From the NCBI GenBank assembly GCA_951640195.1, contig OX621166.1:1-64000 (forward strand): a DNA stretch of 64,000 nt. Reading direction: 5' to 3'. Source of the stretch: Porpolomopsis calyptriformis. Its lineage: Eukaryota > Basidiomycota > Agaricomycetes > Agaricales > Hygrophoraceae. Positions 1 through 64,000 of this stretch are shown here, in pieces (position 1 is the first letter of the stretch; the number at the start of each line of letters is the position of its first letter). The translations under genes were made by a program, and so were the position numbers. The notes beneath the pieces were generated by a model that was not told the DNA's origin, made no database searches, and saw nothing but the letters and a program-made list of their open reading frames with translations.

Positions 1-1072
1 AGAGGTCTGTGATAAGTTGGAGATATACTCCCCCATACCCCTTATATAGCTTATTGCAGTACCTCATTCTGACCATATATTGTTATTCCGAGCATCTATA
101 ACACTGGTGCTATTGATTGAACATGAAATTGTGATGTTTAAAGAGGTCTGTGATAAGTTGGAGATATACTCCCTCATACCCTTTATATACCTTATTGGAG
201 TGCCTTATTCTACCCATATATTGTTATTCCGAGCATCTATGACACTAGTGCTATTGATTGAACATGAAATTATGATGTTTAAAGATGTCTGTAATAAGTT
301 GGAGATATACCCCCCCATACCCCTTATATAACTGATTGCGGTACCCCAAATGGTCTATAACTTAGGATTTTTGTATTCCCCACCTCTATGACACTGGGGC
401 TATTGATTGAATATAAAACCCAGGTTTTTAAAGACCTCTGTAATAAGTTGGAGATATACCCCCCCATACCCCTTATATAGCTTATTGCGGTACCCCAAAT
501 GGTCTATAAATCAGGATTTTTGTATTCCCAGTATCTATGACACTAGTGCTATCGATTGAACATAAAATCCTGATTTTTAAAGAGCTCTGTGATAAGTTGG
601 AGATATACCCCCCCATACCCCTTATATCACTGATTGCGGTACCCCAAATGGTCCATAAATCGGGATTTTTGTATTCCCCACCTCTATGACACTGGGGCTA
701 TCGATTGAATATGAAACCCCGATTTTTAGAGCAGTCTATAGCTACTTATACTTATGCCTCCTCCTAAAACCTTACTATCTTCCACCACGACATACCAAAT
801 GCTCTAAAAATCGGAATTTTCTGTGGGCCCACCATTAGTTCACTGTGCCTATCGAATGGACATGAAATTGTGATTTATAGAGTGCAATACAATAGCTGGG
901 CTGCATAATGGTATAAATGGAGTGTTTTACATATATCTCAAGAATGGGACCGCCGATTTTTTTAATTTATGGCTTAAACTGATTGTATTGGGATGCCCTA
1001 ACGATCCCCCAAAGAATTTTGAATTAATTTTGTGCCAGCATTTTGGTCATTTTGTTGATAATGGGTCCCTGA
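1..1072 (+). repeat. Right-terminal repeat tract of a mobile element (copy A)
   Basis: Tandem units of about 141-150 bp, each carrying the phrase GATAAGTTGGAGATATA, followed by about 350 bp of unique tail ending in GGGTCCCTGA. It matches 52017-53237 almost base for base. The main difference is that the other copy has one extra 149-bp unit (about 52504-52652); only a few single-base changes were noticed. The two copies part company right after the final CCCTGA, so 1072 is read as an element boundary. The element body would lie to the left of the window. Short reading frames inside it are repeat by-products, not genes. Confidence 0.85.
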
Positions 1073-1239
1073 AGTACTGAGAGGGACCGCCGACAATAGA
1101 GCTAACCGTTACCCTTCAGCCAGCTCGTGCCTAAAACCAGCCGCCAGCTAGACCGAGACCGAGCTGTCAGCTAGTACGAGAACCAGCCCACAAAGGAAGG
1201 AAGTAAAGTAAAGCCAGCTAGTGCCGAAAACCACCCGTC

Positions 1240-2070
1240 GACTTGTATGAGAACAAGTTCACCCACCATCCCCGACATACTATACTATTCAAAAAACTGA
1301 AAATAAACATCAAAGCTTTACTCGTGGAGAAACACTTATGGGAAGTCACGTCAGGCAACCAGCTTGCCCCCTCGTCCCCTCCCAACTCAAAACCGATCAA
1401 AGCTTTCCTCCGAAACCAACGTCTTGCCTGTGCCAAAATCATACTGCACATCGACAATCCCCAGCTCCTCCACGTACAAAGATCTCATCTGATCTGGGAC
1501 AATCTCGAACTTGTCCATCGCTCCTGAGGTTTCGGAATCCTTTTATCCATCCGCCGCCGCTTCTTCACCATGCTCAAACAAGACACCCAATCCATGCAAG
1601 CCTGGATCGCTAGTATCCCACATGTTGCCTTCGAACTTGAACCTGCCAACTTTAAAGTGCACCACATCGATCTCATCACCATGCTCACACAGGGTCTCCC
1701 TGTTTCGTACTCATCGTTTATCCTTTCTCTTGACGCTACCTCACCAGACCAACTTGAGGTCAACACAGTAATTACCTGAGGAAGAATACCGTCACGAAAT
1801 CTGACCCGTCCTCACATGCCGAACGCGTCCTTCTCTATGCTTCCTCCCAACGAAGCCGCCATGGATGAAAAGAGCGGAGACACAATATGGACGCCCGCTA
1901 CTACAACCGTCAAGGCTATGGACACATTGCACGAAACTGTCCATCCCCACGAATGAACAACCTTGCCGCCGTAGCCAAAGACGACGATTCCGACCGAACC
2001 ATCCAACTTTAAACGCCCCGCCGTCAAAAGGCAATGGCCGCCCGTCACCTCTTTTCCTTCTTACTTGAAG
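1240..2070 (+). pseudogene. Ty1/copia gag relic, plus strand
   Basis: Broken gag-like reading frame. Around 1570-1780 it shows the copia gag pattern (W-IASIPHVAFEL, then LITMLTQGLPVSYSSFILSLDA). Further on, near 1885-1960, a zinc-knuckle-like GHIARNCPSPR appears, but the first cysteine of the CCHC motif is replaced. Frames shift and stop several times, so no intact protein remains. It points opposite to the neighbouring copia relic at 2150-4050, so two different insertions or an internal inversion are involved. No long terminal repeats were recognised. Confidence 0.6.
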
Positions 2071-2149
2071 GGAAGGGGGTGTAGATATCTTGCCGAGCGC
2101 CTACCGCTCAAGGGCCCCCTCACACCAAATAGTCGGCCCATCAATTGGG

Positions 2150-4047
2150 TATTGGGGTCAGCTTTCCCTCATCAAAAATCACACTACGTTCGACCGTCAC
2201 TGTTCATTTATCTCGCCAGAACACAGGCCTTTGGCCTTTACAAGCTTCATCAAAGAAGAAGCCTATCCAGTAGCCTTCTTTGGCTTGCTTGTCCACTTTG
2301 ATAAACGCTTGTCGGCAATCCACACACGACATCCCCATTCCCTGAGCCATGAAAGCTTGGGTTTCTGACCATCACCAACCTCAATGTGAGTCTGCCTATC
2401 GAGGGCTTTCATACAAGTTCACTTTTTTAGCCATACAACATCTCGGATAGCTCCTTCCCATAGCAATTTCGCAATTTCCGCACGGCGCTAGCATGGAGAA
2501 TCCCATGGACTCTCCCCAGTAGCATTCCATTCAGCCACTCCGTTTTCCTTTGGTGTATCATACCATGGACGGTAAGTTTTCGTTTCGTTCCATGATCATG
2601 ATCAACAAGATGCCTAGTGAATTCATCCCTCATGAATTCTCCTCCTCGCTCAGAGCCAAGTATCTTCATTGGATTGGGTTGGATTGGCGCGTTCAAGTGG
2701 GCCAACAGGTATGCTTTGCTTTATACTGCTTGTAAGCACGAAACATTTCAGCTTTCTCACGCAACAGGTCCATGTGCGATGTGCGTTTCGCGAGTAGTCA
2801 TCTGTGAATGTTACAAACCACCGTCATCCACCACCAGTTTTTATTATGGACGGTCCCCGATGACCCATGCGCCGATGAAGAAGAAGGTCTATAACACTGA
2901 GCTTACCGTGAGCTTCTCCACTACACTGTTGGCAAACACATCAGGTCCACGAACGACTCAATATAGTCCATTCGTCTTCGGCATTCATCCAATCAGGCAT
3001 CCAGAGCCATCGCGAATCTCACAGTGACCACTCCAAAGGTTGTCGTGTATCCCCCATCATCGATTCGTCTAACAGAGATTACAGTGAAAGCGAAAGCGAT
3101 ATCAGGGGTGTATAAAACCTCGGTAAGTTGCAGCTTCGAGGTATGATCATGTCACCTGTTCCATAGGCATTGAACTTTTCGCAGCGTTGATCGCCTTCGG
3201 GGCCATCTCCCGATAGGTAGTAAACCTCTCCCAGTATGGTGACAGATGTCGATGTCGATGTCGGGTTGATCTAGAATCATAGAGTTCAACAACTCCATCA
3301 TCATCAGGTACGGATCCAACTCCACAGTTCCAACATACAACACCAGACAACTGTGATCTCGTATCACTGCCTTGGTTTTGACTACTTGCGCTTTTCTTTC
3401 TTTCTCGGGGGTGGTTTGCCACTCAGGTAGCTAGCCAGTGCCACATCATTTTCCTTGTGGGCTTGTCATGTTGTCCCACAATTTTCTGATGATCATATTC
3501 CTGCTGAACGTACACTGTCGGGGTATCGGGATCAGCATGGATCAAGCTCCATGGATCAAGCTCCGTCTTGAGGAGGTGCCCAGACATAGATAAGTGGGAG
3601 ATGTAGGTGGCGTAATTTGGGGGAAGAGAGGCAATGATGATCACTGTGGAATATTCTTCATCGCTCAAATCGATACCAACAGCTGACAGTCCCTCCCACA
3701 GCTCCCGCATTTTGTCCAGGTGCACACGCAGGTTCCCCTTTTCAGTGCAACGAGTAGTCATAAGCTTTAATCGAAGGTTAGCCTGCACTAGGCTAGTTTT
3801 CGATTTGAATTCCTTGACTATTGCTGACCACATTCGAGCCACAGTATCCTTTCGAAGGATGACACGGATGATTGATGATTGAATCCGCTAAACGCTGTCC
3901 AACTAAGTGACGAGCAAGGTGTTCATTCATCTTGAGCCCGCTGCTCGAGAGCTTCCTGATGATGATGCTATTTTCTGTGATGGATAGGAATACGATGGAA
4001 TCGAGCACTACTAGCACACTCAGTGGACCCGTGGCAAGGTAGGTCAT
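2150..4047 (-). pseudogene. Ty1/copia retrotransposon relic, minus strand
   Basis: Pieces of a copia polyprotein in the expected order. Gag lies at 3842-3423 (NLRVHLDKMRELWEGL, then IIIASLPPNYATYISHL). A CWNCG zinc-knuckle remnant and an aspartic-protease-like stretch (LSPYWERFTTYREMAPKAI) lie at 3422-3147. Integrase lies at 2705-2427 (KILGSERGGEFMRDEFTRHL). The post-integrase segment near 2300-2150 contains KQAKEGYWIGF and TVERSVIFDE. Stops and frameshifts break it throughout. The reverse transcriptase and both LTRs were not found, so this is a dead fragment. Confidence 0.75.
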
Positions 4048-4393
4048 CGTCCACTCGTCCTGAAACTCTCTTATACTATCTCCTCAGGTATTCTTGGACT
4101 ACGTCGATATCGATATCATGACCTGACTCCCCGAATTATTAATAATTGCAGAAAGAGATAAGGACACAGGATGCGGTGCCCAACGAGGTACAAACATCGG
4201 AATTCAAAGAGCTCCTTGATAGTTGAGAACATCATCTACGCGCGAGGGAAAAATACCCCCCTTCCTTCCAAGTCTTGACCGTCCCGAGAGTCGGCGGTAT
4301 CTATTTCGGGGGCGGATGTTGTCGGAGGTTTAGAGTCTGGAGTGACATGGAAGATAGCCCACTCACCAGTGAGGGGGCAGCGAGGTTACATCA

Positions 4394-7300
4394 CTAATCT
4401 CCTTGAATACGTTTTCGCTTCAAATTTGGTTGAATTCTTTTCGTCAGACGGCTAGCCGAGATCTCAGCCCCCAGTGCTGTGAATATACCAGAGGAATCTA
4501 GCCGCGAGAAAACAGTCATATCCAATGACGCCAAAGCATGAGAATCGGGATCTGGGTCTGTGAGATCATCCTTGATAGTGGCACGAGCAGGGTAAGCAGC
4601 AACAACACGCAAAAGGTTGTATTTTCCTTTTATATTATTTGAGCGAGGGATGGCAGCAAGACACCGCTTCAGTTTGGGCACAAGTTGGGGACGCGAAGAG
4701 AAGGAGAATGGCTCTCCGTTCTGGCAAGCCAAGTTCAGAGGGTCATCCACACCAGGATAGAGGTTCTCGCTCACTTTATTTATATAAAATTTGTTGGGCG
4801 AAGTAGCCTTGATGGCACCTTCCACGACCTTCGGTTTGAGGTTTTCCCACAGGTAGGCTTTCACTTGGATCACCACCCACACCAGAGTGTTGTCTGCCAA
4901 CTTCAGAAGGCAAACAATATCTGGCCCCATGTTGTTATCAGGAAAAAGGAAGGTTAGACAACGAGCATCCTGAAACCAGTGCAGAGTTTCTTCTGGAGTC
5001 GTCGCATCGAACCCCAAACATGTGTTAGCCACTTGATACGATGGTTGGTCGGTAGGAAAGACTTGAATCATTCCGTCGCTACCAAGAGTCCAAGCCACGA
5101 CCTCAGCCGTCTGCTTCACGAAATCGGGCATGTCACGCATTATCAACAGCTTGTCCAAAGTCCCTACTTCTTTCAATGCTCGGCTGAAGTTCCAAGCAAT
5201 GTAGTCTTCGAGACCTACTGGTCGCGTTTCATTGTTACGAAGTTGGCCGTCAAGATAATGTCGTGCGTCGAACCCCGAAGAACTCAACCAGTTCGCGGCA
5301 GCAAGAATAACCAATGGTTCGTCGGCCTTGATTTCTGAGTGTACAAAACGAGCGAATCCAAGTTCAATGAGTTCCCTCTCTTCCTCGGTCAGCAGAGGTA
5401 CATTGCGGCGGATGATGTATCGAAAAACGACGCCCGATATAGTTTCTTTCAAGGCTGGCTCTATGACAGTTTCATGGGTTAAATAAATCGAAAGGGGACG
5501 TTGTACAAAGCAAAACATACTATTGTGAAGTTTCTCAAAATCGAACCGGCCAAAAGTCATTTTGTTGTGAATGACATCAGGGTGGACCTCGGGCTCAGCA
5601 GCGGCACACGCTGGGAAATCGGTGGGCGTGAAAGTCGTACATGCATCAATATATGCATTTAGCAACCGATGGGGTGAATGATACGCGTATTGCAACAGAT
5701 GGCTGATGTATGTAGCTGTGAAACGGTACCTGTGCAATAATGGTGAGCCTAAACGAATATTGAACATGCTGCAAAAAGAAGTGCAAGCACCTTCCTTGCA
5801 GCCAATGCCAGATCCGACTAAGAAACTCTTCACGAGTATCGTTTTCCCAGGAATCTAAAGGCAAATACCTTCGCACGTACTCTTCCTGAGCCTGACGGGT
5901 ATCGAAAGATCCCGTGTCGGTAAATAATTCAAAGGACCTGTGCTCCTTGAGGATACCCGATGACAACGATTCGTTGACAACCTTGATTGACATTCCTGTC
6001 CCTGAAACAATAAACGTAGCCTGAGGAAGCACCTCATGCCACACCCGCACGACCTCTCGCAGGACTGGGCGTTTCTTGGGAGTCCGCGAAGATTGATTAG
6101 TTTCGCCATCGCCATCTTCACGAGAATTCTCTTCTTCATACTTATCTTTAGATACAAACGCACCCATATGTCGAGTGGCAGCGAACTGGGCTTCTTCATC
6201 TATAGCACAAAAAAACCCCTCGGATGATGCCGACTCGGATATTAGTGCCATGATGCGGCTAAAGACAGTCTGGATCATCCCCAGAACCTCGTTGGGAGCC
6301 CGCCTCAAACCGACTGCCGCAAATTCGTGAAAAATATCCCGTGAACATATGGCGGTGGGAGTCACTTGTAACAGTAGCTAGAGACGTTGATGATTCTGCG
6401 TTAATGTTGAGTCTATTTCATAGGCCAGTGCGAGGAACCTCTCCATGATTAGCAAACGGCTCAGTAGGACCTGTTCGAACCGGCGTTTGGCCACGACTTC
6501 ATTGTGATCGCGTGCGTCGCGAAATCTTTTAGAATCACCACCGAGAAAGAAAGGTAGCAGTGAGTGAAAGCCGCTGGTGTGTTCAAGAGTGTCAGAGATG
6601 ATATTTGTCACGTCCTTAGAACCAATGGTGGACTGATCGGCAACGCATGTGAAGTAAAGGCCCCAACGATGAGATAGACCTTCAAGAATCAACCTTGTCT
6701 TGCCCGAGCCTGAAGTATTGCAGAGTAGGCTGGAAAATGCTGTCAATTATAATACATCGAAAGGAGTCTTGACTGACATGTTTCTATTCTTCCTGAACAT
6801 TCTGTCAATTCGGCCTGAAATTTCATGCTTGCCACTAGACCATCTACCAAGATCATGCAGCAGTAAGCTCGGCGAACCGTCGATCGAGGGGATCGCTAGA
6901 TCTTTGAAATGAAGATCCCGGGACCAATCGAATGAGTCATCGGGGGTCCACAGGGGTAGCTTACGCTGCCCTAAAAGGTACTCCCGCAATTCTGACTCAA
7001 TCTCCTCCAGAAATCCAACAATCCGCTGTTTGGTTATTGGTGACCTTTCGGGCGACGACGGTGCCTCAGGCAGATCATCGGGTAGAAATTGCGCATTAGT
7101 CGGGGTTGTCATCTTTTTGAGCAAATCTGCAAGAGATATGGAGTCAACACAGGTCGCGGTAACAGGGTTGGTGCATACGGTGGTTACGGATTTTCTGGTA
7201 TTTCTTCATTAAATGGGCTTCTTTGAGCATTATGAGAAGCTCTGGGTTGTCCGCAAGGAGGTTCTTGCAAGCCGAAGTATCCAAGTATGTCTGATCCAAC

Positions 7301-7464
7301 GGTTGATCGTGCGCAGCATAGATATTGCGCGCATTAAGAACGACAACGGCTAGAAGATCGGCAGCGGTTTTCTCATCTTCCAGCTGTTCGACACTTGTAT
7401 TGTACCACGGGGTAGGCAGAGATTTATCAAGCTGAGCTTGTTCCCGGTCAGTGACGTTTGTCAT
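4394..7464 (-). pseudogene. CRN-like P-loop NTPase plus PD-(D/E)xK nuclease gene, interrupted by one stop
   Basis: Multi-exon gene resembling Crinkler-type (CR) proteins, in which a P-loop NTPase precedes a restriction-endonuclease-fold domain; these are known as effector or conflict proteins of fungi and oomycetes. Seen here: Walker A (LLCNTSGSGKTR) near 6735-6690; a central helical and NTPase region to about 5760; and a C-terminal nuclease-like core, GPDIVCLL followed by VVIQVKA, near 4930-4840, fitting D...QxK. Plausible introns remove 7181-7129, about 6779-6731 and about 5790-5730 and keep the frame. One TAG at 6378-6380 interrupts the frame; no good intron removes it. The reading frame continues cleanly on both sides, so the loss is recent or bypassed. 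The host role, if any, is unknown. Confidence 0.65.
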
Positions 7465-7984
7465 GGGTGTCGCTAGTTAAGGAGATGACTGTTGTAGCTG
7501 TTTGAATTGCTCACGCTTTGACGTCACCGCCACAGAGTCACAGAGCAAGATCGAAAGAAGAGAATCCAACGATCATCAACGCTGCTTCGACCTGCACTGC
7601 TCCACCCTTAAAATATGTTCACCTACTTAGGCTGCAACTTTCAAAGAGAGATAGCGGCAGTTCCTGGGCATGAAAAGGACAGACCAATATGCAGAAAATA
7701 CCATACGGCGAAGGCTCGGAGCCGAAAATGTACCAACGTCCACAGAACGTCCACAGAAAGATCCAACATGTGATGTGGCATCGTTACTAATTTAAGCGTT
7801 CGGATGGTGGCTTTGGCACGGCGAGTGACTATAAAACCAAGGCTACCGTCTGAGCATTGCGATTTAGAACTTTCTCTTCCCCGTCACTTACTCAACAAAA
7901 AATCAAAGGTGACTGTCAGTTGTTTTATCCCGCAACTATAAAACTCCTCTTACACACTCTTTCAACCAGAAAGTACTTTGCAAC
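7465..7984. other. Intergenic, divergent upstream region
   Basis: Lies between the CRN-like gene (minus) and the 7985 gene (plus). TATAAAA motifs occur at 7830-7836 and about 7937-7943 on the plus strand, the second close enough to serve the 7985 gene. Nothing else recognised. Confidence 0.4.
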
Positions 7985-9117
7985 ATGTCCGCACAACATG
8001 ATGTTCCAGGACGAACGAGATGTTACAATGGGGATATTGATATTGTTGGGCAGCTTTGGTGGCAAGTCTGGGAGACTCACGCCTATCAAATGAGAGTTCG
8101 CCCTAACATGTATGTCTTTATTCCTCGCTCCAAGTGTCTGTCCGTTGATCTGTACTTCAGCAGCCGCACTAAACCTGTCCGCTTGCGGGTGACAGATGCA
8201 AGCGTACAATTCTTTGCCCATTCGACCTGCCTCCGCCTCCCTGTGAAAAATGCATCACCTCTGTGGGATCAGGTTTGTTTTGCTCTTTGTCTTGTCTTAC
8301 TGTGCTGATCTTCATTGTTCATGTGCGCCATAGTTTCTCCATTTCATTGGGGAATCGGTGCAGCTACCTGAGGCTGAAGGGTCACAGATTATGGCACAGA
8401 AAAACGATTCCTTTCTAGCCGATCTAGAAACAAACGTCAAAATATTCTTGATTGCTTGTGCGAGAGTTAATTGGCAAGCATGGTTTATACTAACTTCTTA
8501 TTTCTACTAACTATGTTCTCTACGGCAGCGGACGCGAGTGCGACATGCTCCTGCGCCTAGTGTGGTTGTTCCTCCGGTTCCTTCTAAAACACCGCGTGCT
8601 CCATAAAACACCCCGCGAATCCAGCCTTAATCGTGCATATTACATTGCCAACATTGCTGTAGAAGCTCCCGCTTTGGTTGGAGCGATTATGACGGGGGGG
8701 GGCATTCTGTGTCAAGCGGACCATTTATTCCACAAACGCTTGACGTCATCCACCTCTGGGGGATCCTTTATGCTGGTCAAATCAATCACTCCGCTCGACA
8801 TCTCTGACTTCAACCAGCGACATGATGGACAAGATCTTCCCAGTGCATTGTTTGGCGGCTCCTTCAGCAAAGTGGCACTTGACCTCTGCAGGGACCGGCA
8901 AGATACCTGGTTCTACCCCACTCTCTCGAAGGACAGTGCCACAGGTGCGTCTACAACAGACACCAGCGACGAAATCACAATGCTCCTGGAGTCGTGCGTA
9001 GCAGCCACTCTGCATGAGGGAATGGGCATTACCGCCAAATGGGTCTACTGGGGACAGATGGCCATACTCGAAAGCTGGTGGGTGGAGGAGGAACGGGGCC
9101 TTTCGCCTAGTTATTAA
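7985..9117 (+). CDS. Hypothetical protein, exon structure uncertain
   Basis: Exon 1 (7985-8272) begins MSAQHDVPGRTRCYNGDID and ends at a good GTTTGT donor; an acceptor at 8331-8333 opens exon 2 in frame. The second intron ends at 8528, but its donor is ambiguous. A donor at 8466 gives a short proline-rich tail (PAPSVVVPPVPS) ending at 8606. A donor at 8483 joins the long open frame running to 9117. Coding-like composition in 8620-9117 suggests it belongs to this gene or to a separate one. No family was recognised. Both termini and the join are low confidence; exon 1 is the best supported part. Confidence 0.4.
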
Positions 9118-9252
9118 GCCGTATAAACAAAGGATCGACCGGACCCTTTCTTTTGTACATTCCTTTTGGTGTGTGCCCTTTGTCTTTCTGCTGTAGCTAC
9201 AGAGTAATCCCACATGCTACCGGATCACCGCTCACGGATGAGTTTCATGAAT

Positions 9253-9690
9253 TCAGCAGCAAATAGCCAGCCACATAAACTTGGATGGGTGATTGACGCC
9301 AAGATGTTCCTCGCAGCCAGCTGGTGCCCACTTGAAGAGTGCCTTAGCCCTGTCGTGTGGTTCTTGTGAATTGCAAACAAATGCGAGGTTGTTCAGTGAT
9401 AGCGATGTAAGTGTGTCTGGGTGGTCAGCATCCAGATAACGCTTGGAGCCAACTAATGCCTGCCTGTGGAGGGTCTTAGCCTTGTCATATTGTCGCTATG
9501 AGTTGTTCACCAACGCAAGCGTGGATGGGTGGTCGGCACCCAGGTGTTCCTCGGAGGCAGCTAACGCCCGCTTGTAAAGGGTCTCAGCCTTGTCATATTG
9601 TCCTTGCGACTCGTAAATAAATGCAAGATTGATTACCAGCGTAAGCGCGGAGGGGTCAGCACCCAGATGTTTCTCACAGCCAGTTAGCAT
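9253..9690 (-). pseudogene. Kinesin-light-chain-type TPR repeat relic
   Basis: Read from the minus strand, three tetratricopeptide units follow one another, for example NLAFIYESQGQYDKAETLYK, a second with RQYDKAKTLHRQALVGS, and a third ending in CEEHLGVNHPS. One TAG near 9498 separates the first unit from the rest, with the frame otherwise kept. In Agaricomycetes such repeats usually form the C-terminal part of NB-ARC/TPR proteins; no nucleotide-binding domain is seen nearby. A second TPR relic lies at 56860-57112. Confidence 0.7.
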
Positions 9691-9699
9691 GATAACCAG

Positions 9700-11071
9700 T
9701 AGATGAATCACCCCCGGCCAATGGTACTCCAAAAGATGAAGATTGACCAGATGCGGTAGGGGAGAGGTATTGAGGTTGAGATCGACTTCGGTCCCATTGA
9801 AGGAATGACAATGGAGGCAAGTCGGTGAATGAGCTGTGTCAACAATATCTATTCTAAAATGTGTAGCCCCTCTCACAACCTCCCCTTTTACCTTCACCAT
9901 TTTCACCCTGTGCATCTCTTTCGCTTTTTCGTTGATCTCCGACACCTCTTGCGTATTCAAGAATCCAATATTCCAATACCCTAGTGTCGTGCGCGCACCA
10001 TCTGCATCTATGTGCCCGCTGGCGTCCCTCATCAAACTCCGTATTTGTATCTACGTCCATTAGAGCAATGGCAGCGAGGCCGCGATGCTGACACCGTCAT
10101 ACAGGTGACGGCGAGCGCGAGCGTCAAAGTGGAGGCTGTAATCTATCTGGAAGGGTCCCAATGGCTTCGTAATACTTCAGATCGATTAATTCAACAGCTG
10201 CAATGAAATGGTAAGGCGGAAGCACCCACGTCACGGCAGCTCTTGCAATCTCCCGCATCCATTTTCTGTCGGTCTTCCTTCCCTCTCACAACTTCCTCGT
10301 ACGCAAAGTCACACCCTTCGTTGTGAGCAGGATCTATAGTGTAAAGGGTGTTTATCGTGGTTTTGGTACGACATAGTTTATGTTGAATGCTGGTCAAAGA
10401 ACAACACAAGAGACAAGACGCACTTGGAAACTTGCTGAGCGTACCTTCCATGACCCTTGTAAGCTGAATGGTCATTTAAAACCCTATTGGTGGGCTCAGT
10501 GGCCACAGGCACTCGCAAAGCTGTGGATTGCATAGGTTCCAGATCATTCTTGTCCTCTTTCTCACGGAGTTTCCTATGAGTATGTGCTTTCTCTCCCTTC
10601 AAGAGATTTGCATGACCAGAATCTGAATTCTCGGGCAGAGACCTCGAGTCTTCCTTAACACAGATTCCCAAGTTGTAGTCCGTATTGGGAGGCATCCGAG
10701 GATGTCGTGCCAGATGTTGGCCTGGTGAACCAATATTGATAGCAGGTTTCATCCTGATAGCATTGGACTGGGCAGAAACAGATGGGGAGGGATCGGGATA
10801 TACTGGATCTGGGGCTGGGCATAATGCGGGATGTGTGGAGAAAGACAACGTTCTAGACCAAAATCCAAAATCACAGATGATGGATCCAGGGGTCGTTGAG
10901 GCCCTTAGCGCAAACAAACGCAGTAACACCCTCCCAATAACCTGATAATTTAGTTGGCTCGACCCCTTCGCCTGTTCATTGTCTTGCGCTACCCATATCC
11001 AAATCCAAATCCAAATCCTACATCCTACATTTACATCGCTGTACAAATACACCATCTCTGTATACATACAC
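9700..11071. other. Gene-poor stretch
   Basis: Open frames exist on the minus strand (10378-11082 and 9700-10035) but have no recognisable domain and look compositionally random. Short simple repeats occur at about 10990-11020 (ATCCAA runs). No gene can be supported here. Confidence 0.35.
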
Positions 11072-11801
11072 CTAATCCTCACCCCCGTCCTCTTTGCACA
11101 TCATCGCTACCTTGTTGATCTCCTTCACAAACATCCCGTCATACAAACTATACCACTTCGAAGGTTTCGTAAACGCGATCGACCCACCCTGCCTCCGTGG
11201 CCGACTAAAACAAACCTCGGTTCCCAGTATCGCCACACCAAGCACACTTTTTGCCCATCGCGCACCCTCTTCCCCGAGAATCACCATGTAATCGTGTAAT
11301 TGCTTTTGAATTTCGTCTTTCGCCTTCTCCGATGATTCTCCTTCTCGCTTGTAAACCAAGCCGATTTCAATAATCAGCCGAACCTTGTCGTATTTCTCCT
11401 CATCGTTGTAATAGCTTGTCACGATAAAATCCGGGTACCGTTTTTGCTCCCGTTTCGAGACATATTGTCCTGCAGAGCTCTTTAATCAGAGCCATCCACA
11501 TCTTCTGAGCCAACATACCTGTCGAATCAACACTCATCATACTCGTGTTACCGACATCCAACAGCCCATCCTCCTCTACCAAGCCCTCCATCCCCACCAC
11601 CATCTCCACCTCCTCTTCTGACATTATCTGCCGAATCAGCCCCTGGGGCTTCACCATCTCATCTGGGAACTTGAGGTTCAAGTACTTGTCTATCGGCCCA
11701 TACTGTGAGCGCTGCAGCCTAGGCACCTTTGTGGCCCAGCTTGCGATTCTATTTCGAAGTTTCTGTGGAATCCTGCTATCCTCTGGGTCGAAATCAACCA
11801 T
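11072..11801 (-). CDS. Small PD-(D/E)xK-nuclease-like protein
   Basis: Two exons joined by a clean intron of about 50 bases (GTATGT donor near 11531, GCAG acceptor near 11483), giving about 220 residues. The N-terminal part starts MVDFDPEDSRIPQKLRNR. The second exon carries YPDFIVTSYYN followed by VRLIIEIGLVYK, the spacing and hydrophobic strands of a restriction-endonuclease-fold core (D, then E-x-K). The expected lysine is glycine (EIG), so catalytic activity is doubtful. Family assignment is inference from this motif. The joined frame has no stop. A role in transposon biology or self/non-self conflict is possible, since a CRN-type nuclease lies 4 kb away. Confidence 0.55.
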
Positions 11802-12055
11802 CTGTAGACAACAATCATCCTTTGAAGTAGCAGCAGAACAAGAGGAAGAAGACAGAATACTACCTACCGTTACCGTCTGTCCCCGTCAGCCCAAATAAAG
11901 CTGATCTCGTTTATTTGCAGATGTTAGGCTACTTCCTCTTTCCCAACGACCTCCACCCACCTACACACCCCAGCAATACTCACTACCGAGGTTTGTACAC
12001 TGGAAAGCATAGTATTTCATCTCAATCTCACATCTTACATCTATTTGGACAAAGC

Positions 12056-12519
12056 ATGGTCAGAATTTTCGCAGGATACACAATTGACCAGGATGAACTT
12101 GTCCGTTTCCTCAATGCCCAAGGCTTGGGCCCTGCCCCTGGAGAACCCCAGTTAACTGTTACCGAAGCCTGGATGAATTTCATGAGCTGGCGAGCCCTAA
12201 AGCCACGACGTGGAGATTTAAAAACGTTGCTTCCATGGCCCCAATGTCCCTCACATTTTCCTCCACCTCTCCCACATGCTCACATTCAATTCCCAATGCA
12301 GACTGGTATGATCAGGGTGGAAATCATGTCCATGCCTTCATCACAAGGCGTACCAATGACATCAACAACCCGAACCTTCGCTTCAAGGAGATGCCAATAG
12401 ATCTCGAGATCCGGGACAGGTTCATTGCCAACACGGGCAATATCCTGGACCCAAGCAAGATGAAGTTTTGGAGCTTGCCCGAGGACGTTTTGCGTGTCCC
12501 CTTAGGCCTTCCCTTCTAG
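12056..12519 (+). CDS. Small hypothetical protein, two exons
   Basis: Starts MVRIFAGYTIDQDELVRFL and runs through EAWMNFMSWRALKP. An intron of about 80-90 bases ends at the CAG before ACTGGTATGATC (about 12300). The second exon, with WYDQGGNHVHAFITRR, ends LPEDVLRVPLGLPF with a stop at 12519. The donor is uncertain (12211 or 12225). About 120 residues. No known domain or signal peptide was seen. The coding look of both exons supports a real gene; function unknown. Confidence 0.5.
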
Positions 12520-13330
12520 GTTCGTTTTCTAATACAGCGACCTATAATCGCCAATTTGTAATATATTTCCCCCATAACCACTTCCCAAGACAGGTCAATA
12601 TTGTTGCACACATCCATGGCTGATGTGGGCGAAAGATCCTGCTGCAGAAGCTGAAATCAGCCACTTGTTGACCCCTCTTCGCCAGCGGGAAGCTTGCAGC
12701 TGCCAAATCTCCTAGGGTCGTTTCACAATTTGAAAAGCAAAGCAGTGGATATTCTCTGTTACTTCTCGACATCATCATACACTTCAACATCTTCTTCTTC
12801 TTCTTCAACCACCCGACACTGATACATAACAACTAATTTTCGATATCGATATCCCTTTTAACGGCGTCAGCCATCATCTGGGTGTTCGGCTGGAAAAGTT
12901 AACAAAAGTAAAAGGATATCAACAAATGAGTGATAGCTAACCCTGTCCATCGTTACGATCGGCGAACTGCAGGTGGTTGAAGTTATCGTGAGTGGTAGAC
13001 AGATCGACACCTGCGGTTCAAGGTTTTGCTGGTCACGGAAATCTTCTCGTGCCATTATACTTGGTGGAAGGAGATGAGCTTTGGGTCCAAATCTATTATC
13101 GCTTAACTCACCCCGCCATTAAGGAAATGAAGTACACTATGGGATCCATTTTTCGCAGACAATCTCGCAAGATATAAAGCATACGCACGTTTGTTTTGAG
13201 CAACAAGGCCAGGCCAGCAATCGAAGTTGTTAGCGTGTTGGAACTGTCGAAGGTATTAATCATTTAACACAATCGAGCAGAGAAATCTCCCTACAAATGC
13301 GAACGAGATCAGCGAAGCAATGCTATATTT
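12520..13330. other. Intergenic with one possible small exon
   Basis: A short open frame at 12992-13177 (plus; HGNLLVPLYLVEGDELWVQI) looks protein-like but has no ATG and no clear partner exon, so it is only a possible exon. Nothing else recognised. Confidence 0.3.
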
Positions 13331-14942
13331 TAAACCGCTTGGTTCATCAAATCAGAACTGATCTAATCAGAAACTTCTTACCAGACGAGTACAGCTGCAA
13401 TAAGCAACAGTGAACCACTGGCAGAAATCATGTACATTAGCTCTGCGTACTGGTATTCACGGTGTAAACCATCAAAACCCGAAGGATTGTGTCCATCCTG
13501 AAGGTAGATTATCAGGTGCGTAACGCTCGAACAATAAAATCGGCGCAGCGCACCGCCTAAACCCAGTTCTTGATTTGTACAGATAGTAGCACAGCGCAAT
13601 AGCGAGGCTTATGTCTGCCACCAACAAGGAAGTTTGACCCGCAATCGCAAGGTTATAAAACTCCTGGAGAAGAAGGTGAATTTATTAATAAGTTAGAAGG
13701 GCGCACAGTGGTCATCTTGGAATCGTCCTAGACCTGCTGCTTACTTTGGGGTACGACACAAGGGTCCAGAAACCAAAGCTAGATGGAAATTAATCATCAC
13801 GACATGGATCCATCAAGAACATTTTCCGAAACAAACAGCTGCACAGTGATGGCTGCCACTCCTATTAGATTCCTATCATATCAATTTGAGAGTGGAACGT
13901 ACTTGTCCCGATCGCTGCAAAGAAACCTGCTCGTTAGGTGTCGTGGCTCTTGTTAACCCTAATGTCTCACCGAACTCGGCTAACGACCAGGCTACCTAAA
14001 CAGGCATGAGCAACGTCTCGATGAGAAGAACTGGTGAATTTACAATCCACGCTGTTAAAACTATGCTCCCTTTGCTCACTATCATTTTAACATCAGCGGA
14101 AGGAGTAGGTGGGCTTATAGAGGCCCACTTGCTGATGAACAGTCGACGCAAGAACATGCTGCCATCGCAAAGTGAGTAACGAGGACATTTTCAACCATGT
14201 ATTGCGCACCATCGTGTGCAAAACATCTGAAGTTCCTACCCATTAATCCCATTCAAGTAAATATCAACGGCATGGCCAGGATCACGGAAGTACCCACCCT
14301 CACAGCATATATCACCTGTGGGACCATCGATTTAAAGTGCAAAGTAATAAAATAAAATAATAATGAAGCAGACTATCACCTACATCGAAACTCCTATCGA
14401 ATCATCAATCGGAGTTACGGAGAATTGTGAATGCTGAGGGCGTAGATCATACCAGAATGGCGTAGCAAGGGCCGCAGGGTCTCCAAAGTTTGTAACGAGA
14501 AAGGTGTAGCCCACATGGGCGATTGCAGCAGTAATCACGCATTCAAGACACCTAGGAGGGTGTAAGCTCGACCGTCATACTCAAGGCATTACTTTCCATT
14601 GAAATCCCACCTGAAAATGAGCAATTATCAGGGGAGACATGACGAGGTGATCACTCACCAGGAACTTCATGTGGAAGGGATCTTTAACCAGTCCTCTAGT
14701 CGAAAAGAAGTACTGATACACTTGGAGATATATTATGCCAAACAGACTGTTATATTGTGTCCAATCAAAAAGTGTGTTCAAATCGGAATGGTCAGACGCA
14801 CGCAAAAGTGAAGTACTCTTCGTCCCCACACAATTAGCACCAGACGAGAGGCGGATGGGTTAAGTCACAAACCCGCAATGAGAATCGGGCCGTAAAATTG
14901 ATTTTCGATTGCTTTGAGCTCGCCAACATCAGCGGTAGCCAT
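13330..14942 (-). CDS. DUF6534-type multipass membrane protein, probably damaged
   Basis: Many short exons on the minus strand match the order of the basidiomycete DUF6534 (seven-helix, function unknown) family. The first exon starts MATADVGELKAIENQF (ATG at 14942). Next come TLFDWTQYNSLFGIIYLQVY and a membrane segment with CVITAAIAHVGYTFLV. Near 13640-13560 is DISLAIALCYYLYKSRTGFR, the family's most recognisable block, and then TILRVLMVYTVNT. After this the frame breaks before the last expected helix (near 13450), so the C-terminus may be lost. Exon borders are approximate. Expected at the plasma membrane; no ligand known. Confidence 0.6.
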
Positions 14943-15660
14943 GATTTCAATGTGAACTTTGCAACTCTGTAAGTGTATCCGATCTTTGAAAGTTGAGAAG
15001 ATATACCCATCGCTGAAATTTCAAATCAAGATGGCCCCACGATTAATATTAAATCAGTGTTTCTGATCCATTAAACTAATCGGCGATTACATCCATCTCT
15101 CCGCGATTCTCGGTTGAGTTTGAGTTCAGCGTTGTGAACCACCTTGAGTCCTCTGACCCCTCTAGGAGGTGGAGAGGGGTAGGAGTATCGGCGGATAAGG
15201 GGGTCGGTTGCAGCAGGCTGCCTCAAATGATAGACACGCCCTAAGGCCTGCTCATTTAGTGCCCTCTCGCGTTACCGCTGAGGCTGCTCGGTGGAGAGGT
15301 GGTGGCTGACAGCAAGAAGCTGCGGGAGATATACTGCCCCTTTCACGCTCTACGAAAATGGAATGATTCGTAAACAAGATAATACAAAGCATTTTGTCCC
15401 GGCGGCTGAGTTCGAAAAAATTTCGACTCTGTTTATGCCCTCCCGATTCTTACTGAATGCGAGATGCAGACAGTCCAGTCAGGAGGCGCTCCTCTGGCTC
15501 TGGGTTCAACCACTGCGCGAATACTCGCGCCCGGGAATACGCAAGCAGTGCCTACCCATCCTCAGGAAACACAGATTGGCCAGCGGGTTGGGGATGCAGG
15601 TGGTGAGTGTGCGGCGTTATACAACTGTTCGTTCACCCGTCAGTTTCTGACATCTTGATT
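14943..15660. other. Unassigned stretch before the satellite
   Basis: Contains open frames (15291-15650) with no recognisable protein. The last part runs into satellite-like sequence. No gene supported. Confidence 0.3.
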
Positions 15661-15662
15661 TG

Positions 15663-17850
15663 TAGACTGATGTACATTCATTTCCTCTCGATGAACACTG
15701 ATAACTGCGTTATGCAATCAGTGGGTTTACGCGGCGTCATGCCATCGTTTGCTCGTCAATTGGGTTGAATGTCTGGCTTGTTGGTTTCTGACCTCGGTAA
15801 GTTCATATTCTGTCGGCGGACACTGAATGCGCTATGCACTCAGTCGGTGTTGCACCGTTCACTGTCTGACATCTTGATTCGCAGACCGGTGTCATTCATC
15901 TCCTCTCAATGAAACACTGATAACTGCGTTATGCAATCAGTGGGTTCGACGCGGCGTCATGCCATCGTTGGATCGTCAATTGGGTTGAATGTCTGGCTTG
16001 TTGGTTTCTGACCTCGGTGAGTTCATATTCTGTCGGCGGACACTGAATGCGTTCTGTAGTCAACAGGTGTTGCACCGCTCACTTGTCGATTGGCTTGCCG
16101 ACCGGTGTACATTCATCTCCTCTCGATGAACACTGATAACTGCGTTATGCAATCAGTGGGTTCGACGCGGTGTCATGCCATTGTTTGCTCGTCAATTGGG
16201 TTGAATGTCTGGCTTGTTGGTTTCTGACCTGGGTAAGTTCATATTCTGTCGGCGGACACTGAATGCGCTATGCACTCAGTCGGTGTTGCACCGTTCACTG
16301 TCTGACATCTTGATTCGCAGACCGGTGTACATTCATCTCCTCTCGATGAACACTGATAACTGCGTTATGCAATCAGTGGGTTCGACGCGGCGTCATGCCA
16401 TCGTTGAATCGTCAATTGGGTTGAATGTCTGGCTTGTTGGTTTCTGACCTCGGTAAGTTCATATTCTGTCGGCGGACACTGAATGCGCCATGCACTCAGT
16501 CGGTATTGCACCGTTCACTGTCTGACATCCTGATTCGCAGACCGGTGTACATTCATCTCCTCTCAATGAAACACTGATAACTGCGTTATGCAATCAGTGG
16601 GTTCGACGCGGCGTCATGCCATCGTTGGATCGTCAATTGGGTTGAATGTCTGGCTTGTTGGTTTCTGACCTCGGTGAGTTCATATTCTGTCGGCGGACAC
16701 TGAATGCGTTCTGTAGTCAACGGGTGTTGCATCGCTCACTTGTCGATTGGCTTGCCGACCGGTGTACATTCATCTCCTCTCAATGAACACTGATAACTGC
16801 GTTATGCAATCAGTGGGTTCGACGCGGCGTCATGCCATCGTTGGATCGTCAATTGGGTTGAATGTCTGGCTTGTTGGTTTCTGACTTCGGTAAGTTCATA
16901 TTCTGTCGGCGGACACTGAATGCGCTATGCACTCAGTCGGTGTTGCACCGCTCACTGTCTGACATCTTGATTCGCAGACCGGTGTACATTCATCTCCTCT
17001 CAATGAACACTGATAACTGCGTTATGCAATCAGTGGGTTCGACGCGGCGTCATGCCATCGTTGGATCGTCAATTGGGTTGAATGTCTGGCTTGTTGGTTT
17101 CTGACTTCGGTAAGTTCATATTCTGTCGGCGGACACCGAATGCGCTATGCACTCAGTCGGTGTTGCACCGTTCACTGTCTGACATCTTGATTCGCAGACC
17201 GGTGTACATTCATCTCCTCTCGATGAACACTGATAACTGCGTTATGCAATCAGTGGGTTCGACGCGGCGTCATGCTATCGTTGGCCGTCGATTGGGTTGA
17301 ATGTCTGGCTTTTTGGTTTCTGACCTCGGTAAGTTCATATCCTGTCGGCGCTATGCACTCAGCTGGTGTTGCACCGTTCAGTTGTTGATTGGCTTGGTTT
17401 TCTCGCCTCCTAGTTTATAGACCGCTCACGTGCTGTCGGCGAACACTGACTCTTATGTACTCAGTGTGTGTTACTGACCTGTTAGTTTCAGACTGCGGTA
17501 AGTTCATGTCCTGTTGGCTAACACTGAATAAATGCGTGATGCAATCAGTGGGTGTAACACGTCTTATGCCGCCGTTCATCACTCGATTTTTTGGCTTGTT
17601 GATTTACTTCACACGGGTAGGTTCACATTCCGTAGGTGAACACCGAATGAATGGCGAATGGCGAATGCGCTATGCAGTCAGCAGATGTAACGTGGCATTA
17701 TGCTACATTCACCTGTTGGTTGGCTTGGTTTTCTTTCCTCTTAGTTTTCAGACTGGGGTCATGTCCCGTCAGCGAACACCGAGTGCTATGCAACCACTGG
17801 GTGTTGCATAGTGCTATACTACCATTCACCGTCGATTGGCTTGGTTCTGG
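15663..17850 (+). repeat. 219-bp satellite with a 657-bp higher-order unit
   Basis: Regular tandem copies begin near 15663, 15885, 16105, 16322, 16542, 16760, 16980 and 17200, each with CCTCTCGATGAACACTGATA and CAATCAGTGGG. Every third unit carries a variant block (GTTCTGTAGTCAAC) at 16051 and 16708, exactly 657 bp apart, so triplets have been amplified as blocks. From about 17300 to 17850 the copies are degenerate and resemble the inverted repeat at 31665-31990. Repeated short open frames of about 80 codons are by-products of a period divisible by three. Confidence 0.9.
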
Positions 17851-18125
17851 CCACGCTACCTTACTGCCTTGAGGCCTAGACAGTAAGGTAGCGTGGCTAA
17901 CTTTGCCAGCGTAAAAGTGTAGCAGACTGCGCCAGCTTAACTGGTATTGCTAAGCTGCTTCACCGCACCACAAAGAGCACAATTGTGGCTGTACAAGGAA
18001 CCGAACCACATTTTGGTCAAGTCCACTCTGTTCGGAACAGAGGGGTTCAGAAGGAGTTCACTGAAACTGTGTAGACCCCTCTCCCACACTAACTTCCAAC
18101 AGAATTCGTTCATTTCAGCCATGGC
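17704..18125 (+). repeat. Left inverted repeat of the 18-31.7 kb gene block
   Basis: Aligns by eye, with perhaps 70-75% identity, to the reverse complement of 31665-31990. Shared anchors: TCGATTGGCTTGGTT, then CTTCACYGCACCACA, CTCTGTTCGGAACAGAG, CACTGAAACT and TTCATTTCAGCC. The left copy carries about 110 extra bases that include a 17-bp-arm hairpin. TTCGGAACAGAG is itself part of a short palindrome. Confidence 0.75.
17853..17896. repeat. Hairpin with 17-bp perfect arms
   Basis: GCCACGCTACCTTACTG is followed after about 12 bases by its exact reverse complement. It lies in the extra segment of the left inverted repeat and is missing from the right copy, so it may be a later small insertion. 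Confidence 0.8.
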
Positions 18126-18459
18126 TCAGTAACTTGATGGTGATTCCCATTCCCCCTGTTCACCGCAAGGAGACAGGTGCTGAATATCCGCTGATACTTG
18201 ATCATTATTGAGGTTGGAAGGGTGATGGCCACAGTGGAGTTGTGAACCACGCATAACGCTGGTAGGGCATAGGCAGGGCATCATCACAGTGAATGAAGCT
18301 AGCGTCGGGAGGTAATACTTGCCCGGTGGAGTGAGACATGAGCATCGCTGAATACATGACTATCCCTCGCATCCCGTCCCGGGAGAGATAATTGGACTGG
18401 AGGTCGGGCCATGCTGTAAGAGTCCTATGGCCGCATGCTTACGGTCTCGTTGCGACAGT

Positions 18460-18467
18460 TATAAAAG
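18460..18467 (+). promoter_or_regulatory. TATA box of the alpha-kinase gene
   Basis: TATAAAAG about 40 bases before the ATG at 18506. It argues against the upstream in-frame ATG at 18392, which lies before the box. Confidence 0.5.
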
Positions 18468-18505
18468 AACCCCCCATTCGAGCTACAATCACATTCAATC
18501 CAAAG

Positions 18506-19465
18506 ATGAAACCAAAGGCCGGTGCCTTCAAAGTTGCACACATCGGTCATACCAATATCCCTATCTTCCAGTCGACTTCATCCTCCACAAAAGTGTGCGT
18601 CAAGCAATGCTTTTATCATGATGCTGATGGGGCGCTCGGTCGTGCACCATCCTGCATTGTTTATAATAGCCATACCCAATTAAAGAAGTTGATGGTAGAG
18701 TCGTACTGTGCGACATGGGGTGCAGCTTTGATGCAACTCGCGTATGACTTTGTGGAGCAGGAGAATGCACAACGCGGTCCTCCATCGTTCCCGATTCCTC
18801 GATTGCGTTTCGTTCGGGTAGCCCTAGCCGTTGCAGATGATAAAGAGCGGCATACTTTCTTGATTGAGGAGTGTATTGATGAGGACACCGACGGCGAGTT
18901 TCTCAAGTACATCAATAACGACCGTAGCTCTCCTCTTTCCCACCCCAACAACCTTGAGCGACAACAGATAGGCGAATTTCTCGCCTTCGCTCAGCATGTT
19001 CAATATGTGAAGACTCAAAAGTTGGCTTTCGTTTCAGATGTTCAAGGTTTGTTTTCGCATTTAACTGATTCCGCATTCTGATTATTTCCTGAGAATAGGT
19101 GGTACATCACTACTTTCTGATCCCCAAATCATAACAGCCCCGTAAATTTTGTTGCATGCTCACACATCAATTTTACTCATGGAATGATATTTAGTGAACT
19201 CTCCGGAAACCTCTTCGCTGGTGGCAATATAGGGGCCTGTTTTCAACATTTCACCGATGATCACCTTTGCAATAGATTCTGTCGCTACTACATTCCGGAA
19301 GGTCTCCCCAAGGCAAAAGCTGGTAAGGCACCCCGCTTTGGTGTATCGCTTGAACAGATGCTGCGGGAAGCCGAAGACGAAAAAGCGGCAGCAAAAGCAG
19401 CAGCGATGAACGATGACCGCGAGCTCACTAATATGAGCATCTCCTTGACGTCTCTCGGACTGTAA
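18506..19465 (+). CDS. Alpha-type (MHCK/EEF2K-like) protein kinase
   Basis: Three exons (18506-19046, 19099-19141, 19195-19465) join in frame. Family features in order: a first-lobe lysine region (VCVKQCFY), a helix with ESYCATWGAALMQLAYDFV, strand FLIEECIDEDTDGEFLKYIN, the block FLAFAQHVQYVKT, then VSDVQGGTSLLSDPQIITAP, and the alpha-kinase glycine/zinc region GGNIGACFQHF with HLCNRFC. The C-terminal tail is alanine- and charge-rich. Alpha-kinases of this kind are strongly expanded in Agaricomycetes; substrates are unknown. No disabling change was seen. The gene lies just inside the left inverted repeat, which suggests it is cargo of that block. Confidence 0.8.
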
Positions 19466-20251
19466 TCCCAATCCGCATGTATGTCCTTTGAATAATTGCT
19501 CTCGTACATATGCTCTCACATCCACAGCTCTTTTACATATGCTTTCATACGCACGGCGCTCCTCGCACATACGTTCTCCTAGATACACTCTCGCACACTC
19601 AATCATACTCATGCACGTATACTCTCGTACGCTTTCATTCCCTTTATTTAATTCAGATACCTCACTTTAATCTCCAAATTTAATTTCTTTTCGTTGTAAT
19701 GGTTATTTGAGCTTGAGTTGCAGATTGCTATTGAATTAGCCTTGCATGGTGAACCAACCAATCTCTAGGTTAACCTGGAGGTCTCTCAGTGAGTTTCGAA
19801 GCCGATACTTGTGAGCTGGATGGTCGTTCAATTGCTGCTTTGTGTTGAAGTGGGCACAAGTGAATGACTAAGTCAGGAAACTTCAACCAGCACCCTGATT
19901 GCAGTGAAACGCACTAAAGAATGGCTACAACTCTAACTTCTAGGCATCGAGTCATTCGTCAACCCTTCGTGCTCATGCTGATCACTGTGTAAAGTGCAGA
20001 CACTACAGCCAAGGAACCTACTTGGCTAACAGAATCAGACACTTTCCTCCTCAACTACAAGCTGTATGGGACATAACAGGCTCAAGTTTATCAAGGGAGT
20101 ATTAGGATGAGAATATCACTACCTCAATGAAACTCGAAGTGCATACATTCATACAATGCAGGGACATTGCAAAGAGTACAGCGAGCAAGTCTTTGTTTTT
20201 CTATTACACACCACCTTTCTTTCTTGCGCTGCCCTATCCCGCTTCACCACC
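19466..20251. other. Intergenic with degenerate short repeats
   Basis: 19480-19640 holds loosely repeated CACATAYGCTCTC-like phrases. The rest shows nothing recognisable. Confidence 0.4.
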
Positions 20252-20449
20252 GCCATGTCCGCCATTCAGTTCAATCAATGCAACCTCTACTTAGCTGGAG
20301 GTGACATTCTTAACATCCATCTCCCGGAGCATCCCCCCGAGCCATTTGTCACGCGTAAAAATCCTTCGGACCCAGCCCATTTCCTCAAAACACTCACCGT
20401 CCGTGCCGCGCGATTTTTTATCCGCGTTTCCCGCAAATTCTTCCAGTGA
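20252..20449 (+). CDS. Small hypothetical protein
   Basis: Possible 65-residue product starting MSAIQFNQCNLYLAGGD and ending in a basic tail (RAARFFIRVSRKFFQ). No domain recognised. It could be a first exon of a longer gene; the GTGAGTTTTTT after FFQ resembles a donor. Weak support. Confidence 0.3.
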   Translation, partial: AMSAIQFNQCNLYLAGGDILNIHLPEHPPEPFVTRKNPSDPAHFLKTLTVRAARFFIRVSRKFFQ

Positions 20450-20639
20450 GTTTTTTTTAAACGTGGGATTCTCCTTCGCGCTAACTTTCCCGCAAAGTTT
20501 CGTCACCGATATGGTCAGAAACGAAAGGAGCGGGTTCAGCTCAATCGTTTGATCGGGGCGCGTCTCTCATACTCGCGTGAGCGCGAAGGTGTAGGTTTTT
20601 TTTTTTTCTGTTCGGATTGTCATGTATTACTATACTTCA

Positions 20640-20760
20640 AACAGTAAATATCATACAGTGTACCCAAGGTCCTTTACCTCGGCATGTCATAGATTGACAG
20701 GTTGACGGCATTTAAAGTTTTCTTAGCAGGCAAATCTTGCATTCCATACTGTATACAACG
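20640..20760 (+). repeat. Dispersed repeat, copy 1
   Basis: About 105 bases, including CCTTTACCTCGGCATGTC and CATTTAAAGTTTTCTTAGCA, recur in the same orientation at 35635-35740 with roughly 85% identity. No coding potential. The family is unknown. Confidence 0.75.
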
Positions 20761-20816
20761 AAGAAGTAGCTTTGTAAAAAATCAAAATCTAAACATATTT
20801 CACTGCGACATAGCCT

Positions 20817-22660
20817 CTATACAGTAGACATGCTGCTATGAACCGGAGGGAGATTCCTGAAAAAGTTGTTGTTGGGTAACGGAGCCATGCAAGAGTCGCA
20901 GTATGGAAAGTTGCTTACCCCTCTTAGCTCTGAATAGGTAGAGAAAAGTTCCGATGCCCTCTTCCATCGTGGGGAGGATTGCAAGTCGCAGGCTAGTTTC
21001 CCAATCGGATCCTGCATCATGAAATCATTCGCTGTCCGATATCCATGCTCGACCCATCTGAACAGCCCTCCAGCTGCATACTGTGTACACGAAACACGGG
21101 TCTCGTGTGCCTGCACCTTGGTGTTGGAGTGACAGAATATTGCGGAAGGGATAAGCACCGTGGAACTGGGGGGAAACTCTATCGCCAACTTAATATCCCA
21201 AAGTAAAAGGTGGCCTCCTTTTTTCGGATCAAAGTCTCCTAACGCAGTAATAGCACACCACCCAAAGGCAAGGTTCGAGAAGTCGCGATGAGGCAGACAT
21301 ATCGTCTTAGGACCAAAGTTGAAGGTCATAGCACTCCAGACGCTATTTTTGAAGTTCATCCTAAGCTGTGGATGGTGGCCTAGGAGCCCCGACATCGTGG
21401 TAGAGTAGTACTTGTACAGGCGTGGTGCCCAAGCTGCAAACAGCCCGTTCGAGAACCCTGCTATCCTTTGGATGGCAGAGCATTGTATCAAATCCGTCAT
21501 GACCGCGTGATTGTTGTGTGTAAGGCCAAGATTTCCTGGAACCTTTACGAAAATGTTCCAAGATCGTGATTAAAAAAACATAGCGGCAGAGGAAAAGTAT
21601 ACTGTACTTTTTGTCCTCCTCCGAATGAAAAACCGCAGGCGAGGGATGGAGAGCGGCACCGGCGGTGGGATGCATCCTTTGCAGAAAATTCGCAAAGCCC
21701 CCGAGCTTCTGAGATTCTTTGGGCAGCCTCATTGTGTATGATTTCCCATTCAGGAGACTGGGGACGTCCACCTAGAAGAGCTACCACACGCCCCTCAGAA
21801 TCGAGGATTGGCGTCGCACGACTAGCAGTACATTTTCACCGAATCAGATCGAGAATCTTGTTTGATTGGGTAGAAATCGACCTACATGCCATCCCATTCC
21901 TGGATTCTAAACCCAAATTGGGGTGCGTTTCTCAACACATCCTCCAGAGAATACTCCTTTATCTCGATCCTCTTGCTCTTCTCTGACCGCAGAGCTGTGA
22001 ACCCAGGGCCAGTCACAGGAAGGGTCTCCGTTGCTACCGTGGTCGATATTGGGATGGATGACGCGATGTGTTTCAGTCTGACGTTGGTAGGCTTGACGCA
22101 TCCCACTTTTATCGTGTGGAGGGATGCTTCCTGCCGTCGCTCCCTGCGATGCTTGTGGCTTGATTTCTTTGACCTCTTGACAGTTGAAGTTGTTCGAGGG
22201 TGACCTTTGACAGAGGGAATACTCTTCCTTACATGCAGGGGGGAAAGGGGCGGGTTTGGTCCCTTATTGGCCAGTATGTTCATACCTCTGATCATTGGTA
22301 AGAGGTTGGCTTTCTTTGTTCCCCAGCATGTATCTCCTGGATGTCCTGTATAGGAATGTTATGTTTTCATTTAATAGTTACGATATTTCTGCCTTACCAT
22401 CGAGATCGTTGGGTTCTATCATATATGACATATCCCCTACCGGAGGAGGCTGATTATAGGGCAAAAATGCCTGCCCTTCAGTCGGGTCATAGTCTGGATG
22501 CTGCTCGATGTCAATTGCAGCCTGGAGGCGAGGGAGGAGGAGGATGTTGGTCTGGATCGGTATGCCAGAAGCTTCCAACAATGTGTTACTGCGTAGCAAA
22601 TCCTTTAATGTTAGCCATGAGTCAATGCATTCGTTGTGGAACTTGTGGGGTTCCTCTCAC
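20817..22660 (-). CDS. Fungal TET/JBP-family 2-oxoglutarate/Fe(II) DNA dioxygenase
   Basis: TET/JBP enzymes oxidise methylated pyrimidines in DNA. Minus-strand exons read LLRSNTLLEASGIPIQ (22600-22385), a basic linker exon (22295-21882) ending FRIQEW, then ILDSEGRVVALLGG and GFSFGGGQ, then a last exon from about 21535 to 20817. The double-stranded beta-helix core is complete: MTFNFGP, HRDFSN (Fe ligands H and D), ALGDFDPKKGGHLLLWD, IPSAIFCHSN (distal H), ETRVSCTQY (2OG-binding R) and GGLFRWVEHG. All joins use GT..AG with frame kept and no internal stop, so it is predicted active. The 5' end is uncertain: an ATG exon was not found and a LINE lies at 22746, just upstream. In basidiomycetes this family is known to travel with KDZ transposons (Iyer et al. 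2014); no KDZ transposase was recognised here. Confidence 0.85.
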
Positions 22661-22745
22661 AGGCATTTCACTTTAAGAATGGGTAGTACTTGACGACTTT
22701 GCAACTCACAGTGGGCTTCAACTTAGACTCACGTGACACACATTT

Positions 22746-23629
22746 TTTTTTTTTTTTTTTGATTTCAGCATTTATATACCGCAACAAGCAAGCGTACGTG
22801 CTAAGACGTGGTGGCTGGTTATCTATGACCAGCCCTGCTACTTTGTTTATATACATATGAGGGGGTCAATCCCTGGGGCTTTGGGTGACGCAGTGAGTCT
22901 CGTGATTTGTGGGTTGAGTTGGGTGTTTTCTTATTGTGCTGGAGTTGCACCGTTTTCGGCATTTGGGGGTGTGGCCATAGGTTGGCCTTCCTGGGCTAGG
23001 TTGCCCTCGGTTGTGTCGTCATCCTGTTGGACTGGGACTGTGGGTTCTTCATCGAACGTGGGGGATTTGGGTTTGGCATAGGGTCTGCCTGTCTTGGTGA
23101 ACGCTCCAGGTTTGAGTATGAACGATCTCTGGCAGTGAGATATTTCTTGATGCTTTCCGGAGGAGGTTTTGGTGTTCGTCGTATTGCGGGCACTCTTGTA
23201 TTATGTGTTCTCGCGTTTGTAACCCGTCTAAAGGGTCCCTTGTGGGCACCCTGAGTGCAGTAAGGCAATGCTTCTTGACGTGTGTGGCCCTCAGCGATGT
23301 AGCATCTCCCCTATAGGTGTACTACCTGGACCAGGTCGACATAAGTCTCCCTAATTGGTGTGGCAAAGAAACCAGCGGTCCAAAGACCTCCCAGCTAGGT
23401 ACAGTCCAATAGCAGAGTTGGTCATTACGACCTCCCTAAAGGGTACAGGTGGGGATCACACCCAGCTGCACACACACACGGACACTAACCACTGCACCGA
23501 CGTGGTAACAACATGGATGGGTACGCTCTGCCTTTCTCAGAGACCCACCGGCGATGGATTTTGACCTCTCGAGCCCAACCAGGGATTTTCTCCCTAGTTG
23601 GCTACGGCCCAGTGAATGACTCCAGGGCA
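22746..23629 (-). mobile_element. 5'-truncated LINE with 15-bp target-site duplication
   Basis: Flanked by exact copies of ACGTGACACACATTT (22731-22745 and 23630-23644). A run of T on the plus strand at the left end is the poly(A) tail, so the element reads on the minus strand. The coding remnant includes LQTREHIIQECPQYDEHQNL, the C-terminal zinc-knuckle region typical of fungal non-LTR elements, with partial cysteines. Most of the element, including the reverse transcriptase, is missing by 5' truncation. It lies immediately upstream of the TET/JBP exons. Confidence 0.85.
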
Positions 23630-24134
23630 ACGTGACACACATTTCTGTAGAAAGGCTGTAGAAAGGAATGTTTCAATTAACGTTCCCTTCTTTCTTTGCC
23701 TCCAGTCACAGTTCAGTTCCAGTTCAGTTAATCAGTATCAATGACTTGGCCTACTAAGCTGCAGTAGCCGAGAATACTATCCAAATACATGACGGGAGGG
23801 GAGAAAGATTGAGAAGGAGCAGGCAAGGCGAGGATCAGAGTCAACGGCGGGAATGAGGATGGGTGTGGGCGAATAGGCAGGGCCTAATACTGTATTGCGA
23901 ACAACATACCACCGATATATAAATACTAGATTTTGACCAATAAATGCTGGCCTCTGCCACACTGAACTTGGAAGAAGCTTGTAAAAGATGATGCTCAGAC
24001 TTGCAACAAAGGAAGGTCTTATCTGTTGATCACACAGAGGATACTATCGAACACTGCCCCATGCTCAGGAGGCAACTTGTATCAAAGGAAGATGTGGTAC
24101 AATATAGTCGTATACATGGGCAGGTCCACACCAC

Positions 24135-25750
24135 TCATGTTGATTGGGTTTCGCCCACCTTCTTCCTTCCACCTTCCTTCCACTTAGCGTGTGCCCAGGC
24201 GTCAGGTGGCACAGGGAACGGCAAAATACAGTACTTGTATGGCCGCAAGTGCTTTTTGTCACAGTCCTGTACAAAGTTAGGTCGACGAACCTTCTGCACA
24301 CGCGACTTGCAGAATCCACATGAAAGGCGGCACCAATCGCCCTTCTTATCAAGCATGCTTGACGTTACAAAACAGCCCACACCACATGTCGGACATGCCG
24401 GAGGATCCAATCCCCATGGGCAGTCCTCGTTGGAGAGCGCGAATTGCGTGACGGAAATGTCACCTCCTGATTCCGATTCCGATCCCTTCCATGCACGAAT
24501 GAGCAGGACGGGTGTGTGTGAGAGGATGTCTACTCGGTCAAATGACCGATGCAGCGCTTCCTCCACATCCTGCATGTTCTTCTCTTGCTGAAGGAATGCC
24601 AGCTCAACGAATAACGGCAATGCAGATGTGACTTTGATAGGCGATAACACCTTTGCGGAGAATCCAATGACCCAAGTGAAGATATTACTAGAAGGAGGGA
24701 TAAAACGGTTTATTGATTGTTGGGCAGAAGTCGCAAAGGGGAAGGGGAAGAGGGAAATCCTGCATACCTTTCAACCAGGGACTTCCACGACTGTAGACTT
24801 CCCTCGTGGTGAAATGTGTGCCCACAGCACAGGGCAATCAAGCCCTTGATTGATGGGTTCTGCATAAACACGGGATCGTATGCATCCTGCATAGTAGCGC
24901 GTAGAATCTGGGGAAACCGGTTCCGGTTCAGTTCCAGTTCGACGATAGCATCTTCTTATGAAGTCCTCCAACAACTACTTACTTCGGTGATGTGGGCGTG
25001 GCGGTTGGTTTTGGCCCCTGGGAATGCGTAGACTAACTCCCCCGTTTGAACTGTAGTATGGCCTTCAAGGACGACAAGGACTGCTGAGTTCGGGAATCAC
25101 TTTATCCACTCCACCGCTTGTGAGCGCAATGCTTTGAGAGTGCGTCCATTATTCAAGTAAACGTATATAGTCTGGAGCTGTTTATAGAATACCATAAGCC
25201 TAAATCACTCGGTCATTCGAGGAAACGTCCCTCACCTGGTCATCCTGCTCGTGCTTGTAAAAGTCTTTCAATCGCCCTGCGATATTCGGGGCGGTTAGTG
25301 TCTCTTTGACCATTCTTGCCTCACATGTGTATATGTGGATGTAGAGGAGGGGGGTTATAACCCTCCCCCTGTGGAAGAATGATTTTATTCGTGAGTTGAT
25401 TGTATACTGAAGAAGGAAAATCAGTGGTGTTGTCTTGCATGAAGTAGATCCAAACCTTGGGAAGTATTTTTTTGAGGCGACAATGCCTCAGGCAGTACCA
25501 TGGAGTTCCCTCAGGAACATCCCACTGGACACACGCAGTCGAGTCCGAGGAAACACACAGCATGACACCACACCCTGGTTCACTGCATACCACAAATGAC
25601 CCACCATCACTACAATATTGGCAAAACTATCCAAAACATGCAGCATATTAGCGGGACTCGTAATAAATTATTTTTCCTCCCATCTTCTTACCATCTTTGC
25701 CGACCCCTTGCCTTATGCTTCATCATCATCTTGAGATGATGATGCCGTTT
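24135..25750 (-). pseudogene. Zinc-finger protein of unknown family, in-frame stop
   Basis: Minus-strand exons. A PHD-like cysteine cluster (RC, DGGSFVVCSEPGCGVMLC, then WYCLRHC) lies near 25640-25490. Then come RLKDFYKHEQDDQ, LQTIYVYLNNGRTLKALRS, and after a TGA the frame continues FPNSAVLVVLEGHTTVQTG. The next exons contain GLIALCCGHTFHHEGSLQSW and CPWGLDPPACPTCG with further CxxC pairs. The TGA (near 25095) sits in otherwise continuous frame and no good intron removes it. Its first exon is in a different frame from the gene part at 25713-27285, so either a frameshift separates them or a second gene starts at ATGATGATG near 25733. Function unknown. Confidence 0.5.
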
Positions 25751-27285
25751 CCGACGTCAGTTTATCCATGTTCTCCAATGAATGGAGAAAGTCTTCGCCA
25801 GGGTTTCCTGGCAGTGCATCCGTGATGCAGGTTGACGTGTGAAACCCATAGCGCCGTCGCTTCACTGCACGGCCACCTGCAGCAGCCTTCCTCTTCCTCT
25901 TCTCGGGCACACGGTTGGAAGTCTGTTTTTTCGTCGCTCCACTTGACGAACTCCTCCTCTCTGCACCCACATGCTTCGCATTGGGTTGAGATGGTGGATC
26001 CAGGGAGGGGGAGGATGCAGGCAACGGATGGTTGTTGATTGAAGATGATGCTGTGAGCATCGGATCAATGCCGAAGTTTTCATCCTGAAGTGGAGGTGAT
26101 GTTGGCTTGCCTCCGCTCGAGCTGGTTGCTTTGTTTAAAAAGAGTGTGTAATGTCAACAACTGTTCATCAAAGAAACAATGTAGGATGATGTACATGGAA
26201 TGTTTGCCAAGTCACCGAGGTCGAAATTGAACTCGGGCTGGTTCTCTGCTATACTGCCGCGCATCACAGCAGCAGGTTGATTAGCTGTATCCTTGGCTGG
26301 GGCGGCAGGGTTGGCAGGGGCGGCAGGTGTCGCAGGGGCGGTGGATTTGGCTGGGGGGGCGGATTTAGCTGGGGGGGCGGATTTGGCTGGGGGGGCGGAT
26401 TTGGCTGGGGCAGCAGGGTTGGCGGTGGCGGCGGGTTTGGCTGGGGCAGTGGTTTGGGCTGGGGCGGCGGGTTTGGCAGGGGCGGTGGATTTGGCAGGGG
26501 CAGTGGGGTTGACAGTGGCGGATTTGGCTGGGGCAGCAGGGTTGGCGGTGGCGGCGGTTTTAGCTGGGGCGGTGGTTTGGGCTCGGGCGGCGGTTTTAGC
26601 TGGGGCGGTGGTTTGGGCTCGGGCGGCGGGTTTGGCAGGGGCGGTGGGTTTGGATGCAGGAATGGGCTGGGCTGGGGCGGTGGCTTGGTTGCCGGTATTT
26701 TCAAATGTTGCGAGCGTTAGTTTGTTTCCGACTTGCACCTGTTCCAATGCTGCCAACAATGGCTCTAGACTACCACAGAATGTGGGTCATTATGCTATGC
26801 CACAGATCAGATCCAATACATACCTGTGTGAGTCGGCCTTGTCTTTCGTGAGATCGATGGGCCGAGATGTGGAGGTAGATGGAGATGGAGCCGACTGGTG
26901 GGTCTGTTCACCTACTTGGCGCTCTTGGCCAGGATCGGAAGGAGGCTGGGTGGCTTGGGTAAGGGGTGGTTGGTGGATGAGGGCATTTGGCTGCGTGCTA
27001 GTTGGTGATGATATGTTAATAAAGAGACATAAAGATATGTTTGTTTGTTTGTTCATACTCTATGCCGCGTGCAGAAATTTTGGGAGAAGGTGAGATGTTC
27101 AGGAAATCGTTGGGATTCCAACCACCTTCATTGGGTTCAGGGGTATAGCGTGGTGAAGGTTGATTGGTTGTGTGGCCTTGGGTCGGGGAGATATTCATCG
27201 GAGAGGGTGGGTTGCCTTGGGAGGAATCACTATCAGAGTAATCATCCCCATGAAAGTTGCTAGTCGCTGATTGTGTATGGGGCAT
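25713..27285 (-). CDS. Low-complexity Ala/Pro/Lys-repeat protein, likely N-terminal part of the zinc-finger gene
   Basis: Starts MPHTQSATSNFHGDDYSDSD. Introns near 27052-26998 and 26822-26770 join in frame to a long exon made of APAKPAA-type repeats (26700-26290), then a basic region near 25910-25860 with EKRKRKAAAGGRAVKRRR (likely nuclear localisation), ending EDFLHSLENMDKL...DDDEA. The stop at 25713 is followed closely, in another frame, by the zinc-finger exon of 24135-25750. One original gene split by an indel is the simplest reading. Upstream, a short LINE copy (27356) lies 71 bp from the start codon. Confidence 0.45.
26290..26700. repeat. G-rich minisatellite inside the coding exon
   Basis: Repeats of about 18-30 bases of the type GCGGNTTTGGCTGGGGC encode Ala-Pro-Ala-Lys runs on the minus strand. 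The plus strand has many GGGG runs and could form quadruplex structures. Confidence 0.8.
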
Positions 27286-27355
27286 TGCAGCTAATCGTGT
27301 ATGAAAAGTCTGTTGTAACGGCGCTAAGGAAAAAGAGACTCACGTGATTTGATTT

Positions 27356-27510
27356 TTTTTTTTTTTTTTTGAATTCAGCAAATGTATGCGCTAAGATGCA
27401 CTAGTTAGTTCTATATTACTATACACAACCAACTCTGCAACTTTGTTCGCAGCCTTATAAGTGGGTTGTCCCAGGGCTTTGGCTCACGCAGTGAGTTTCA
27501 TAAGTTGTGT
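27356..27510 (-). mobile_element. Very short 5'-truncated LINE copy with 13-bp target-site duplication
   Basis: Exact copies of CGTGATTTGATTT at 27343-27355 and 27511-27523 flank a poly(T)-started segment that matches the first part of the LINE at 22746 (GATTTCAGCA/GAATTCAGCA, GCTAAGA, CAGGGCTTTGG/CTGGGGCTTTGG, ACGCAGTGAGT). Only 3' non-coding sequence is present. Confidence 0.85.
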
Positions 27511-27693
27511 CGTGATTTGATTTAATCGACAGGCAAACGAAGGCTGCAAGAAGTGAAGTAAAGTGAACTGGTGGCTAGTCCTATAAGGATTTCTAGGAAA
27601 CCCCGAAGCCTCACATAGAGTCGCTTTGTGAGGTGAGTGTTTATGTGTGGGTTCCGTTAGTGTACGCGAATCAACTTAAGCTGGAATTAAGGA

Positions 27694-29301
27694 ATGGCTG
27701 AAGTTTTCGCCAACGATGAAAGCCTCTGGAATCAGTCGACAACCCCCCCCGTTAGCAAGTTCACTAAATGGACCTTTGGACGTAATTTCATCTGGATAGG
27801 CACGATATGCTGCGAATTGCATGATGATGGCCTCCCAGCATTCGAGCTTGCGCTCTTTGATGCGCACTACATGTATTGGCATACAAGTGCTACTGGCCAG
27901 TACAGCCATAACTACAACTACCACACTCGGTTGCGTGCTGCCATAGAGGACTACTTCAAGGGGGTGAAGGGGCATAATTTGCGCTCGCCTGAAGTCCTCA
28001 CCCCATGGCTATGGCGAACATTCTGTGGATGCACCCATATCCCAGAGGGCCGCAATGACTTTATGGAACTCATTAAGAGATATGGTGCCTGGAAGGATGA
28101 AGGCATGCCTGCACCCTCTCTGGACGGTGAGTGTAATGAGATATTTATTCACGCTTCGATTTTAATTTTAATTGACACGCAGAGTGGGAAAGGGCTTTAA
28201 AAACCCCCAGTGTCCAGCTTTATCTGCCCAGGTGGCTAGAAATTTCAAAAGACCACCTAGGCTTCCCAGAGAAAAAGACAAGACTTTACGCCTGGCAATT
28301 CCATGTGTTTTTGCGAGCATGCCCAAGCAGTACTATTGCAGCTGGTAAGACATTGCGTTTTCTCTGCTTGTTGAAGACTAACTATTTGGTGTAAAAGAGG
28401 CAAACAAACCATTGAAATTTGTCGACACCCCGATCTATGCCTTTTTCTCCAAGGAAGAGCGTTCCACGATGCCTTGGATACGTCTGCTTGCAGACCCATC
28501 CTTGGTATGCCCACGCTCCACCTCCCTCGTTGACCACAAAGCTCTACAAAAGCTTAACCCAGGCGCCGAATTGGATGACTCTATCCTAGGCTCATACATC
28601 GATCTCTGTCGGGCTCAGAATAAGGATAAAGAAGTAAAACTGATATTGACATATTTCTGGCCTCAGGTATCAAACCTAGACCACAAGGATTATGGTGGCG
28701 CAACAAGGTTGCTCTCTGCAGAGTTGGTAAGCCCTTTTCCCAAACGTTTCCTTCCTTCCATCGATCTGACAGGTTACCAAGAATGGCCAAAAGGTCAAAC
28801 GTGGATGGTATGCAGCTGCTTTGTCCTCCATCAATGAGACGTTGGAAACCTTGAAGTCCCTTTATATCCCCGTAAACCAAAACCAAAATCACTGGCTGCT
28901 GCTGAGGATGAACTTCACGGATCGACGCTGGGAGTTCTATGATAGTATGACTGCATGCGGAAATGCGAAGACCCGGGCAGGCATTATTAAAGTGAGATTT
29001 TCAAGCCACAGAGTTCCTGATTAAATGCTGACAGGTGTCGAAAAAGGCTGTCAGCGATTATCTCACCACTGAGGTGAATTATAATCTCTCTGGGTGGAAT
29101 TGCGAAACAGATATGTCTGTGCCGCAACAAAAAGGGTCCACAGATTGCGGGGTGTATACCTGTCAATATCTCAAGTGGCTGGTCAACGGTATGGCTATAC
29201 CTTCAGTTTTGGAAGAGGCTGATGTTGCTGATTTTCGGAATATGATGATCATGGAGCTGGTTTCTGGGAAGCTTAGGATTGGCGATCGCAAGGAATCTTA
29301 A
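27694..29301 (+). CDS. Ulp1-type (C48) cysteine protease
   Basis: Five exons join with clean introns (near 28126-28183, 28346-28398, 28727-28773, 28991-29034). The N-terminal region, with WTFGRNFIWIGTICCEL and LTPWLWRTFCGCTH, is not a known domain. The C-terminal protease core has the full catalytic set: H in NQNQNHWLLLRMNF, D in WEFYDSM, Q in VPQQKGSTDCGVYTC and C in the same block. Ulp1-family proteases cleave SUMO or other ubiquitin-like conjugates; transposon-borne versions are known in plants and fungi. No stop or frameshift was seen, so it is predicted active. It is divergent from the 27285 gene, with a 409-bp intergenic region that the short LINE has enlarged. Confidence 0.85.
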
Positions 29302-29459
29302 TATACACTCACTGTACTATTCACCTGGTTTTTGTCTGAAGATGGGGTAGCTTTATTAGCTGTAATAGCATTCAGCATTCGTTCAGCATTCGTTCATTCA
29401 GCCATTCTATTCATTTGTGCATCGCAACCTTGTCTTCATTTCATCATTTCCTCAACATA

Positions 29460-31442
29460 CTTATGAAAGTTGTGCATGGCACCTTTGGCAATGAGGGCGT
29501 GTATGCCTTTGAACGTTCTCTTCATGAAAACCAACTCGTCGTTGTCCTCAAACATAGTGAAATTTGCCAAGTCTTGTCGCTTTTTCCACTCCATCACCAG
29601 ATTCTTGATCTAGTCAGAAAAATGGATGGATACAATACCCCCATATTCGACAGAAAGACATACCATGTCTACATCAAAGTGTGACAAATCGACCCATATG
29701 CCTTTCTTGTCGTATCCTTTCGTTGCATCCGATAGATCAAGGAGGTGGGTTGCGAGGTCATCTGCATTACCGCTGAGTGGCTGAAGGAGCAATTTCACCC
29801 AACGTGGGATGGGTTCTGGTTCTAGCTTATCGTGACCATCATCCATGACCTAGAAGAAAAAGGATGGCTACCGTCACCATCCATCTGGACTTGTACTCCG
29901 AATGACTCGAATGCAAGCCTGATACCCACCAGAGTGGTGTCTGTAGCGCGCCCCTTCCCCTTCGTATCCTAGGAGACATACATATAAGCATACACGAGGC
30001 ACATGATGGGGAAAATACTATACCCTTTTCCTTTTCTCAACCTCTATTTCTAGATCCAGACCTACAAGCAGGCTTTCGGATAGATTTCGATTTCGATTTT
30101 TCTGGACGAATTCTTGGATAAATCGCCATTGCTTCTGACTAGGTATGAAGAAGATAAGACCCACCTGCTGAGGGTGATTCACAGATGGTATAGCTGAGGA
30201 GGGTATACGCCTTGCCAATGAGGGCTGCTTAGGGCGTCTTACCTGTACAAATCATTCAAATACAAACATAAAACTACAAACAAACCTGGAAGTCCTTGCC
30301 AGGAGAAGCAGGTAGTGACTTTGCTGAGACGCCTGCTTCTGCTTCTGGTTTTGTATTCGCTTGAATTCTCTGTGTATGGTGAATATGACGCCATTGAAAA
30401 ATAACATAGTTGGTACCTTTCTCATGGCCTTTTTTCTGGGGACATCACCCCCCGTTAATGCAGGGAGGGTCTGAAAGAAATCCATAGGGCAAGATGCAAC
30501 CCTCTCTCCACTCCTCAGAATCCGTGCTTTGGGGAAATCATTAGATAATTCAACATGCTTGTCCTTGCGTGGGCGTCCTCGCTTCCTTTTTGGAGCTCAT
30601 GAAATTAATTGAATGATAAGTACTTAACAAGCTATCGAATTGACATCAGGATCACACACCTTCACCTTCACCCTCACCTTGATCGTTATCATCTTGTTCA
30701 TATTCGTGTTCGTGTTCATACCCAGGTCCAAGTTCAAGCTCAGGTACACGCTCAAGTTCCACGGAGGAGATCGCGACAGCCTCCAAACGATTGGTGAACC
30801 CAAATAAGATGCAGTCTGCTTCGAAACCGTCAAGCCAGGTGGTGCAATTCGATCGGTCACTGAAAGGATCAACGGATTTTAGGACTTGGGGAAGCCAGTA
30901 GAATTCTTTGCTCTGCTTCCAGGATAAAAGGTCTGGGTATACAAGCATTTATTACTCAAGCCTAGCCTTGAAAATATCGATATCTTACCATACCACCAGT
31001 GTTGTCTGGAAGAATAATGGCTTCTAAGCTCGGCTTCGAATGCTTTGAGTTTTTTGGGCTGGTGGGCCTTCCCTAGCTCCAGTCGAACACAGAACCGATG
31101 AACGACATCAGGAATCCAAAGACTGCCAGACGCAGGCTTTTCTCTTTGCGCTTCCTTTATGATATACGTCCTAAGCATGTCATACCATACCATCAACTTT
31201 CCAAGATGACTCCCTCCATCCTCTTTTTGAAATTGCAGCTGAAGCTGGCACAAGTCAATGACGGTGAATATTGGCCTCCACTTTATCGGGAGAGAACAAA
31301 TATGTTGGGCCGCTTGGACTGACATGAGTCCATCCTGGGTGGTGTTTTTGATATAGCATCGTGAGGATAGCGGAACCGTGGCCTGCGGGACCTTTCCAAC
31401 AGGCCACCAGCTAGTTTCGAGAGCATGCAAATCAGTCTCCAT
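29460..31442 (-). CDS. Unknown multi-exon protein with AT-hook
   Basis: Starts METDLHALETSWWPVGKVPQ (ATG at 31442). Exons continue through IPDVVHRFCVRLELGKAHQ, SWKQSKEFYWLPQVLKSVDP, an acidic EHEHEYEQDDNDQGEGEG stretch, then KRKRGRPRKDKHVELSND (AT-hook core RGRPRK, near 30590) and later basic segments. Downstream exons (PRWVKLLLQPLSGNADDL) are less certain, and the 3' end is approximate. The AT-hook suggests DNA or chromatin binding. It is the last gene before the right inverted repeat, so it probably belongs to the same block as the TET/JBP and Ulp1 genes. Confidence 0.5.
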
Positions 31443-31664
31443 GGATTTTATCAAGAGATTTAGCAAGATGCACTAAAGTGATCGGGGCAAGTATGGTTTG
31501 TTTGTCGAGATTTATCAGCTACGCCTGCTATACTTCACTGCATATACCGTATTGAGTCGATGGAGCTGTAGATTGAGCTAAAAAGTAGAGGACAACTGTG
31601 GAATAACACTGCGCCATTCGATCCTGATCCTGCCACCTTCTTCTACCTGCCCTTCTCCCTTGCG

Positions 31665-31990
31665 TTCACTTAGAGGCCTGGCTGAAATAAATGCATTCCG
31701 TTTGAAGCAAAGGTTGGAGAGCAGTCTAACAGAGTTTCAGTGTACTCCTCTGAACCGAACCGCTCTGTTCCGAACAGAGTGTACTTGGTTAAAAGGTGGT
31801 GATACATTGTGGTGCAGTGAAGCTAAGAGGCAAGAACCAGGCCGACCGAAGGTGAATGGTAACATAGCGCTGTGTAGCACTGACTAACTGCATGACGCAT
31901 GCAGCGTTCGCTGACAGGACATGAACCTACCGCGGTCTGAGAATTAAGGGGTGAGAAAACCAAGCCAATCGACAGTGAGCGTGGGCAGAG
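31665..31990 (-). repeat. Right inverted repeat of the 18-31.7 kb gene block
   Basis: Reverse-complement partner of 17704-18125; see the left arm for shared anchors. It also matches the degenerate end of the satellite (GATTGGCTTGGTTTTCTC, GTCAGCGAACRCTG), so the satellite probably grew out of this terminal sequence. Confidence 0.75.
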
Positions 31991-32029
31991 CTCGTTTGCC
32001 ACAAGCTACAATAATCGTGGCATCCACAC

Positions 32030-32037
32030 TATAAAAT
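32030..32037 (+). promoter_or_regulatory. TATA box of the left F-box gene
   Basis: TATAAAAT about 65 bases before the ATG at 32101. Confidence 0.5.
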
Positions 32038-32100
32038 CCCCTCATTTTTTCTCGACCCCAATTCTCCACTTTCTCCCTAAGCCACCACCCACCATCCATC

Positions 32101-32844
32101 ATGATCCTCCTTCCCCTAGAGCTGTGGTTCAAAATAATCTCCCACATTCAGGACAGGCCCAGGGATCTACTCGCACTATCCCTAGTGAATAGGGATGTTT
32201 CCTCCGCTGTGTTGCCCTCCCTGGCCCAATATGCCATCGTCAATCCATTGCCACAGCCGCGACACCCTATCCACCTTGTTGAGTTCACCGCCATTTCGGA
32301 GTGGGGCGGCGATTTGGTTCAGGAACATCTGGAGATGGCCGGGAGTAACCTGTGGGTCGCCAGGTTGGGATTCGATGCCTCCGGATGTCAGTGTTTTAGT
32401 TTATTCCTATATGTCTGGGCTTTATCACTAATCCCGCATAAAGATGACTGCCTAGAACTCGAGCGGTTAAGCTTTTCCCGCAACTTATACCTCAGGGAAG
32501 TTACCCTCTCTGGATTACGACTAAAAATGCCGGGTCACTACGACACAATCGATATCTCGAGAATATTTGCTGGATGTCTGATGAGTGCTTTGACCAAGTT
32601 CACTCTGGATCTTACACGGGCCAACCTGGATAACTGCGTCAACGTCAATTGGGCCCTCCTCGATGCATATCTTTCCTCGAGACCTTCCCTTCAATCTGTG
32701 CACATTTTAGGCCCTCTGTTTGTGATAGAGGTCAACGATATCATGCCACTGATTGGCACCAAGGGCATCCTTAGGGTGACATCCATGCCAACCCTGCCGG
32801 AACCATCAGTACCATGGCCATCCCTATCGTGGGTGGGTATGTAA
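32101..32844 (+). CDS. F-box-type protein, left copy
   Basis: 247 residues in a single exon. The N-terminus LPLELWFKIISHIQDRPRDL followed by LALSLVNR is a basidiomycete F-box-like motif (LP.E.W..I..HI). The rest, with LREVTLSGLRL and ALLDAYLSSRPSLQSVHIL, looks leucine-rich. F-box proteins recruit substrates to SCF ubiquitin ligases. A close paralogue lies in inverted, tail-to-tail orientation at 33621-34424. The left copy ends earlier (SLSWVGM), probably after a small frame change in the tail. Confidence 0.7.
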   Translation: MILLPLELWFKIISHIQDRPRDLLALSLVNRDVSSAVLPSLAQYAIVNPLPQPRHPIHLVEFTAISEWGGDLVQEHLEMAGSNLWVARLGFDASGCQCFSLFLYVWALSLIPHKDDCLELERLSFSRNLYLREVTLSGLRLKMPGHYDTIDISRIFAGCLMSALTKFTLDLTRANLDNCVNVNWALLDAYLSSRPSLQSVHILGPLFVIEVNDIMPLIGTKGILRVTSMPTLPEPSVPWPSLSWVGM

Positions 32845-33620
32845 GCGAGGCAGGAAGAAGTTTTGAAGAAGGAAGGGTAGTGGAAGGGGGCAGGATACGG
32901 GTTGAATGGGAATGTGGTGACGTTATCCTGTAGCCATCTGTTGCAATGGATCGCGTATGATGACCCTGCCTGATACTGATGAGTCTGGATTGGAAGATAT
33001 CGTCCTCTTGAGACGACCCAAGCCCAAGGCGGAGAACACAGAGAGAGATCGTTGTCATTGTTGCTGCATCTGTGTCTACTTTTTATATGTATACGACATC
33101 GAAGGGGTCTAACCTACAAAGCGAAGCGCTTTGTGATCCTTTGATAGCACGATATTACTGAGAAGAAAGATTGTTGGATTGCGCAGCGGCTGCAAGTAAT
33201 ATCGAACTGTTGCTTTTGTCACCCACGCAGATTCGCCCTGCCATTTCCCATCGGAGAGATCCCTAAAGCTAAATATGTAGCAACTCGTGCTGCAAAGGAA
33301 GCCTTATGGCTCCGCACCTTTATTGGTGAAGTATTTGGCCCAATCCCGTCTCAACTATCTTTTCAAACAACCAATCGGCTATCGTGCTATCAAAGGATCA
33401 CAAAGCCCTGACCCCTTTGATGTCGCATACATATAAAAAGTAGACACAGATGCAAATGTATGTAGTAACAATGACAACGATCTCTCTCTGTGTTCTCTGA
33501 CTTCGGCTTGGGTAGCCTCAAGAGGACAATATCTTCCACTTCGGACTGGTCAGTATCAGCCAGGGTCATAACGGATCCATTTCAACAGATTGTTACAGGA
33601 TAACATTGCCCCGTTCCTAT
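32845..33620. repeat. Centre of the F-box inverted duplication with copia fragment
   Basis: The non-coding part of the arms is also inverted-repeated: 33000-33155 pairs with 33380-33560 (shared GCTATCAAAGGATCACAAAG and TATATAAAAAGTAGACACAG type sequence). Between the arms, near 33275-33365, the plus strand encodes KAKYVATRAAKEALWLRTF, a copia RNase H-region remnant. Confidence 0.8.
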
Positions 33621-34424
33621 TCAACCTGTATCCTGCCCCGTTCCACTCCCCTTCCTTCTTCGAAACTTCCTCCTACGTATCCGCCCAGATATAGATGGCC
33701 ATGGTACCAATGGTACCGATGGTTCTGGCAAAGTTGGCCTGAACGTGACATCAAGGATGCCCTTCGCGGTGACCAGTGGCATGATATCGCTGACCTCCAT
33801 CACAGACAGAGGGCCTAAAATGTGCACAGATTGAAGGGAAGGTCTCGAGGAAAGATATGCGTCGAGGAGGGCCCAATTGACTTTGATGCAGTTATCCCAG
33901 TTGGCCCGTGTAAGATCGAGAGTGAACTTGGTCAAATCTTCCATAGAACATCCAGCAAATATCCTCGAGATATCGATTAGGTTGACGTTACCCGGCTGTC
34001 TTAGTCGTAATCCAGAGAGGGTAACTTCCCTGAGCCACACGTTGTGGAAAAAGTTTAGGTGCGTGAGTTCGACGCAGTCATCTTCATGCGGGGTTAGCGA
34101 TAAAACCCAGACACATAGGAATAACCTGAAACACTGATAACCGGATGTATTGAATCCCAACCTGGTGACCCTCAGGTTGCTCCCAGCCCTCTTCAAATTT
34201 TGCTGAACCCAACCGCCGTGCCAATTCCTGATGGAGGTGAATTCAAGGAAACGAATCGGGTGTTGCGGCTTTGGCATTGGATCGACAAGCATGTATCGGG
34301 CCAGGAATGGAAACACAACGGAGGCAAAGTTCCTGTTTACTAGTGCCAGTGCGAGCAGATCTTGGGACGAGTTCTGAATGTAGGGGATAATTTTGAGCCA
34401 CAGATCTATGGGAAGGGAAATCAT
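33621..34424 (-). CDS. F-box-type protein, right copy
   Basis: 267 residues, starting MISLPIDLWLKIIPYIQ (ATG at 34424). It has the same architecture as the left copy, including LLALALVNRN, IDISRIFAGCSMEDLTKFTL and AYLSSRPSLQSVHILGPL. It keeps a longer basic tail (RIRRRKFRRRKG). The two proteins differ at perhaps a third of positions, so the duplication is not recent. A TATATA motif lies about 40 bases upstream. Confidence 0.7.
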   Translation of the reverse strand: MISLPIDLWLKIIPYIQNSSQDLLALALVNRNFASVVFPFLARYMLVDPMPKPQHPIRFLEFTSIRNWHGGWVQQNLKRAGSNLRVTRLGFNTSGYQCFRLFLCVWVLSLTPHEDDCVELTHLNFFHNVWLREVTLSGLRLRQPGNVNLIDISRIFAGCSMEDLTKFTLDLTRANWDNCIKVNWALLDAYLSSRPSLQSVHILGPLSVMEVSDIMPLVTAKGILDVTFRPTLPEPSVPLVPWPSISGRIRRRKFRRRKGSGTGQDTG

Positions 34425-34530
34425 GATGGATGATGGTGGTTTTGGGAGACTTTCGGCTGCTCTATATACTAAGTCGACCTCGACGCTTTGACTCACTCTC
34501 AACTAAAATCGATTATTCACGTGGCTAGGG

Positions 34531-35105
34531 TTGCTTAAAATGCCACAGTTTGACAGGGTGAACCTGAACGGTCCTCTACTACGACCATCTCCAGCAGTCT
34601 TCTTCATGACTGTGTCCGCGTCGCCTCACTTGGCCACTAGATCTCAATCTCAGAGGGTTACGACCTCAGACCAGATGGAGGGTGAGGGAAACCCCATGGG
34701 ACCAGGATCTGCGGGGAATCAAAGTCACGCTGCCCAACATCACCAGGTGAGCTTGCTCTTTTCCTTTTTTTCAGGTTGACAGAGGGGACGTGTTAGGCGA
34801 ATGAGATGAACATCCCCAAAGCTGTCAGCCCGAGAAGAAGAAAGCAATGGAAGGCCAAATTTTTGTCGGATGAGGAAACTGAAGAAACACTACCGACCGT
34901 CTATGTCAATTCAAAGAACACGAAGATGACAACCATAGCAGAGCCGTCGGTAAACACCCAGTCGACAACGGATGGCGATGGCAAGATAGCCGAAGAGATC
35001 CAGCAAACAATCCACTGTGGGATCGTCACTGCGCCAACCCAGCCGGGGACTGATAATGACCCCATTGGACCACAGTCGACGGAGAGCCATGGGATTGATG
35101 GTTAG
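34531..35105 (+). CDS. Hypothetical protein, two exons
   Basis: Exon 1 ends NQSHAAQHHQ at a GTGAGC donor (34747). An acceptor at the TTAG ending at 34796 joins in frame to ANEMNIPKAVSPRRRKQWKA. Ends STESHGIDG, stop at 35105. Low-complexity, Ser/Thr/Glu-rich with one basic patch; no domain recognised. Confidence 0.4.
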
Positions 35106-36343
35106 GGGTCAGAGAGATCAAAACGATTTCAAACGGTTACGGCGAGAGGATGGAAATGCTGAGGTTGGGATCGAACGGTAAGGCTTTCATTAAAAAATCT
35201 GAATATCAGGCCCCTGTGTTGAATAATATGGTTATCAAGATTCGGCACGCAATCTCTCGGATGCAGTAGAGAAGCATGGATGGTGACCCTTGCCATCCCT
35301 CCCGTCTGTAGATTCCACCTTGTTCTCCCTTAGCCAACTTCCTCTTTACCTTCTTCTCAGGGTGGCCCTCGTACCCATTCTCACTCCCGCACTCTCTTTT
35401 CCTACATTTCATCTGCTCACGCACGTCGGATATTCCCTATGAATTGAATTTTCATTATGACCTTTTGTGTTGGTATCCAGATGACCACTCACCAAGGTGC
35501 AAACCATTCACCGCTTCTCCAACATCATCAAGGATGGCAGTCACGCTCCATTACAAAGTGAGAAATAAGTGATTCTGAGTCGTCTGAAGAAGCACAAAGA
35601 TGTCTTTCAGCCGTACTTTAATCTTATGTTGCTATACTAGGTGTACCCGAGGCCCTTTACCTCGGCATGTCGTAGATTGATGGCATTTAAAGTTTTCTTA
35701 GCAGGCAAGTATTGCGTTCCATAATACAGGCTATCGATAAGGTTGAAGACATTAGCAAACCTTTGCCAAAATGAGACTGTTGGAAGGAAGGGAAGGGAAA
35801 TCAACGAAAAACAGTAACTAAATCACTCAATCACCCCCTCACATCTTTTCAGTGATGAAAATTTCTAGTTACTGAAAAACAATACCACAGAGTAGGTTTG
35901 TAGGTGCGGATCATTAGCAAATTGGAAAACTTACATTTAGCTAAGGCGGCAGCTGACTAGTCTACATTAAATTGACTTCACCATGCCCAAAGTACATCTA
36001 ATCATTGCATGATCACCACGAATCAGTGCCAGTTGATCTGTTTATCAGTAAATTTCAGTTACGAATGCTGTAATACAATGAGAAAGTCGCTACTATTCAA
36101 ACGAGAAAAAGAGACCTTCGGTGATAAAATTTCATCGATTTTAGTTCCAATGGAGATGACCTCAACATCTCACTTGATTTTATGGTTCATCCTTCTTTTA
36201 TAATTACACTCACGATTGTCCAAACTGCCTCTTTTGAAGTGCGCAGCCAAGCATAAGTTATGCTGGGCTCGATTTGAACACCTACCAAATATAGGATTAA
36301 CAAACATTCACAAGTTCCAAAAGCACTACCGAATCCGAATCCA
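35106..36343. other. Intergenic, with dispersed repeat copy 2 at 35635-35740
   Basis: The repeat matches 20640-20760 in the same orientation (CCTTTACCTCGGCATGTC, CATTTAAAGTTTTCTTAGCA). A small minus-strand frame at 35206-35424 has no support. The rest is AT-rich and unremarkable. Confidence 0.5.
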
Positions 36344-37778
36344 ATGGCAAATCTCGATTTTATTCTCAACGATACCCATAGATGGCAGGATGGCATCTCA
36401 GAGGTTCAACCAAGCAGCTGGCTGTGTCTATTTGAATTGGAGAATTCAAAGAACTACCTGTTCAAACCGATGGGTTCCGATACAAAGATACGCTGGAAGT
36501 ATTTTCCATTGGAATTCATTGCCTTTAATATCATCACGAATCAGTCTCGCCACTTTTCCTTGCCATTCATGCTGTGCCAACAGGTTGCGTTTCTTGATCT
36601 TCAATATTGGGCTAGCCTGGTTTCTGGAGATAAATCGATGTCGCGCTATTTAGAGCTGCTAAGGGATGACCTCCTTGAAGAATTCTTCGCAATGGAACCC
36701 CCTTCCAGCTTTAATGAACAACCTTGGAGTACCCGGCCTTGGGCCGTTCGAACGATGCACTCCTTTGGCCACTCGAAGCCTGACCGTGACGCTTATCTCA
36801 CCACATGCAGAGAACAGGGCTGGGAGAGTTATATGCATGGCGACCCATTGGAATATCATACGTGATGAATCGCTCCCAAAGTCCTGATGGTTTATACTAC
36901 GTTCTATAATAGGATGGACAGATATTTTCAACAAATATAAAAAACAAAATACCTGGATGAATTCGGGTCATCATATTATAGACAGCCTTGCAAGCGCACT
37001 GAACAAAGCGAGGGAACATATCTCTGTGGGCCCTTCAAACGTTTTACTCTCTGCAGCCGACCTTCTCGACAAAGGCGACACCTGTTTGGCACAACAAGCT
37101 GGTGTGTGAATGGGATCCATCGCTCTCATGCTACATCAGATATCCTGACTAAACGATCAGCCACAGTCAAGATCCCTGAGTTCGATATAAGTATCGACCC
37201 AACACATGTGGATAAATCACCATTGGATGTCGCATTGGCACATTCTACCTCAAAAGCTGGTACGTGAATGGGATCTATGGGTCTCATGCCACACCAGATA
37301 TCAAATATCTAGACTGATGATGATGATCAGCCACAGAGGAGATTTCTTCTTCATTCGCAGGCGAAATCGAACAGAGGCTTAGGGCTCCGTTGCCAACATG
37401 CATCGTGCAGCCAAACAAGTTAGTTCATTCAGCCGCTCGATAACTTAGCATCCTTTGACTACTGTATAGCAGACAATCATCTACACGTGTGGCCATGGTA
37501 CGAACCTCGGAACCTCCAAGTAGGCAGGCTACTCAACGTGAATTTATTTATTGCGTATTGATTTATTAACTTATTCTTATTCTTATTTCTCTCCCACTTC
37601 AACAGCACAGGTTGAACGAGGGAAAAACTACAAACAAAACAAGTGGAAGCGGAATAAAAAGAAGAAAATGAAGGCAGCTCTATTACGAGAGACAGAGGCT
37701 GAGTTAGCTGCGCGCAACCCACCCAGCCAACCAATGCGACCCAACCATTCAACCACACGGGTGAACCGAGGGAGATAA
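36344..37778 (+). CDS. Member 1 of an unnamed family (WAVR/HSFGHS domain)
   Basis: Exon 1 (36344-36863) encodes about 173 residues with an ordered domain: SWLCLFELENSKNYLF, FLDLQYWASLV, SRYLELLRDDLL, then WAVRTMHSFGHSKPDRDAY and GWESYMHGDPLEYHT. The same layout is seen at 40818-40282 and 42429-41782. Later exons (36986-37104, about 37165-37252 and 37331-37420) are short. Two of the introns between them are near-copies, so an exon-intron unit was duplicated. The last exon is very basic (NKWKRNKKKKMKAAL) and ends at 37778. Function unknown. Confidence 0.5.
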
Positions 37779-38111
37779 TAGCTTCAAGGGTGTAGCGCAT
37801 CTGCTGGGCCAAACACTAACCGCAAGTACAACGTGGGGCTCTATCTCCCTAAGGGATAGGGAGTCCAGAAGCTGCCACCTTTCTGTATATGTAAATAAAG
37901 CAGATTGTGTTCGGCATATCTACTAGGTTACATGAGGTTGTAATTGGTTTCATCGCAGGCAAGGTAATGTATGTATTCATGTATGTTTTTTTTTTTTTTT
38001 CATGTGAGACATGAGCATCAAAGTCCAACTCAATTGTATCGATTGTAAAACTGTAACAAAGTACAGGCATATGATAGCAGCACATCAATAGATAATGAAT
38101 AGAAACTGTCC
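37779..38111. other. Intergenic, with a T run
   Basis: A run of about 15 T lies near 37987-38002 and could be a tail remnant of a retroelement on the minus strand, but no duplication flanks it. Nothing else seen. Confidence 0.4.
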
Positions 38112-40818
38112 CTATGGCGGTGGAAGAAAAAGTTCGGTGGATAAACATTTTTCTTCACTGAGCGCCATCCAATGCTCTCCACTGACGAGTACTTCTGACT
38201 CCATAGCTGTCAGGCTGATTCCTGCCCTTTCTAGTATCGCCTTGATCTGTTTCTGGGCCTCGTTGATTTCTCCTTCTTCCTCCTGAAAAAGGACATCCCA
38301 CTCGGTCATCGGAAGGTCTGGCCTTTTCTGCTCACCCGGCAAAAGGTACTCATTCGATTTGAGAATCATTCTGGCCAGCGCCAAGAATGGCCGTCGATAT
38401 ATTTCTGGAAAGCTAGCTTTTAAACAAAAATGAGGGGATATCATTCATTCACGTGCTCACTTCGACTTTTGGCGACATGTGGAAGCACTAAAACCATGCG
38501 AGAAAGCAACCTTGAGACGTGGTGATTTGCATTTGTTGAAAAATGACCATGCATATGGTCGAAGTCCCGCGATTGTTCAGTGAGGTGAAGCGTCTCATAG
38601 GTATAAAAGTGACCTCCCGAACAATAGCTTGGCGTGGGGGTGTATACGGCATGCCAAATGCCAGGAGGCATAATTCTGACACATAGAATCAATATATGAG
38701 CATGAGTAATCAATTTTTAGAGCGTTAATAATATAAAAACTTACAGAATCTCCCCTGCAGAAAGAAACGTCGTGAAAATCTGAGCATGTTGATTCAGTTG
38801 GTGTAGTTGACTGAAGCAAATATCCTTGTGCAGGCTGCGCAACTTGTTCCGGGAGTTGTGACTTTTTGTGTATCTAGGTCGAATAATGGCCCAAATTTTT
38901 ATCCCGGCGTGCGCATAGATCCAGGTACACAAGCCGTTAGCATCCTTGTGGGGGAATGTTACGAAGCCAGCATGCGTCAGCAGGTTCCACTGCATCATTT
39001 GCCAGGTGCACATCCGAATAACCTGTGGCCCTGGAAGGACTAGTTCTTGTCGAGTATTCGGCATCTTGTGATGCTTCGACTTGTCCTTTGGAGGGTGCTT
39101 CCAAAACTTCGCGAATGATTCATGTTTTGTGAGCTGGAATGCGAGTGCTTCGTCACTTATTCGACTGTTAAGGTTACTTGTTGAAATAAGCCAATGTACA
39201 AGCTCTCAGCACTCTTACCATATAATAGAGGGGGCGGCATTTCTCAGTGAAGGGGCATCCAGGATATTTCCACAGATGTCTACACCCTCAGATGCCTCGA
39301 TAAACTCCCCCAGGGAAGAGTGGCTGTGGATGATGCCATCTGACTCCTTCTTGGACCTACCGACTGCACGCAATCTTGCGTCTATACAATATTAAACCAC
39401 AGTAATCGTAGAGATGGATTTTACGTACCATGCCACTGAACTGGCTGGCTTAATGGACCCCTTGCTGCCTCGATCTCCTCCTTACAAAACGTCTCCGGAC
39501 CTTCAAGATGTTGACCCTGTAATATAATGCATCGCTGATTAGCGAGATGGAGTCGCACGGCTTCATCGATGGCATGAAGTGGTTGGGAAGGTTCTCTTGG
39601 TGGGATAACGACATAGTTAGTTTCATCCAAGTCCCAGTTGTTTATCGAATGGGTTGCAGATGAACCATCAGGTGATTTGGCAAGCACCTCAACTAATTTA
39701 GCGTCCTTAACAAAGCTTCAGTTAGCTGATCAAGAACGAGCACAAAATGATGGACGGACTGCATTTTGATGGCCCGGAACGTGAACCCATGGAAGTACGG
39801 TTTGCGACCCATTGGCCCATTGAATCGAGGATGCGTCCTGGGGAAAGTTCACTCCCCTCAACGAAGTAAAGTAGTCGTGCTTATTCTGGGTGAGGGGTGC
39901 TGATGTTATGCGTTATCTTCTTCTTCATAAGGATGATGCGATGCGAATAACTTCACATACCAGATATCGTAGCTGGTTGATGTTTTTTTCGACTCGTGGG
40001 TTCTTCATCATCGGACAAAGATCGTTTTTGGGGAAGACTAGCGGCGCTCACTCCTTGGCCCAGTTCATTGGGATGGTTGATGAATCCGATCGCAATAAGA
40101 TATTGCAGCGAGTCAGATTTCTCTTGAGCGGCATCGCTTGAAGTGCCAGCCGTCGCTGGAGAGTCTGACCAAGTGTCGGTCGCAAGCATCTCGTTCCCAA
40201 ATGACACGACCCTGGATATGTGACTCTTCCAATCTTCAGTGAGCGATTTAATATCAGCTGTTGCACCCAATATTGATAAGATTACTCACCATATTGAGTC
40301 GGATCGTCATCTTCATAAGGCAGACGGTTCTCGTTTTTGCAACGATCGGCATAGAGTTGGCGACCTGTTTGAGAGTGTCCAAATGAATGGTAGACTCTGA
40401 CGGCCCATTGCTTCACCGTCTTCAATCGCAATGATGCTTGAGTGAGCAGTTTACGATCCTCAAACCACAACTCATGCTGCACGGCCAAACAGAGGTTCTG
40501 GAGGTACTGTTTGATTCGTCCTGCATGTCGTACCTGGTTCTCTGCTTCAAGGCAGCTGTGGCGATGACTCAGGTCAAGGAAAGCAAGGATAGAGCGGTAA
40601 TGGATGTGTATTTCGCGAGATCGCAGTGAGTTGTTGTGGTAGAAAAAGAGCTTGAATGTTGTTTGGGTTGATAATTCTGAGAAGCGCCAGAAATTGGACG
40701 GTTTATTCAAGAGGGTGGATGTCTTGGCTGGCCATAAAGCCTCATCATCAAATAGCTCTCCTTCTTTGTTGGCTATCGGTTGGGTGGCCATGATAATGAA
40801 CGTATGTGTGGGGGTCAC
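38112..40818 (-). CDS. JmjC-type oxygenase, probably fused to the WAVR/HSFGHS domain
   Basis: The first exon (40818-40282) is family member 2: AFLDLSHRHSCLEAE, WAVRVYHSFGHSQTGRQLY, DDPTQYG. It splices in frame to ADIKSLTEDWKSHISRVVSF and DYFTSLRGVNFPQDASSIQW. A plausible join then reaches DAKLVEVLAKSPDGSS, which has no ATG of its own. The JmjC core follows: WNLLTHAGFVTFPHKDANGL (Fe ligands H and D), IYAHAGIKIWAIIRP, FTTFLSAGEIL, then MPPGIWHAVYTPTPSYC (distal H) and YETLHLTEQSRD. The last exon is acidic and ends at 38112. JmjC enzymes usually demethylate histones or hydroxylate proteins. The fusion join near 39800-39700 is inference; a shorter protein ending at 39730 is the alternative. Confidence 0.6.
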
Positions 40819-41439
40819 GTGGGTATTTATTCGATTAAAGAGTTTGAAAGCTACAAAGACGATATGATTCTATCCAGGACTTGGATTAGATCATGTGCTA
40901 TAAATGAATGCCATATTCTCAAGTTTGAGGGTGACAAAGAAGCCCTGACGTTTTCTTTGCCATTTGATTCATTCCACTACTCCTTCATCTGGTTGAAGGA
41001 GTTATAAATATTACGGTGAAAACCATCATCCTCATTATAATTTATTGAAGTGAAGGATACAGATTGTGGAGGTGTGAGGTATACCGCTAAGGAAAGGTGG
41101 TTACAATGATCTGTAAGTCCCATGGTAACTTGCAGCTGCTGTTCGCATGTAAAAAAACAAAAAACATCAAGAAACTTTCATTATCATCTTCGTCTTCATC
41201 TTCGTCTTCATCTTCCTTTCGAATCGTGGAGGAATGGTAACACTGTTATCGGAGAATTGAGGCTGCCCCCCCTCTATCTCAGCTTGGATCTTGGATCAGT
41301 ATCAGCTTGGTAAATTCATCTGAATGAAATGCACCATGGGATCCCACTGGCTGATCATTATCAGCTGAAAGATTCATTGCTAGCTGTGAAATACTAAATG
41401 ATCACAATGAGTGAATGTGAACCATGTGTGTCTTACAGA
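40819..41439. other. Intergenic
   Basis: A plus-strand frame to 41007 is unsupported. 41180-41220 is a TCTTCG/TCATCT simple repeat. Nothing else recognised. Confidence 0.4.
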
Positions 41440-42429
41440 CCTACCCAAGATCAGCCTCATGGGTAGGTGATGATGTATTTACACCGTATCCATGGGAATC
41501 TGGGTTGATATTCTTCTCCTGAACATCGTTAGCCCACTGTTGGGCTGTATTTTCATTGATGCCAGTAGCAAAGAGAAGCATATAGCATTAGAGCATCCCT
41601 AAGCCAAGATGTTGATTTCATTTACTCTCACCGTTAACTCCAAGGAACAAAGCAAGCGCACAGGTCACAGAGTGCCCTCTGTCAAACCGGGGAGGTTTCG
41701 TGTGTGATTCTAGCTGCTGGAGACATAGCTGGAACCCCCTGCTTAGCCAGTTTGTATGGGTTTCGAATAAAGTATGCCATTCTATGTAGTTTGAATTGGA
41801 AAGCATGATGAGATAAGGGAAGCTTGTGTATGCAGAAGCTGCCTCTTACGGTATAAGGTTGGGTCTTCATGGGTGTATGGAGTCCACCCATTTGCCTTGC
41901 ATTTCTGAAGGTACTCCCGTCTGCCGAAGAAAGAGTGGCCAAAAAAGTGATTCATTCTAACTGCCCACGGTATTGTCGTTTTAGGTTGGAAGCTAGAGCC
42001 AAAGCTGCCATGGTTTTGTGATAACTCAACCCAGAGATCAGACCTGAGCCTTTCCAGGTAACGTGTGATACGATTTGCACTGGGATGAGGGTTAGCAACA
42101 TTCGCCCAGTATTCAAGGTCAAGAAGAGCGATCTGAAGTGTGGTCGATAGAGGGAGAGTGTAGTGTCGATGTTTGTTTCTGCTTTTGCAAAAAGCATGTA
42201 AAATGATCTGCTTTTGCTGGTTCAATTTGAGGGTCAAGTCAGGTTGTGTGAAAGGGTGGCTGATTTCCTCAAAGAGCCAGATGGTGTCGCTTGGTGGAAC
42301 AGGAGAGCGATCGTTCGACCACCGATTATTATCCGCATCCAAGCATCGAGAAGAACACATCATTTGGTTCCAAGGGTAGTTACATTTGGGGGTGGGTGGA
42401 TAACTGCATGAAAACAAGATAATCAGCAT
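41440..42429 (-). CDS. Member 3 of the unnamed WAVR/HSFGHS family
   Basis: The minus-strand main exon (42429-41835) reads DTIWLFEEISHPFTQPDL, HYTLPLSTTLQIALLDLEYW, RITRYLERLRSDLWVELSQ, IPWAVRMNHFFGHSFFGRRE and GWTPYTHEDPTLYR, ending at a GTAAGA donor. A later exon near 41560-41450 (ENTAQQWANDVQEKNINPD) ends THEADLG with a stop. The true start codon is unclear; the first in-frame ATG near 42373 (MMCSSRCLDADNN) is likely. No catalytic pattern was noticed. Confidence 0.5.
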
Positions 42430-42897
42430 AAAATTTATCTAGATGTGGTGAAAAAATAAGCATTCATTCAATCGCATGCGTATAGCCATTGTGGTGCTGG
42501 AAGTAGTTTCGTGTGTGAGTCACAGCTCTTGATCACTACTTAGGCTCCTCACACATCACTTCATAGCACATCACTTCATAAGTACATAACAGCTAGTTGA
42601 TATTCACGCATACACAGACAAGATAGCTGGGAGTTAATCAATACAGTATCAAAGCAACTTGATATGTTATGCGTGACATCACATTTGCATACCAAAATGG
42701 GATGGGAGTGGCGCATGTGAACTTGCTAATTTACACCTGCACACAGCTCAACATGTCTACACAGGTTTAGCACAAATCGTATGTAGTAGACTTATATAGT
42801 AACTAGCTTGGAATGCAGCAATACAAGTTGATTAATATTTGTGGAAAGTTTGATGCGACATGCATGCAGCGTAATAGATGCTAATTCAGTAATTTTA
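42430..42897. other. Intergenic; possible left boundary zone of the terminal element
   Basis: AT-rich with short internal repeats (ACATCACTTCATA). I looked here for an inverted copy of the element's right end (TCAGGGACCC) and did not find one. Confidence 0.4.
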
Positions 42898-44048
42898 TCA
42901 AGACCATAACCTCCATGATGGTCTGTAGTTAAGCTTTCTGTCTCCATAGAGAACCTGAACCTGAGTGTGGTTGCTTTCGAGCATTTCACCTGATGCAATC
43001 ATCTCCTCCATCCTTTTCAATGCCAACCGTGCAAACTCTTCACAGTCCATGTCTATCCAAGCGTCGAATATACCAGCCCACGTAGCTGTGTTTGTAAAGG
43101 TATTATTGAGATATATAACTTGAGGCGATGCTTGTAAACTGGATTTGGGGGAATTTTTTGCTAAGATTCTAGCGGACTGCTTGATAAAGTCAGTAGTACC
43201 CTTCACTTTCAAGCTAGTGCCAACCACAAGGAGAAGATCTAGTTGGCGACTGGGGGTGGTAGTTAACCCAAGATCATTTTGCTGCACGTTTGCTATTTCT
43301 TCTCCTCGAGGATGTGGTTCTCCGTAAAGAATGATATTGGGTCGGAGTCGAGGCACAGTCGTTCTGCGTTTGCCCTGCTCTACCCTCTTTTCCATATTGA
43401 TTTGACATTCAGTGCATTCTGGTAGTTGGCCCTCTTTCAAAGAGGGGTAGTATGGTTCGAGGATAAAAATGGAGGAGCAGCCAGGGCATCGTAGTTCCTC
43501 TAGGGATCCATGCAATGGAATGCATCGGGCTGGTCCATCACTGGGGTGAATTTCTGAGGACATATGTAACCCAGCCTTGAGCTCCAAACCATCGATATTT
43601 TGAGTGTAAACACGGAGTAACACTCCTTGGAGGTCTAGAGCACGAAGGAAATGGTGGAAGGCAGTGGGTTGTGCGATCGCCGCTTTCTCAGCAAGGGTGG
43701 CAATGAGCTGACAATGCAGTGATTGTTGCTTTTGGGTCTAGAACATTAACTTGGTCAACTAATCCTCACTTGAACATATATTTCTCACTACGAGGGATGA
43801 GCTAGTAAGCAGATCAGTCAGGTTGACTCCGGTAAATCCAGATAGTGCGTTGCCAGTATATAAGCTGTCTGGTCCTCTAAAACATGGAATACCTGCAGCC
43901 ACGGATATTCCTGCTCCTAGAGAGTAGGTAAGTATTTGAATGAAACATGATGATGGGTCGATTTACCACAGAGCACGACGATTCTCTTTGCTTTCAGTAT
44001 TCCATCCATTAGATCTGTTGCACTTTGTTTTATAGTGGAGGGGAACAT
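42898..44048 (-). CDS. Sirtuin (Sir2-family NAD-dependent deacylase)
   Basis: Three exons (44048-43967, 43916-43789, 43737-42898) join with frame kept, giving about 350 residues. Motifs: the NAD-binding GAGISVAAGIPCFRGPDSLY; VYTQNIDGLE; catalytic histidine in PLHGSLEELRC; zinc ligands CPGC and CTEC; RPNIILYGEP; VVGTSLKVKG; VIYLNN. All hallmark residues of an active sirtuin are present. The start MFPSTIKQSATDLMDGILKA fits the family helix before the Rossmann fold. It lies tail-to-head behind the BAH-PHD gene, 72 bp from its stop. Likely nuclear, deacylating histones or other proteins; target unknown. Confidence 0.88.
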
Positions 44049-44120
44049 AATAGCTGAGTTTTTAGCAGTAACACGGTGAAGGATAGTAGGTATTAGATAA
44101 GCTAGAAGAATGGTAAGGTA

Positions 44121-45486
44121 TCAAATAAGCAAATCTGAGCTACACCGAGGGCAAGTATAGTATGTTTGGTCTGTAACGACTAATGGCTCATAAGAGTCTG
44201 TGTTATCTATGCCGAATTCTGCCTCAAGCCAGTTTTCCCAGTCAGTGTCTATCATATTTAACCGAGACTCCTCAATGAGGTGAGCAGCTATCCATCCAGA
44301 GGCTTGGACGACACTGCGTTCCTGTGAAGAAAGCAACTTTCTAGCCTTGTTCACGATCCTAATATTTCCGGCTGTAAAATAAGTGAGACCTCCCCTAGCT
44401 GTGGGTTGGAAAGCAACTTGAAGTATAATTTTTGGGGTGTCGGCAAACTTCTCTATAGCATAGAGATTGTTAAGATACTGCTGCTGGGTAATGTTGGCAG
44501 GGGTTCCTAGGCAAGTAAGATGGGACCATCTTTTGCAGGACCAGCAGTAGCATTGTTCCTCTGTATCGGGGGACCAAAGTGAATAACAGTGAGTTGCGCC
44601 ACATATTTCTGGCTCGCCCTACCACCCAATAGATTACTACAGGGTATATGTTTAGTTCAATGAATGCACCTTCAATGCCTGCCTATGCCCATCCCAGAAG
44701 TATCTAATAGAAATTTTAGTATAATAGATGGGTTGGTATTATCGTCAAGCTTACCGCATGTAATACGCGGTTACTGGAGGTTGATCTTCAATCTGATTTT
44801 TAATAATAACAATGTCGATTGTATCTACAGTTTAATTTTCAGTTCAGTTCAGTTCATTCTTTTATATCTGCTTCTCGATATAATAACCCTCACCTTCCAA
44901 GGCTTGCGCATCAATGATATCTGTAGAATCAGAGCCACACAGCTCTTGCTTTCCAAATGTGTTTATATACCTGTCAAGAGTAAGAAGAACATAGAGTGAC
45001 AGGAGAAGGAGTAGGTTTTGAGATGCAACCTTTTAGTATCAGCCTTAACATCACTTCTCTCCAACAACTGCTTGGCTGTATACATCCATGAAACCTTAGC
45101 AAGATACTTGTTCTAAAGCACATTGTCAACATTGGGTAGGGTAGCTTGAGCAGGTGTATCACCTTAGTAGTTTTTCTTATTTGTAGGATCAAACCTTTCC
45201 AGTAGTCGTCCATTATAATATTATTTTCTTCCTTTGCATGGAGGCCAAGGTGACGGATGAGGCAGCTGTGTTTGAGGGAAATAATCAAATGACTACTATT
45301 CAAGCATTATCGATAAACACTTACAAGTCATTCTTAACGAATTTGCAAGGAGAGCCTATAAAGTTTTGATTCGGAACAAATAGAACAAGGCATAGGTGAT
45401 ATCTCACCATCATTTGGATTAGGAACCTCGAGGTATTCTACGACTTTTGCAGATTTCCATTGTTTTTCCTCGGTTGTAGGTGCCAT
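44121..45486 (-). CDS. BAH-PHD chromatin-reader protein
   Basis: ATG at 45486 (MAPTTEEKQWKSAKVVEYLE). Exons splice to a BAH domain: DDYWKGLILQIRKTTK, then YLAKVSWMYTAKQLLERSD, then DSTDIIDAQALEG. After a linker exon (DIVIIKNQIEDQPPVTAYYM) comes a PHD-type cluster: CGATHC, CYCWSCKRWSHLTCLG and finally YYTCPRC. More than 100 residues are inserted before the last cysteine pair, which is unusual. BAH-PHD proteins such as Neurospora EPR-1 read repressive histone marks. The gene shares a 129-bp region with the divergent 45616 gene. No stops were seen in the joined frame. Confidence 0.8.
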
Positions 45487-45615
45487 AATAATAAATCTAC
45501 GGACCAATGTTGATTATTCGTATTATATTCCCACAGCTATATATATGTCACGTGAATGTAGATACACTTTGTCTCGACTATTGCACAAACATAGCTCTCG
45601 ATCTTAACCTCCAAT
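45487..45615. promoter_or_regulatory. Bidirectional promoter between BAH-PHD and the large gene
   Basis: The only 129 bp between two divergent start codons. Contains TATATATA near 45538 and CACGTG near 45549, the E-box core. Confidence 0.55.
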
Positions 45616-48600
45616 ATGGCAAACCAGGCAAATGAAGGTGCAGATTATGACAGTGATATAGATAGGATCATAGCTATGTCCTCACTAGCCAAGGTAAGCC
45701 TATCCCTAGTAGTTATGTATCTAATTCGATTCACACAATTAAATCATTACGAGGCTAATAAAACCATAATAAACCAGGAAGGGGATTCGACTTCTAGTGG
45801 TTCAGATGATAGTGATATACGTAATATCCTGAATATGCCTTGTGCAGAGAAGATGCCAATGCCAATACCGATGCTAGGAGAAAAACATATGCCTTCCAAA
45901 AAACATATATTAATCAACAAAAAGCCAGTATACTCAGTAAGTGTATATCTGTTTTCAAGGTTAAAGTGCTCACATTATTACAGACAACGTTAATTAGCCT
46001 AAATCATCTTAACATCCAGAATTCGGATCAGCAATATATATCGATACCTCCATTGGCTCCCTTAGGTCCCCAGCCAGGTCCTTCAAGGGTCCAAAACGCA
46101 ATAAGTAGAAAGGATAATGACGCTGTATGTCTCAATTAACCTATGACAATAATAACTTACATTTATTTATTTTCCAGGTGGCGAAAGCATGGTATGTATT
46201 TTAAGAGAAATCATAAGATACTTGCGTATTAATACTGGTTAGGTTTAGTGATTATAGCTCTCCTTCAGAGCCTTCGGTGGATATTAGAAGGAACAACTCG
46301 CGATTTGAAACCAGACACCGGTGAATAAATCTATCATTCGAAATGTTAGGTTAAATACTAAACTTTTAGAAGCTCAACAAGCCGATCATCATCGCCAGCT
46401 AGCAATAACGGATCAGATTTCATTGGATCCAGTGAAAGTGACAGTGCTCATTCTCATTTACTAGCAAAAAATGCCATTCAATTGAATCTACCACGATCTG
46501 AGCAAGAGCTTTTTATAGGTATGTTCTTATATTATTGGTAGTGATTAGACTCATTAAGGATATTAGACACGAAGCTAGCAGATCCAAGGATATGGGCTTC
46601 AGCTTGTCAATCATTGGGATCTGCTAAGCCTGGAAACCACCTGGATCACGCGGTCATAGAAATTTACCTTTTGAAATCATGGTATATGTCCATTCAACCC
46701 CAGATGCCATCTCAGAGATATTCCTACTATCTAGACTCGGAAACGGTGAGCAGGGTAATAAGAGAAGAAGAAGACATCCTGTCTACCGAAATCCATAAAA
46801 CTCTCCTTCTTCCACCTCACGTTGCTATCCCGAAAAAGCCTGTGTTATTTTTCCCTCCACTATCATGGCAATCTTCTGCAACCCAAAGGCTAGCTTTATT
46901 TGATTACCAGCAGGAGAAGGTTCTTGTTTTTAGCCATGGAGCTCCACTCGAAACCAATATGTACTCAGATTGGACGGAGTGGAATGGCAACTACTATTGG
47001 AGGGCTATTGCTAATGTGTTTGGGTGGATCCTGGGTAGTGAGTTGGATGAGCGAGGTCCCCAAGTAATCGAACCGAATTGGAATACGGTGAAAATCTCGT
47101 TTCTATACAGAAGAAGCATATTCATATACATATTTCAACAGAGTGAGGCCGACACTGGTTCCTGGATGGCATCGCTTTGCCAAGAAATCTTTGATAATGG
47201 TTGGATGTATTCCACAGACATTAACCAACACCCACTTGCACCCAAATTGCAATGTGTTCATGCGATGCGAGAGAGAATATTTCTCACTGCGCTTCAAACT
47301 GTACAAAAATCATATGACTTCTGGAACAAGACTCAGACCCTGCTTCGGTATTCCATGGAACCCAATTCTGAGGTTGTGAATGATATGAAGGCTGGGCTTT
47401 TAAAATTCAAGCGTTTCGAGGTAATAGCACTTGCGCTTGCAACTGCTCGTATGAAGTGTGAGTATTATCTCATTCCGATTACCTGTGATAATCAATCTAA
47501 AGAGGCTACCTATATTAATCAACTAGGCCATCTTCTGGATAGTCACGACAAGGATGGCAATGCCAGCAATGACGACAACAATCACAATGATGATGACAAT
47601 GACAATGACAATGATGACAACGATGATGATTCCATTGTAATCAACCTACCACCTCAGCCTTCCAGAAGGTCTCTACCTGAAATCCAACTTCCAGAGGTTG
47701 AGCTAAATGGGAATGGGGGTGAAGAAGCATTAGCAACAAGCGTTGATGAGCGGCCTTTTGATGACTACGAATCAGCTATGTTGGTTTGCTCTGAGGATCA
47801 AGCTGATATCATTCCAAACACGTGGACCTTTGACACCAATGGAATGCTTGTATTGGGCAAGCACTGGAGTATCTGGAGGGATAGAGGCTATAGGTTGCAG
47901 GCCGATTTTTTCTCTATGTTCAATAACCAGGAACCGGTTCTCCTCAATGACCACCTTCTTCCACACTGGGATTCAAGTGATCAAGCAAGTGGATGTTTAC
48001 CATCATCTCCAGTTGCATACCCATCCTCGTTATCTTCTCATTCTTCTGAGGTGCTGAATTCCCTACCAGCTATGGACAACCCAGATGTGACTGTGATGGG
48101 TGCTCAGGATATGTTGGATGAGGCGGGAGGGGTGGAAGGGACATCAGAGAGCCAGGGTGTGTTTGTAAAAGGTAAAGCACGCAACAACAAATTCATCTAC
48201 TTCGACTTGGAGAAGGATAGAGTAAACCTGGACGATGAAGAAGTGTCAGTGTCGGTGGATATCGACAGCGTCATATGGGTCACGCATAAACCACAGTTCA
48301 TTGGTCCAATCAATATTCACCTTCTTCCACTGTTAGACGACAAACCTCCATTCTCTATCAACAATCATGTCTATGTCCAGGTTCTACAACCACCTACCAC
48401 TCGAAATCCTAGGCAGAGGTCTAAAAGGTATCCACTTAGTGCCTTGCCACATACCCATTTCGGGCAGATGGGTCAAGGATCAGGCCAATTTAACACCTAC
48501 GTCTTCTTCCCTCGTATGATTAGGAAAGACCCAGGAACGCATAGAATGACTACTCTGATGCCAAGGGAGGTACAGGAGTTGTGGTTCTCACAAGTGATCA

Positions 48601-50983
48601 TGCCTGCTCTGCCAGTGGTTTTAGCCAACTACACCGGAATTATGGAGTATCTTCCTACAAGCGTCAGTAATCTCCAATGGAAAATAGGGACAAGACGTAC
48701 GACCAAGACCATTCCCCTCACACCTGAAGCATTTTCTTCCATGCGAACCACTCTCTGCGACATCATAAATAACCAGCCCGATCTCCTAGGCCGATTCGGG
48801 TCCTTTTTCTTTGTTGTAGATGCTCGAGGTATCAAACTGCTCTCTAAGCAGCACCACCCAACCGAGAATATATATCAGGCACTCTGTTCGATGATTCCTA
48901 ACATGGACTGGGATTATATGAAGGACCGATCGCATGGAGAACTCTTGCTTGATCTTGGGATTTCATACCATCCTCCTTCTAGGGAGGATCAGGAGCCATT
49001 GGTAGGGCTGTGGAGGTTAGATAGGATCGACGACTCGTACGACCTTATGGGGATGAAAAAAGGAATGACCCATTATACTGCCATGTTTGGAGCTTATGGA
49101 GGGAGACAGGCTGAAACCAAGTTGAAGAAAAGTCGGCTTGTACACCTTTGCTTCCGATCCAGCTACAACCTTTGCTTTGAGGTGGTGCGACTTCCTGGCC
49201 AAACGAACTACCTATGTGATGACTGTGATGCAGTCAAGACAAATGACCGATTCATGACTAGCTGTGATCACTGGAAAAAGCTGTTTCAATCTTCTCAAAT
49301 CCAGTCATTCGGCGTTAGAGAAGAAGTTAGAGGGAGTGGGTTAGCCATTATAAAGCTTCTTGATGTAGCATCTGAAAAGGTAAGCAGCGAAATAACTGCA
49401 AACTAGAAATGTCTAATGATTGCCAGGCACAAGACTATATGTCGTCTGACCCTATCATTTGGATCAAGTCGAGCCTCTTTTTCAAGTTGTTGGCAAGAAG
49501 GCTAGCAGAGTTTCAAAACGTCCAACTACACCTTTCACGAAATCGACCAAGCAACTATGGGATGATGGCTACGCTTATCATCCACCTGATTAAGCACACC
49601 ATGGTCACGCCAAGGATAAAGCACACATTCTTGAATGATGTGTTGCGAGACCTTCGTTTCAGTTCGATAATGTGGAGGTTCGGAATGTTCTTTCTTCACG
49701 ACCTCAAGTTGAAGAAAGGAGTGCTATCTCTAAGAGAACTACCGGAGGAGGATCCAGCTGAGGTTATCCAAGCGTATGGACAGTCCTTGAAGAAGCCACA
49801 GGCAACTCAAGCCAACCAGCCATATCACCTTATTCAAATGTATCAGCAAGATGCGTGCCCTTGGGGTCCTGATCCATCTTGGTCAAGAATTCAGAAACTG
49901 TTGGAAACCGAGCCAGAGATTTTCCTTAGGGAATGGAGGTTGGATGATGACTGGGAAGCTCCTGAACTGCTTTACACAAAGCTGTTGTTTGTTGAGTTCA
50001 CGCATCAGCTGTGGCTAAGTCTGGCAGAGCAGTTTGCATCAGCAGGTGTTTTACCCAAGCCAACCACAGTTCAGGAAGCAATGGAGACTTGGACGGTACC
50101 TGCGATTCAGCATATCATAGGCATTGACCATTGCCGATTCCTTCCTTCGAGCTGTGGCCTTAAAGGAAAGCTTCCTTTGAGTCACTCCCATGATCTATCA
50201 TTTTCAGCATGTCGGGCAACCTTCTTCCCTGAACAAACTATCCAGATCCCAGAGAATTCAGTCTGGAAACCATACACCCAGCCTGGAGGATATATCTCCA
50301 CTTACCACCAATATCTTGTGGATTGGGATATGGATGAAGGTGATCAGCTCTGCCGTGAATTGGACAATATATTTGGCCAGTTACAATGCCTTCCTGTAGG
50401 TGGCCTATCGAATAAAAAGGGGAAACAAGTCATATGGGGGATGAAATCAGGCAAGATCAACTTTATTTCGAATTCAAAGTTCTATCGGATTGAAGAAATT
50501 GGGAAAGAGGTGGCTGCGCGTCCACGAACTCAGGTCCTAAAAAGGCCTCATGCTTCAAAGAATATACTTCAGAGACGACTAGATGAAACCTTGGGGAGAT
50601 CGATAAAACCACCTATTCGGAGCCGAAAGTCTGCCAAAATCTACCAAAAACGAAAGCCTCCTGTGAGACAGAAAGCAGACAACAATCCTTCAGGTTCAGA
50701 GAGCGGGAAAGAGCAACAGGTTAGGGTTACTCGCTCAAAGGCCAAGGCTGCCCAGAAAGACGAGGGAAGAAAGGGGGTGAGTGGTGTGCGGATAACTCGG
50801 TCAAGAATGAACGCTGCTAGGAAAGATGCGGAGAGAGAAGATTCAGGTTCAGGAAGACATATAGTAGGTAGATCTCAGTCAAGAGTCAAGGCTGCTAGGG
50901 AACGGGCAGATTTAGAGTCTGATTCCGATTCCGATTCATTAGAGTACACAGATGAGCCAGGATCAGAGCAATCTAGTAGCTAA
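45616..50983 (+). CDS. Very large protein of unknown family, candidate core of a mobile element
   Basis: Short 5' exons (from MANQANEGADYDSDIDRIIA at 45616) carry a Ser/Asp-rich tail region. Long exons run from about 46565 to 49379 and from 49427 to 50983, joined by a 47-bp intron (DVASEK to AQDYMSSDP). In all about 1,600 residues. Visible features: LLLPPHVAIPKKPVLFFPPL, WNGNYYWRAIANVFGWILG, FQQSEADTGSWMASLCQEIF, an Asp/Asn run near 47570-47630, PALPVVLANYTGIMEYLP, FFFVVDARGIKLLSKQ, a possible metal site LCDDCDAV...SCDHW, and three basic C-terminal repeats (TRSKAKAAQK, TRSRMNAARK, SQSRVKAARE). No domain is recognised. The intact frame and the transposon-like repeated tail immediately after it suggest function in the element. 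Confidence 0.75.
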
Positions 50984-51039
50984 TGTATCGATTTGAAGAT
51001 TATATATTCACAGGTCTATTCTACCTATATGTGTTACAC

Positions 51040-53237
51040 TGCTCATTGTGGTACCCCAATCAGTCTGCCCATGGGGATGTGGTTATTCTGGGATGTTATC
51101 ACACTAATGCTATTGATTGAACATAACATGCTGATGGTTAGAGAGCTCGGTGAGAAGTTGAAGGTATAACCTCTGATACCTCTTGCATGCTAATTACGGT
51201 ACCCCAATTATTCCACACATGAGGATTGGACTACTCCTGATGTTTGTAGCACCAATGCTATTGATTGAACATAAAATCCTGATGCTTAGAGGGCTCTCTG
51301 ATAAGTTGAAGGTATACCCTCCCATACCTGTTGTATACTTATTGCGGCACCCTAGTTAATCCACACATGATGATTGAACTATTCCTAACCTTTGTAATAC
51401 TCATGCTATTGATTGAACATAAAATCCTGATACTCGGAGAGCTCTGTGATAAGTTGAAGGTATATCATCCGATACTTCTTACATACTATACCCCAATCAT
51501 TCCACACATGAGGATTAGACTACTCCTGACCTTTGTAACACTAATGCTGTTGATTTAACATAAAATCCCGATGCTTAGAGAGCTCTCTGATAAGTTAAAG
51601 GTATACCACCCCATGATATCTTATATACTTATTGCGGCACCCTAGTCAATCCATACACGAGGATTAGACTATTCCCAATGTTTATAACACTAATGCTATT
51701 GATTGAACATGAAATCCTGATGCTCAGAGAGCTCTGTGATAACTTGAAGGTATACCCCCCCCTACCTCCTGTATACTTCTTGCGGCACCCCAGTCTATCT
51801 ACACATGATGATTGGACTATTCCCAATGTTTGTAACACAGGTGCTATTGATTGAACATGAAATCCTGATGCTCAGAGAGCTCTGTGATAAGTTAGAGATA
51901 TACCCCCCTATACCCCTTATATAGCTTATTGCAGTGCCTCATTCTGTCCATATATTGTCATTCCGAGCATCTGTAACACTGGTGCTATTGATTGAACATG
52001 AAATTGTGATGTTTAAAGAGGTCTGTGATAAGTTGGAGATATACTCCCCCATACCCCTTATATAGCTTATTGCAGTACCTCATTCTGACCATATATTGTT
52101 ATTCCGAGCATCTATAACACTGGTGCTATTGATTGAACATGAAATTGTGATGTTTAAAGAGGTCTGTGATAAGTTGGAGATATACTCCCTCATACCCTTT
52201 ATATACCTTATTGGAGTGCCTTATTCTACCCATATATTGTTATTCCGAGCATCTATGACACTAGTGCTATTGATTGAACATGAAATTATGATGTTTAAAG
52301 ATGTCTGTAATAAGTTGGAGATATACCCCCCCATACCCCTTATATAACTGATTGCGGTACCCCAAATGGTCTATAACTTAGGATTTTTGTATTCCCCACC
52401 TCTATGACACTGGGGCTATTGATTGAATATAAAACCCAGGTTTTTAAAGACCTCTGTAATAAGTTGGAGATATACCCCCCCATACCCCTTATATAGCTTA
52501 TTGCGGTACCTTATTCTGCCTATACATCAGGATTTTGTTATTCCGAGCCTCTATGACACTACTGCTATCGATTGAACATGAAATCCTGATTTTTAAAGAG
52601 CTCTGTGATAAGTTGGAGATATACCCCCCCATACCCCTTATATAGCTTATTGCGGTACCCCAAATGGTCTATAAATCAGGATTTTTGTATTCCCAGTATC
52701 TGTGACACTAGTGCTATCGATTGAACATAAAATCCTGATTTTTAAAGAGCTCTGTGATAAGTTGGAGATATACCCCCCCATACCCCTTATATCACTGATT
52801 GCGGTACCCCAAATGGTCCATAAATCGGGATTTTTGTATTCCCCACCTCTATGACACTGGGGCTATCAATTGAATATGAAACCCCGATTTTTAGAGCAGT
52901 CTATAGCTACTTATACTTATGCCTCCTCCTAAAACCTTACTATCTTCCACCACGACATACCAAATGCTCTAAAAATCGGAATTTTCTGTGGGCCCACCAT
53001 TAGTTCACTGTGCCTATCGAATGGACATGAAATTGTGATTTATAGAGTGCAATACAATAGCTGGGCTGCATAATGGTATAAATGGAGTGTTTTACATATA
53101 TCTCAAGAATGGGACCGCCGATTTTTTTAATTTATGGCTTAAACTGATTGTATTGGGATGCCCTAACGATCCCCCAAAGAATTTTGAATTAATTTTGTGC
53201 CAGCATTTTGGTCATTTTGTTGATAATGGGTCCCTGA
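51040..53237 (+). repeat. Hairpin-bearing tandem array and right terminus (copy B)
   Basis: Begins just after the large gene. About 13 units of roughly 110-150 bp share CTATTGATTGAACAT and GATAAGTTNNAGNTATA. Early units (51040-51900) differ from later ones, so the array is old at the left and homogenised at the right. Within later units, AATCAGGATTTTT is followed about 50 bases on by its reverse complement AAAATCCTGATTT. 52017-53237 repeats at 1-1072 and both end at CCCTGA. Confidence 0.88.
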
Positions 53238-53290
53238 TGATAGTTTATTCCAAATATAGTCATCACGTGCCCACCTTCACATCAGTATGG

Positions 53291-53934
53291 TGCGCGAAAC
53301 GAGCATACTCGTTTCGCGCGTGTTATAAATTAATACAATTAATTATTATGCGACAAGTATGCTCCTTTCGGACATGTTATTTTATTATTATTACCATCTG
53401 TATTTTGCGCGAAACGAGCATGCTTGTTTCGCGCGTGTTATGAATTAATACAATTAATTATGATGCGTGAAACAAGCATGCTTCTTTCGGGCATGTTATT
53501 TTATTATTATTACCATCTTTATTTTGCGCGAAACGAGCATGCTCGTTTCGCGCATGGTATTTTATTATTATTATTCAAGTTATTATTGCTAATATTATTA
53601 TTGACTAACTTGATCATTATTTTTCGCAAAACGAGCATGCTATTACTATTATGTATTATGTTATTGATTATTATTATTATTATTATTACTATTAATTATT
53701 ATTATGCGCAGAACGAGCATACTCGTTTTGCGCATGTTATTTATTATTATTATTACTATTAGTTATTATGTGCGAAACAAGCATGCTCCTTTCGGGCATC
53801 TTATTTTACAATTATTATTACAATTATGCATCATTATACACAAAACGAGTATACTCGTTTTGCGCATGTTATTTATTTATTATTTATTAGTATTAATTAT
53901 TATGCACAGAACGAGCATGCTCCTTTCGCGCATG
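53291..53934. repeat. Array of about ten palindromes in AT-rich DNA
   Basis: Copies near 53291, 53348, 53406, 53463, 53525, 53621, 53704, 53769, 53835 and 53902, 55-95 bases apart, separated by TTATTATTA runs. The half-site is GCGCGAAACGAGCA; the copy at 53527-53554 is a perfect 28-bp palindrome. Alternate copies carry CTCCTTTCGGGC on the right arm and are imperfect. It lies directly outside the element end at 53237. No coding sense. Confidence 0.88.
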
Positions 53935-53949
53935 TTAATTTATTATTAG

Positions 53950-54345
53950 TATTATTGTTGTTCAAGTTAATATTGTTAGTATTATTTACTAACTTGATCA
54001 ATTGAGCTTAGTATTATTTACACTCTCTCCAACAAATCTGCTATACTTGCGCTACAAATATACACTTCTGGCACACAAGCTATCTTACAAAGCTGGAAAT
54101 TCACAGCCCTGACCCTAACTGATTTGCAAAATATGTCTAACAATATATGGTAAATATATCTAGATAGTTATTTCCTAGGGGGACAGGGTATTCGAGTGGA
54201 AAAGGCCAGGCGACCCATGGGCCGCCTGACACACCTTCAACCTAGACTAAAAAGATTGTAAAATCAAGAACTCAGGAATGGGTAACACCACCTTTCTGAA
54301 AATATTAGGGTACATTACTCAGATGCAGAGGTATGTTCTATGAAT
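53950..54345. other. Intergenic
   Basis: No gene or repeat recognised apart from a short echo of 53575-53610 (TTCAAGTTA, CTAACTTGATCA) at 53960-54000. Confidence 0.4.
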
Positions 54346-55533
54346 TTATGGATATTTTTTATTATACAGGGTTTTGGGGTCGCCCGGGTAATACATCGGA
54401 TCTTCCGATGTGATGTTCAATAAGCTAGTTGTGTCACCTATTCCATGGAATGGTTTGAGTGGAAGTGGTTGAAAGGGGGTTGGCTGTCGTGACTGGAATA
54501 CTTGGAGATATTCGAGAAAAAGCTTGCGATGTTCCAGTAAGTGAAACTCTATGGCAGATAAGTATTGTGAGCTGAATGCATTGTAGCATATAAAACGTAC
54601 GCTTTATGTGCATCGCCAACCCTGCTGAAGTCTCTGAAGGACGTAGCTCAACAATAAAGTCAAATAATTCATGAGTGACAGCACATCGCTTCAAGAACTG
54701 TGGGATGCCGCCTGTAATACACACAGTAAGTCCCGCTGTATTATCACTATAAAATTCTCTCTTACATGGAACCTTCCAGTGCTCCCATTTCTCCCAAAAG
54801 CCTGGGTTTGTTGTTGCAGTACAGAACTGTCCATCTCTGCGGCAGGCTTTGCATCGCAACTGGAAGCCGAGTGCCATTTCCTCTTGGTTAACTCCATGAA
54901 CGTCTCGGGATCCTTTAGTATTCCACCCATCCCAGGATGTGTCCTTAGACCCACACAAAGGGCAGAAGCTAATGTTAATGAAGTAGACGGGGTGAATTAC
55001 ATTCAATGGTTTGAGGTGAGCAATCACAGGTTCGATTTTGGGTGCCATCTGATGTTTCTGCAGATACAGATATGGTGGAGGGACAAAGCGAGGCCCTAGC
55101 AGTGGAATACGTTTGTCAAGCAATGCAGGGACTGCGTCTTTAGCAGCATTCCCATGTACGCGTGTCCTTGCATAAATGAAATTCACGTATTCAACCATGT
55201 TGCCTTCCCATTCCAGCTGTTCTAGGAAGGGATGCTGTTCGCCCCCATTTTTTTGCCAACTTTTGACACGAGCCAAAACCTTTAAAGGTGCCGGTGAGTG
55301 ATCGTACCTATGTTTTTGTTATTACAATAAAATTTAACATACAGCTTCCTTCCAGTTTTGTTCAAACCTTTTCTGTTTGCTGGTCTCGAGTGTGCTTTTG
55401 AGGATAGCGATAATAGAGTGGGTCTCGAAGATGGACATGTTCTGTGTCGGTGAGAGTAAAACAGGGGGTGTTTATTCAGCAGTACGCAGTCCTCTCCCTC
55501 CTTGTTTTCTTCTTCGGATCTAATATCAACCAC
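54346..55533 (-). CDS. DUF6729-like zinc-binding protein
   Basis: Exon 1 (55533-about 55340) starts MVDIRSEEENKEGEDCVLLN. It splices to YDHSPAPLKVLARVKSWQKN and continues through FIYARTRVHGNAA to ISFCPLCGSKDTSWDGWNTK, REVHG-like RDVHGVNQEEMALGFQLRC and KACRR, a four-cysteine zinc site typical of the DUF6729 family (name from memory). Then come REFYSDNTAGLTVCITGG and LFDFIVELRPSETSAGLAMH, and a last exon (QFHLLEHRKLFLEYLQVFQS) ending at 54346. Such proteins are repeated many times in mushroom genomes and often look transposon-linked. No stop breaks the joined frame. Function unknown. Confidence 0.6.
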
Positions 55534-55859
55534 ATGTAATTGCGTAGATATGTAGATATGTAGTACTGGTATTTGTAGAAACGTCTTCGGGCATGGCTAC
55601 TCCTTGATCTCCCTGCGTGAATCTCAAGATAGGGTTTTGAAACCCCTGCCTATTTTTTCAGCCGCCTTCGGCGGAGACTTCCCTGCGTATGACCTTTTTC
55701 TCTGATGACGGCTTGGATGAGTCACCTGACATTGGCATAGTTTTGCACTTTTGCTGATGCCACACCCTGCTTCGGCCCCAGTGAGCATCAGACTTGTAGA
55801 CCTTCAAGGTCTACTCTTTTCGTGCTGTTATTTGCTGCCAACTGCTAACCACTACCACC

Positions 55860-57370
55860 CCTTCATCCAGGACCACCACCATCACCGCCGCCACCTCCTC
55901 CTCCTTGCCCCCGTCCCCCAACCCCTCGCGAATCTCGGCCGACACAACAGCGGTGGAGGGAGCACCCCCAGAATGGGCAGACGTGCCCTTTCTGGCGGTG
56001 TTCCCTTGGTCCCCCCCCACCATCCCCCCTCGCTGCTCAACCGCATCCCGACCCCCGGCGATGTCGTCCCCGCCCTAGGCACGACCTAGACGACCCCAGG
56101 CGCACGAAACGAACGGGCGGTCATGCCCGTTCGTCCGTGATGCCTCGTGGTGCCTGACCACCACCACCACCACCACCCCTCGCCGTCCCACCGCGTCCCG
56201 ACCCCCCACGCCCTCGCCCTCGTCCCACGCATGACAGGGACGACCTAGCGAGTCGCCCAGGGCACGAAACGAACGGGCGGAGATGCCCGCTCGTTGGCGG
56301 TGAGTCGTGGTGCCCACGACCACCCCTCGCTGTCCCACCGCGTCCCGACCGCCCTCGCCCTCGCCCCCGTCCCACGCACGACCGGGATGACCTAGCGAGT
56401 CGCCCAGCGCACGGAATGAACGGGCGGAGATGCCCACTCGTTCGCGGTGACTCGTGGTACCTGAGCACCACCACCACCTCTACCACCTCCCCTCGCCCCC
56501 CCACCACGTCCCGACCCCCCACAACCCCTTCACCTCCACACGAGGTGGGGGGGGGGGTCTCCTGAGTGTGAGACGGGTGAGCATTACGGCTCACCCGTTT
56601 CGCGCGGCTTGTCCCTACACCACCACCACCACCACCACCACCACCACCACCATTGTCACCACCACCATCACCACCATCACGCCTCCACCACCATCTCCAC
56701 CACCACCAATGACCCCCGACCCCCGACCGGCGACCGAGATGGGTGGGCGTTAGGGCCTCGCCCTTGATCCCCACCCCCTCGTTGACGAGACGCCGACCAC
56801 CCACCCACGCTTACGTTGGCGACGCGCCAACCACCCCACCCCCCCGCGCTTACGTCGATGGACAACCTCGCGCTTGTTTATCCGTCACAGGGACGATACG
56901 ATGAGGCTGGGGCCCTCTTCGAGCGGGCGCTTACAACTCACAAGGACGGTACGACGAGGCTTAGGCCCTCTTCAAGCGGGCGCTGACCACCCATCCACAC
57001 TTACGTCGACGCACAACCTCGCGGGCGTTTACAACTCACAGGGACGACACGACGAGGCTGAGACGCTCTACAAGCAGGCATTAGCTAGCAGAGAGGACCA
57101 TCTAGGGCCCATTCTTTCGGGGCCTTGCAGCCCCCACCACGACCGAGCGCCCATTGGCACTTACATCAGCAAACACCCTCACCACCACCACCACCATCGC
57201 CGCCGCCGCCGCCTCCTCCTTGCCCCCGTCCCCCATCCCCTCGCGAATCCCGGCCGACACAAGAGGGGTGGAGGGAGCACCCCCAGAATGGGCAGACGTG
57301 CCCGTTCTTGGGGTGTGCCCTTGCCCTCACCCCACCACGACCCCTCTCCGCTCAACCCCGTCCTGACCAC
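55860..57370. repeat. GC-rich repeat region with hairpins and direct duplication
   Basis: About 200 bp at 55865-56060 recurs at 57180-57370 (CCCCCAGAATGGGCAGACGT in both). Between them, units near 56105, 56265 and 56410 carry a hairpin with CGAACGGG arms, and CCACCA runs occur at 56160 and 56615-56660. Open frames here are composition artefacts. Confidence 0.75.
56860..57112 (+). pseudogene. Decayed TPR repeats
   Basis: Fragments of kinesin-light-chain-type TPR units in shifting frames: YPSQGRYDEAGALFERALTT, then NLAGVYNSQGRHDEAETLYK with ALASREDHLG. They resemble the TPR relic at 9253-9690. No intact protein. Confidence 0.65.
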
Positions 57371-57486
57371 CACCTGTCACCACCCACGTCCCCGTCCCCG
57401 CCCTCTGAAGGACCGAGACGGCCCTTTGGGTCGTACGGCCGACAGACCAAATAACGAGCACACGCTTGCGCTCTCGCATCACAATA

Positions 57487-58120
57487 CTCACGCCCCCCGC
57501 TTTGCCGACTTTTCGCGTGGTTGGGGGATTGGTGAAGAGACGTACGAGTTTTGGAGCTGGATGGCAAGACAGTTGCGTATCATCCTTTCCTCGTCACTCC
57601 TCAAGTTTCAAACAGTATTTTCGATACTCCAGATACCGTGTCTTTGCCGAATCTCGAGCAGGGCACGCAATCCACACTCACCATCCCATCTCATCTCCCC
57701 GCCCCTGTATCCTTATCCTCCACCTCACGCTCTTCCGTACCTTTGACCATCCAAGCCAACGCTGGGATAAATGCGAGTCATGCATTGCAACATCCTGGTT
57801 ACTATTATCACATGGCAGCTCGGTACACAATTGAGAAGGGAACGTTTTCTGGCCGCTCTGAAGATGGAGGTAAGCATGCAAATATCGGACGATGTCTGGT
57901 TGATCTGATTATGGTGCGGGCCCTGCAGACCTCCCCCGGATTCGTGAACGAGAAGAAGGTGGATCATCTAACGATCATCTTGGAGGTCCGTATCATCCTC
58001 TTGGCCAACTCATTGCGCAGCCGGTTCAAAGACAATTGCCCCTGTTTTTTTCCTCGTTGTCAACTGCAGCTGTACACAAAGTCATACGAGTTATTCAAAA
58101 AGTACAGTCCGATAAACGGG
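57487..58120 (+). pseudogene. TRAPPC11 (foie-gras domain) gene fragment
   Basis: Pieces of the conserved vesicle-tethering subunit TRAPPC11. FADFSRGWGIGEETYEFWSW is followed after an intron-like gap by YRVFAE, then in another frame LEQGTQSTLTIPSHLPAP, then HALQHPGYYYHMAARYTIEK, NEKKVDHLTIILE and LYTKSYELFKKYS. A short deletion near 57650 shifts the frame. The gene's beginning and end are absent. Introns are kept, so it was copied at the DNA level. Confidence 0.65.
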
Positions 58121-58125
58121 CAGAA

Positions 58126-58360
58126 TCAGAGCCAAGGCCGGCTGTGTTTGAGTGTCTCGAGTGGGAGGCGGGGTGGGCAACCGCCTGAATGCTCTGAGCA
58201 GGCAAAGTAGAGGAAGTAGGTTGTGAAGGGGACGGAGAGGGTGACGAAAAGGGCGCCCGGAGGACCGAAGAATTCGTAGGATTTTGTGCGTTGATTGAGG
58301 AGAGGTTTTGGAATTGGAAGACATGGTGAGAGATAAGATGAGGAAACGGTTCTGCACGTG
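58126..58360 (-). pseudogene. ERG24 (C-14 sterol reductase) 5' fragment
   Basis: Minus strand reads TKSYEFFGPPGALFVTLSVP and TTYFLYFACSEHSGGCPP, the well-conserved N-terminal segment of the ER-membrane sterol reductase. The rest of the enzyme is missing. It abuts the TRAPPC11 fragment tail to tail. Confidence 0.65.
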
Positions 58361-58449
58361 TTGAGCTTATTACCCTCCTCCTCCTCGCTGTCGTTGACGA
58401 TGACCAACATCGTCGACAATCAATCACCATCCCGTATCTTGTCGCTCTC

Positions 58450-59940
58450 TTGTCCATCTATGAGCTTGGTCCTTCGGCGGCTCCAATCCCCAGATACGAT
58501 GGCCCCACAGATAAACAGATGGATATCATCCTCAGGTCGCTCAGTGCAATGGCGAGACGGATGTACACTGCAGAAGACACGCTTGCTTCCATTAAAGCGT
58601 CCGAGAGCTGGCAATTGAACGGACCAGATACAAAAAAGAGACGAAGTGTGGGTGATATACCCTCCTTCACCAACGAGCTTTCACCGCATTCTATCTATCA
58701 TCACATCATCGCCAACGGTGAGTCCCATCCAAGCAACAATAATGGCACCACCGAACAGGACGTCGAAATGGAACCACGAGATGACGACCATCCATCCACC
58801 ATCCCCTGTCCACCCCCAAATGGCCGCCCGGAACATTCCTCCCTCGAAAACCTCACAGGCTTTGCCCCAACCAAGCACACCCGATACCTTTACACCACAA
58901 CGGCCTCCGCGCCGGCCTTTTCCCATGGACATCACTCCACCTGCCCGACCTGCGGGAGGGTCACCACCGACGCCACCACCATGAGACATGTGTACACCGA
59001 CCCTTCTGTCGGTTTGTCTTCCGTTGCGTTCGAGAGCGGGATGAGTGCCGTCGAGGAGCTGCGGTTGCTCAATGCACAAGTCCAAGATGTCGCTCGTGTT
59101 TGTAACGCCGTCGCTAGGGGTGACTTATCTCAGAAGATAACCGTGCCAGTACAGGGCGTTGTCATGGTCCAACTCAAAGACGTTATCAATACTATGGTGC
59201 GAATTACTCTATCATAATTCCATTGTACGCTACCGTTATATTGTACATAGGTCGATAAATTGGGACAGTTCGCTAAGGAGGTTACTCGAGTCAGTCAATA
59301 GGTCGGCACAGAAGGGTAAGTGATCTTTTACCACCCCTCGTTGGCTGCAACATGCAGAATTACTATTTAGTAAACTCGGCGGACAAGCTCTTGTCCTCGA
59401 CGTCGAAGGAACCTGGCGAGAACTCACAGGCGTAGTCAACAACCTTGCCGCTAATCTCACTAGTCAAGTCCGGTCGATTGCAAAAGTCACCAAGGCAGTC
59501 GCACTAGGAGACTTGTCCAAGCAGATCGAAGTGGACGCGGCGAGATCTTAGATTTGAAGAACACCGTGAACGGTATGGTCGTGCGACTCCGTGCGTTGGC
59601 GGCGGAAGTGACGAGGGTGACACTGGAAGTAGGCAGTCAAGGGAAGCTCGGGGGGCAAGCGCATGTTCCAGACGTGGAAGGTGTTTGGTTCAAGCTTGTC
59701 AGGAATGTAAGTGTCTATTTTTGAGTTTTTATGTGGATGTACGGTTGCCTTATCTCATTCTTATAAAAGGTCAATCGAATGTGCTCAAGTTTAACCGATC
59801 AAGTTCGCTCGATTGCCCATGTCACCACCGCTGTAGCCAAGGGCGACCTTACACAGAAGATTGAGATACTTGTCGAGGGGGAGATGGCAACGCTCAAAGG
59901 AACTGTGGATATTACCCTGCTTGAGACAAACCTGCAATAA
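58450..59940 (+). pseudogene. Nik1/Os-1-type (group III) histidine kinase, N-terminal fragment
   Basis: N-terminal region with LRSLSAMARRMYTAEDTLAS, then HAMP repeats: [54 protein letters not shown] and [20 protein letters not shown]. These poly-HAMP units sense osmotic stress and phenylpyrrole fungicides in intact enzymes. Here a stop follows VTRVSQ (near 59282) and a frameshift lies near 59540 (VDAARS stop, with [13 protein letters not shown] resuming). The kinase and receiver domains are absent; sequence similarity ends near 59920. Confidence 0.75.
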
Positions 59941-59976
59941 AAAATTGGATACAATATTAAGAATATTAAAAAAGTG

Positions 59977-60972
59977 TTACTGACTTTGTTGTTGGAGCAG
60001 CCCCTTCAGATATGCCAACTCTTCCTTGTGCTGCTCCTCGCGTCTTGCTACCGCTTCCTCATGCTGCCGCTCCGCCTCCTCGCGTCTTGCTACCGCTTCC
60101 TCATGCTGCCGCTCCGCCTCCTCGCGTCTCGCTACCTCTTCCTGGAGCTGCCGCTCACGTCTTGCCAACTCTTCCTGGTGCTGCTGATCCACCCGTCCCT
60201 CTGCCTCGAGGGTCTTCTTACAAAACCTTTCCCACTCCGCGCGGTACTTTTCAAGGACCTCCGTAACATCGGGAGGTGATTCTGTGACCTGCACAGACTT
60301 GAACCTTCCTGCCTTCACATTATTCCCATCATCAACAACGTAGCCACCAAACTCGATCCGCAACATCTCACAAACTGCCCCTGCAAACAAATAACACTGG
60401 GAGGTGAAGAGAACGTAATGGGGCCAGTGGTCATGCAGGACCATCAGCATAACCATCAGTTGCGCAACCGACATCGCCTTGGACAGTCGGATGGTCCTGA
60501 GTCGTATGTGATCTTTAGCTAGGTAGTCATCGAATGAATATTTATCCCGGGCTTTTGAGCCAGGAAGTAAGAGTGTATCCTTTGCTTTTATGGTATTTTC
60601 GGACAAGGAAGCAAGCGAGGTGGATGAGCTGGAGGGTGAGCAGTTTCCGACTGGGCCGTCTCCTCCTGCTCGTTCAGCGTGAAAAAAAGTCTTAGCGATG
60701 GGTGATCCATCAATGTCGACGATGTCAATGTCGAGGAGGACTGATTCGTGGAAGACAGTAGAAGACTGCTTGAAGTGAGTCGCCTGGCGGACGAAAGCTG
60801 AGTTAGCCAAGTCGAGGTTTTCCTTGCTCTTTACAAATTGGCTGAGCACCGAGACGGGGAGTGACTGATCCTCCCCAGGCAAGAGCAAGTGGTCGGTGGA
60901 CATTGGATTGTTCGCTACGAAAAACTTTGAGAATACAGAACGGACAGTGGATAGAAATGATTTGGGAGCCAT
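59977..60972 (-). CDS. Unknown Agaricomycete protein with C-terminal coiled coil
   Basis: 331 residues in one exon, starting MAPKSFLSTVRSVFSKFF. A conserved-looking middle, MSVAQLMVMLMVLHDHWPHY followed by VLFTSQCYLFAGAVCEMLRI, is a pattern I associate with a multi-copy mushroom family of unknown function. The C-terminus is a charged coiled coil with three near-identical repeats (AERQHEEAVARREE). No stop or frameshift, unlike every neighbour from 57.5 to 64 kb, so it probably inserted or survived separately. Confidence 0.6.
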   Translation of the reverse strand: MAPKSFLSTVRSVFSKFFVANNPMSTDHLLLPGEDQSLPVSVLSQFVKSKENLDLANSAFVRQATHFKQSSTVFHESVLLDIDIVDIDGSPIAKTFFHAERAGGDGPVGNCSPSSSSTSLASLSENTIKAKDTLLLPGSKARDKYSFDDYLAKDHIRLRTIRLSKAMSVAQLMVMLMVLHDHWPHYVLFTSQCYLFAGAVCEMLRIEFGGYVVDDGNNVKAGRFKSVQVTESPPDVTEVLEKYRAEWERFCKKTLEAEGRVDQQHQEELARRERQLQEEVARREEAERQHEEAVARREEAERQHEEAVARREEQHKEELAYLKGLLQQQSQ

Positions 60973-61084
60973 TATAATGGTGACGAACACGAGCAAAACA
61001 GGCAGAGTACGCGAGGCTTTCCTTCAACATGAACCGATCCATATACTGTATAAGTCGTTTTGCCCGCGCACTCACCACCACTCA

Positions 61085-61965
61085 CTTCAACCAGTTATTC
61101 AGAGCTCTTCGCTTCTCGCGGCGCGAATGTCGTCGTTAGCGACGTCAGTGCTGCCGCTGCCCAGAAAGTTGTTGACGAGGTCATCAAGTGTTTGTCAATC
61201 CATGTCCTGCAATATCCGACAAGTTAATTCCATTCTACAGCCGGCAGCAAGGCGGTCGCAAATACGTCCTCGGTGACAGACGGGGGTGCTGTTATACAGT
61301 CTGCACTTGATGCGTTCGGCGCGGTGACCATCCTGATCAACAATGCCAGTAGTTTACAAGACAAGGGGTGAGTTTTTCTCAATGAAACTCGTCTGGGCGT
61401 AATTTATTATAACCCCGGTGTTATCGTCATCGTTTTTTGTGACGGACTCACTCGCAAACATTTATGAGGTCTCATCGGATTCACCAAAACCGTGGCGCGA
61501 GAAGGCGTCAAATACGGAATCAAGAAGATTCGCAACTTGTCAGGGACGCTAAAGGGGTCCACATCGATCCAACTACACCGAGCGAGATGTAATCCTGTAT
61601 GACATAGGAATTGGTGCGGCAGCAAAGGAACTCCAATGGACGTATGAGGGACACGATGAATCCAGTGCCCTTCCCACTTTTGGAGTTATCCCTCAGTTCC
61701 TTGCCAGCGCTGGCATCCCGTTGGGCTGGCTCCCCAACTTCAACCCAGTTAGTCAACTGCTAATACCTTGCTTCCGACACCGACTCTGCTTCAGGCGAAA
61801 TTACTCCATGGAGAACAGTACTTGGCTATGAGAGGCAGTATTCCCACCAGCGGCGAGTTGGTGAACGAGGTTCGGTTAGTCTTGACTCGTGAAGTACGAG
61901 ACGTGAACGGGCCAGTGTCGGATTAATGGAAGTTCTCGATAAAGGCAAAGCGGCGGCTGTCACGC
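61085..61965 (+). pseudogene. FOX2 (peroxisomal multifunctional beta-oxidation enzyme) fragments
   Basis: Order: the first dehydrogenase domain start (ELFASRGANVVVSDVSAAAA; AGSKAVANTSSVTDGGAV; FGAVTILINNA), then a jump to GLIGFTKTVAREGVKYGIK, then the hydratase domain (YTERDVILYDIGIGAAAKEL, ALPTFGVIPQFLASAG, LLHGEQYLAMRGSIPTSGE) and MEVLDKGKAAAVTL. Large internal parts, including the second dehydrogenase domain, are deleted. Introns are retained. Confidence 0.7.
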
Positions 61966-61984
61966 TCAGTAAAAACGCAAAGTC

Positions 61985-64000
61985 GGGTTAGTCGTGCTAT
62001 ATATAGCACGTTTGTGACCTCTTTCCTTACATCCATGGTCAACGAGGTTCTCCAACCCCTCGCAGTTGCTCGTCAAGATACACTCTTCTACCCTCATGGC
62101 ATGGAGGTCGTCGCTTGGCTCTCTAAAACCATTCCTCGCCCTTCTACCATCTATCTCGCATCTATCCCTATTTCTTCACCTCTCATTGGCCTCACACAAC
62201 TTGCCCAGTACCTGGTTGTCTGCCGTGTCTCTGGTCTCACTCCAGGTGAACTCCGTGATCGTATTGCTGGCGCGACTGGTCATTCGCGACGCCTAGTATC
62301 AGCCGTAGCCATCGCCGCATCTAGCTCTTTCGAGTCCTTCATGGACAATGCTCGTAAAGCGATTCGGTGGCTGTTTTTCTCTGGTTTGCGTGGACAACAA
62401 GCATTTCCCGTAACGTCTCTAGAGCCGAGTATTGTCCAGGACACAGTTGAGGGTGGAGAGGGCGTGCCGAGCCCTATGCTTTCTGTGACTGGCCTCTCGT
62501 TAAAGGACTTGGAGCCACACGTGAAGAAGACGAACTCCCACCTCCCCGAAAACGCCAAGTTGACAGTATCTTTGCATAATGGGCCACGCGCATTTGTTAT
62601 CACTGGACCAACGCGCTCGTTGTGTGGACTTGTAACGAATTTGAGGAATGTTCGTGCACCCAACGGGATCGATCAGAGCAAAACGCCATTTTCACAACGC
62701 AAGTCTGTATTTTCCATTCGTTTCTTAGTTGTTGGCGTCCCGTATCACAGCACATATCTTGCCGGCGCGGGAGAAAAGCTCTGTGTAGAGGATCTCGGGG
62801 GAGAGGATCTCTGGAAGCCCGAGGACCTGCAGATACCAGTTTTTCACACCGAGGATGGTGCGTTTTGTCGTCTCTTTCACCTTCGACATAATGACGAGCC
62901 GGTTGCACAGGTTCAGATTTGCGACTGTTTTCAGGGTCGATCACGCGTTTACTCTGCGATCAAATATTTACGTTACCCATTCACTGGTCAGTTGCGACCA
63001 ACTTCCCGAAGGCAGCGACCCATGCGATTGATTTTGGTCCTGGCGGCTTGAGCGGGATCGGACCTCTCACTGCGCGCAATCTAGATGGACGAGGAGTTCG
63101 GGTTATTGTTGTTGGGGATAAAGGCAAGGGTGATGTTGAACTCTACGATACGCAATGCGTCAAGTTCGAGGATCGATGGAGTGAGCAATGGGCGCCGGGC
63201 TTGGTGCGGACAAGGTTCGTTTAATGATACCGATATCTTCCGTTATTCTCTAATCCATCAATAGCGATGGTGTGATACATCTCGATACCCCGTTTTCTCG
63301 TCTCTTGGGCAAACCGCCGATCATGGTTGCCGGTATGACCCCCACCACTGTAAAAGCTGGTTTCGTCAGTGCTGTTCTTGAGGCTGGATACCATGTTGAA
63401 CTTGCTGGCGGAGGGCACTACAGCGCTGCTGCATTGCGTGCCAAAGTTTCCGAAATACAGACGAAGATCCCCGCCGGGATTGGCATCACACTCAACTCCC
63501 TTTACATCAACCCTCGTCAGTTCGGTTTCCAGCTCCCTCTATGGCAACAGTTACGGCAAGAAGGGCTGCCTATAGAAGGGTTTTGCGTTGCCGCCGGCAT
63601 TCCGACTACGGAGAAAGCTGCCGAGATTATTGAGGGGCTGAGGAACGCTGGGATTAAGCACGTCGCATTCAAGCCTGGTAGTACCGATGGCATTCGACAG
63701 GTTGTCAACATTGCTGCTTCAAATCCCGACTTCCCCATCATTTTACAATGGACTGGCGGGCGGGCCGATGGGCACCATTCATTCGAGGACTTTCATCAAC
63801 CTATTCTTGCAACGTATCGCTTCATTTGCCAGCAAAAAAATATCTCCCTTGTAGCCGGATCTGGTTTTGGTGCCGCTGATGATGTGTGGCCATACCTAAC
63901 CGGGGACTAGTCTGTCTCGTACGACGTCCAGCCCATGCCCTTCGACGGCTTTCTATTCGCAAGCCGTGTCATGGTTGCGAAAGAAGCGCACACAAGCTCG
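61985..64000 (+). pseudogene. Fatty acid synthase beta subunit (FAS1), broken and truncated
   Basis: The acetyl-transferase domain begins without its N-terminus (MVNEVLQPLAVARQDTLFYP). The active-site motif, normally GHSQG, reads GHSRR. Later segments: SVTGLSLKDLEPHVKKTNSH and DLQIPVFHTEDG. A frameshift near 62870 follows, with CDQIFTLPIHWSVATNFPKA resuming in another frame. An intron of about 50 bases (63215-63265) leads to the enoyl-reductase domain (PPIMVAGMTPTTVKAGFVSA, VELAGGGHYS, ILQWTGGRADGHHSFEDFHQ). A stop at 63908 breaks YLTGD/SVSYDVQPMPFDGFLFA. It continues beyond the window. Confidence 0.8.

Follow-up and report, generated by a model that had tools for sequence, protein, structure and literature searches.

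Several described systems bear on the locus analysed here. Helitrons, which move by a one-ended DNA process, have a 3′ end of the form CTRR and insert between A and T, and the Y′ elements of yeast are subtelomeric and multi-copy. To our knowledge, the known elements that build chromosome ends use a reverse transcriptase (RT). According to PMC5537684, HeT-A, TART and TAHRE of Drosophila form head-to-tail arrays of a single direction on chromosome ends, and in terminons an RT is always found. Fungal RecQ elements are subtelomeric, multi-copy and partly identical (PMC7473861), and the TET/JBP-type gene of certain transposons of Agaricomycetes likely counters methylation (PMC12730594); the words JmjC, sirtuin and BAH are absent from the main text of the latter.

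The window (the whole 64-kb stretch of DNA that was analysed) is the start of contig C4 in a genome of 33.5 Mb. The initial annotation had proposed an undescribed mobile element at positions 42898..53237. The sequence does behave as a mobile element, being multi-copy with a fixed terminus and polar arrays on chromosome ends, and no earlier description of it was recognised in full-text literature searches. The 10-kb boundary did not hold, and the stacking of copies in one polarity at chromosome ends had been missed in that reading of 42898-53237. In particular, positions 1073..53237 (+ strand) are a single unit, truncated on its telomere (5′) side, of a giant chromosome-end element of at least 52 kb. 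Positions 1..1072 (+), with which C4 begins, are the tail of the telomere-ward neighbour copy and carry the same array and 3′ end as 52158-53237. The junction at 1072/1073 recurs twice on C1, and one copy on C9 and one on C16 extend to the left of position 1073 by about 131 bp and about 1.1 kb, respectively, so that the left limit of the repeated unit lies at or before 1073. A 22-mer of the largest gene of the element (the giant gene) occurs at 67 exact places genome-wide, and there are 75 candidate giants. CpG transitions account for 74 of 112 variants; resident copies display CpG decay of the methylation type.

The right end of the element is fixed. Its last 22 bp (...GGGTCCCTGA) have 87 exact occurrences genome-wide, as expected of the mobile terminus that had been proposed to close the array, and of the scored copies of the terminal segment at 52896..53237 (+), with last bases CCCTGA, 40 are full-length and nearly identical. 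(Note that the 22-mer search fixes the CTGA letters of the 3′ end by construction, and that CCCTGA differs by one base from CCCTAA.) Beyond this end lies either other DNA or internal sequence of a further copy, itself cut at any of 18 positions. In the window the acceptor is an AT-rich, palindrome-rich subtelomeric tract (53238..54122), to which 3′ ends are attached at three different points, on C4, C8 and C6. With the self row dropped from the counts, the first base after the 3′ end was A or T in 43 of 43 distinct junctions (T in 24, A in 19), and the same was true of 15 of 15 further 3′ ends that were read, eight of which have one repeated flank. Where the target is known, the base at −1 was A in 18 of 18 cases and the base at −2 was G in 14 of 18, the dinucleotide before the joint being GA in 14, AA in three and TA in one. 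Pairing all 19 pairable junctions with the next giant gene gave distances within 30 bp of prediction for 11 pairs and off by 648-681 bp for six, with the remaining two deviating by 428 and 1236 bp. The unit map is therefore kept in this genome, with 17 of 19 pairs lying within 30 bp or one step of 648-681 bp.

Most chromosome ends bear stacked copies of the element in the same direction; the majority of copies form head-to-tail stacks close to chromosome ends, their 3′ ends pointing towards the centromere. On contigs C1-C14, 56 of 61 giants and 67 of 80 3′ ends have the common polarity relative to the contig end, leaving 5 of 61 giants and 13 of 80 ends as exceptions; opposite-polarity copies occur near the right ends of C9 and C13. 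Telomere-side truncation was found at the 18 positions inside the element, and at two contig ends, C6 (38685) and C7 (43149), truncated copies are capped directly by telomere repeats. These repeats are a mix of TTAGG and TTAGGG, which is why a TTAGGG-only pattern gave zero matches. Moreover, 21 of 33 600-mers taken from contig ends matched window positions 1073-53237, and contigs thus often break off within the element.

Pairs of 3′ ends that face outward occur on C1, C4, C5, C7, C9, C13 and C15, six of these pairs being spaced by about 52 kb, and first suggested a complete transposon with terminal inverted repeats (TIRs). We ruled this out: none of nine pairs checked had a target-site duplication (0-1 bp shared), and eight of nine share one repeated sequence as their left flank. 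In two of the nine (C4 and C9) the right flank is the reverse complement of the left flank, and a mirror copy of window positions 60200-60800 lies exactly where predicted, at C4:141197. In all six pairs of 52 kb, the distance between the TET/JBP-like gene and one end is 31.2-31.9 kb, compared with 31.8 kb in an array unit. We interpret the outward-facing pairs as 5′-to-5′ joints of two elements, such as fusion of chromosome ends would leave; misassembly of these pairs is possible. The second giant gene expected in such pairs was absent by exact 22-mer search. (Note that the excess of candidate giants over exact 22-mers leaves room for one.)

The element carries several genes with chromatin-type functions, of which the initial annotation listed a part. 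The sirtuin gene (42898..44048, − strand) has three exons, all open and spliceable, and matches SIR2 (PF02146, E=1e-30). The adjacent gene (44121..45486, −), annotated as BAH-PHD, is present with a weak PHD match of 14-17 bits against the Pfam cut-off of 24, and a Pfam scan of it detects no BAH domain; the PDB rows with a BAH-PHD architecture are those of the plant protein EBS, with a weak E=0.026-0.034. Judged by sequence, its identity as a BAH-PHD gene is likely but not proven. The gap between the divergent start codons of this gene and the giant gene (45487..45615) measures 129 bp, as had been stated. Two further genes had been overlooked, namely JmjC-like exons at 38460..39165 (−; PF02373, 24.2 bits against a cut-off of 24) and a TET/JBP-like dioxygenase exon at 20817..21569 (−; PF12851, E=6.7e-6, 25.9 bits against a cut-off of 34.9). 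The latter is found at 38 places in the genome, and its comparison with the PDB returned nothing relevant.

Other features of the window include an array of 141-149 bp units at 51041..52895 (+; tandem-repeat period 149/141 bp, 13 units by motif), whose 14-base core motif has 19 window matches against 1.0 expected. The array is thus real, whereas the hairpins attributed to it are weak, with z values of −2.1 to +1.6 for six stretches folded as RNA. We rejected an RNA function for the array given this weak folding and the lack of any Rfam match in the window. The unit also holds a copia-type gag remnant (3423..3887, −; PF14223, E=1.7e-18); gene pieces at 4397..7205 (−) that have no Pfam match and hold what we take, by eye, to be a P-loop and a PD-(D/E)xK-like stretch; a 220-bp tandem repeat of 7.8 copies found by repeat search (15646..17350); an alpha-kinase-like ORF (18392..19081, +; PF02816, E=2.7e-8); and an imperfect inverted repeat (32089..34436), each arm of which contains an ORF that is F-box-like, below cut-off.

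The giant gene (45616..50983, +) has its start codon at 45616 and large open exons at 46545-49380 and 49427-50983; modelling of its 5′ exons gave no open path. As had been noted, its protein has no recognisable transposase domain: it has no Pfam match, and six of its homologues lack a transposase domain by Pfam. With 180 homologues, some of them from Boletales (Suillus, Pisolithus and Phlebopus), it belongs to an Agaricomycete family in which our searches revealed neither Pfam domains nor a significant fold match. Profiles of the giant protein, compared with PDB sequences, gave four chance-level matches and then none, an AlphaFold prediction from 7 sequences had a pLDDT of 31.5, and the VIA-align rows apart from RepDE reflected a helical stretch or unrelated proteins. 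Viral relatives were not confirmed in IMG/VR, and none was significant in BFVD.

Polar arrays, a fixed 3′ end and truncations capped by telomere repeats are together the signature of self-addition to chromosome ends, as in HeT-A and the rotifer terminons, and suggest that the element spreads by adding itself to ends that are worn or broken. We consider addition at chromosome ends as such to be well supported. The best overall explanation, to which we give about an even chance, is a chromosome-end element that spreads by terminal joining of its 3′ end, likely with one-ended DNA copying. In such a process, the 3′ end would be joined to a chromosome end that is nicked, broken or eroded, usually between GA and A or T. 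Everything else in the element, as far as the end of the donor chromosome, would then form the new end of the recipient. The giant protein, which may be a nuclease of a new fold, might make cuts both after CTGA and at the target and link the two sites, with replication then running outward from the joint. We propose that the common polarity arises from the loss of all joins except those made to the piece that bears the centromere. Expression of the element in methylated subtelomeric chromatin may be maintained by its TET/JBP-like, JmjC-like, sirtuin and BAH-PHD-like genes. A bolder reading, which we offer tentatively and think somewhat unlikely, is that this is a new class of mobile DNA with one defined terminus and the chromosome end as its outer end, in which a new giant-protein family carries out RT-free, single-ended capping and which brings its own chromatin enzymes and readers (TET/JBP-like, JmjC-like, sirtuin and BAH-PHD-like).

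The same anatomy of polar head-to-tail arrays, constant 3′ end, 5′ truncations and telomere-capped copies would be expected if RNA of the element were reverse transcribed onto the 3′ end of the chromosome, as for HeT-A and the Athena terminons. Here pairing of the last RNA bases (UGA) with a 3′ overhang of TC would account for the GA common to the joints and fits the target dinucleotides listed above; terminons, moreover, reach 40 kb and have extra genes (PMC5537684). Nevertheless, no RT domain, nor any transposase, Helitron or helicase domain, was found in the scanned window ORFs (38 of the 40 of at least 150 aa, plus 20 shorter ones), and none of 150 scored RVT_1 candidates (of 820) lay in C4:1-53237, a span that covers the 5′-truncated unit and the tail of its neighbour. 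In addition, a unit of more than 52 kb retains introns in genes on both strands, and pairing alone leaves the A or T at +1 in all 43 distinct joints unexplained. We regard terminal retrotransposition as unlikely, and a one-ended DNA-copying mechanism as more likely than reverse transcription.

Recombination between chromosome ends certainly contributes to the spread. Units on C5 are exactly 29,310 bp apart and those on C16 exactly 49,281 bp, some junctions are common to several sites (L084/L085/W1072 and L103/L104), and the copies are near-identical to one another, all of which would follow if the element were a passive subtelomeric block duplicated by ordinary recombination or break-induced replication between ends, like yeast Y′. 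Homologous exchange does not, however, produce 43 distinct junctions that have the same last base followed by A or T, and the junction flanks that were read start without telomere repeats; we consider passive spread alone to be quite improbable. It is very unlikely that the tandem and inverted copies, above all the outward-facing pairs, are misjoined reads, as the many contig ends within the element and the opposite-polarity copies on C9 and C13 might imply, given that the junctions vary in position and sequence across contigs yet obey one target rule, that the distances to the next giant fit, and that telomere repeats cap truncated copies.

An Agaricomycete-type element of at least 52 kb that is found on most chromosome ends, next to normal telomere repeats, could offer chromosome-end repair a second route. 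If so, one selfish unit would combine DNA demethylation, histone marks and end fusion, and a function would be found for a large family of fungal proteins that now lacks one.

The element differs in some respect from each of the systems it resembles. Unlike TIR DNA transposons (KDZ, Plavaka and CACTA), it has neither a target-site duplication nor a Pfam transposase in the scanned ORFs. It is like the TET/JBP transposons of Agaricomycetes in being fungal mobile DNA with a TET/JBP-type gene, and differs from them in forming chromosome-end arrays, with no KDZ or Plavaka transposase and no target-site duplication. Its terminal CTGA fits the CTRR of Helitrons, its joins adjoin A, and on our preferred reading it too would move by a one-ended DNA process; in contrast to Helitrons, A-A targets are nearly as frequent as A-T, the copies have chromosome-end polarity, and none of 35 genome matches to Helitron_like_N (PF14214) falls in C4:1-53237, the part of the element seen. 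Like HeT-A, TART and TAHRE, it forms head-to-tail arrays with the 3′ end towards the centromere and an eroded 5′ side; those are retrotransposons of 6-12 kb that form the telomere, whereas this element is at least 52 kb, shows no RT, and resides in a genome with TTAGG/TTAGGG telomere repeats. It shares with the Athena terminons of bdelloid rotifers a very large size (up to 40 kb in Athena), a telomeric position, 5′ truncation and extra genes, and is unlike terminons in the absence of an RT from the scanned part; Athena has short telomeric repeats at its 3′ end, whereas here CCCTGA is joined directly to A or T. Finally, the element is subtelomeric, multi-copy and partly identical in the manner of fungal RecQ and yeast Y′ elements; unlike these, it has no helicase in the scanned ORFs and no telomere repeats at the joints read, and it possesses a fixed joint with a target rule.

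The unit at window 1073-53237, which is cut on its telomere side, belongs to an element of at least 52 kb whose spread by terminal addition to chromosome ends is well supported. In a genome of 33.5 Mb in 17 contigs, with the window at the beginning of contig C4, the last 22 bp of the element's array end have 87 exact matches, and a 22-mer within its giant gene has 67. By protein search, all 48 giant copies scored (of 75 candidates) were 99-100% identical over the large exon, which is stop-free in 45 of the 48. On contigs C1-C14, the distance to a contig end is no more than 400 kb for 59 of 61 giants (34% expected), and the array end points away from the nearer contig end in 56 of those 61 giants and at 67 of 80 ends. 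Of 28 contig arms, 22 carry a giant and 23 an exact end, or 24 when C13 is counted, where a truncated terminus opens the left contig end.

The initial annotation had proposed a mobile element at 42898-53237; its parts are present, but its extent did not hold, as this stretch makes up only the inner end of a giant unit in the subtelomere. The sirtuin gene has three open exons and a SIR2 match (Pfam, E=1e-30), and the giant gene (45616-50983) has two large open exons (46545-49380 and 49427-50983), neither with a Pfam match. A 129-bp gap (45487-45615) does separate two divergent start codons, and the array (51041-52895) comprises 13 units of 141-149 bp each; folded as RNA, six stretches gave z from -2.1 to +1.6. 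The neighbouring gene is likely of BAH-PHD type; its PHD falls under the Pfam cut-off and its BAH is without a Pfam match; the PDB entries of BAH-PHD architecture are the plant protein EBS (E=0.026-0.034). Conservation of the giant protein across species is good, with 43-66% over the large exon for its first six homologues. In the homologues P0107, P0110 and P0118 we read the N terminus as a Ulp1-like protease by motif, without a profile match; the window copy is presumably degenerate there.

Elsewhere the unit carries a TET/JBP-like exon (Pfam E=6.7e-6, 25.9 bits against a cut-off of 34.9) found at 38 places in the genome, a JmjC-like gene (24.2 bits, Pfam cut-off 24), alpha-kinase-like and TPR matches and a copia gag remnant (Pfam), and an F-box-like match under the Pfam cut-off. 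Gene pieces without a Pfam match presumably hold a P-loop and a PD-(D/E)xK-like stretch, read by eye. Three ORFs near the JmjC-like and sirtuin genes (36278-36865, 40282-40869 and 41782-42438) also look related by eye (WAVR...FGHS).

We compared the junctions at 47 of the 87 ends, 43 of them distinct. The terminal CCCTGA is followed by A or T in all 43 (24 T, 19 A), for which window composition gives a chance of about 1e-12 if the junctions are independent, and again at 15 of 15 further ends, eight of which share one flank; 24 of the 43 have G as the second base. In many cases the DNA beyond the joint comes from inside another copy, cut at window positions 944, 1016, 1073, 1198, 2596, 3860, 3966, 5159, 8664, 9286, 9305, 13924, 19020, 19584, 23916, 28068, 28172 and 29270. 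The window also reveals the base preceding the cut for 18 mapped targets (19 minus the window's own junction): all 18 have A there, 14 of them as part of GA. Among these targets the C8 case, at 53656, carries a single mismatch close to the joint. The distance from junction to next giant inward fits the window map within 30 bp in 11 of 19 pairs; six pairs are off by 648-681 bp, and the remaining two by 428 and 1236 bp. The 648-681 bp step is about three units of the 220-bp tandem repeat at 15646-17350, and a three-unit change there may explain it. The outer side of the element is truncated and the inner end fixed.

The 3' end joins one AT-rich tract (53238-54122), in which palindromes of about 29 bp recur, at three points, equivalent to window 53238 on C4, ~53657 on C8 and ~53835 on C6, where 57 bp left from an earlier copy intervene; the tract is possibly a fragile site. 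The subtelomeric segment beside the element holds a fatty-acid or polyketide synthase gene with SAT and FAS-type domains (61927-63910). A probe from 60200-60800 recurs in opposite orientation at C4:141197-141797, the exact spot predicted by mirroring around the end pair (outward-facing 3' ends) at 75088/126909. Our reading is that an end fusion occurred here, after which the chromosome broke and was capped by a new copy; possibly it is a misassembly. The interstitial end pairs C9:505605-558261 and C1:3543808-3596457 have mirrored outer flanks, reflecting either segmental duplication or an old fusion. An imperfect inverted repeat (32089-34436, with its centre at ~33265 and some 20 kb away from the 3' end) lies close to where 5'-to-5' pairs seem to switch partner.

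Many contigs stop inside the element, judging from the 21 of 33 contig-end 600-mers that match window 1073-53237. Telomere repeats, a mixture of TTAGG and TTAGGG, were present on 6 of 33 contig ends examined; they directly follow window 38685 on C6 (inside the JmjC-like gene) and 43149 on C7 (inside the sirtuin gene), and on C16 come after some 1.1 kb of additional sequence past 1073, in the longest copy seen. C12 has a segment of under 11 kb outside a truncated copy, with telomere-like repeats about 8.3 kb into it and one sample that by eye looks RecQ/TLH-like.

Reverse transcription onto chromosome ends would yield the observed anatomy, but no reverse transcriptase was found in the scanned part of the element, and the A or T at +1 of every joint suggests a cutting preference. 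We rate ahead of it a putative one-ended DNA process: the element, cut at CTGA, would be joined to a GA followed by A or T, and outward copying as far as the end of the donor would then complete the chromosome. Such a process would explain the missing 5' end, retained introns, variable length and polarity. Recombination afterwards multiplies the units. Six giants at C5:26528-179758 are spaced exactly 29,310 bp apart, the single junction read there being cut at window 23916, and this row is one unit amplified by recombination; four 3' ends at C16:17723-165587, on a 219-kb contig ending in telomere repeats, are spaced exactly 49,281 bp apart.

Among 30 copies of 45045-50903 we counted 112 variants: 74 CpG transitions at 314 CpG positions, 18 of the same change at 2228 other G/C positions, and 20 others. 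Such a CpG bias is decay of the methylation type. The 33 silent, 51 changing and 3 stop variants fit the neutral expectation of 0.315, 0.615 and 0.071 (p=0.20 for silent). Resident copies drift and the lineage is conserved, which matches the expectation for a mobile element.

The element acts like HeT-A and the terminons and may belong to their class; no reverse transcriptase was found in the part scanned. The literature searched yielded no published description of it. TET/JBP cargo is already known in KDZ, Plavaka and other transposons (PMC12730594).
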